From Bacteroidota bacterium (lineage in GTDB: Bacteria; Bacteroidota; Bacteroidia; Flavobacteriales; Flavobacteriaceae): 38,042 bases of DNA. Where the stretch lies: the NCBI GenBank assembly GCA_027621175.1, contig JAQCCM010000015.1, positions 1 through 38,042 on the forward strand, in the 5' to 3' direction. Shown here in pieces: positions 1 through 38,042 of this stretch. Below the pieces are notes generated by a model. That model searched no databases, had not been told where the DNA came from, and saw only the letters and a list, made by a program, of their open reading frames with translations. Position 1 is the first letter of the stretch. The number at the start of each line of letters is the position of its first letter. The position numbers and the translations under genes were made by a program.

Positions 1-9
1 ATTTATTTG

Positions 10-38
10 AAAAAAACCCGCAAACTAGGTTGCGGGTT
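10..38 (-). terminator. intrinsic terminator of tRNA-Leu
   Basis: Nine-base-pair perfect stem (15-23 pairs with 30-38, AACCCGCAA/TTGCGGGTT) with a six-base loop. Read on the minus strand it is followed by a run of T (complement of 11-16). It lies 6 bases past the 3' end of the tRNA, the right place and orientation to end that transcript. Confidence 0.85.
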
Positions 39-44
39 CGACTG

Positions 45-126
45 TACCTTGGGTGGGAATCGAACCCACACTCTCGAAAGAACTGGATTTTGAATCCAGC
101 GCGTCTACCAATTCCGCCACCAAGGC
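45..126 (-). tRNA. tRNA-Leu (anticodon CAA)
   Basis: Read on the minus strand, an 82-nt cloverleaf. The acceptor stem GCCTTGG pairs with CCAAGGT (first pair G-U), the D arm contains AATTGGTAGACGC, and the anticodon stem CTGGA/TCCAG holds loop TTCAAAA, giving anticodon CAA for UUG codons. A long variable arm (TTCTTTCGAGAG) and T loop GGTTCGATTCC follow. The long variable arm and discriminator A fit leucine. CCA is not encoded, so it must be added after transcription. Confidence 0.95.
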
Positions 127-136
127 AATTGGACGG

Positions 137-168
137 CAAATGTAGCCAATAATTTTATTTTAACACAA
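137..168 (-). promoter_or_regulatory. promoter of tRNA-Leu
   Basis: On the minus strand there is a TTG at 168..166 and, 21 bases further, TACATTTG at 144..137. This fits the Bacteroidota housekeeping-sigma consensus TTG-N19-21-TAnnTTTG. It ends 10 bases before the mature tRNA 5' end. Confidence 0.7.
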
Positions 169-209
169 GAAAAATGCTGCTGACAACTTCACAACCTCAA
201 ATAAATTCC

Positions 210-217
210 TACATTTG
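210..217 (+). promoter_or_regulatory. -7 promoter box of prs
   Basis: TACATTTG is a perfect TAnnTTTG box 17 bases before the prs ATG, which would leave a leader of only about 12 nt. No clear -33 TTG is seen at the usual distance; TTC at 188-190 is the nearest. Confidence 0.55.
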
Positions 218-234
218 CAACCCGCATAAAAACT

Positions 235-1176
235 ATGGGAAAAGCAACATTAGAATCGAAGATATTTGCCTGTACACAGAGTATGGTACTCGCAAAAGAT
301 ATTGCCAAGTATTATGGCATACCGCTTGGGAATGTGCTATTCTCACGTTATAGCGATGGAGAGTTTCAACCTTCATTTGAAGAATCTGTTCGTGGTTCAC
401 GTATTTTTATCATCGGTTCTACCAATCCTTCTTCTGAAAATTTGATGGAAATGTTGCTTATGCTCGATGCTGCCAAACGTGCCTCTGCACGACACATTAC
501 GGCAGTTATGCCTTATTTTGGCTGGGCACGACAAGACCGCAAAGACAAACCGCGTGTGCCGATTGGCGCAAAACTTATTGCTAAACTCCTTGAAGCCGCT
601 GGCGCTACACGTATCATCACCATGGATTTACACGCAGACCAAATTCAAGGATTTTTCGAAAAACCTGTAGATCATTTGTTTGCATCCTCGTTGTTTTTAC
701 CTTATTTAAAATCCCTTAATATCGATAACCTTACTATTGCGTCTCCTGATATGGGAGGTTCTAAGCGTGCGTATGCCTATTCAAAATATTTGGAAAGCGA
801 TGTGGTGATCTGTTACAAACAGCGCAAAAAAGCGAATATCATTTCGCACATGGAACTTATTGGAGATGTCAAAGGAAAGAATGTAGTGCTTGTAGATGAC
901 ATGGTCGATACCGCTGGCACGCTAACCAAAGCCGCAGACCTTATGATGGAAAGAGGTGCAAAGAGCGTTCGTGCGGTATGTACGCACCCGCTACTTTCTG
1001 GCGAAGCCTATGAGCGTGTTGAAGCTTCTATGCTTACAGAGCTTATCGTAACCAATTCTATTCCATTAAAAAAAGAAAGTAAAAAAATTAAAGTATTGAG
1101 CTGTGCTCAATTGTTTGCCGAAGTCATGTATAATGTACATCATAACGAATCGATTTCAGGCAAATTTGTCATGTAA
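235..1176 (+). CDS. prs: ribose-phosphate pyrophosphokinase
   Basis: Cytoplasmic enzyme that makes PRPP from ribose-5-phosphate and ATP, for purine, pyrimidine, histidine, tryptophan and NAD synthesis. The 313-residue length is normal for class I enzymes. Visible motifs are the catalytic flexible-loop region PYFGWARQDRKDK (93-105), MDLHADQIQGFF (130-141) and the PRPP-binding loop DDMVDTAGT (221-229). The ATG at 235 sits just after a good -7 box. The rplY gene follows after 12 bases, the usual prs-rplY pairing in Bacteroidota, and the two very likely form one transcript ending at the hairpin at 1834-1864. Confidence 0.96.
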   Translation: MGKATLESKIFACTQSMVLAKDIAKYYGIPLGNVLFSRYSDGEFQPSFEESVRGSRIFIIGSTNPSSENLMEMLLMLDAAKRASARHITAVMPYFGWARQDRKDKPRVPIGAKLIAKLLEAAGATRIITMDLHADQIQGFFEKPVDHLFASSLFLPYLKSLNIDNLTIASPDMGGSKRAYAYSKYLESDVVICYKQRKKANIISHMELIGDVKGKNVVLVDDMVDTAGTLTKAADLMMERGAKSVRAVCTHPLLSGEAYERVEASMLTELIVTNSIPLKKESKKIKVLSCAQLFAEVMYNVHHNESISGKFVM

Positions 1177-1188
1177 TAAACACTAAAT

Positions 1189-1812
1189 ATGAAATCAATT
1201 ACCATCAACGGATCTAAAAGAGAAAGCGTGGGCAAGGTAGCTACCAAAGCCTTACGTAATGCTGGACAGGTTCCTTGCGTATTATACGGAGGGGAAACGC
1301 CAGTGCACTTTGCTGCAGACGAAAGAGCGTTTGCCAAACTTGTATATACACCAAATGCGCATACGGTGGTTGTCGACCTGGGCGATAACGGAAGCTTTAA
1401 TGCCATTTTGCAGGATATTCAATTTCACCCTGTGTCGGATAAAATCCTTCACGTCGACTTTTATCAACTATTTGACGATAAAGAAGTATCTATGGATATT
1501 CCTGTGGTACTTAAAGGAGCTGCGCCAGGCGTACTAAATTCGGGAGGTGTATTGAGCCGAAACAAACGTAAGCTTCGCGTACGTGCTATTCCTGCTAACC
1601 TTCCCGATACTATCGACGCTGATATTTCAGGCCTTAAACTTGGAAACAAACTTTATGTAACGGAATTAGCAAACGAAGCATATAAGTTTTTACACCCAGA
1701 CAACACGGTTGTATGTCAAGTACGTAGTTCAAGAAATTCTGTGAAAGCCGTAGAAGGTGAAGCAGTTGAAGGTGCTGAAGATGGAGCTGAAGAAGCTGCT
1801 GCAGAAGAATAA
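1189..1812 (+). CDS. rplY: 50S ribosomal protein L25/general stress protein Ctc
   Basis: 5S rRNA-binding ribosomal protein of the long Ctc type: an N-terminal L25 domain (about 1-90, starting [16 protein letters not shown] with the RNA-contacting segment [13 protein letters not shown]), then the C-terminal Ctc/TL5 beta domain (about 95-180). A strongly acidic Glu/Ala/Gly tail (about 188-207, [15 protein letters not shown]) is typical of Bacteroidota versions. The 207-residue length fits. It lies 12 bases after prs and is followed by a strong terminator. Confidence 0.93.
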
Positions 1813-1833
1813 AAATTCTTTTAATAATTATAC

Positions 1834-1873
1834 AAAAGCATCTCACCCACAATGAGATGCTTTTTTTATTTTT
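1834..1873 (+). terminator. intrinsic terminator after prs-rplY
   Basis: A perfect 12-bp stem (1834-1845 AAAAGCATCTCA with 1853-1864 TGAGATGCTTTT) and 7-base loop are followed by a T-rich tract. It separates the prs-rplY unit from pth. Confidence 0.9.
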
Positions 1874-1879
1874 ACACAG

Positions 1880-2509
1880 ATGAAATTCCGCATTCCATTT
1901 TTTTCGTCTGCTACAAAAAAGAAAACCGATATGAAATCTTTTCTAATTGTTGGATTAGGCAATATTGGCGCTGAGTATGCCGGCACACGTCATAACATTG
2001 GATTTGATGTGGTTGATGCACTCGCCAAAGACAAAGAAAGTTCATTTGAAACCCTGCGCTATGGCGATCTTGCCAAAGTATCAAACAAAGGCAAAACTGC
2101 TTATTTACTAAAACCCAACACATTCATGAACCGCAGCGGAAAAGCAGTACGCTACTGGATGCAACAAAAGAAAATTCCACTCCAAAATATTCTTGTTATC
2201 ACAGACGACATCCATTTAGATTTTGGGTTTTTGCGCATACGCAAAAAAGGTTCTGATGGTGGGCACAACGGACTAAAAGATATTTGTGCCGAGCTAAACA
2301 CGACTGACTATGCACGTTTGCGATTTGGTATTGGTGCTGCTTTCGGCAAAGGCAGGCAAGTAGATTTTGTATTGCAACCATGGAAAAATGAAGAAGCAAA
2401 ATCTCTTCCATTTGTGGTAGATAAAGCTGCTCAAGCCGCTTGGTGCTTTATGGTAGAGGGCATTCCTGCTGCTATGAATACGTTTAACGGAAACGCACTC
2501 GATCCATAA
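1880..2509 (+). CDS. pth: peptidyl-tRNA hydrolase
   Basis: Cytoplasmic esterase that recycles peptidyl-tRNA released from stalled ribosomes. The core starts at MKSFLIVGLGNIG (residue 18). The catalytic His is in TRHNIGF, the conserved Asn in NTFMNRSGKAV and the catalytic Asp in ITDDIHLDFG; GGHNGLKDI follows. The first 17 residues are a basic leader that flavobacterial homologues often carry, so the ATG at 1880 was kept; an internal start at 1931 is possible. Its stop overlaps the ribF start by one base (TAATG), so the two genes are probably translationally coupled. Confidence 0.92.
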   Translation: MKFRIPFFSSATKKKTDMKSFLIVGLGNIGAEYAGTRHNIGFDVVDALAKDKESSFETLRYGDLAKVSNKGKTAYLLKPNTFMNRSGKAVRYWMQQKKIPLQNILVITDDIHLDFGFLRIRKKGSDGGHNGLKDICAELNTTDYARLRFGIGAAFGKGRQVDFVLQPWKNEEAKSLPFVVDKAAQAAWCFMVEGIPAAMNTFNGNALDP

Positions 2510-3444
2510 TGAGCATTCTAAAACATAGCGCATCTTTTTCACCAAAAACAAAAACTACTGTCACAGTTGGTACTTTTGACGGTGTTCATCTTGGGCATCA
2601 AAAGATTATTGCAAAATTGGTGGAAGCCGCAAAAGAAAATGGCAGTGCGCCAACACTGCTCACTTTTGATCCACATCCTAGAAAAGTTGTCCAACCTAAC
2701 ACTTCCGTTGACCTTATTCAAACCTTAGAGGAACGCGCCGAAACACTTACTCATTTAGGACTACAGCACATGGTCGTTCATCCGTTTACAAAAGCATTTT
2801 CCCAGCTTAGTGCAGCTGAGTATGTCAAAGAATTTTTGGTAAATCTCCTCAATATTGACCAAATCATTATCGGACATAATCACCGATTTGGAAAAAACAG
2901 AACGGCTAGCGTAGAAGACTTACAACATTGCGGAGAAATCTATGGTTTTAAAGTGATGCAAATTAGTGCTGAGGAAATCGATAGCATTTCCATCAGTTCA
3001 ACTAAAATTAGGGCAGCTCTCGCTGAAGGCGATGTAGTTACAGCGCATACTTTTTTGGGGCATCCCTTTACCCTTTCTGGAACAGTGATAGAGGGAGAAC
3101 AACGCGGGCGTACCATGGGGTTCCCTACTGCAAATATTGCCGTAAATCATCCAGATAAAATCATCCCAAAAAATGGGGTTTATGCCGTTCGTGTTCACCT
3201 TCAAAACACAGAGCGCTTGGGCATGATGAATATTGGCACCAACCCAACTGTTAATGGCGAAAACAGAAGTATTGAAGTGCATATTTTTGATTGGTCACAA
3301 TCTATTTACAATCAACCTATTCAGGTATCGCTCATTGAACGTATTCGAGATGAGCTCAAATTTGATTCGCTAAAAACACTCCAAAAACAACTGGAAAAAG
3401 ATAAAGAGGTTATTTTGACTGCCTACAATACTTTACCTTTGTAA
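2509..3444 (+). CDS. ribF: bifunctional riboflavin kinase/FAD synthetase
   Basis: Converts riboflavin to FMN and FMN to FAD in the cytoplasm. The N-terminal nucleotidyltransferase domain shows GTFDGVHLGH (21-30), IIGHNHRFGKNR (about 120-131) and ISISSTKIRAAL (160-171). The C-terminal riboflavin-kinase domain shows GRTMGFPTANI (200-210), GTNPTVNG (243-250) and the conserved Glu of SIEVHIFDW. The 311-residue length is standard. The start is coupled to the pth stop; serS follows after 11 bases. Confidence 0.95.
   Translation: MSILKHSASFSPKTKTTVTVGTFDGVHLGHQKIIAKLVEAAKENGSAPTLLTFDPHPRKVVQPNTSVDLIQTLEERAETLTHLGLQHMVVHPFTKAFSQLSAAEYVKEFLVNLLNIDQIIIGHNHRFGKNRTASVEDLQHCGEIYGFKVMQISAEEIDSISISSTKIRAALAEGDVVTAHTFLGHPFTLSGTVIEGEQRGRTMGFPTANIAVNHPDKIIPKNGVYAVRVHLQNTERLGMMNIGTNPTVNGENRSIEVHIFDWSQSIYNQPIQVSLIERIRDELKFDSLKTLQKQLEKDKEVILTAYNTLPL
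3434..3441 (+). promoter_or_regulatory. possible -7 promoter box of serS
   Basis: TACCTTTG matches TAnnTTTG and lies 14 bases before the serS ATG, inside the last codons of ribF. A TTG at 3415-3417 is only 16 bases upstream of the box, shorter than usual, so this may be a weak internal promoter or chance. Confidence 0.35.
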
Positions 3445-3455
3445 AAAACACGATT

Positions 3456-4727
3456 ATGCTGATTCCTTCGCACGTTCGTCAACATTTTGATTTGGTGGTC
3501 ACTGCACTTGAAAAACGTAATTTAGACGCCAAGCCACTTTTGGAGCGTCTTCTTTCGTTAGACGAAACACGCCGGGCTACGCAAGCCGAACTAGATCAAA
3601 CACTTGCACAATCCAACAGTATTGCAAAAGAAATTGGACAACTCTTTAAGCAAGGGGAAACAGATGAAGCCAATCAAAAAAAGGACGCCTCAGCACAATT
3701 GAAAGCTGCAGCAAAATCTTTGCAAACCAAACTGCAAGAAACAGCAGACGCCTTACAAGAAATGCTTTACCAACTTCCAAATATCCCACATGAAAGTGTG
3801 CCTAAGGGAAGCACTGATGAAGACAATGAAGAAGTATTTCAGAAAGGTGCCATTCCAACATTGGAAAACGACGCACTACCACATTGGGAATTGGCAAAAA
3901 AATACAAGCTGATCGATTTTGAATTGGGTGCAAAAATTACAGGCGCAGGATTTCCCGTTTACACAGGAAAAGGTGCCAAACTACAGCGTGCGCTGATTAA
4001 CTATTTTTTAGATTTTAATACTGCTGCAGGTTACAGCGAAGTACAAGTTCCGCATATGGTAAACGAAGCCTCGGGCCTTGGCACCGGACAATTGCCGGAC
4101 AAAGAAGGACAAATGTATCATGTTACCGAGGACGATTTATATCTTATTCCAACTGCCGAAGTTCCCGTAACGAACATCTATCGTGACAGTCTATTGCAAG
4201 AAAGTGAATTGCCCATTCAACTCACCGCTTACACCCCTTGCTTTAGACGCGAAGCGGGAAGTTATGGCGCACATGTGCGCGGACTCAATCGATTGCATCA
4301 GTTTGACAAAGTAGAATTGGTACGCATCGAACAACCCGAAAACTCATACAACGCATTAGACGAAATGGTAGCACATGTAGGGAAATTATTAGAATCGTTA
4401 GAATTACCCTATCGCATTTTGCGATTATGTGGGGGCGACTTAGGATTTACCTCAGCATTAACGTTTGATTTCGAGGTCTATTCAACAGCCCAAAGCCGTT
4501 GGTTAGAAGTAAGCTCTGTTTCTAACTTTGAATCGTTTCAAGCGAACAGACTAAAACTCCGCTACAAAACCAAAGAAGGTAAAAAACAATTGGCGCATAC
4601 ACTAAACGGAAGCTCACTGGCGCTGCCTAGAATTGTAGCAGGGTTGTTTGAAAATCATCAAACTGCCGATGGAATTCGCATTCCAAAAGCATTGATCCCA
4701 TATACAGGTTTTGACTACATAAATTGA
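3456..4727 (+). CDS. serS: seryl-tRNA synthetase
   Basis: Class II aminoacyl-tRNA synthetase charging tRNA-Ser (and tRNA-Sec where present). The N-terminal long helical coiled-coil arm (about residues 30-105, rich in Gln, Lys and Ala) reaches for the tRNA variable arm. The catalytic domain has motif 2 (TPCFRREAGSYGAHVRGL) and motif 3 (GLFENHQTADGIRIPKAL). The 423-residue length is normal. It sits between ribF (11 bases) and the DUF4286 gene (1 base), so it is probably part of a long housekeeping transcript. Confidence 0.96.
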   Translation: MLIPSHVRQHFDLVVTALEKRNLDAKPLLERLLSLDETRRATQAELDQTLAQSNSIAKEIGQLFKQGETDEANQKKDASAQLKAAAKSLQTKLQETADALQEMLYQLPNIPHESVPKGSTDEDNEEVFQKGAIPTLENDALPHWELAKKYKLIDFELGAKITGAGFPVYTGKGAKLQRALINYFLDFNTAAGYSEVQVPHMVNEASGLGTGQLPDKEGQMYHVTEDDLYLIPTAEVPVTNIYRDSLLQESELPIQLTAYTPCFRREAGSYGAHVRGLNRLHQFDKVELVRIEQPENSYNALDEMVAHVGKLLESLELPYRILRLCGGDLGFTSALTFDFEVYSTAQSRWLEVSSVSNFESFQANRLKLRYKTKEGKKQLAHTLNGSSLALPRIVAGLFENHQTADGIRIPKALIPYTGFDYIN

Positions 4728-4728
4728 T

Positions 4729-5046
4729 ATGAAAATTTACAACATCACGTTTATTGTTGAGCCAAATATTGAGCAAGAATGGGCAACCTATGTAGATAAA
4801 GAACTACTACCCGAACTCGCAAAATCGGTACAGCAAATAGACCTCTTACGTGTGGAGTTTGAAGACGGAATTGAGCCGGTAACTGGAGCGACGTTTAGCA
4901 TGCAGTTTTACTGTGCAGAACCCGAACATTTGACCTGGATAAAAGAAATTGGGCACCAGCTTGCCGTACAAAAATTATATCGCGCATTTCCTAAAGATTG
5001 GGTAGCTTTTGCCAGCCGATTGGAGTTCTTGAAATCATACTCATGA
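4729..5046 (+). CDS. DUF4286 family protein
   Basis: 105-residue cytoplasmic protein with no signal peptide or membrane segment. It matches the small Bacteroidota DUF4286 family (start [18 protein letters not shown]; conserved FSMQFYC and [10 protein letters not shown] near the end). Its function is unknown. It begins one base after serS and shares ATGA with the start of rsmA (4-base overlap), so it is likely translationally coupled to the rRNA methyltransferase gene. The serS/DUF4286/rsmA order is, from memory, common in flavobacteria and hints at a translation-related role, but this is inference. Confidence 0.8.
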
Positions 5047-5825
5047 GTGTTCGTCCAAAAAAATATTTAGGGCAACACTTTTTGACCGATCAAAATATTG
5101 CGCAAAATATTGCTGATACCCTTTCCGGAAATGGCTACTCCGATGTACTTGAAATTGGACCAGGCATGGGCGTATTAACACAGTATCTGCTGCCAAAATC
5201 GTTTACCACAAGTGTTATTGAAATCGATTCAGAGTCGGTAGATTATTTAAAAAACCATTTTACTGCGCTTGAAAACCGCATTATTGAAGGTGATTTTTTA
5301 AAGCTTTCATTGGCAGATTATTTCAAAGGTCAAGTTGCTGTTATTGGCAATTTCCCATACAATATTTCCAGCCAGATTTTATTTGGCGTTATTGCGCAAC
5401 GCCATCTTGTTCCCGAGTTTTCAGGGATGTTTCAAAAAGAAGTAGCGGAACGTATTTGTGAAAAACCTGGAACGAAAGCGTATGGAATTTTATCTGTTTT
5501 GGCACAAGCGTTTTATGATGCCGAATACCTTTTTAATGTGTCCAGATTTGTATTTGAACCACCGCCAAAAGTGGCTTCTGGTGTAATTCGACTGACGCGA
5601 AAACAAGACTACACCCTTCCTTGTAGTGATAAGCTATTTTTTAGAGTCGTCAAAACCGCCTTTCAACAACGACGCAAAACCTTGCGAAATAGCCTAAAAT
5701 CTTTTGGACTTTCGGCTAGTTTAAAAGAAGATAGTATCTTTGATGAGCGCCCAGAACGCCTGGGTGTTTCGGAGTTTATAGTGCTAACACAAAAAATAGC
5801 GGATGACACCCTTTCAACTCAATGA
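5043..5825 (+). CDS. rsmA: 16S rRNA dimethyladenosine transferase
   Basis: KsgA-type enzyme that dimethylates two adjacent adenines near the 3' end of 16S rRNA late in 30S assembly. It shows the conserved start [16 protein letters not shown] motif I ([11 protein letters not shown]), the acidic residue of IEIDSES and the N6-adenine methylase motif GNFPYNIS. An upstream in-frame TTG at 4998 exists, but the ATG at 5043 (ATGA overlap with the preceding stop) gives the family's usual N-terminus and a normal 260-residue length. Confidence 0.95.
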
Positions 5826-7161
5826 CGAATTATTAGCGCAAATAAAAAGCGACATTGAGCAACGCAATAATATTGCGTTAAAAAAACTCGCAAGCGAATA
5901 CCATTACGCAGACCTTGCCGAAATCGTTGATGAACTCTCCATTAACGAAGGTGTTTATCTTATTAAACTTATTGATTCTGAAAAAACCTCGGATGTCCTT
6001 ACCGAAGTTGACGAAGATATTAGAGAGTCTATTTTAGAACTACTTTCTGTTAAGGAAATTGCTGAAGAAGTAGAAGAATTAGACACCGACGATGCGGTGG
6101 ACTTGATTTCTGAACTCCCCGAAGAAAGACAGGCAGAAGTAATTGCGCAAATAGCGGACATAGAACACGCCCAAGATATTCAGGAGTTGCTTTCTTATGA
6201 TGAGGATTCCGCGGGCGGACTTATGGCAAAAGAATTGGTGAAAGTCAACGAAAATTGGACCGTGACCAAGTGTGTTCGTGAAATGCGTGTTCAAGCAGCA
6301 GAAGTCAAGCGGGTGCATTCCATTTATGTTGTGGATGATAACGATATTTTGATAGGCAGGTTATCGTTAAAAGACTTGCTAACCGCAAACGACCGCGCCA
6401 AAATTAAATCGGTCTATATCCCAAAAGTGGACTATGTAAACGTCAACGAAGAAGGAGAAGAAGTGGCAAAACTCATGGCAAAATATGACCTTGAAGCCGT
6501 TCCGGTAGTTAACGACGAAAAAAAGCTATTAGGCAGAATTACGATCGATGATATTGTTGATTTTATCAAAGAAGAAGCCGATAAGGATTACCAATTGGCA
6601 GCAGGTATTGCATCAGATGTGGAAGCCGATGACAGTATTATTGATTTAACAAAAGCTCGTTTGCCATGGCTTATTTTAGGGCTTATTGGTGGACTCGGAA
6701 GTGTGTATATCCTAGAGGGGTTTGAAGAAGTGATGCGCCATCCCACGTATAAAACGTTATTTTTTTTCACTCCACTGATTGCGGCAATGGCAGGAAATGT
6801 TGGGGTACAATCTTCCGCAATTATTGTTCAAGGTTTGGCAAATGATATTGTGAAAGGAAGTTTATTTAGTCGCTTACTTAAAGAAGTCGGACTAAGTCTT
6901 ATTAACGGAGTTGCATTAGGAGGGCTACTTGTTGTGTTCGGGTATTTTCTAGGAATCGACACCCCTGTAAGCTTTACCATTGCGCTTTCCATGCTTTGTG
7001 TGATTGTAGTTTCGGCGCTTGTTGGCACTTTTGTGCCCATTATTTTAGACAAAAACAACATTGATCCCGCCATCGCAACAGGACCGTTTATTACGACCAG
7101 CAACGATATCTTTGGCATTTTCCTTTTCTTTTATATTGCCAAAATGATCTTAGGATTTTAG
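5803..7161 (+). CDS. mgtE: magnesium transporter MgtE
   Basis: Inner-membrane Mg2+ channel. The cytoplasmic MgtE_N domain (about 1-130, repeated acidic helices such as [12 protein letters not shown]) is followed by [11 protein letters not shown] and a pair of CBS domains (about 137-260) that sense Mg2+. Five hydrophobic segments follow (about 280-452) with the pore region [18 protein letters not shown]. The 452-residue length is normal. It overlaps rsmA by 23 bases, a longer overlap than usual, and the dehydrogenase gene follows after one base. No Mg2+-responsive leader can lie directly upstream, because the start is inside rsmA. Confidence 0.94.
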
Positions 7162-7162
7162 C

Positions 7163-8110
7163 ATGATACGGATTTTACATGTTGATACAAACCACCCAAG
7201 CCTTGTGGAGGGACTTGAAAATTTGGGGTTTGAAAATAGTATAAATACAACCGCTTCAAAAAAAGAAATTGAAGAAGATATTAGCAGCTTTCACGGTCTT
7301 GTAATACGCAGCAGATTCCCCATTGATAGCGCATTTTTAAACAAGGCAACAAATCTTAAGTTTATTGCGCGCATAGGTTCTGGTTTAGAAAATATTGATG
7401 TTCAAGCTGCAAAAAAATTGGGCGTTGCGGTATTATCAGCACCCGAGGGCAATAGTCCAGCTGTGGGCGAACATGCACTAGGTATGTTGTTAAGTTTATT
7501 CAATAAAATTCCAAAGGCAAATGCCGAAGTACGTGATGGCATTTGGCAGCGGGAAGCCAATCGCGGTGAGGAACTCAGTGGAAAAACGATTGGAATTATT
7601 GGATATGGACACACGGGGAAACAGTTTGCCAAAAAACTTTCTGGATTTGATGTACAAGTACACTGCCATGATATTATTCCGAATATTGGGGATGCATTTG
7701 CCACGCAAGTCTCACTTGAAACACTGCAACAAAACGCTGATATTATAAGTCTTCATTTGCCATTAGATGCAAGTACACTGCATTATATAAATCGTGAATT
7801 TATTGAAAAAGTGCGCAAACCATTTTGGCTAATTAACACAGCAAGAGGTAACCAAGTGGTTACTACCGATTTAATAGATGCACTTAAGAACGAGACAATT
7901 CGAGGAGCTTGCTTAGACGTGCTCGAAATGGAAACCGCTGCGTTCGATGTGTCCGAAGAACCATCAGAATCGTGGAACTATTTAACAACACATCCGAATG
8001 TTGTCTTTACCCCACATGTTGCCGGTTGGACGGTTCAAAGTCATGCAAAACTTAGTGCTGTAATTCTAGAGAAAATCCAAACACTCTTAAACAACGGTTA
8101 TTTTAAGTAA
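7163..8110 (+). CDS. D-isomer-specific 2-hydroxyacid dehydrogenase
   Basis: NAD-dependent cytoplasmic oxidoreductase of the phosphoglycerate dehydrogenase-like family. It shows the Rossmann motif GIIGYGHTGKQ (about residues 144-154), the catalytic Arg in INTARGNQVV, the Glu in CLDVLEME and the catalytic His in TPHVAGWT. At 315 residues it lacks the C-terminal ACT/regulatory domain of full SerA. Substrate is uncertain: 3-phosphoglycerate is a common annotation, but hydroxypyruvate or another 2-keto acid is equally possible. It begins one base after mgtE. Confidence 0.85.
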   Translation: MIRILHVDTNHPSLVEGLENLGFENSINTTASKKEIEEDISSFHGLVIRSRFPIDSAFLNKATNLKFIARIGSGLENIDVQAAKKLGVAVLSAPEGNSPAVGEHALGMLLSLFNKIPKANAEVRDGIWQREANRGEELSGKTIGIIGYGHTGKQFAKKLSGFDVQVHCHDIIPNIGDAFATQVSLETLQQNADIISLHLPLDASTLHYINREFIEKVRKPFWLINTARGNQVVTTDLIDALKNETIRGACLDVLEMETAAFDVSEEPSESWNYLTTHPNVVFTPHVAGWTVQSHAKLSAVILEKIQTLLNNGYFK

Positions 8111-8162
8111 TCTTAACACAAAGAAAACCTTCAGTGTTCAAATAAGCTCTTAATTCGTATTC

Positions 8163-8588
8163 ATGATAAATATTTTAATCCTTTGCACAGGTAATTCGTG
8201 TCGCAGTCAAATGGCACACGGATTTATGAATTTTTATGGCGGTAGCAAGGCGGCCGTTTACAGTGCTGGCATAGAAACCCACGGGCTCAACAAGCGCGCA
8301 GTGAGTATTATGCAAGAAGCTGGAATCGATATCAGCAAGCACACGTCAAATCACGTAGATGAATACAGCGATATACAATTCGACCACATCATTACAGTTT
8401 GCGACCACGCCCAAGAAAACTGCCCGTATATTCCAAGTGATAAAGCACAGCGTTGGCATAAAAATTTTAGTGATCCCTCAAAACTAAAATCCGAAGACGA
8501 AAACGAAATTCACAAAGCTTTTGCAGCAACAAGAGATGAAATAAAAGCGTACTGCAAAAACTTTGTAAAAACTTATTTGCTCGACTGA
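8163..8588 (+). CDS. arsenate reductase-like low-molecular-weight phosphatase
   Basis: Member of the low-molecular-weight tyrosine phosphatase/thioredoxin-coupled ArsC superfamily. The P-loop CTGNSCRS starts at Cys8, with the phosphate-binding Arg at 14. Cys80 and Cys87 (VCDHAQENCP) are seven residues apart, as are the redox pair of thioredoxin-dependent ArsC enzymes, which supports arsenate reduction over protein-tyrosine phosphatase activity. No ars repressor, efflux pump or methyltransferase gene is next to it, so the symbol is left blank. The 3' end overlaps the convergent acyltransferase gene by 16 bases. Confidence 0.85.
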   Translation: MINILILCTGNSCRSQMAHGFMNFYGGSKAAVYSAGIETHGLNKRAVSIMQEAGIDISKHTSNHVDEYSDIQFDHIITVCDHAQENCPYIPSDKAQRWHKNFSDPSKLKSEDENEIHKAFAATRDEIKAYCKNFVKTYLLD

Positions 8589-10381
8589 GATTTTGCTTCT
8601 AACGAAGCTTGAAATTCTTCCAAAACAGGTTGAACGGTACTGGCAGGAATGTCTTTTACCTTAATGTACATAAGGCCATCAATGGCATTATTAAACAACG
8701 GGTCAACATTAAATGACACCACGCGTGCGTTTTGTTTTATGTATTTTTTAATTAGTACAGGCAAGCGTAATGCACCCGGCTCTACCTCTTGAATAAGCTT
8801 ATCGAATTTGTTCAAATCGGCTGAAGTTTCGTCAAAAACAAACTCTTTATCTGCGTCATTTAGTTTGACTTTAAATTCTTTTTTTGGTGTAATGTATTGT
8901 GCCAAAAAGGGGTCGTAATAATGCGAACGCATAAACTCAATCATTAATGACTTGGTAAACTTTGAAAATTGATTGCTTATACTTACACTTCCCATAAGAT
9001 AATCGTATTCTGGATAGCGTAATGTGGCGTGAATAATCCCTTTCCAAAGCAAGAAGAGTGGCATGGGACGTTGCTGATATTGCTGGGCCACAAAAGCCCT
9101 TCCAAGCTCAATGGTGTTGTTTAGCATAAAATAGATTTCAGCATCAAACTTAAAAAGTTCCGCAAGGTAAAATCCTGATATCCCATGCTTATTCATAAGC
9201 ACTTTACCAAGTCCCAAACGGTATGCGCCAACCAGACTTTTGGCTTGGTGATCCCACAAAAAAAGATGTAAATAATCTTGGTCAAAATGGTCAAGATCAA
9301 GCGATTTATTGGTCCCCTCACCCACTGCCCTGAAGGCAATTTCGCGCTGGCGTCCAATTTCGTTTAGGATGTTTGGGATTTCGTTTGCAGCGGTCAGAAA
9401 AAGCTCGTAATCTTTAGATGTCAAAAGCGATTTGTTTTGCTGTTGTAGCCATGCAATCTCATTTTCAAGTAACGAAGTTGAAACAGGCGATGCAATGGGT
9501 GCTACTTTTTTACTTCTCCTGCGAAGCGGTCGTGGCATACGATTGAGTAGATGCTTGGGTTCAAAACTATTGGATAGCATGTAAACCTTACGTCGTAAAA
9601 ATGCCGCATAATCCGTTACAGAAGTGTGGATGTTTTGATCTTTTATAGAAATAACTTTCCCCACGCGAACATCAATAGTCCGATTTCTTTGTGTAAGCAA
9701 TTCGGCGGGAAGTCTTGCCGTGCGTAATAAGTCATGAATTTTAGCCAAACGATAGAAAAGTGGACTGTTGCGCGCGTGAAAATAAATGGGAACAACAGGG
9801 ACATTAGCGCGTTGAATAAGGCGTATGGTGGCTTCGTTCCATACTGGGTCTATGGGTACTTGTTTTTTTAAATGGGAGGCAACTTCACCCGCTGGAAAAA
9901 CAGCAAAAAGTCCCTCATTTTCTAAATGCCGTAAAACATTTCTAAAGCCAACTAAACTCGATTTTAGCGATTGTTTTTCGTTAAACGGATTTACAGGGAT
10001 AATCCATTTATTTAAAGGGGTTGCGCGTTCCAATAAAAAATTCGCCATAAGTTTTACATCTGGACGTAATTGCTGCATAAAGTGCATCAAAATAATACCA
10101 TCAATTCCACCCAATGGATGATTGGAAACCAATACTACAGGTCCTTTAGTAGGAATGCGTTTTAACTCATCTGGATTAATGTGATACTTAATTCTAAAGT
10201 GAAATAAAAGTGCCTCTAGAAATTGGGACTCGTCTCCGCTGGTGATACTTTTATCATAAATCTTATTGATTTCATCGAGGCTAAGAAACCAAAGAACAAA
10301 ACGACCAACAATGCGGCCAAATAAACCTGTTTTGGCAAGCCCAAGCACTGCGGCTACATCGGTTGAATATACAAGAGGCAT
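8573..10381 (-). CDS. bifunctional lysophospholipid/GNAT-type acyltransferase (OlsF-like)
   Basis: 602-residue two-domain protein. The N-terminal PlsC-type acyltransferase has the H..D motif as NHPLGGID (87-94, one residue longer than HX4D, as in hemolysin-like acyltransferases) and FPAGE (162-166). The C-terminal half (about 330-520) resembles the GNAT/hemolysin N-acyltransferase domain of OlsB-type proteins. This architecture matches OlsF, reported to do both the N- and O-acylation in ornithine (or related amino-acid) lipid synthesis in Serratia and Flavobacterium. Here that role, at the inner membrane and with acyl-ACP donors, is an inference; the head-group amino acid could be ornithine or glycine. 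Preceded by a near-consensus box TATATTTA. Confidence 0.8.
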   Translation of the reverse strand: MPLVYSTDVAAVLGLAKTGLFGRIVGRFVLWFLSLDEINKIYDKSITSGDESQFLEALLFHFRIKYHINPDELKRIPTKGPVVLVSNHPLGGIDGIILMHFMQQLRPDVKLMANFLLERATPLNKWIIPVNPFNEKQSLKSSLVGFRNVLRHLENEGLFAVFPAGEVASHLKKQVPIDPVWNEATIRLIQRANVPVVPIYFHARNSPLFYRLAKIHDLLRTARLPAELLTQRNRTIDVRVGKVISIKDQNIHTSVTDYAAFLRRKVYMLSNSFEPKHLLNRMPRPLRRRSKKVAPIASPVSTSLLENEIAWLQQQNKSLLTSKDYELFLTAANEIPNILNEIGRQREIAFRAVGEGTNKSLDLDHFDQDYLHLFLWDHQAKSLVGAYRLGLGKVLMNKHGISGFYLAELFKFDAEIYFMLNNTIELGRAFVAQQYQQRPMPLFLLWKGIIHATLRYPEYDYLMGSVSISNQFSKFTKSLMIEFMRSHYYDPFLAQYITPKKEFKVKLNDADKEFVFDETSADLNKFDKLIQEVEPGALRLPVLIKKYIKQNARVVSFNVDPLFNNAIDGLMYIKVKDIPASTVQPVLEEFQASLEAKSQSSK

Positions 10382-10405
10382 TTGGGTAATTTAGGGTAAA
10401 TATAG

Positions 10406-11656
10406 CTATTTCATTACCAATTGAAGCGTGGTTAAGGTACGCTGTTCCAGCACCAATTCGTGCGCTTTTAATATGGCGACAGCAGAGTTTTCTTCAAAAT
10501 GGCGAATCGTATACAACATTACATCTGGGGTGTGTTGAACATCAAATCTAGCGCGTAGGTTGTGCAACAAAGTTTCCATATTGTGATATTTATCGTTGAC
10601 ACAAACCGAAAAGCTAATCGCTGAGTTTTGAATCAAATCAACTGACATTTTGTGTTCGTGTAACAATTTAAAAATATCGCTGATATTATCTTCTACAACA
10701 AAAGAAAAGTCGCGCGTGGACAGTCGCAGTAATGAAAGCCCTTTTTTGACGATATAGCAGGGAACTTCTGGGCGCATACGAACACCTTTTCCCACCTGAG
10801 TACCTTTTTCTGTTGGGTTCAAAAACGACTTTACAAACAATGGGATTTCTTTGCGTTGCAGTGGTTGCAAGGTTTTTGGATGAATTACAGAAGCGCCGTA
10901 AAACGCCAATTCGATAGCCTCTTGGTAGGAAATATGATGCAGTAATTGCGTTTTATCAAAAACTCTAGGGTCAGCATTTAAAACGCCAGGAACGTCTTTC
11001 CAGATAATAACATCTGTAGCCCCCAAACAATATGCAAAAATGGCAGCTGAATAATCCGAACCTTCTCTTCCCAATGTGGTAGTAAAATTATTATCGTCAG
11101 ATCCAATAAACCCTTGCGTAACTTTTAGTACACTCCCCTGCACTTGATTCTGAATTGCTACTTGTGTACGTTCCCAATCTAAGTGAGCACTGCGATAAAA
11201 ATTATCTGTTTTGATACACTCCCGAGCATCAACCCATTCGGCTGCAATACCAACGTGATTTAGGTAGGCACAAACGATGGATGTTGAAATCAATTCGCCA
11301 AAACTCACAACCTGATCATACACAAAAGCTTCGTGAGGCGATCGGTTGTTAGCCAAAAAAGTATGGCATTGACCAAAGAGATCTTTAACGCGTTTGCTCA
11401 CAGGCGTGTTTGGTGCTTCAAAGAGTTCTTCAATAATATTTTGATGAAAAGCTTCCGACTCAAGCAAGGTGCTTTTAAACGACTCGGGGTGCTTAAAATA
11501 AGCGCCCACAACTTCTTCTAGCGCATTTGTAGTTTTACCCATTGCCGAGACAACAACTACCGTGTTTTCATGGCCAGTCTTGGACAACACATGTACTACA
11601 TTTTTTACGCCCTCTGCATCTTTGACTGATGCTCCTCCAAACTTAAATACTCGCAT
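10406..11656 (-). CDS. lysC: aspartate kinase (monofunctional)
   Basis: Phosphorylates aspartate, the first step to lysine, threonine, methionine and diaminopimelate. Visible are the N-terminal KFGGASVKDAEGV motif (5-17), the central TTLGREGSDYSAAI kinase motif and IHPKTLQPL, then a C-terminal ACT pair region (about 300-400, LLRLSTRDFSFVVEDN) for feedback sensing. At 416 residues there is no fused homoserine dehydrogenase. Its ATG overlaps the end of the upstream GNAT gene by 14 bases, so both are probably co-transcribed from the promoter at 12151..12144. Confidence 0.92.
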   Translation of the reverse strand: MRVFKFGGASVKDAEGVKNVVHVLSKTGHENTVVVVSAMGKTTNALEEVVGAYFKHPESFKSTLLESEAFHQNIIEELFEAPNTPVSKRVKDLFGQCHTFLANNRSPHEAFVYDQVVSFGELISTSIVCAYLNHVGIAAEWVDARECIKTDNFYRSAHLDWERTQVAIQNQVQGSVLKVTQGFIGSDDNNFTTTLGREGSDYSAAIFAYCLGATDVIIWKDVPGVLNADPRVFDKTQLLHHISYQEAIELAFYGASVIHPKTLQPLQRKEIPLFVKSFLNPTEKGTQVGKGVRMRPEVPCYIVKKGLSLLRLSTRDFSFVVEDNISDIFKLLHEHKMSVDLIQNSAISFSVCVNDKYHNMETLLHNLRARFDVQHTPDVMLYTIRHFEENSAVAILKAHELVLEQRTLTTLQLVMK

Positions 11657-12137
11657 GATGTTTTGCTATAAATTTTTGCATTGCCCCATTTGTCATTTGG
11701 GTAATTTTCCAATCCGAAAATACGGTTGCTCCGTGTTTTTCATAAAAGTCAATGGCAGGAGTATTCCAATCCAATACTGCCCACTGAATGCGACGAACTC
11801 CAGAGTCGTGCGCAAAAGAAATAAACTTCTTTAGTAACGCAAACCCAATCCCTTTGCCGCGCTGTGATTCCGTAACAATCAAATCTTCCAAGTGCCACGA
11901 CTTCCCTTTCCACGTAGAATAACAACGATAAAATAAGGCAATACCCACAATTTTTTGATTTATCTCTGCTACGAAACAGTGAAAAAGCGGGGTATCGCCA
12001 AAGCCGTCTTGAATAAATTCAGATTCGGTTACGGCAACCGCATCGGGTTCTCGCTCAAAGTCTGCCAATTCCTGAATTAACGCAAGAATAGCTGCAGCAT
12101 CAGTGGCAATAGCTTGGCGAATGTTCACTTTTTTCAT
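11643..12137 (-). CDS. GNAT family N-acetyltransferase
   Basis: 164-residue single-domain acetyltransferase using acetyl-CoA. It has the DLIVTESQRGKGIGFALL pyrophosphate-binding motif (Q-R-G-K-G-I-G), then VLDWNTPAIDFYEKHGA, typical of the diamine/thialysine acetyltransferase-like branch. The acceptor is unknown. The reading frame is open further upstream to 12227, but the ATG at 12137 gives the usual N-terminus (MKKVNIRQAIATDA) and lies only 6 bases after a perfect -7 box, so the longer start is unlikely. Confidence 0.88.
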   Translation of the reverse strand: MKKVNIRQAIATDAAAILALIQELADFEREPDAVAVTESEFIQDGFGDTPLFHCFVAEINQKIVGIALFYRCYSTWKGKSWHLEDLIVTESQRGKGIGFALLKKFISFAHDSGVRRIQWAVLDWNTPAIDFYEKHGATVFSDWKITQMTNGAMQKFIAKHHASI

Positions 12138-12143
12138 TGGGGG

Positions 12144-12151
12144 CAAATGTA
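12144..12151 (-). promoter_or_regulatory. -7 promoter box of GNAT-lysC
   Basis: TACATTTG on the minus strand, ending 6 bases before the ATG at 12137. If transcription starts the usual 5-7 bases after the box, the mRNA is leaderless or nearly so. No convincing -33 TTG is seen. Confidence 0.5.
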
Positions 12152-12226
12152 ATAACTCTTGCGTGAATAGACCGATATTAACATCACAGCAAAATGGGAA
12201 TTTGTTTAAAAAATAACGCGAATACA

Positions 12227-12255
12227 TTGTGTGGACCTTGGTCTTTGTATTTTTG
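12227..12255 (+). promoter_or_regulatory. promoter of mfd
   Basis: TTG at 12227-12229, 18-base spacer, then TATTTTTG at 12248-12255, a match to the Bacteroidota consensus. The predicted transcript would begin near 12261, downstream of the ATG at 12194. This is why a GTG start at 12263 or 12269 is preferred for mfd. Confidence 0.6.
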
Positions 12256-12268
12256 CCAAAAAGTGCGT

Positions 12269-15200
12269 GTGACCGAGCTTCCCGTTTTATACCAAAATAA
12301 TCCGCAATTTCGTGCGGTTTATGAAAACCTTCGTGCCAATGGCAGCGTAATTACATCTGGCCTGATGGGCTCCAAGCACAGTTTTTTGGTAAAGTCACTT
12401 TTTGAACAACACGACGAAACGACTATTTGGATTCTAAACAATAAAGAAGAAGCCGCTTACTTTTTAAATGATTTGGAGGTGTTGTTGCCTCATCTGCCTC
12501 TTTTTTTCCCGTCAAGCTACCGCAGACCCTACAACATTGAGGAAACCAATAACGCCAATGTACTGTTACGCGCTGAAACGCTCCAGAAATTAAAAGAACT
12601 TCCCAAACAGCTTGTAGTGACCTACCCCGAAGCACTTTTTGAGCAGGTACTCACGCCCAAAGAATTGCAGCGTAAAACATTAACGATAAACAAAGGAGAT
12701 GAATTGAGTATTGACTTTGTTAACGAGACCCTTTTTGAGTTTAGTTTTACCCGTGTTGATTTTGTCAACGAACCTGGTGAATTCGCTGTTCGAGGTGGTA
12801 TTTTAGATGTGTATTCGTTTAGCCACGACGAGCCGTTTCGCATTGAGTTTTTTGGAGATGAAATAGATACCATTCGCACGTTTGATGTAACCAGTCAGCG
12901 CTCTACAAAACTCCTTGAACAGGCTAAAGTACTGGCGAACATTGAGCAAAAAGAACAAAAAGAAGTGCGGCAATCCTTGCTATCGTTTGTGTCTGCAAAT
13001 ACGCTTGTTTGTGTTCAAAACGAATCCATAGTGTCGGCTGAGCTAGATGCCCTTTTTGACTTTGCCCACAAAGCTTTTGATAATCTATCTGGCGAAATCA
13101 AAAGACAACCACCAAAGGAATTATTCATTGATGGTGAATTATTTACAAAAGAGCTGAAAGTCTTGCCAAACGTCCATTTTTCAACTTCCAAAAAAACTTC
13201 CAAACTTCACTTTTCATGCCAACCACAACCCCATTTTAAACGCAAATTTGATTGGTTTGCAGAACATCTTACCGAAAATAATGAGAAGCAATGCATCAAT
13301 CATATTTTTTGTGCCTCACAAACGCAAAAAGAACGGCTTACGCAAATCATCGAGGAGCTTGTTCCAGAAACTCCTTTTCACTGTTGGGTGGCACCACTAT
13401 ATCAAGGTTTTGTAGATGAAGACGAGAATATCGTTTGCTATACCGATCATCAGCTTTTTGAGCGGTATCACAAATTCAGACTCAAAAATGGCTACTCTAA
13501 AAAACAAGCGATTTCGTTAAAAGCATTGGCACAACTTGAAGTGGGCGATTATGTCACACACATCGACCATGGAATTGGCACATTTGGTGGGTTGCAACGC
13601 ATCGATGTGGAGGGCAAAACACAAGAAGCCATAAAGCTGTTTTATGGCGACCGAGATATCTTATACGTGAGCATTCACTCTTTGCATAAAATTTCAAAGT
13701 TTAATGGCAAAGATGGCGCCGCACCAAAGGTGTATAAACTCGGTTCTGGGGCATGGAAAAAAATCAAACAAAAGACCAAAAAGAAGGTTAAAGAAATTGC
13801 CTTTAATCTCATTAACGTTTACGCAAAACGACGATTGAATAAAGGATTTTCTTGTGGCCCAGACACCTATTTACAACACGAGTTAGAAGCCTCTTTTTTG
13901 TTTGAAGACACACCCGACCAACGTACCGCAACCGAGGCCGTAAAGCAAGACATGGAAGACCAAAAACCCATGGATAGATTGGTTTGTGGGGATGTAGGTT
14001 TTGGAAAAACCGAAGTGGCTATTCGTGCGGCTTTTAAGGCAGTGGATAATGGCAAACAAGTAGCCGTTTTGGTGCCAACGACTATCTTGGCGTTTCAACA
14101 CTACAACACTTTTGTAAAGCGACTAAAAGAGTTTCCTGTTACGGTTGATTATATGAATCGATTCAGATCAGCCAAACAGAGAAAAGAAGTGCTTGAAGGT
14201 ATTGGTAATGGGGCTATTGATATTGTCATTGGAACACATCAGCTGGTTGGAAAATCTGTTTCTTTTAAAGATTTGGGCTTACTCATTGTAGATGAGGAAC
14301 AGAAATTTGGGGTGAATGTAAAAGAGAAGTTACGCAGCATGAAAGAACACGTTGATGTACTTACCCTAACCGCAACGCCTATCCCAAGAACCTTGCAGTT
14401 TAGCCTTATGGCAGCGCGGGATTTGTCGGTCATTAATACGCCTCCGCCCAATCGACATCCTATTGAAAGTCAAGTCATTTCATGGGATGAAACTCAAATT
14501 AGAGATGCTGTCATATATGAACTACAACGTGGTGGGCAGGTATTTTTTGTCCACAATCGCATTGAAAATATTGGAGAAGTGTCAGGTATGCTGCAACGCC
14601 TTATTCCAGATGCACGAATTGCAACCGCCCATGGACAACTTCCAGGAAACAAATTAGAAGACTTGATGCTAGGCTTCATTGATGGTGTATATGATGTACT
14701 GGTAGCAACTACTATTGTTGAAAGTGGACTTGATGTGCCTAATGCAAATACTATTTTTATAAATAATGCCAATCATTTTGGGCTTAGCGATTTGCATCAA
14801 ATGCGTGGCCGTGTGGGGCGCAGTAACAAAAAAGCCTTTTGTTATTTTATAACGCCGCCCTTTTCAGTACTTACTGAAGATGCCCGCAAACGTATGGAGG
14901 CAGTGAGTCAATATACGGCCTTAGGATCTGGATTTCAGATTGCCATGAAAGACTTAGAAATTAGAGGCGCAGGCGATTTATTGGGTGGTGAACAAAGTGG
15001 ATTCATTAATGATATTGGATTTGAAACCTATCAAAAGATTCTCAAAGATGCCATTGAAGAATTGCAACAAAACGAATTTAAAGCACTGTATCCAGATCAA
15101 AAACCTATACCAAAAGAATTGGTCTTAGATACCGATTTTGAAATCTTTTTCCCCACGGATTACATCAATAACGTTACCGAAAGACTAACGCAATATCAAG

Positions 15201-15583
15201 AGCTAGCCCTACTAAAAACAGAAGAGGAGTTAACTGCTTTTGGGGCTTCTCTCGTCGATAGGTTTGGCGCACTACCAGAAGAAACACTGGCATTATTTGA
15301 CAGTGTAAGATTAAAGTGGTTAGGTGCTTCATTAGGGTTTGAAAAAATCATACTAAAAAAACAAAAGTGTATTTGTACTTTCTTAGCCGACCCTGAAAGT
15401 TCCTTTTATCAAGAAGAGACATTCCAGTTTATGTTAGGCAAGTTAGGTTCATTGGGTAAAGCACAACTGAAAGAAAAAAACACCAAAGAAGGACAAAAAC
15501 TTGTAGTGGTTATTGATGAAGTTTTAAGCATTCAAAAAGCGATATCCCTGCTTAGTAAACTCCAAAAACCTATAACTGCTTAA
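12269..15583 (+). CDS. mfd: transcription-repair coupling factor
   Basis: ATP-driven translocase that removes RNA polymerase stalled at DNA damage and recruits UvrA. In order: UvrB-like N-terminal region; RNA polymerase-interacting domain near LEVGDYVTHIDHGIGTF; Walker A GDVGFGKTE; DEEQ box (LLIVDEEQKFGV); helicase motif ATPIPRTLQFSL; motif VI region QMRGRVGRS; C-terminal TRCF domain. About 1104 residues, normal for Bacteroidota. No in-frame ATG exists between 12194 and the conserved MGSKHSF segment; GTG codons at 12263 and 12269 follow the promoter directly and give the expected short N-terminus (TELPVLYQNNP). The 3' end overlaps the convergent ACT gene by 14 bases. Confidence 0.93.
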   Translation: MTELPVLYQNNPQFRAVYENLRANGSVITSGLMGSKHSFLVKSLFEQHDETTIWILNNKEEAAYFLNDLEVLLPHLPLFFPSSYRRPYNIEETNNANVLLRAETLQKLKELPKQLVVTYPEALFEQVLTPKELQRKTLTINKGDELSIDFVNETLFEFSFTRVDFVNEPGEFAVRGGILDVYSFSHDEPFRIEFFGDEIDTIRTFDVTSQRSTKLLEQAKVLANIEQKEQKEVRQSLLSFVSANTLVCVQNESIVSAELDALFDFAHKAFDNLSGEIKRQPPKELFIDGELFTKELKVLPNVHFSTSKKTSKLHFSCQPQPHFKRKFDWFAEHLTENNEKQCINHIFCASQTQKERLTQIIEELVPETPFHCWVAPLYQGFVDEDENIVCYTDHQLFERYHKFRLKNGYSKKQAISLKALAQLEVGDYVTHIDHGIGTFGGLQRIDVEGKTQEAIKLFYGDRDILYVSIHSLHKISKFNGKDGAAPKVYKLGSGAWKKIKQKTKKKVKEIAFNLINVYAKRRLNKGFSCGPDTYLQHELEASFLFEDTPDQRTATEAVKQDMEDQKPMDRLVCGDVGFGKTEVAIRAAFKAVDNGKQVAVLVPTTILAFQHYNTFVKRLKEFPVTVDYMNRFRSAKQRKEVLEGIGNGAIDIVIGTHQLVGKSVSFKDLGLLIVDEEQKFGVNVKEKLRSMKEHVDVLTLTATPIPRTLQFSLMAARDLSVINTPPPNRHPIESQVISWDETQIRDAVIYELQRGGQVFFVHNRIENIGEVSGMLQRLIPDARIATAHGQLPGNKLEDLMLGFIDGVYDVLVATTIVESGLDVPNANTIFINNANHFGLSDLHQMRGRVGRSNKKAFCYFITPPFSVLTEDARKRMEAVSQYTALGSGFQIAMKDLEIRGAGDLLGGEQSGFINDIGFETYQKILKDAIEELQQNEFKALYPDQKPIPKELVLDTDFEIFFPTDYINNVTERLTQYQELALLKTEEELTAFGASLVDRFGALPEETLALFDSVRLKWLGASLGFEKIILKKQKCICTFLADPESSFYQEETFQFMLGKLGSLGKAQLKEKNTKEGQKLVVVIDEVLSIQKAISLLSKLQKPITA

Positions 15584-16229
15584 GGTCTTTTATCACTCGA
15601 AAGGCCTTATCCACCTGATCGTCATTGACCAAAATAGTAAACTCATTTGAAGTAGAAATCACTTCATAAATATTGATTCCTTCCCATGATAAACGTTGAA
15701 AAACAAAGTAATAAATACCCGGAATAGAAACATTTTCGTTCGGCAATTTTAGGGTAATAGAAGATAAATTTTCCTCTTTGTGTAAACATTCTTCTTGAGC
15801 AAGATATGTGTCAACCAACGAAGCAAGATGTTGGCTTACCACAATATTGCACTCGTTAACGCCTCGAGAGGACGTGTAAAAATTCTCACTTGATAATTGT
15901 GACTGAGATAACAATTTTGCTTGAGCCGATAAAAGCGAGTCGGACACTTTGAAATTGTAATCAATAAGTGCGGAACGCACGGTGATGTCTCCAATATTTT
16001 TAAGCGTTTTAATGATTTTATGCGAGTACCGGAACTCCAAATCGGAAGAAAGACGCTTAAGTGCCATTACAATAGCTCCCGTACGTACCGGTTTTTGAGT
16101 TTGCTCCTTGATATCATCTAACATAATGCGCGACAACGAGGTCAAATTAATAATCCCTTGCGTAAGTGCACTTATCAAAAAAGGTTTTGATTTGATATAA
16201 GCCTCCACGGAAGAAGCAATAGTTTTCAT
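15570..16229 (-). CDS. ACT-domain regulatory protein
   Basis: 219 residues, no signal peptide. The N-terminal half (about 1-75) is helical and looks like a helix-turn-helix-type fold (SLSRIMLDDIKEQTQ). The C-terminus (about 145-219) is ACT-like: IPGIYYFVFQRLSWEGINIY followed by EVISTSNEFTILVNDDQVD and a final helix, the pattern of amino-acid-binding ACT domains. From memory, such proteins are often mis-called aspartate kinase in flavobacterial genomes because of the ACT domain; there is no kinase domain here. It may sense an amino acid, and its ligand and target are unknown. It is preceded by a perfect -7 box. Confidence 0.6.
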   Translation of the reverse strand: MKTIASSVEAYIKSKPFLISALTQGIINLTSLSRIMLDDIKEQTQKPVRTGAIVMALKRLSSDLEFRYSHKIIKTLKNIGDITVRSALIDYNFKVSDSLLSAQAKLLSQSQLSSENFYTSSRGVNECNIVVSQHLASLVDTYLAQEECLHKEENLSSITLKLPNENVSIPGIYYFVFQRLSWEGINIYEVISTSNEFTILVNDDQVDKAFRVIKDLKQL

Positions 16230-16246
16230 GTGTTTTAATTATTTCA

Positions 16247-16254
16247 CAAATGTA
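16247..16254 (-). promoter_or_regulatory. -7 promoter box of the ACT-domain gene
   Basis: TACATTTG on the minus strand, ending 17 bases before the ATG at 16229. No -33 TTG is present at the usual distance. Confidence 0.5.
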
Positions 16255-16290
16255 GTAATAAAAACACAAAATGTTATATAAATAACAATT

Positions 16291-16647
16291 CTAAAAGAAA
16301 TAAAACGCACTCTCGATGTGTTCAATACTAATGTTGGGTAAAACTCCAGTTAAACTGATAATATCAAATCGGGTTTCGCCTTCCCAGTTGTGTTTTTGGA
16401 TAAAAAATGCAGCAGCACGTGCCAATAATTTGCGCTTTTTGGGTGTTACAAATTCGTAAGGTGCGCCGTGCACAGCTGATTTTCGCCATTTTACCTCAAC
16501 TATACAAAGGATATCATCTTTTTGCGCAATAATATCTATCTCGGCTTTTTGATAGTAAAAATTACGTGCCACAATATTAAAGCCCTGTTCTTGTAAGAAC
16601 GATATGGCTAAGTCTTCGCCTTGATTCCCTTTAATAACAGAATTCAT
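16291..16647 (-). CDS. YraN family (UPF0102) nuclease-like protein
   Basis: 118 residues, cytoplasmic. It has the restriction-endonuclease-like fold pattern of UPF0102: GNQGEDLAISFL helix, then KAEIDIIAQ and VEVKWRK (Glu/Asp..Glu-x-Lys triad positions), then TPKKRKLLARAAAFFI. The family has the expected Holliday-junction-resolvase-like fold, but a defined role in Bacteroidota is not known to me. It is divergent from metG with an 86-base spacer. Confidence 0.88.
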   Translation of the reverse strand: MNSVIKGNQGEDLAISFLQEQGFNIVARNFYYQKAEIDIIAQKDDILCIVEVKWRKSAVHGAPYEFVTPKKRKLLARAAAFFIQKHNWEGETRFDIISLTGVLPNISIEHIESAFYFF

Positions 16648-16709
16648 GTATTTCAGATTTGAGATATTTAAAGATAAAAATTCAGGAGACAGTACAGATA
16701 TAAAATCGC

Positions 16710-16717
16710 TATTTTTG
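16710..16717 (+). promoter_or_regulatory. -7 promoter box of metG
   Basis: TATTTTTG matches TAnnTTTG and ends 16 bases before the metG ATG. No clear -33 TTG is present. Confidence 0.5.
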
Positions 16718-16733
16718 TGTCGAAAACTTTCGC

Positions 16734-18407
16734 ATGAGTAAACGCTATACCATCACCGCTGCACTACCCTACACAAACGGGCCCATTCACATAGGACACT
16801 TGGCAGGAGTTTACGTTCCCGCTGACATTTATGCCCGTTATCTCCGCATGCGAGGTAAAGATGTACTCTTTATTTGCGGAAGTGATGAACACGGTGTTGC
16901 CATTTCAATGAAAGCCAAAAAAGAAGGTATTACACCCAAGGAAGTCATTGACAAGTACCACAATATCATCAAAAAATCGTTTGATGCATTTGGAATTTCG
17001 TTTGATTATTACGGCAGAACATCTAGCGATATACACCGAGAAACGGCGCAAGAGTTTTTTAAAACGATGCACCACAACGACTGTTTTGAAACTCAAACCA
17101 CAGAACAACTTTACGACGCTAAGGAAAAGCAGTTTTTGGCAGATAGATATGTTGTAGGAACCTGCCCAAAATGCAGCAATCCAGAAGCTTATGGCGACCA
17201 ATGTGAATCTTGTGGTAGCTCCTTAAACGCTACTGATTTAATAGAACCTAAATCGGCAATATCGGGTGAAACGCCAAGTCTAATGACCACTACACATTGG
17301 TATTTGCCCTTAGATCGTTATGAAGATTTTTTACGTTCTTGGATTTTAGAATCCCATAAATCCGATTGGAAAACAAACGTATTAGGACAAGTAAAATCGT
17401 GGATAGACGATGGGCTAAAACCAAGAGCTGTTACGCGTGACTTATCGTGGGGCATTCCTGTGCCTGTCGCTGGTGGCGAAAACAAGGTATTATATGTTTG
17501 GTTCGATGCGCCCATTGGCTATATTTCAGCATCCAAAGAATGGGCAGCACAAACAGGAAAAGATTGGAGGCCTTACTGGCAAGATAAAAATACCGAACTC
17601 GTACATTTTATTGGCAAAGATAATATCGTGTTTCATTGCATTATTTTTCCTTCAGTGCTTAAAGCGATGGGGAATTATATCCTACCTGAAAACGTTCCCG
17701 CAAACGAGTTTCTAAACTTAGAGGGACAAAAGTTATCTACTTCAAAAAATTGGGCTGTGTGGCTACACGAATACCTGCAAGATTTCCCCGAAAAACAAGA
17801 TGTGCTACGCTATGTTTTAACAGCAAATGCGCCAGAAACCAAAGACAACGATTTTACGTGGAGCGATTTTCAAACCCGAAACAACAGTGAGCTTGTGGCC
17901 ATTTTTGGGAATTTCATCAATCGTGTTATGGTACTAATGCGAAAATATTACGATGGTGTTGTGCCACAACCAAATGCATACACCGCAGCAGATGAAGACA
18001 CAATAACTGAATTGTCCACTACCCCGAATAAAATTGCACAACTCATTGAACAGTATAAGTTTAGAGCTGCTTGTCAAGAAATGATACAACTAGCCAGATT
18101 GGGAAATAAATATTTGGCAGACGAAGAGCCATGGAAATTAATCAAAACGGAGCCTGATCGTGTAGCAACCATTATGCATACGGCTTTACAAGTAGCGGCT
18201 GGACTAGCTGTTTTATCAGAACCCTTTTTGCCAAATACAGCGCAAAAGCTTCGAAACATGTTACAACTTGACAGTAACTTAGGCTGGGACAACGTTAGCG
18301 CACTACCGCTTGTAAAGACGGGTCAGCAACTAGGAGAAGCTACGCTTTTATTTGAAAAAATTGAGGATGATGCTATTGCTACACAGCTTGAAAAGCTTTC
18401 TGCCTAA
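16734..18407 (+). CDS. metG: methionyl-tRNA synthetase, short form
   Basis: Class I synthetase charging initiator and elongator tRNA-Met. HIGH motif in [14 protein letters not shown] (near residues 12-25), a zinc knuckle with CPKC and CESC, and the KMSKS equivalent KLSTSKN. The anticodon-binding helical domain runs to the end. At 557 residues it stops ([14 protein letters not shown]) where many Bacteroidota and E. coli-type enzymes continue into a roughly 110-residue C-terminal tRNA-binding/dimerisation (EMAP-II-like) domain. The 106 bases after the stop do not encode that domain in any obvious frame, so the enzyme appears to lack it. Confidence 0.94.
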
Positions 18408-18457
18408 CACATGGCATATGTCTTGATTGCTCGCCAAACTTTGCGTAAATATCGTTT

Positions 18458-18465
18458 TAGATTTG
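18458..18465 (+). promoter_or_regulatory. possible -7 box of the small membrane protein gene
   Basis: TAGATTTG fits TAnnTTTG, 48 bases before the ATG at 18514. The nearest TTG elements are 14 and 28 bases away, neither at the usual spacing. Confidence 0.3.
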
Positions 18466-18513
18466 GTTTATAAGGCATTTATTATTTTTTTTGCCTAACC
18501 AAATTTTACAAAA

Positions 18514-18732
18514 ATGACAAAATACCCCCCGCATAAACTAACTTTTGTTGCTGGCTTAGTTCTTTTACTTGTTTCTTTTCCCTTACTTCTCTTACTTGAA
18601 ATAGAAACTGTAAATTTCTTTAGGCATTTAAACTACCTTATGTCTGATAAAGGAATTGTGTGTTGGATGTTTTCAACTGGTGTTGGTTTGGTTTGTATTG
18701 GGTTAATTATTCGCGCATTTTCAAAAGCCTAA
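18514..18732 (+). CDS. small two-helix membrane protein
   Basis: 72 residues with two hydrophobic segments (about 10-28, TFVAGLVLLLVSFPLLLLL, and about 48-67, GIVCWMFSTGVGLVCIGLII) joined by a polar loop. It begins MTKYPPHKL and ends RAFSKA. No family is recognised. Its codon use looks like that of its neighbours, it is preceded by a possible promoter, and it ends 15 bases before the deacetylase gene, so it is probably real. Function unknown. Confidence 0.55.
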   Translation: MTKYPPHKLTFVAGLVLLLVSFPLLLLLEIETVNFFRHLNYLMSDKGIVCWMFSTGVGLVCIGLIIRAFSKA

Positions 18733-18734
18733 GC

Positions 18735-18742
18735 TATCTTTG
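18735..18742 (+). promoter_or_regulatory. possible -7 box of the deacetylase gene
   Basis: TATCTTTG is a perfect TAnnTTTG box five bases before the ATG at 18748, which implies a leaderless transcript if used. It lies in the 15-base gap after the small membrane protein gene, so read-through from upstream is an alternative. Confidence 0.4.
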
Positions 18743-18747
18743 CGGTA

Positions 18748-19650
18748 ATGATTTGCATTGCCCACCATGCTATTTACGCCCATCCATTGCCCGAAGGGCA
18801 TCGTTTTCCCATGTTGAAATATGAAATGTTACCCGAGCAACTTGTTCGTGAAGGCACATGCCAAAGGGAACAGTTTTTTGCTCCCAAACGTATTTTAGAC
18901 GCGCATGTATTACGGACACACAGTGCAGCATATTACAAACAACTAAACGACCTGTCCCTGTCCAAAAAAGAAGTACGCCGAATTGGCTTTCCACTGTCAC
19001 AAAAACTTATCGAACGTGAATGTATTATTGCGCAAGGCACGTTGGACGGCTGTGATTTTGCATTAAAAAATGGCATCTCGTTCAACATTGCTGGTGGTAC
19101 ACATCACGCATTTTATGATCGTGGGGAAGCGTTTTGTTTATTGAACGATCAGGCCATTGCAGCAAACTATTTGTTAGATGCTAAACAAGCATCGCAAATT
19201 CTAATCGTTGATTTAGACGTACATCAAGGCAACGGAACCGCTGCCCTTTTTCAGAACAATCCAAACGTATTTACCTTTTCGATGCACGGTAAAGCGAATT
19301 ATCCGTTTCAAAAGGAAATTAGCGATTTGGATATTCCCCTTGAGGATAATACAGAAGATAACGAGTACCTGAATATTCTAGCACTTCAATTAAAACATCT
19401 ATTCTCCACAGTTCAACCTGATTTTGTGTTTTACCTCTCAGGGGTTGATGTCCTTAAAGAGGATAAACTTGGTCGTTTGGCGTTGTCTCTTGAAGGCGCA
19501 AAAAAACGAGACGAAATGGTATTATCGTCTTGTTATGAACGCAACATACCCGTGCAATGTAGTATGGGTGGTGGCTATGCGCCAGATGTAAATTTAATTA
19601 TTGAGGCGCACGCCAACACCTATCGCGTAGCAGCGGAAATTTTTGAATAA
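18748..19650 (+). CDS. histone deacetylase superfamily (amidohydrolase-type) protein
   Basis: 300-residue zinc-dependent deacetylase of the HDAC/acetoin-utilisation/acetylpolyamine family. The conserved start AIYAHPLPEGHRFPM is followed by the catalytic His pair in GGTHHAFYDRGE, zinc ligands in VDLDVHQGNGT (Asp and His), the third zinc Asp in SGVDVLKEDKLGRL and GGGYAPD near the C-terminus. The substrate could be acetylpolyamines or acetylated proteins; the sequence does not decide. Its TAA is immediately followed by the last codon of the convergent ssb gene, so there is no intergenic base between them. Confidence 0.88.
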   Translation: MICIAHHAIYAHPLPEGHRFPMLKYEMLPEQLVREGTCQREQFFAPKRILDAHVLRTHSAAYYKQLNDLSLSKKEVRRIGFPLSQKLIERECIIAQGTLDGCDFALKNGISFNIAGGTHHAFYDRGEAFCLLNDQAIAANYLLDAKQASQILIVDLDVHQGNGTAALFQNNPNVFTFSMHGKANYPFQKEISDLDIPLEDNTEDNEYLNILALQLKHLFSTVQPDFVFYLSGVDVLKEDKLGRLALSLEGAKKRDEMVLSSCYERNIPVQCSMGGGYAPDVNLIIEAHANTYRVAAEIFE

Positions 19651-19977
19651 TTACAGCCTTAGCATTTCTTCTAAATGAATTTCTGCGCTATGCCTTTTCT
19701 CACCAGATTTGGTTTCATAATCTTTATACTCCTATCTTCCTTGACACGCCACATGGCTGCCTTTCTTAAGATGCGCTATGCATATTTCGGCTAGCTTATC
19801 CCACGCCACAATACGGTGCCATTGCGTGTTTTCAACGGTATTGCCTTCCTTGTTTTTGTAACGATGATTGGTTGCAAGCGAAAATTTTGCAAGCTTTTTA
19901 TTGGAGTCAAATATTACTTCTTCGGGATCATCTCCAAGATGACCAATGAGTTGAACATTGTTCTGAATTGTAATCAT
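19651..19977 (-). pseudogene. ssb: single-stranded DNA-binding protein gene with in-frame TAG
   Basis: The first 81 codons encode an SSB OB-fold (MITIQNNVQLIGHLGDDPEE; NTQWHRIVAWDKLAEI; GSHVACQGR). Codon 82 (19734..19732) is TAG. In the same frame 26 further codons follow (EYKDYETKSGEKRHS, ending EEMLRL) and a TAA at 19653..19651. That is what the end of an SSB looks like, and the whole reading would be 108 codons, the normal size for the short Bacteroidota form. A single change such as TTG or TCG to TAG would explain it. Because the rest is undamaged, the mutation is recent, or it is read through, or it is a sequencing error. It is probably not the main SSB. It lies 29 bases after the CBS gene, likely in one transcript. 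Confidence 0.85.
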
Positions 19978-20006
19978 GATAAGGGGTTTAAAGGTTTACT
20001 AAATAA

Positions 20007-20471
20007 TTAGCGCCACCGTTGACTGCGCAACAATAACGCGGCTTTTACAACATCTTGCCTGCTAATTTGCCCCACCAATCTGCCACGTTCCAACACAGGA
20101 AGACGTCGTCTGCCCGTTTTGTGAAACAATGTAGCAGCATCAAAAATGGTTTTATCGGCTTCAATTACATCTACCTCCGCAGACATGCTCTCTTCTACCT
20201 TACGGTCAAAAAAAGGTTGGTTAAAATACTTCGCATCAGACAAGTGTTTAATACAATCTGCTTCAGAAATAATTCCTATTAGCCGAGACAATTCATCCAC
20301 AACAGGACCACCCGAGATTTTGTGGCGAATTAAGACTCGCATCACTTCTAAAATGGATTGTTGCGGGGAAAACGTAATCAAATTGCGTGACATATAATCC
20401 TGAACCAATAGCGACTTCCTTCGCTTGGGCACAAGTTTTTGACGTGCAGCTTGAAAACTTTTGATAGGCAT
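20007..20471 (-). CDS. two-CBS-domain protein
   Basis: 154-residue cytoplasmic protein made of little more than two CBS domains (about 25-85 and 92-150), seen in VQDYMSRNLITFSPQQS, ISGGPVVDELSRLIGIISE and RRRLPVLERGRLVGQISR. Such modules bind adenine nucleotides and regulate partners. A basic N-terminal leader (QKLVPKRRKS) and C-terminal SQRWR flank it. The partner is unknown. It is followed after 29 bases by the broken ssb gene. Confidence 0.85.
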   Translation of the reverse strand: MPIKSFQAARQKLVPKRRKSLLVQDYMSRNLITFSPQQSILEVMRVLIRHKISGGPVVDELSRLIGIISEADCIKHLSDAKYFNQPFFDRKVEESMSAEVDVIEADKTIFDAATLFHKTGRRRLPVLERGRLVGQISRQDVVKAALLLRSQRWR

Positions 20472-20554
20472 TGTTTATTTTTTGCTGAACAAAAGGTAGT
20501 AAAAAAAATTTAAACGCTTATATTTTTCTATAAAAAAGATACTTTTACACCGAT

Positions 20555-21364
20555 ATGAAAACGATGTCTATATTAGGTTGCGGCTGGCTTGGGAAAGCAC
20601 TTGCTGATACGCTATTGAAGAAAGGATACGCTGTAAATGGAAGTGTAAGGTCTGAAAAAAAGGGGGACATGCTCAGAACCATAGGCGCGACTCCCTACGT
20701 TATTCAAGTAGAAAACTCAGGGATTTTTGGAGATTTTGAATCGTTTGTCGCAGAGGCCGATATCCTTATAACCGCATTTCCACCAGGAATTCGACAAGAT
20801 CCAAATGCCAATTATACCGCTCGAATAAAACAAGTTTTAGCATCTCTTCCTTCCAATTGTAAACTTTTACACATGAGCAGTATAGGCGTTTTTGGAGCAA
20901 TGCAAGGAGAGGTAAATGAAACCACATTCCCTGTTCCTGATCGTGATGCTGGAAACCAATTACTTAAGGCAGAAGAAGCTGTTACGGCTTTGGGCGCTAA
21001 TGCCACAATTGTACGCCTTGGAGGTTTGGTGGGCGATGGGCGTCATCCAGCAAAACAACTTGCGGGCAAAACAGAAATTTCTGCCCCTATGGCACCCACA
21101 AATTTGGTGCATCAAATTGATATAGTCCGGTTTTTAACTGCTGTGATTGAAGGGGATTTCTGGGGGCAAACGCTTCATTGCGTGAGCCCGTTGTATCACC
21201 AGCGTGGTGTTTTTTACACACAGGAATGCGAAGAGAATGGATTAGCACTTCCACATTTCTCACCGGACAAAAGCGATCGAAACAAAAAAGTATTAGATAC
21301 TAAAAGTGCTGAATTATTTGGATTTGAATATCAATTAGCGGGGTGCCATTTCAAGGACTGCTGA
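20555..21364 (+). CDS. NAD(P)-binding SDR/epimerase-like protein
   Basis: 269 residues, extended or atypical short-chain dehydrogenase fold. The N-terminal dinucleotide motif is SILGCGWLGKALAD (GxGxxG form GCGWLGK, residues 8-14); LITAFPPGIRQ, LLHMSSIGVFG, VRLGGLVGDGRHP and HQIDIVRFL follow, as in YeeZ-like proteins. The usual YxxxK pair is not obvious, so the catalytic role is uncertain. Near-consensus box TACTTTTA at 20540-20547. The 3' end overlaps the convergent lipoprotein gene by 30 bases. Confidence 0.75.
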   Translation: MKTMSILGCGWLGKALADTLLKKGYAVNGSVRSEKKGDMLRTIGATPYVIQVENSGIFGDFESFVAEADILITAFPPGIRQDPNANYTARIKQVLASLPSNCKLLHMSSIGVFGAMQGEVNETTFPVPDRDAGNQLLKAEEAVTALGANATIVRLGGLVGDGRHPAKQLAGKTEISAPMAPTNLVHQIDIVRFLTAVIEGDFWGQTLHCVSPLYHQRGVFYTQECEENGLALPHFSPDKSDRNKKVLDTKSAELFGFEYQLAGCHFKDC

Positions 21365-21817
21365 AGCTTCCAACTTGCTGATTTGGGCAACAAAAATATT
21401 CCAGCTTTTTTTCATTTTGACTATAGCTTCTGCTTGTTGCGCTGACGCATTTTGACCTAATCTTTTGTCTGCTGCAATGTGTGCATCAGTCACAAAAACA
21501 GTATATCGTGAACGAATGGGGTTTGTGTCAAGTGCTTTTGGCCAGGGTTGGCTTAAAACGGTTTTAGCCTCATCCTTAATGGATTTCAGCGTAACTTCAC
21601 GTTGTTCAAATGGTATCGTATTCAAAGACTCCATCAATTGCACAAAATTGGATAGATTTAACGCATCTATCGCAGGGGGTGTTGCCACAGCAATTGAAGC
21701 AATAAGAGCGTCTACGTCAACCGAATTATCCACATTTTGCACAGTGGCCTGTGGCTTTTTAGATGTACAACTTATTGCAAGAAGGAGGGTGCAAAAGACT
21801 AAAATTGAATAACGCAT
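21335..21817 (-). CDS. small lipoprotein of unknown function
   Basis: About 160 residues. The ATG at 21817 gives a type II signal peptide (RYSILVFCTLLLAISC) with a lipobox Cys near residue 17, then a mainly helical, charged body and no recognised domain. The reading frame extends upstream to a TTG at 21823, but the ATG is preferred because the signal peptide begins there. TATCTTTG lies immediately upstream (21828..21821), perhaps too close to be its promoter. Confidence 0.6.
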   Translation of the reverse strand: MRYSILVFCTLLLAISCTSKKPQATVQNVDNSVDVDALIASIAVATPPAIDALNLSNFVQLMESLNTIPFEQREVTLKSIKDEAKTVLSQPWPKALDTNPIRSRYTVFVTDAHIAADKRLGQNASAQQAEAIVKMKKSWNIFVAQISKLEASAVLEMAPR

Positions 21818-21845
21818 CCTCAAAGATAAGCTAAGTTAAAGAAAT

Positions 21846-21880
21846 CCTCCCCCTAAGTTAAAAAGAGGGAGGTGTATTTT
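21846..21880. terminator. likely bidirectional terminator hairpin
   Basis: The stem CCTCCC (21846-21851) pairs with GGGAGG (21867-21872), with one more outer G-C pair and a loop rich in A and T. It is flanked by ATTTTATT on the plus side and by ATTTCTTT on the minus side. It sits after the stop of the metalloprotease gene (21894) and before the start of the minus-strand lipoprotein gene, so it may end the former's transcript. Confidence 0.5.
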
Positions 21881-21893
21881 ATTCATTTATAAA

Positions 21894-23222
21894 TCAGCGA
21901 TCTTTAACCGCTTGAGCGATTTTCCCATGATCTATACATGAAATACGTTTTCCATCTTTAGTTCTGTTAAAATGCGCACGTATATCCGAATAACTGCTAG
22001 GTAATTTGACATTAATAGCTTCTCGAATGGGCGTTCTAAACTTATTTAAACTTATGAGATTTGCGACAAAATTCATTTTACGTAAAGCACCTGAGCTATC
22101 GGTTGATGATATGGGAGTATCCTCTTGAGAATTATAGTACGCAAATGATTCAGCAATATCCTCAACGATATTCGTTCTGGCATAGGCTGTTACATGTGAA
22201 GGTTCATTAAGCGTTACTGATTCGTCGTAAAAAGCTGTATTAAAACCATCCAAAGCTGATGCTTCCCGTGCGCATCCTTCTCGAATATATAGCCTGCTAC
22301 AATCATCTGGACCTGTTAAAATATCCATTTCTCGTGCCTGGTTTAGCGTCATTATATGTCCGAATTCATGAGTAAGAACATATCCAAAGAAACCATTTTC
22401 ATTGTATTTCTGTCGGATTTTCATTTTTGTTACTGGATCAACCGTATAATAAGCCCGTGACAATTCTAAACCCATATACCATTGGTCCTCTCCTGATTTA
22501 GATACATTACGTACAAAACCTTGAAGATCTGCACTAAAGTCAAACATTACTTCAAGATATTTTATTCCTATGTCCCCAAAAGAGGTAACCTCCAGGATAT
22601 CATCTTTTACTTCCTGTTTAAGACCATTATCAATAATACTTTTTTGATCATTATCGGATATTTTTTCTCTATTTAAAGCAATAAGGTTAAAGTTGTTGTT
22701 ATCCAAAGCATAGATGGCTATACCGTAAGTCACACTAATGTTGTTTTCGTTATCTTCAACAATACATTCAACTGGGTCAATTGAGCCTGAAATACTAAAC
22801 TTATCACCCGCATCAACCGTAAAATTTAATTTAAATTCTTCGTGAACTTCTAACTTTTTATCATCCAGAGTATTCAAGCGTATTTTTAAGTCTTTTGTGT
22901 TTTTAGGGAAAGTCACAGATGAAGCAGTTCCTTTTCTCCATGTTTTCCCTGAATCTGAACTGTATTCAAAGATGGGGTTGTAATCATCTTTATTAATGTA
23001 TTTAACGGTTTCAGTAGTGTCTATAACAAGCTTTATAGGCAGGTCTTCTGAAAGCTCTTTTGAAAGGGATAGATTATAAATGAATGGAGACCCTTCAACT
23101 GTACCAATAAGGCTGGACTCTCCCGCTATGGTTGCTTTCAAGTTTACATATTCATCTTTTTTACAACTTGTAGAAAGCATCAGGGCTAGCAAGGATACAA
23201 GGGTAGTAAGTTTTAATCTCAT
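21894..23222 (-). CDS. lipoprotein with putative zinc metallopeptidase domain
   Basis: 442-residue lipoprotein: signal peptide with lipobox (LALMLSTSC, Cys at about 20), then a beta-rich region (about 25-140) that looks like a Calx-beta/DUF-type repeat (LKIRLNTLDDKKLEVHEEF). A C-terminal domain holds HEFGH at 285-289 (YVLTHEFGHIMTL) and the possible third zinc ligand Glu358 in NIVEDIAESFAYY. This suggests a gluzincin-like metallopeptidase anchored on the outer membrane or in the periplasm. The exact family is not recognised. It is 5 bases downstream of the next gene, so the two form one transcript. Confidence 0.6.
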   Translation of the reverse strand: MRLKLTTLVSLLALMLSTSCKKDEYVNLKATIAGESSLIGTVEGSPFIYNLSLSKELSEDLPIKLVIDTTETVKYINKDDYNPIFEYSSDSGKTWRKGTASSVTFPKNTKDLKIRLNTLDDKKLEVHEEFKLNFTVDAGDKFSISGSIDPVECIVEDNENNISVTYGIAIYALDNNNFNLIALNREKISDNDQKSIIDNGLKQEVKDDILEVTSFGDIGIKYLEVMFDFSADLQGFVRNVSKSGEDQWYMGLELSRAYYTVDPVTKMKIRQKYNENGFFGYVLTHEFGHIMTLNQAREMDILTGPDDCSRLYIREGCAREASALDGFNTAFYDESVTLNEPSHVTAYARTNIVEDIAESFAYYNSQEDTPISSTDSSGALRKMNFVANLISLNKFRTPIREAINVKLPSSYSDIRAHFNRTKDGKRISCIDHGKIAQAVKDR

Positions 23223-23227
23223 GATAT

Positions 23228-23671
23228 TTATTTTTGATTTTTGATACGTGTTCTATGTGGTACACGACTAGTATTAGTCGTATAAAATTCATCAGCCCAC
23301 TTTAAAAGAGGTTTGTATGACTGAGGGACCAAACTTCTTCCGTTGATTTCAACTGCCGTTGAATTAAAAGAAATTTTAATTTTGGACACATCCCTTATAC
23401 TGAGGTCACCAAATATTTTTTTTTCGTTTTCTAAAGCGATTCGCGTAAGAATTGATTTGAGCGACTTGCGTTGCTTACTATTTAACTTACCCTTTGTTAA
23501 TCGTGTTTTATGAAAGTCTGATAAAACGTATGTGCTGTTGGGAAGAACTTCGAGGTTATATGAAAGACAAGTTCCAAAACACAGGCTTACTTCAATATTG
23601 AGAGGCGTTTGTACTAAATTGTAGGAGCAACTTGAGCAGTAAGCAAGAAGTATTAGGGATAAAAATTTCAT
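23228..23671 (-). CDS. DUF6438-like small lipoprotein
   Basis: 147 residues, signal peptide (KFLSLILLAYCSSCS) with several possible lipobox Cys residues near 12-15. The SLCFGTCLSYNLEVLPNSTY stretch resembles the CFGTCPxY signature of DUF6438-type lipoproteins. Function unknown. Preceded on the minus strand by a TACTTTTG box (23697..23690). It forms a two-gene unit with the metallopeptidase lipoprotein downstream. Confidence 0.6.
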   Translation of the reverse strand: MKFLSLILLAYCSSCSYNLVQTPLNIEVSLCFGTCLSYNLEVLPNSTYVLSDFHKTRLTKGKLNSKQRKSLKSILTRIALENEKKIFGDLSIRDVSKIKISFNSTAVEINGRSLVPQSYKPLLKWADEFYTTNTSRVPHRTRIKNQK

Positions 23672-23689
23672 TGGGGCAAAATTTCAACA

Positions 23690-23697
23690 CAAAAGTA
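23690..23697 (-). promoter_or_regulatory. -7 promoter box of the lipoprotein pair
   Basis: TACTTTTG on the minus strand, ending 18 bases before the ATG at 23671. No -33 TTG is present at the usual distance. Confidence 0.45.
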
Positions 23698-23786
23698 ACT
23701 ATCAAATCGTTAATGCGGCGTTAATTTTAGCAGAAAATATGTTAATTTTTATGTTTTCGCTTTTAAAATAAGGAGTATCGCATTTT

Positions 23787-23945
23787 CTAATGTGGCCCTA
23801 CATTCAATTGCAACAATGAAGCCTTCATACGTTTTTGTAAGAGTTCTGTCGTGCACACTTTAGGAGTAAAAGGGATTGTGTCTTTGGCGAATTCTAATGC
23901 CCCCAACACACCCATCACATTCGAAAAGGATTTATTTCTTTGGAT
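23787..23945 (-). pseudogene. possible gene remnant or tiny ORF
   Basis: A 53-codon open stretch on the minus strand that ends in TAG, with an ATG at 23915. It reads like a real protein end (SNVMGVLGALEFAKDTIPFT, then PKVCTTELLQKRMKASLL) and contains no low-complexity sequence. No family is recognised. It has no signal peptide or promoter, so it is more likely the leftover C-terminus of a lost gene than a small gene. Outside this stretch and the GH17 vestige, nothing else is seen in the 428-base gap 23672-24099. Confidence 0.3.
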
Positions 23946-23991
23946 TTATAATCAATCGGTCTAAGGGATAAGGTTTTCATTTTTAGGCTGG

Positions 23992-24090
23992 AGGCGTTTA
24001 ACTTTTTATTTTTATCCCACAGCCTCTAATAAGCACCTACTCCGCCTTAAAGACCAAATTCCAAACCTCGTCTAAAAAAATATACCTCAT
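23992..24090 (-). pseudogene. decayed 3' end of a GH17 gene
   Basis: Read on the minus strand the segment gives VYFF, then DEVWNLVFKAE and, after a one-base frame change, GAY*RLWDKNKKLN. The intact GH17 ends 2-3 kb away read VFYFSSFDESWKVGPEGEVG and AYWGLWDKNEK. A stop, one or two frameshifts and the absence of upstream GH17 sequence mark it as a vestige. It lies within 10 bases of the GH3 stop, so an additional GH17 copy probably once followed GH3. Confidence 0.75.
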
Positions 24091-24099
24091 GGAAATAGC

Positions 24100-26109
24100 C
24101 TAATTGTATTGCTCTCCGCTCCCTTGAGCATATAAAACACCGCTTCCGTCTGCCTTGGTAGGCCATGTGAAGCTCAGTTTAGTTTTCGGATTGGCATCGC
24201 CAAATAGCACGTCTGCAATACCTTCCCCCGCCATACCAGGTAAAAAAGAAGCTACAAAAGCGTCCCATTGTGCTTCCATATCGTGTACCAACAATGGGCG
24301 TCCAGAAAGCAACAAAACGACAACTTTATTCCCAGAAGCATTAGCGCGTTCTAAAACTTCTAAATCAGCTTTATTAAGGCGTAAGTCAGCGTCGTCACCA
24401 AATCCTTCGGCATAAGGATATTCTCCAATAACAGCGAGGATAACATCGCCTTCAGGAAGTGTATTAGCGTTTGGCTCATAAGTGATTTTCGCACTTGGCG
24501 CTACTTTTTTAATACCATCTAAAATTGTTGTTCCGCTTGGCTGAAGTACACGATTTGCCATGAAAGCAGTAAAATCTGCTGGAGAAACTTTACCATTTTC
24601 GTCTGGGTCAATTTCATTAAAATAAGCTACCCAATCCGCAGGGTTAAATTTGTTCTCAAAAATTTTTTCAAGTTGTATGTTATATTCGACTTTGGTAAGT
24701 ATCCCATCGGCATTGTAGTCCAAAAAGTGGAAATCGGGTGTGAAAAATCCTTGCCAATCGGTTGTCCAACCCCCGTTTTGTACACCAAGATTGTTTGCCG
24801 CTGAGCCTACTACCGTAATTGAAATGGACTTGTCAAATGGAAGTGTCCCTTCGTTTTTCAATAATACAGCAGATTTTTGAACCGCTTCACGAGCAAGTGC
24901 ACGGTGTTCCGAAGACCCTATTTTACTTAAGAACGAATCGTCAATTAAAGGGTCATCAAATAGACCAATCTCCATTTTAACTTTTAAAATTCTACGTACC
25001 GCGTCGTTAATACGCTCCATGGGAACGCTACCTTCGTTTACTGCATCAATCAGTAATTTTATAAATGTTTTGTAGTGTTGTTGGTTTTGACCTTTCATGA
25101 TTCCTGGCACCATTACCATATCAATACCCGCATTAATACCATTTATCACATCCGATTTGTAATCTCCTGGAATTTCATCAATTCCTGCCCAATCCGAAAC
25201 GACAAAACCTGCAAAGCCTAGCTCTTCTTTAAGTAAATCGGTTAAAAGGTATTTATTTCCGTGGCATTTTTCTCCGCGAACACTATTAAAACTCGCCATT
25301 ATCGTTTTTACATCGGCAGCAATAGCTGTTTTGTATGGCGGAAGATATATTTCCCGAAGCGACTTATCATTTAATTGAACATCGCCTCGATCAATGTGAT
25401 ATGTGTGTTTACCATCCACCCTGGTTCCCGTACCCCAAACAGTAGCCCCATCTCCTATAAAATGTTTAGCACAGGCTGCCACTTGTTTGTTTTGCACACC
25501 CGACAACCTATCTTGGTAGCCTAGAATCGCTGCTTGCGTAAGCCCATCCACAATGTCGGTAGTTTGACCAAATCCTTCGTAAAAACGCCCCCACCTAGCA
25601 TCTTGCGGAATGGTAATACAAGGCGAAAAAGTCCAATGAATTCCAGTAGCAGCAACCTCAATTGCCGTAGCTTTATTTACACGATATACAAGGTCCGCAT
25701 CATTAGAAGCACCAAGTGCGAGGTTGTGTGGAAATACTGTAGCGCCCAAAACATTGTTATGTCCATGAACAGCGTCAATTCCATAAATAAGGGGAATTCC
25801 AAGGCGGTTACTCATAGCTATTTTCTGGTACCCATTTACCATATCTAGCCATCCTTTTGGTGTATTTGTTTTTGGAGCTGAACCCCCTCCACTAAGAATA
25901 GAACCAATGTGATAGGTTTGAATATCCTGTGGACTATCTATTAAACGCATATCTACTTGTGTCATTTGACCCACTTTTTCAGCGAGTGTCATTTGGCTTA
26001 AAATAGCGTCCACTTTTTTTGAAACACTTTTTTCTTGCTTTGACGTTTGCGAACAGGATGTAAAGGCAAAACAAGCAATAAGCAAGAGTTTAAGACATAT
26101 TGATTTCAT
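24100..26109 (-). CDS. GH3 beta-glucosidase lipoprotein with inserted EF-hand pair
   Basis: 669-residue exo-acting glycoside hydrolase, probably releasing glucose from laminarin oligosaccharides. Type II signal peptide with lipobox (CFAFTSC, Cys19). The N-terminal barrel has QDARWGRFYEGFG, KHFIGDGATVWGT and the nucleophile Asp306 in VSDWAG; the C-terminal domain has GEYPYAEGFGDD with the likely acid/base Glu. Unusual: between GGWTTDWQG and SGTTILDGI there is an insert of about 70 residues with two canonical EF-hand loops (DYNADGILTKVE, 464-475, and DPDENGKVSPAD, 501-512). The GH17 gene lies 21 bases upstream. Last intact gene of the PUL. Confidence 0.9.
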   Translation of the reverse strand: MKSICLKLLLIACFAFTSCSQTSKQEKSVSKKVDAILSQMTLAEKVGQMTQVDMRLIDSPQDIQTYHIGSILSGGGSAPKTNTPKGWLDMVNGYQKIAMSNRLGIPLIYGIDAVHGHNNVLGATVFPHNLALGASNDADLVYRVNKATAIEVAATGIHWTFSPCITIPQDARWGRFYEGFGQTTDIVDGLTQAAILGYQDRLSGVQNKQVAACAKHFIGDGATVWGTGTRVDGKHTYHIDRGDVQLNDKSLREIYLPPYKTAIAADVKTIMASFNSVRGEKCHGNKYLLTDLLKEELGFAGFVVSDWAGIDEIPGDYKSDVINGINAGIDMVMVPGIMKGQNQQHYKTFIKLLIDAVNEGSVPMERINDAVRRILKVKMEIGLFDDPLIDDSFLSKIGSSEHRALAREAVQKSAVLLKNEGTLPFDKSISITVVGSAANNLGVQNGGWTTDWQGFFTPDFHFLDYNADGILTKVEYNIQLEKIFENKFNPADWVAYFNEIDPDENGKVSPADFTAFMANRVLQPSGTTILDGIKKVAPSAKITYEPNANTLPEGDVILAVIGEYPYAEGFGDDADLRLNKADLEVLERANASGNKVVVLLLSGRPLLVHDMEAQWDAFVASFLPGMAGEGIADVLFGDANPKTKLSFTWPTKADGSGVLYAQGSGEQYN

Positions 26110-26130
26110 ACTAAATTCTTTATTAAGTCT

Positions 26131-27072
26131 TTAAAATTTCAACTTTTCATTTTTATCCCACAGTCCCCAATAGGCCCCTACTTCGCCTTCGGGTCCTACT
26201 TTCCAAGACTCGTCAAAAGAAGAAAAATAAAACACATCGATATTTGCGTTTTTTGCCCAAGCTTGGGTGTTTATGAAGTACTTCATGGCGTGTATTTCAG
26301 AGGGAACAGACCCTTTTAGCGGTTCGCCTTTACTAGGCCAGCCTGTTTCCGTAATGATCACCTTTTTGCCTTTAGCCGCACTCCATACCTGCCCATACAT
26401 TTGCTGCATATGATTTAGTGCATATTCCTCTGGACAACCCTCCCAAAAAGGATAGCAGTTAGATAGGATCACATCAGAATGCTCTACAAGCTCTGGGTGT
26501 AAAGAAAACTCATAATACGCATCAACATAGCCAATGGGTATGTGTGAGGGAATGGCCTTACGAACTCGCTTCATAAATTTTAGGAGTGCCTCGAGTGTCA
26601 AATCGTTTCGGTAAAGCACTTCGTTGCCTACGGCAGCGATATCTACACAGCCTTCATTGGCAAGTGCAATGAGTGACGTTATTTCTTGCTCATTTTTTTC
26701 GTCATCGTCTCCAAGCCATGCGCCTACCATGGTTTTTAGTCCATGCTTGTGCGCTAAACGAGGAATGTGTTCATTACCTTCAATACAAGAAAATGAGCGT
26801 ATCCATTTGGTGTATGGTTTTAAGATTTTTACACGACGTTCCACTTGTGCTTCCGTGATGGTGTCACCGGGTTGTTGTCCGTCTTCGTACATGCTAAAGC
26901 AAATGCCATGCATGCCTGATTGAAGCGTTTTACGCCATAACGCTTTAAAATCTTTGGGAATAGGGGTATTAGATGAAGAATCTTGAGGAATAAATGCCTC
27001 AAAATCAATCCCCTTGTATGACTTGTACGTTAAATCTTCTAAGCTAAATTCTACGCCTTCCCTGTATGACAT
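26131..27072 (-). CDS. GH17 beta-1,3-glucanase without signal peptide
   Basis: 313-residue family 17 glycoside hydrolase acting on beta-1,3-glucan. Acid/base Glu151 in AVGNEVLY, nucleophile Glu242 in ITETGWPS, and SFDESWK with LWDKNEK near the end. No signal peptide is seen, so it is probably cytoplasmic. The frame is open to 27123, but the ATG at 27072 lies one base after the TAA of the transporter-GH17 gene (TAAaATG) and is the better start. It is clearly paralogous to the GH17 half of that fusion (shared GLKTMVGAW, NCYPFWEG), so a duplication is likely. A free cytoplasmic partner to the tethered enzyme is an inference. Confidence 0.9.
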   Translation of the reverse strand: MSYREGVEFSLEDLTYKSYKGIDFEAFIPQDSSSNTPIPKDFKALWRKTLQSGMHGICFSMYEDGQQPGDTITEAQVERRVKILKPYTKWIRSFSCIEGNEHIPRLAHKHGLKTMVGAWLGDDDEKNEQEITSLIALANEGCVDIAAVGNEVLYRNDLTLEALLKFMKRVRKAIPSHIPIGYVDAYYEFSLHPELVEHSDVILSNCYPFWEGCPEEYALNHMQQMYGQVWSAAKGKKVIITETGWPSKGEPLKGSVPSEIHAMKYFINTQAWAKNANIDVFYFSSFDESWKVGPEGEVGAYWGLWDKNEKLKF

Positions 27073-27073
27073 T

Positions 27074-29425
27074 TTATTCGTATTTGCGTTTTTCGTTTTT
27101 ATCCCAAATTCCCCATCGTGCACCTACATCACCCTCGTGATGTACTTTCCAAGATTCATCAAAAGATGAAAAGTAGAATAAGGGTACTTTTTGCGCTGCC
27201 GCCCAGGCGCATGCATTAACAAAATACTCCATCGCATTTTGAGAAGACGGCTTTGATTCTCCGACAACATCCCCTTTGTTTGGCCATCCTGTTTCCGTTA
27301 CAATAACAGGTTTTCCATTTGCTATGCTTTTGGTTGCTTGAACCATTTCGTTTAAATACGATGTGGCAAATTCAATTTTACTGCCTTCCCAAAAAGGATA
27401 GCAATTGATTAGAATTACATCACATGCTTCAACTAATTTTGGGCGCTTAATAAACTGATAATATGCATCTACATATCCTAGTTTAATGTCTGGAAGAGCA
27501 CTTTTAACTTGAGCTAAGTAGTTAAGGATTTGTTGTTCGTCTAAATCATCACGCATCAAGGTTTCATTCCCTACTACTGCAATATCAACGAGCCCGTCTT
27601 CGGCGAGTTGAATAAGCGCTTTTATTTCCTTGTCATTTTCTTCTTTATCAGCACCTATCCAAGCACCAACCATGGTTTTAAGTCCTTTAGCTTTGGCCGC
27701 TTTAGGGATATGCTCATTCCCTCCCGTACACGAAAACGAACGCACCCAATTGGTGTAAGGAGCGATGATATCCATTCTTTCATTTATTTGACTTTCAGAT
27801 AAAATATCTCCAACATTTTGATTTTCGCGATAAGGGCTAAAGCAAATGCCATGTAACCCAGTGTTTAAGACTTTACTAAACAACGCTTTTTGTTTTGGTT
27901 TTGAATATGTTGAAAAATCAATATCCGAATGAAGTCTTGTTGTGATATGTGCGCCAGTTAAGTTAGAGAGGTTACCTAATTGGTACTGATACGTATTCGT
28001 TTTAGCTGTGTCTTTTCGTGCTTTTAATTGTGCTCTGATTTCATTGGCACGTTTCTCATCAATACTATAATCTCGCATTATCCACATGGCTAAAAGGGTG
28101 CCTGCAAGAGGGAAAAAGCAGAAAAATGCGTGTAATCCATCAACAGCCGGTTGTTGTTCTACGGTGGCTAAATCTGGGTTGAAGCCCACAATAGCAATGA
28201 TAACACCACTAAGGGCTCCAGCTATGGCAAAACCTACTTTAACCATCCACCAATAAATAGCGCCAAAAAGGCCTTCTCTACGTAAGCCCGAATTTAATTC
28301 ATCAATGTCAATGACATCTGCGGTCATAGACATCATAATGGTAAATAAACTTCCTATCCCAAACGAAAAGAAGGGTAGAGCGATGATATACATCCAAGGT
28401 TTACCAGGAACAAATAAAAACCAAAGCAATAAATATCCTAACACTGAAATCCCCTGAGCTATGATAAATGCTTTCTTTTTACCAAAATTCCTGGACATCC
28501 ATGTAACGATTGGAATGACAATAAATGTAGTTCCCAATGCACTTAAACAACCAAAAAGAGAAACCCAAATACCACTTGCCCCAGCATCTCCGTTAAAGAG
28601 TTTATAAACGATCACAAAAAAAGTAAGCGCTGCGACGGTGTTAAACGCATTAAAAATTAAAAATGTAGCGCCACATAATTTTCTAAACTCTTTTATTTTA
28701 AATGCAGCTATAAAACTGTGATAAATCATTTTTAGACTGTTCCCAACATTAGCCATATTTAAGGGCTCATAATTTTCATTAAGAGTTGATTTACTCTTAA
28801 TAAATATTGCTGGTACTATTGCACAAATCGCACACGGAATAGCAACCCATATAGATAACTCTCTAACCGCAACTTCTGCAGATGGGAACCATTCTGGATC
28901 GTACATAATAACCCAAAACCATGGCGCAATCACCCATGCCCATTGCCCAATCCATTGCGCAATGGCCATGATATTGGTGCGTTCATGAAAATCGTTACTC
29001 ATCTCATAGCCCATAGCTACATAAGGCACACTGAAAAAAGTTAGGCCCAAGTAAAAAACCAAAGACCAAAGAAAGAAGTACCAGAAGTTAAACTCTAATG
29101 AGTTTTCCTTAAAGAGTTGCCACATAAAAATATAAGCGACTCCCATAATTATACCCCCTATCAAAACATACTGCCTACGACGTCCCCACTTCGATTTTGT
29201 GTTATCTGATATAAAACCCATTATAGGATCCGTAATGGAATCGAATATTCTTGGAAAAAAATAAATTAAAGACCACATCCATCCAGGAAAACCTAAGTCT
29301 TGAACTAAAACAACCATAAAAATTCCTAAAATAGCAGGGAACATTTGGTTTGCAAACATTCCTACGCCAAAAGCTATTTTTTCAGTTATGGAAACTTTAT
29401 GAGACGGTAAAGACTGTGCTTTCAT
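27074..29425 (-). CDS. MFS (GPH family) sugar transporter fused to GH17 glucanase
   Basis: 783-residue fusion. Residues 1-450 form a 12-segment transporter with the GPH cation:sugar symporter signature FDSITDPIMGFISDNTKSKW (61-80) followed by GRRRQ. A basic linker (451-500, RDYSIDEKRANEIRAQLKAR) leads to a complete GH17 domain (501-783) with acid/base Glu621 (VGNETL) and nucleophile Glu711 (VTETGWPN). With 12 segments and a positively charged linker both ends lie in the cytoplasm, so the enzyme would hang inside the cell beneath the pore. A role in importing laminari-oligosaccharides and trimming them on entry is inferred. It follows GH30 after 9 bases, and a free GH17 follows after one base. 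Confidence 0.92.
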   Translation of the reverse strand: MKAQSLPSHKVSITEKIAFGVGMFANQMFPAILGIFMVVLVQDLGFPGWMWSLIYFFPRIFDSITDPIMGFISDNTKSKWGRRRQYVLIGGIIMGVAYIFMWQLFKENSLEFNFWYFFLWSLVFYLGLTFFSVPYVAMGYEMSNDFHERTNIMAIAQWIGQWAWVIAPWFWVIMYDPEWFPSAEVAVRELSIWVAIPCAICAIVPAIFIKSKSTLNENYEPLNMANVGNSLKMIYHSFIAAFKIKEFRKLCGATFLIFNAFNTVAALTFFVIVYKLFNGDAGASGIWVSLFGCLSALGTTFIVIPIVTWMSRNFGKKKAFIIAQGISVLGYLLLWFLFVPGKPWMYIIALPFFSFGIGSLFTIMMSMTADVIDIDELNSGLRREGLFGAIYWWMVKVGFAIAGALSGVIIAIVGFNPDLATVEQQPAVDGLHAFFCFFPLAGTLLAMWIMRDYSIDEKRANEIRAQLKARKDTAKTNTYQYQLGNLSNLTGAHITTRLHSDIDFSTYSKPKQKALFSKVLNTGLHGICFSPYRENQNVGDILSESQINERMDIIAPYTNWVRSFSCTGGNEHIPKAAKAKGLKTMVGAWIGADKEENDKEIKALIQLAEDGLVDIAVVGNETLMRDDLDEQQILNYLAQVKSALPDIKLGYVDAYYQFIKRPKLVEACDVILINCYPFWEGSKIEFATSYLNEMVQATKSIANGKPVIVTETGWPNKGDVVGESKPSSQNAMEYFVNACAWAAAQKVPLFYFSSFDESWKVHHEGDVGARWGIWDKNEKRKYE

Positions 29426-29434
29426 GTGGTTGAT

Positions 29435-30916
29435 TTAGTTGTTAATCATAATAGTCTGTATGGCTTGAGGGCTTATACTGATGGTTTTGGTTAGGCCGTT
29501 AAGTGATAGTTCAAAATTTTTGGGAGAAGTTCCTTCATTAAAAACAACAACTGCAATAGATGCATCTGGGTTTTTGGCAGCAGTCACCATGAGTTCCTTG
29601 TCAGAATGTTGGGCATCAATGACTACCGCACCTGGGCGAATATATTTGCTAAAATGCGCCATGATGTAGTATAAGGGAGTAAAATAAACTTCGTCCTTTT
29701 CTGTATCTACAATTACTGGGGCAATACACCAGTTATTTGCCCAGTTGGGACCTCCTTTTGTGTCTAAAACCATGTTCCAATCTACCCAACCGTCAACCCA
29801 GTTGTTTAGGCAACCAATAATATCTCGGGCATACCGATTTGCAGGGGCATATTTTGGGTGTAGATATTTTTTAGAGGCTTCGCGCCAATCGTAGCCCCAA
29901 TCTGTGGCTTCTTTTTTCCAATACCATTTGTCATCTTGCCACACCGGAACTTCAGCATCTATACAAGCCTCTGTTTGAATAAGGTATTTATCGGGAGCCT
30001 TTTCGTGCGCATATTGTAATTCTGTTGGGAAATAGTCATACGTACTCTCGTACCAATGCACCGCAGTCCCATCATAATATTTTGATGAAGCAGCATCTTT
30101 ATACATCACATCTACCCACTCGCGGATGCCTTCACGGTTTTGATCATAACCTAGAATAACTAAATCTCCCTTGCCATCGGCTTCTAATTTTGGCCCTAAA
30201 AAATGTTGTACAAAATGGGTCATTTCTTCTGGTGAATAATGCATACTCTCCCAATTTTCACCATTCCCGTGTGGTTCATTTTCAACGGTAAAGCCCCAAA
30301 TATCAATACCCTCCGCTTTATACGCATCCACATATTTGGAAAAAAACAAGGCCCAAGTGTCGTAATATTCGGGCAGGAGTTTTCCGCCCACCCAACTATT
30401 GTTGTCTTTCATCCATGGTGCAGCAGACCACGGAGAGGCAAAAAGACGAAAGCCGTCTTCCGAAACAGCCATAGCATCCTTTATCATGGGAATCAAATCA
30501 TCTTTATCCTCATCCACAGAAAAATGAAAGAGTTCCTTGTCGCCAGGAACAGGTGTATAGGAATAATTGTTCAAGGAAAAGTCACATGAATTCATGTGGG
30601 TTCGCGTCAGGGAATAGCGGGCTCCCTCTTTAGCAAAATACGCTTTTAGTATGTTGTCTCTATTTTCTTTGCTCACCTTATTTAGTAAGTATGCCGATGA
30701 TTCTGTAAAAGCACCTCCAAAGCCTGTAATGGTTTGAAATTTTTTAGCGACATCCAAGTTTATGGTTGAGGGCTTTTCATCAACGCTAAAGTCAGTTCGT
30801 TTTGTGTGTTTGTTTCCGCTTTCAGAAGTTTCAAAAACCTCCACTTCTAAGGGTTGTGTACAAGAAGCTAATGTCATAACTAATATAAATACGAATTGAG
30901 TTGTGTAGCGCGTCAT
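29435..30916 (-). CDS. GH30 beta-1,6-glucosidase lipoprotein
   Basis: 493 residues, lipoprotein signal peptide with lipobox (LVMTLASC, Cys at 19). The GH30_1-like (beta/alpha)8 barrel shows ITGFGGAFTESSAYLL, the acid/base Glu214 in TVENEP and the nucleophile Glu316 in QTEACID, then a short C-terminal beta domain ending in FNEGTSPKNFELSL. GH30 enzymes of marine flavobacterial laminarin PULs are reported to remove beta-1,6-linked glucose branches from laminarin; that role is assigned here by family and context. It is followed after 9 bases by the transporter fusion, and preceded by the lipoprotein GH17 with 21 bases between. Confidence 0.9.
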   Translation of the reverse strand: MTRYTTQFVFILVMTLASCTQPLEVEVFETSESGNKHTKRTDFSVDEKPSTINLDVAKKFQTITGFGGAFTESSAYLLNKVSKENRDNILKAYFAKEGARYSLTRTHMNSCDFSLNNYSYTPVPGDKELFHFSVDEDKDDLIPMIKDAMAVSEDGFRLFASPWSAAPWMKDNNSWVGGKLLPEYYDTWALFFSKYVDAYKAEGIDIWGFTVENEPHGNGENWESMHYSPEEMTHFVQHFLGPKLEADGKGDLVILGYDQNREGIREWVDVMYKDAASSKYYDGTAVHWYESTYDYFPTELQYAHEKAPDKYLIQTEACIDAEVPVWQDDKWYWKKEATDWGYDWREASKKYLHPKYAPANRYARDIIGCLNNWVDGWVDWNMVLDTKGGPNWANNWCIAPVIVDTEKDEVYFTPLYYIMAHFSKYIRPGAVVIDAQHSDKELMVTAAKNPDASIAVVVFNEGTSPKNFELSLNGLTKTISISPQAIQTIMINN

Positions 30917-30937
30917 GGTTTTAATTCAGGTTGTGTT

Positions 30938-32194
30938 CTAATATGTTGGGGGTAAAACAGAAATAAATACATTTTCATTATTTCCATTAAATGTTTTTGT
31001 AATGGGTGCGCCATTTCGTGTAAGTCCATCAAAAATTCCCTTGTCAACAAAATCCCAAAGGGCATATTTGGCTTTTCCGTCAACAGTAATGAGACCAAAA
31101 TGATTCTCAGATCCCTTTGGATTATGTGCGTCTTTCCAAGGCTCGTCAAAGGCTTCAAAATAAAAACAAGACACGCCATTTTCTTTAGCCCATGAGCGTA
31201 TAAGCTCATAATACTTTGCCTGTTTGTACTGGTCAGCAGCGTGAGATCCTTTTCTGCCGTAAAACCCATTTGAAATTGTAGCCCACCCTGTTTCACCAAT
31301 ATGTATGGGTTTTTCAATACCCAAGCTGTTCATGTATTTTTTTACTCCGTTGTACTGAGAAACAGCAAAATCACGCGCCCGTAACATCGCAGCATCAATG
31401 AGTTGGCGTGGGGTTTTGTCCACAGCATCGTCAGGTTGAATATCCCAAAAAGCAGGTGTGTAATGTGTGTTATGAAAGGGATACGTATGCATTGAAATAT
31501 AGTCCACGGCTGCCATAAGCGCTGCCAAGTCTTCGGTGTGGTATGAAGGGTCGCCACCGCCCCAAGAAGCAAAGTCGTCTGAACAGGTAATCCACAAATC
31601 ATTGGACAGTTTTCCTTCTTTCTTTAGGTCTTGCAAGTGTGTTACCCATTTTAAAATAATATGTGGCTCAACGTAATAAGAGGTTGCCCACCTTACCATC
31701 GCCTCATTTCCAACCGCAATGATTTTAACAATATCTGGATATTGATTGGCAAGTTCAACCGCTTTGTCAATTTCTTGCGCATTGCGCTCACTTTCCACAT
31801 GATGATTCACCACCTTGTCTGTCCATGCGTTTAGGCAGTCAATCCAAGCGCCTAACATCACGTACATTTCAAACTCAGGATTTTCCTTTCTTAGTTCTGA
31901 AATGGCTTTTAGCAAATTAGCAGCCTGAGGTAAATGCACATTATAGGTTCTCACAATGCGAATGCCCATAGCGTGAAGAATTTTCATGTCTTCTTTTAAC
32001 TCAACAATGGTGGGCTGAACATCACGAGATGTCTTTCGGTATCCGCCATACGATATTGCTTTGTATTTGGGGTTTCCTAAAATTTCGCCCGCAGTTTTGC
32101 TTTCCATACTCGAATGTTGTGTGTTACAAGACACTGAAAACCATAACACTAGTGTGAAAAATCCATATACTCCGATAATTCTCATAGTGCTCAT
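30938..32194 (-). CDS. GH17 endo-beta-1,3-glucanase lipoprotein
   Basis: 418 residues; signal peptide and lipobox (LWFSVSC, Cys23). GH17 fold with IRIVRTYNVH (early beta strand), acid/base Glu164 in AVGNEAMV, TYPFHN and the nucleophile Glu301 in IGETGWAT, FEAFDEPWK near the end. Longer and more distant than the two cytoplasmic GH17 modules of the same locus (IRIVRTYN instead of WIRSFS), so it has a different origin. Likely outer-membrane-anchored or periplasmic, cleaving laminarin backbone. An alternative ATG at 32185 (codon 4) is equally possible. It is 47 bases downstream of the phosphorylase. Confidence 0.88.
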   Translation of the reverse strand: MSTMRIIGVYGFFTLVLWFSVSCNTQHSSMESKTAGEILGNPKYKAISYGGYRKTSRDVQPTIVELKEDMKILHAMGIRIVRTYNVHLPQAANLLKAISELRKENPEFEMYVMLGAWIDCLNAWTDKVVNHHVESERNAQEIDKAVELANQYPDIVKIIAVGNEAMVRWATSYYVEPHIILKWVTHLQDLKKEGKLSNDLWITCSDDFASWGGGDPSYHTEDLAALMAAVDYISMHTYPFHNTHYTPAFWDIQPDDAVDKTPRQLIDAAMLRARDFAVSQYNGVKKYMNSLGIEKPIHIGETGWATISNGFYGRKGSHAADQYKQAKYYELIRSWAKENGVSCFYFEAFDEPWKDAHNPKGSENHFGLITVDGKAKYALWDFVDKGIFDGLTRNGAPITKTFNGNNENVFISVLPPTY

Positions 32195-32241
32195 ACTTGA
32201 ATGGGGGAATCAATATCCACAAATGATTTTTTACTTCAATA

Positions 32242-35200
32242 CTATTCTTTCAAAACAGAAACGATTATTTTATTAATGGTATTCTTTCTTTGAAAAACAG
32301 CGGCACTAAGGGGTGCATCCAATTGGTTTGACAAAAATGTCTGTGATTCACCAGATTGAAAGAGTACTTCAGTACGGGCTGTTTTTGATTTTTTATATAT
32401 GATTGGCACTTGACAATAGGTAAATGCCAAGGTGTCTTTTTCTAATGCAATCGTATGCTGCTCGCCATTTACGTTTACATAGTGGAACGTTTGCGGTGCA
32501 TTTAAAAATTCAGAGCCGCGAAGTATGGTTGGGTCAAATTTGAGGACCCCATTTGATACGCGAACACCTAGTTCTCCAAAGCGACTGATAATATCTTCTT
32601 TTACCTGCCCTGTCATTCCAGGTTGTTGCGCGCCTTTTCCGCCTGGAGTATGCGAATACGGATCTGTAGGGAAAGCACCGTATAATGCTGGGGATTTATG
32701 CGCACCAATACCTGCATTGATTTCAAAGTAATGGTCAAATAATTTTCCAATTAATGCGGGGTCTTCATTGGCATGAATCGCATCACGGGTAATCTCATAC
32801 ACTGCCAAAAGCAATTTAGATACCATATGCCAATAAATAGAACCTAAACCTTCATAGCCAAAGAAAGTGCCTGAACGTCCTGTAAAAGACTTATGGTCGA
32901 AAATGTCTTCGAAAACTTGCTCAACGAAAGCGGTTTCTTTGGCTACCATTGCTTGATATTGCTCGGGCAATGCCTTCAGTGCAGCTTGCACGCTATCCAC
33001 ATTGTTAAAGTTTCCATTAAAGTGATAATCACCACGCAAATCCTTGGAGAGTACTTGTTTGTTGTTGTCACGAACCAATTTTGTTAGCAACACTGACGCC
33101 TCGACTTTTTCTTTAGGGATCGTGTTTTTATTGACAAATCGGGGGAGTTCTTTGTTTGGATACAATATATAACTGTACTGATCAGGTCTGAACAATGCGC
33201 TTGCCTTTAGTCCATTAAGCACATCGAGACTTTCTTTGGCTGATAAATAACCTGAACTAAGCACAGCAACTTGCCCCTCAAGCATTTCAGGAAGGTGCGA
33301 AATACGCACTTGTTCTTTTCCGTTTAAAGTCATGAGGTTGTACGCATGATACAGGTTGTCATGGCGTTTATTTGCTTCAACAGAATGCTCTAAAAATGCA
33401 TTCGCTACATCCAAAAAGGATATAATATCTTCTTTACTAAGGCTGTTTTTATCTCCAGAAAAACGGTTATCATAAATGGTGTTACGGTATAAGCTTCCTG
33501 CTTCACCTAGCACATCCATAAGACTTTTTCTATCCACATCTGAAATGCTTCCGTTCAACAACGGTTTGTGTTCTTGTAGTCCCGCTGTAACTTGATTAAA
33601 AAACAGATGCAGCTCTTTAGAAATATGAAAATCTGTGCTATCTGAATTTGTTAAAACAGTTTCAAAAAAGCGTAAAAAACGACGCAAGTAATACAAGGTA
33701 ACCATAGACACCCCATTTCCAACAAGAGCATTATTCGCATCATTCCATTCTGGGCGCTGGGTGTTCATCCAAATACCACCCTCAGGGATAAAGTTTGACA
33801 TTTTTGCCAAAACTGTTGCTAGTATTTTCTCAACGAAATTAACCTTGTAAATAAAAACAGTATTGTCACGGAGCAGTGCTCCATCTACACCTATTTCTTC
33901 TCTTTTGAAGTGAATATTTTCTTCTCGCTCAAAGTCAAAATCGATGGTGTTTTTAGCATCTTTTAAAATGTCCTGATAACTCTTTATGCGGTAAGGCACA
34001 TTGGCATATACAAACAAATCTTGTTTGAAATATGACTCCAGCTTATTGGGATAATAATCCTCAATAAACTCTAAGAATTTTAAGAGATAGATAATTTGAT
34101 GATCTCCCCAATAACCAATGTATGACCAAGGGTTGTCGGGCTCGATGGTTTCCCAATCAAATCCGCCTTTGGTAACACGATACGGATTGTATCCATCGAA
34201 AGTGGTGGCATTCAAAAATTTATGAATCATGCCCTCAATAAACTCTGGATACGAATGTGCCAAGGCTTCCCAGTTTTGGAAAATATCTCGCCAGTTTCCT
34301 TCGTAATCTAAAATTTTATCCCCGTTTTCAGTTCGGGTATTTATCGAAAATTTATTCCAAGGACGACTCGGATCGCCATGACGCCGGCTAAACTTCAAGG
34401 GTAAATACTCATAGCACAACCTTTTAAAGTTTTTATTGTCATCTGCTTCAGCAATTTCTTTGAGGTGATTAACGTCAAACAACTCAGGAAGTGATTCCAA
34501 AATAGGTTCTTTTAATCTAAACACTTTGCGATTGGCATTGGCAATATAAGCTGTAAAATCCGCCTTTTCTATTTGGTAATTGTTGTCAAAAATACCACCT
34601 CGCATGATGTTAAACATGGTGTTGGCAAAATGACGAATATTACGCAATCGGTCGTTGGTCATTTGTATTCCATCTGCAGCTCCTACCAATTGTATCAAAT
34701 GAGCAGAGCCACGGGCAATATCTTCCAATACTTCTGCTTCCAAATGGGTGTTTTGGAGCAATTCATCTTTAATTGAAACAACATCTGAAATGGTCTTATT
34801 CACATCTGCTACGAGCATCCATTTTTTTGATTCGCCTCCAGACAGCGCAATGGTATCGGTAACAAAATAAGCCCCTTTTTCAGCTTTAACGTTTACTTCT
34901 TGTGTTGGGTCTTGTCCGCTACGGAAGGTATCCAATTGTAGCGATGAAATAAGTTTTGTGGAATTTTCGAGTCCAATAGACCAAACCACATTTGCTTTTA
35001 AAGATTCGCTGGGTTCGGCTTTATCTACAATGATGGCACTCAAAGAGTAAATCCCAAGTCCTGTATCTTCCTCCAACTCACATTTCTTGTAAGCATCTAC
35101 AAGGTTACTACTGGCGTTTTGCAAGGATGGATCAACGCCATTTGGCAAAATATTTTGAATGCCGTCTAACAGCTTTAACGAAATATTCTCGGCGCTGTTA

Positions 35201-35733
35201 TTGGTAACATTAGACTTACGAACAAACCCATACTTATCGCTAGAATTCCACTCGTAGGTGAAAGTAACTTCTAGGTCGTGATTGATTTCTTCAAAAATTA
35301 TTTTGTTGCCGTAGGTGTTTTTATACAGATTACGTGAAATGGTATATATGCCATTGTGCTGCTCTGAAAAAGGTTCCCACAAGAAATTTTTACCAGACTT
35401 GGCAATGATAAAGATGGTTTTACTTCCTGTAGTTTGCGCAGACTCGGTAATTTTATCGTCTGTGTAGTATGGAAAGAGCGCATAATTGCTGTTCTGCCGT
35501 CCAGCAGATAAACTTCCTTTGCTAGAAATAAACATCCAATGATTGGAATTACTAACAATACTCATAAAAAACGGACGCATGCCGTCTGCGTTTGAAATCT
35601 TATAAAACGTTTCACCGTTTTTTGTCACTTCAGCACCTTTAACTTCTTTGTCTTGAAATTGCGCAGGATGCTGACCTAAAAACATGGATTTTTCAGCTGT
35701 CATTGTTGGTTTTGTAAGCGTTGTATTCGTCAC
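32242..35733 (-). CDS. GH94-like beta-1,3-glucan phosphorylase (GH149/GH161 type)
   Basis: 1163-residue (alpha/alpha)6-type phosphorylase, no signal peptide, hence cytoplasmic. The motif RPEWNDANNALVGNG (Asp665 in EWND) corresponds to the catalytic acid in DWND of GH94 cellobiose/laminaribiose phosphorylases; RKSNVTN in the N-terminal beta domain and LYGAFPTDPYSHTPG near the C-terminus are also present. Length and motif layout fit GH149 or GH161, families known to phosphorolyse beta-1,3-glucan to glucose-1-phosphate; the sequence alone does not separate the two. The PUL context supports laminari-oligosaccharides as substrate. The first codon used here is GTG; the first in-frame ATG is codon 11 (35703). 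Confidence 0.85.
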   Translation of the reverse strand: MTNTTLTKPTMTAEKSMFLGQHPAQFQDKEVKGAEVTKNGETFYKISNADGMRPFFMSIVSNSNHWMFISSKGSLSAGRQNSNYALFPYYTDDKITESAQTTGSKTIFIIAKSGKNFLWEPFSEQHNGIYTISRNLYKNTYGNKIIFEEINHDLEVTFTYEWNSSDKYGFVRKSNVTNNSAENISLKLLDGIQNILPNGVDPSLQNASSNLVDAYKKCELEEDTGLGIYSLSAIIVDKAEPSESLKANVVWSIGLENSTKLISSLQLDTFRSGQDPTQEVNVKAEKGAYFVTDTIALSGGESKKWMLVADVNKTISDVVSIKDELLQNTHLEAEVLEDIARGSAHLIQLVGAADGIQMTNDRLRNIRHFANTMFNIMRGGIFDNNYQIEKADFTAYIANANRKVFRLKEPILESLPELFDVNHLKEIAEADDNKNFKRLCYEYLPLKFSRRHGDPSRPWNKFSINTRTENGDKILDYEGNWRDIFQNWEALAHSYPEFIEGMIHKFLNATTFDGYNPYRVTKGGFDWETIEPDNPWSYIGYWGDHQIIYLLKFLEFIEDYYPNKLESYFKQDLFVYANVPYRIKSYQDILKDAKNTIDFDFEREENIHFKREEIGVDGALLRDNTVFIYKVNFVEKILATVLAKMSNFIPEGGIWMNTQRPEWNDANNALVGNGVSMVTLYYLRRFLRFFETVLTNSDSTDFHISKELHLFFNQVTAGLQEHKPLLNGSISDVDRKSLMDVLGEAGSLYRNTIYDNRFSGDKNSLSKEDIISFLDVANAFLEHSVEANKRHDNLYHAYNLMTLNGKEQVRISHLPEMLEGQVAVLSSGYLSAKESLDVLNGLKASALFRPDQYSYILYPNKELPRFVNKNTIPKEKVEASVLLTKLVRDNNKQVLSKDLRGDYHFNGNFNNVDSVQAALKALPEQYQAMVAKETAFVEQVFEDIFDHKSFTGRSGTFFGYEGLGSIYWHMVSKLLLAVYEITRDAIHANEDPALIGKLFDHYFEINAGIGAHKSPALYGAFPTDPYSHTPGGKGAQQPGMTGQVKEDIISRFGELGVRVSNGVLKFDPTILRGSEFLNAPQTFHYVNVNGEQHTIALEKDTLAFTYCQVPIIYKKSKTARTEVLFQSGESQTFLSNQLDAPLSAAVFQRKNTINKIIVSVLKE

Positions 35734-35805
35734 GTTATTTTTTATAGTGGTAAGGTTAATTTTAGTTCTATTTGATTAAAATATAAGCTCATATAAATCC
35801 TTACC

Positions 35806-36666
35806 TTATTGATAAATTCTTATGTAATCCACTTCCATAGTAGCTGTGGTGAAATTCGGGGGAATTGTACCGCCAAGATCTCCTCCCATGGCAATATTAA
35901 ATAATACATAATGTGGGAAACGATAAGGCATGCTGTTATCGATAACTCGAGAAAAAAACACCTCGTCGTTAAAGAGAATTTTAATTTCATCTTTTGTCCA
36001 AACTAGAGAATACAGGTTGAATGTTGTTGCTGTGTTTTGAACGCGTTTGGTTCCGCCAATGTTTTGATATTGCGAGGTTTGAATATTACCCCAATGCAAG
36101 TGTCCAATAAGATTGTCTTTGTCCCAGCCGTTTTGCTCCATGATGTCAATTTCACCACATTTGGGCCAGCCCACACTACCGTAAGTACTACCGTGATAGT
36201 TTCCGCGCTCATTAATGTTCGCGCCTAATGTCCAAAAAGCAGGCCAAGTGCCTTGTTCGGAAGGCAGTTTAGCCCTAATGTCAATACGACCATACTGAAA
36301 TGCATATTTGGTATTTAAACGGGCAGATGTATAACTATTCGTGTTTCCTTCGAAATTGTATTGTTCTTTTTTGGCAACAATTTTAAGCGTTCCATCGCTT
36401 ACATAGGAGTTGTCTTTGCGATTTGTATAATGTTGTACCTCGCCGTTTGCCCAACTATTTCCAATGATTGGAATAATTTGGTGATGCCACTTGTCACTAT
36501 CTACAGCTCCATCATAGTCAAACTCATCTTGCCATTTCAATGTCATACCGTACTTGGTAACCGTTGTTGGTTCTTCTGGAACAACAGGTTCAACCGTAGG
36601 CGCGTCATCTTTTCCACAACCAACCAAAAACAACAACAGAAGCAATTTAAGCTTATATAAACCCAT
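35806..36666 (-). CDS. GH16 endo-beta-1,3-glucanase (laminarinase) lipoprotein
   Basis: 286 residues; lipobox LFLVGC (Cys17), then a proline/glutamate-rich linker (TVEPVVPEEPTTVTK), then one GH16 jelly-roll domain (about 44-286) starting LKWQDEFDYDGAVDSDKW. The active site is GEIDIMEQ (nucleophile Glu172, Asp174, acid/base Glu177), the form of GH16_3 laminarinases. Surface or periplasmic, cutting beta-1,3-glucan. It lies downstream of the probable glycan-binding protein (277-base gap with palindrome) and upstream of the phosphorylase (72 bases). Confidence 0.92.
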   Translation of the reverse strand: MGLYKLKLLLLLFLVGCGKDDAPTVEPVVPEEPTTVTKYGMTLKWQDEFDYDGAVDSDKWHHQIIPIIGNSWANGEVQHYTNRKDNSYVSDGTLKIVAKKEQYNFEGNTNSYTSARLNTKYAFQYGRIDIRAKLPSEQGTWPAFWTLGANINERGNYHGSTYGSVGWPKCGEIDIMEQNGWDKDNLIGHLHWGNIQTSQYQNIGGTKRVQNTATTFNLYSLVWTKDEIKILFNDEVFFSRVIDNSMPYRFPHYVLFNIAMGGDLGGTIPPNFTTATMEVDYIRIYQ

Positions 36667-36762
36667 GTTTTTCTTATTAATATGTATGCAGTTATGCGGT
36701 TTAATTTTGCTCTTTGTTTCGTTATAAAATTGTTGTTTTTCCGTTGTATATTTTGATAAAAA

Positions 36763-36889
36763 ATGATGTCAGTTCGAATGAATTTTACAAATGAAAAGCG
36801 TAAAATTTGTATCGAGATTTTGCATTTTGTATTTGCATTAGTTCTCGATACGATTTTTCGCTCCTCAAAATCACTCGAACTGACGACAT
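36763..36889. repeat. imperfect palindrome (REP-like element)
   Basis: Left arm from 36768 (GTCAGTTCGAATGA...), right arm to 36884 (...TCACTCGAACTGAC). An inner pair GTATCGAGA (36809-36817) with TCTCGATAC (36843-36851) encloses a central 25-base A/T-rich loop. The element occupies much of the 277-base gap between the binding-protein gene and GH16, both transcribed leftward, so RNA from this gap would fold into a long hairpin. The arm sequence resembles a repeat that I recall from intergenic regions of flavobacterial genomes. Apart from it nothing gene-like is seen in 36667-36943. Confidence 0.65.
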
Positions 36890-36943
36890 ATGTATAAATC
36901 TTAATTCAACACGCAAAATAGGCGTTCATCAACAAAAAAACAA

Positions 36944-38042
36944 TTACTTTTTATAGAAATAAACGTTATCTAAGTATAATGCAGTAACATTACTTCCATC
37001 ATTTTCATAGATAAGCTGTCCAATTTTTGATTTTGGCGATAATGACAATGGAATATCTATACTGCTCCATGCATCTCCAGTAAGATCCGCACTTGTCAAT
37101 GTAAATACTTGTGTAGTATCATCTCCATTACCGTCTGCCCCATCAGCACCAAAATCCTTGATGGTTACTTTCAATTTTGCGTCACTAGGGAGTGATCCTG
37201 GAATAAACACATCAAAATGAAAATGTGTCATTTGAGAACCATTAACCGTTGGGCTTCCAAATTGATGCCCCACAAAGTTGAAGTTTTCGTAACTAAGAAT
37301 GTTATCTCCATTTACATCAAAATCAGCAGACGTGGTAGTCTGATAAGGCTCCCAATACCCGTTGTAAAAATCTACAGGTACATTTTCATATGCATCGCTA
37401 AAAATAGAAATAACATCTGCTGCTGCATGTGTTGGCGCATCTGGCAAATCAAATATTCCTACAGAATTAATAGTCGTCGAACCAACAGCGTCAACGCCAT
37501 TAAGTGATGCGGTTATGGTTGCTGTTCCAGCACCAACTACTGTAATTTCTCCTAGTTCGTTTACCTGAGCAACAAATGGATTCGATGTTTTAAAATCCAA
37601 ATACCCTGGCGCAATAGCAATCTTAACAACTGAACCATCACCTAAAGTAACCGTTTGTGTAATTCCAGTGATTTTAATGACAGAATCTGTGTAAGATGTC
37701 TGTGTGTTATTTTCACCTCCAAATATAGAGGTCAAAGGTTGGGCAACAATTCCTAATCTCTCAAATCGGATTTCATCCATCCAAAGCGTATATCCAAGTC
37801 CGCTTGTATTGGCTGTTCCTGCAGAAAAGGCAAATACACCCTTTTCTTGTACCAATTTTGAAGCGTCAGGAATTGGAATGGTGTATTTTCTCCAGTCTGT
37901 GGAAAGGGTAACATTATTTAATCCAACGGCATGCTTATCGCCTTCAAAGTCAGTTCCAAAGCCAAATAAACCAATCTCAGCCGTTACCGATCCTTTTGCC
38001 CAAAAAGTGAGGGCATCGTATTTGGTTAAATTTCTTCCTTTC
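36944..38042 (-). CDS. probable surface glycan-binding protein, cut by the window edge
   Basis: Minus-strand reading frame open from the right edge to a stop at 36944, so the N-terminus, including any lipoprotein signal, is missing. About 366 codons are seen. Content: a carbohydrate-binding-like beta domain (TFWAKGSVTAEIGLFGFGTD; TLSTDWRKYTIPIP), a BIG2-like Ig domain (LGEITVVGAGTATITASLNG) and a C-terminal jelly-roll-like domain with GNGDDTTQVFTL and LDNVYFYKK. This arrangement is like SusE/F-position glycan-binding lipoproteins in laminarin PULs; binding is inferred, not shown. An internal ATG at 37855 is only an internal Met. Confidence 0.75.
   Translation of the reverse strand, partial: KGRNLTKYDALTFWAKGSVTAEIGLFGFGTDFEGDKHAVGLNNVTLSTDWRKYTIPIPDASKLVQEKGVFAFSAGTANTSGLGYTLWMDEIRFERLGIVAQPLTSIFGGENNTQTSYTDSVIKITGITQTVTLGDGSVVKIAIAPGYLDFKTSNPFVAQVNELGEITVVGAGTATITASLNGVDAVGSTTINSVGIFDLPDAPTHAAADVISIFSDAYENVPVDFYNGYWEPYQTTTSADFDVNGDNILSYENFNFVGHQFGSPTVNGSQMTHFHFDVFIPGSLPSDAKLKVTIKDFGADGADGNGDDTTQVFTLTSADLTGDAWSSIDIPLSLSPKSKIGQLIYENDGSNVTALYLDNVYFYKK

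Follow-up and report, generated by a model that had tools for sequence, protein, structure and literature searches.

A transporter-GH17 fusion of the FbGH17B type in a laminarin-type locus: side of the enzyme tail, altered active site and history

A contig of a Flavobacteriaceae genome carries a gene in which a sugar transporter appears to run directly into a glycoside hydrolase, which raises the question whether this is one intact protein, on which side of the membrane its enzyme part lies and what an enzyme tethered to an importer might do. The window analyzed here comprises the whole stretch of 38,042 nucleotides and represents the entire contig C4. The gene is located on the minus strand at exactly 27074–29425 as a single open frame of 783 codons from ATG to TAA. 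Pfam assigns residues 19–457 to MFS_2 (PF13347, 208.4 bits) and residues 706–783 to Glyco_hydro_17 (PF00332, 46 bits with a cut-off of 28.2), and a 12-segment MFS transporter thus continues in frame into a C-terminal GH17 domain, the architecture of the FbGH17B type. A preliminary description of this DNA had read the gene in the same way and had named the erroneous joining of two genes among the findings that would refute it. We scanned genome contigs for relatives and, from 573 stretches that were confirmed, analyzed open frames and best matches in the best 80, where the same fused frame was found in 67 loci, ruling out a frameshift, chimera or assembly error. Although the other 13 of these 80 have MFS and GH17 as two neighboring genes, the recurrence of the fused frame, together with a tail that differs from the adjacent free gene and groups with other tails in the tree, leaves a sequencing or assembly error with a negligible probability.

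Fusions of this kind in Formosa laminarin loci had been mentioned in the preliminary description, and this is borne out by FbGH17B (FORMB_24740, AOR29491.1) of Formosa sp. Hel1_33_131, an MFS-GH17 fusion of a laminarin locus for which Unfried et al. 2018 (PMC6246565) give 12 helices, a model in the inner membrane and measured kinetics. The purified enzyme was active only on debranched laminarin and yielded glucose. According to the same paper the fusion is common among marine Flavobacteriia, and its authors were not aware of other bacteria in which a transporter and a CAZyme are joined in this way. The architecture is therefore already published, and the gene of the window is a further FbGH17B-type example with some new evolutionary detail. 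Judged by its published description, FbGH17B shares with it the N-terminal 12-helix MFS part, the C-terminal GH17 domain and a laminarin locus that also contains GH30 and a further GH17; the fusion of a Formosa MAG among our loci (L051) is 66% identical to that of the window.

The surroundings in the window likewise form a laminarin-type locus, in which all genes are on the minus strand in the order GH16 (35806–36666), GH149 (32242–35733), GH17 (30938–32194), GH30 (29435–30916), fusion, free-standing GH17 (26131–27072) and GH3 (24100–26109), assigned by Pfam except for GH149. The fusion thus lies beside GH30 and a lipoprotein-type GH17, as expected for the FbGH17B type. Inspection of the N-termini by eye suggests lipoproteins for GH16, GH30, GH3 and the GH17 at 30938–32194, which takes the position of FbGH17A/MlGH17A, and no signal peptide was visible in this way in GH149 or in the free-standing GH17. 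GH149 is a beta-1,3-glucan phosphorylase by its match to NF058639 (1792.7 bits, cut-off 1150). The free-standing GH17, 313 aa long from its ATG, starts 1 nt after the stop of the fusion and is a paralogue of the tail with 55–56% identity. The three GH17 genes of this locus are the only ones that the Pfam model detects in the assembly, which comprises 1.73 Mb on 42 contigs at a completeness of 86%. Since the window is the entire contig the locus is visible only up to 38042, and any SusC/D beyond this point is outside our view. Such loci have been reported as active in laminarin turnover (PMC6246565, PMC10108472). At the contig end a 5'-open frame (36944–38041, minus strand) has no Pfam or NCBIfam match; relatives of it are present in 27 of the 67 fused loci from the best 80 of 573, lying upstream of the fusion in 26, and its product is perhaps a surface glucan-binding protein.

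We determined the orientation of the tail from the membrane segments. Between residues 23 and 450 a GES scan detected twelve strong hydrophobic segments, whose 19-residue means range from 1.08 to 2.39, in agreement with the complete 12-segment transporter proposed earlier. A thirteenth segment, which would place GH17 on the outside, was looked for in the same scan beyond residue 475; only weak stretches of 0.63 and 0.68 were seen, both within the GH17 domain. If the N-terminus is inside, the cytoplasmic loops of the window's protein hold 28 Lys and Arg residues versus 4 in the other loops, with residues 451–475 at the C-terminal end of the transporter contributing 8 of the 28. With segment borders placed by hand from the GES scan, the inner side exceeded the outer side in all 53 aligned fused proteins. 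Foldseek ranked structures of MFSD2A and MelB (PDB 4m64, 8t60), several of them inward-facing, as matches to the transporter part; these chains share the transporter fold and are without an enzyme tail. Both termini of MFS proteins are cytoplasmic. Because of the twelve segments with none later, the charge bias and the fold match, the cytoplasmic position of the GH17 tail claimed in the preliminary description is well supported. A tail facing the periplasm, which the GES scan and the charge bias exclude as a candidate, appears highly improbable; we found no support for it, and the two enzymes that Unfried et al. (PMC6246565) name as likely periplasmic are taken here to be FbGH30 and FbGH17A.

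The NCBIfam model of the GPH family (TIGR00792) matched the transporter over its full length with 182.9 bits, below the cut-off of 231.35; the protein does belong to the wider MFS_2 family. Of the earlier term GPH-type, the MFS_2 affiliation and a MelB-like pair of aspartates therefore stand, and GPH-like is the safer name. The pair consists of D62 and D66, which align with D55 and D59 in helix II of MelB and are invariant in all 53 aligned fused proteins; we take D59 of MelB to have a role in the cation site. Titles of PDB entries label changes of D55/D59 as cation-site mutant and D59C mutant. At the positions of Asp19 and Asp124 of MelB, presumably sugar-site residues, the window has Gln27 and Ser132, and the substrate therefore probably differs from that of MelB.

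The transporter part extends over residues 1–476 (27998–29425) and includes, after the twelfth segment, a C-terminal helix of its own at residues 457–476 in the AF2 model. This helix is common to unfused relatives, which end shortly beyond it, so the junction corresponds to the natural end of the transporter. A transporter of residues 1–450 followed by a basic linker, as described before, thus needs correction: a variable linker does exist at residues 477–512 (27890–27997), while the helix preceding it belongs to the transporter. Within the interior of the protein, conservation is lowest in the linker, where the mean top-residue share is 0.47; the two domains reach 0.81 and 0.73. An AF2 prediction of the full length on the 53-protein alignment, a check that had been suggested, gave two folded domains (pLDDT 85.2) matching MFSD2A/MelB and the GH17 transferase, with a weak hinge at residues 474–481 where pLDDT is below 50. 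At a pTM of only 0.60 the model does not fix the position of the tail relative to the pore.

The GH17 domain covers residues 513–783 (27077–27889). Its best solved match is the fungal transferase RmBgt17A, with a TMt of 0.85 to 4wtr_A by Foldseek and an alignment to 4wtp over residues 547–774 (E 2e-31) in a search of the PDB. Both catalytic glutamates noted earlier were confirmed by alignment with the catalytic pair of 4wtp: Glu621 in VGNE (27563–27565) is the acid/base and Glu711 in ETGWP (27293–27295) the nucleophile, the latter aligning with an Ala in the active-site mutant 4wtr. RmBgt17A shares the fold and this pair with the tail but is a single-domain protein and keeps a tyrosine (Tyr102 according to PMC11005184) that the tail lacks. 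In the numbering of MlGH17B from Muricauda lutaonensis this is Tyr136 at the aglycone site. MlGH17B belongs to the same GH17 group, is 53% identical to the FbGH17B module and represents the counterpart of the free gene at 26131–27072, whose Tyr is kept as Y154; unlike the fusion it is a single-domain, unfused transglycosylase (PMC11005184).

We compared these positions in 72 tails and 105 free copies, leaving out short domains and duplicate loci and placing the MlGH17B residues on the alignment by hand from PMC11005184. Both catalytic glutamates are present in 72/72 tails and 105/105 free copies, as are the equivalents of Trp191 and Glu192 of MlGH17B, and many other active-site positions of the tails are near-invariant. 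The aglycone Tyr is found in none of the 72 tails versus 97 of the 105 free copies, the tails having Leu (45), Met (24), His (2) or Gln (1) instead. A similar split is seen at subsite -3, where Pro50 of MlGH17B is matched in 1/72 tails versus 104/105 free copies. The tail of the window accordingly keeps Trp679 and Glu680 and has Met624 in place of the Tyr, and so lacks the complete Tyr/Trp/Glu set of an MlGH17B-type transglycosylase. PMC11005184 (citing Qin 2015) reports that changing the Tyr to Ala abolishes transglycosylation in RmBgt17A, and also that FbGH17B has Met at this site, as in the window. The Met of FbGH17B is therefore already in print, whereas the wider pattern of tails versus free copies is apparently new; our literature search, largely confined to main text outside subscription journals, found no report of this split or of a second fusion. 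Eight of the 105 free copies (L021, L057, L059, L060, L063, L064, L072 and L084) have Leu at the Tyr site as do many tails, so the change arose among free copies too.

A search of genomes for the combined architecture, likewise suggested beforehand, allowed us to follow the fusion beyond this contig. Among the 67 fused loci (from the best 80 of 573) the free cytoplasmic GH17 directly follows the fusion in 63, GH149 is found in 62 and the lipoprotein-type GH17 in 64; GH30 was present in 48 within the stretch fetched, some stretches stopping at contig ends. In one fused locus (L016) the tail is cut short. The titles of the records name Flavobacteriaceae, Cyclobacteriaceae, Flammeovirgaceae, Saprospiraceae, Lewinellaceae and Chitinophagaceae, and one record (L072) is from groundwater; the fusion is therefore not confined to marine Flavobacteriia. 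In a sample of the order at least 6 of 395 genomes were fused (G000, G003, G163, G318, G039, G236) and in a sample of the phylum at least 15 of 395, made up of G432, G508 (a frame of 792 aa), G000, G163, G039, G236 and nine more; the two samples overlap and only the best candidates per genome were scored. G330, G286 and G384 seemed to contain frames of 1025, 1045 and 1274 aa, which proved on inspection to be separate genes. A third kind of GH17, about 310 aa long and about 26% identical, directly follows the free GH17 in several loci (L009 13263–14198, L015 13311–14255, L017, L022, L067, L085).

The two parts of the fusion turned out to have different histories. In a quick, unrooted tree of the 177 GH17 domains the fused and free forms are split by one branch (SH-aLRT 100) with one state change. 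In a more careful rooted tree of 48 rows the free copies and the tail of one genome, G432, form a clade (99/99) and the other tails a comb at the base; the outgroup, five GH17s of the third kind, is very distant, the bootstrap had not settled, and the tree fits either form as the ancestral one. A quick tree of 119 transporter domains required 16 state changes, at least 11 of them forced by well supported branches, and flagged two long branches meeting (L087, L108). A set of 83 rows, from which these two, 13 rows of a divergent clade and in total 23 near-copies and long rows had been dropped, rejected a single clade of fused transporters (AU p 0.0003). Since one branch splits off the tails and the AU test rejects a common clade for the fused transporters, these trees indicate that the tail has repeatedly been either lost from transporters or exchanged between them. 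The tail of L056 (Nonlabens tegetincola), a candidate for an independent fusion with only 49% identity, falls among the other tails. The divergent transporter clade (about 40% identical; L112 289–2856, L113 1498–3993, L119, L120, L114) carries an insertion of about 35–60 residues after the ninth segment, and two of its members have a GH17 tail. A transfer of tails onto the transporters of L112 and L113 was not supported, as a tree that kept the other tails together without these two fitted no worse (AU p 0.605).

G432 encodes an 820 aa MFS-GH17 fusion (L137, G432:C1:1288000–1293500, positions 1381–3843, minus strand) with a longer linker and a tail of the free type, which was not among the 72 tails. 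This tail agrees with the free copies at all 6 positions that separate the two groups, the retained aglycone Tyr among them, and its 84 best matches among the 177 domains are all free copies. It lies inside the free-standing clade in the rooted tree, with the very distant outgroup mentioned above, and the 20 free copies formed a group excluding it in 0% of the 200 bootstrap trees. No other cytoplasmic-type GH17 was found within 19.5 kb around this fusion. An AU test on the quick tree did not reject all fused tails including that of G432 on one side (p 0.865). By these comparisons the G432 fusion is probably a separate, independent event. Together with the eight free copies lacking the Tyr, its tail shows that loss of the Tyr and fusion are not strictly linked.

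How might such a protein work in the window? The fusion, its twelve segments with their inward charge bias, the conserved catalytic residues and the locus can be read from the DNA alone; the cargo, hydrolysis by this tail and a benefit of tethering are what we infer. We consider it likely that the gene is a member of the FbGH17B type with a hydrolytic tail at the exit of an importer within a laminarin locus. The lipoprotein-like GH16, GH30, GH17 and GH3 would cut and debranch laminarin outside the inner membrane, and short laminari-oligosaccharides would enter through the transporter, probably together with a cation. The tail, as the hydrolytic paralogue of the neighboring free cytoplasmic GH17, would hydrolyze the oligosaccharides arriving at the exit, and GH149 would convert the remainder to glucose-1-phosphate. 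Most simply, tethering would provide one enzyme per importer and limit the amount of free oligosaccharide at the inner face. Some points speak against this proposal. A hydrolase beside a phosphorylase wastes energy that phosphorolysis saves, and an unfused transporter suffices in 13 of the 80 loci that were the best of 573. In the corresponding Muricauda locus, where MlGH17B is predicted to be cytoplasmic, the periplasmic-type MlGH17A gives mainly DP2–4 (PMC13188888), whereas the substrates of MlGH17B start at DP4 (PMC11005184); unless the tail has another specificity, good substrates may therefore be scarce for it.

It is also conceivable that the tail is mainly regulatory or structural, sensing oligosaccharide or stabilizing the transporter with catalysis of minor importance. 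Relatives in the GPH family carry C-terminal cytoplasmic regulatory domains; LacS is a GPH transporter with a cytoplasmic C-terminal IIA domain, which is a phosphotransfer-type regulator and not a hydrolase like the tail discussed here. While the loci doing without a tail would also fit such a role, the retention of both catalytic glutamates and of much of the active site throughout the 72 tails argues against it, as does the enzymatic activity of purified FbGH17B (PMC6246565), and we regard it as quite improbable.

A true vectorial machinery, in which a mechanical or kinetic link ties cleavage to transport and substrate passes from pore to active site unmixed with the cytoplasm, fares somewhat better and is still unlikely. 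Such a coupling of import and cleavage, raised in the preliminary description and proposed by Unfried et al. 2018 (PMC6246565), is only plausible. The fusion is retained across several families of Bacteroidota, and the distance from the end of the twelfth segment to Gly526 is 71–77 residues in all 53 aligned proteins. Against this stand the linker as the least conserved interior part, the differing histories of tail and transporter in the trees and the AU test, and the low pTM of the model.

Returning to the hydrolytic tail, a wider reading that joins these results is tentative: a GH17 may have been tethered to the exit of a laminari-oligosaccharide importer at least twice, in the same place of the same locus, and the tail of the main lineage may have specialized as a hydrolase whose outer subsites are altered and which directs sugar into breakdown on entry. 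The free sibling would keep transglycosylation and could rebuild glucan for storage, and transporters would since have lost or exchanged the tail on many occasions. The suggested division of labor between hydrolysis and transglycosylation centers on one residue. Laminarin is one of the sea's large sugar pools. One importer occurring in nature both with and without the tail allows the direct question whether tethering an enzyme at the pore helps.

Two further genes of the window, both on the minus strand, were noted during annotation. At 21894–23222 a lipoprotein-like protein of 442 aa has no Pfam match and shows by eye a zinc-protease-like HEFGH motif. The frame at 8573–10381 matched the model of the ornithine-lipid synthase OlsF with 409.7 bits, under the cut-off of 620, followed by models of glycine-lipid synthases.
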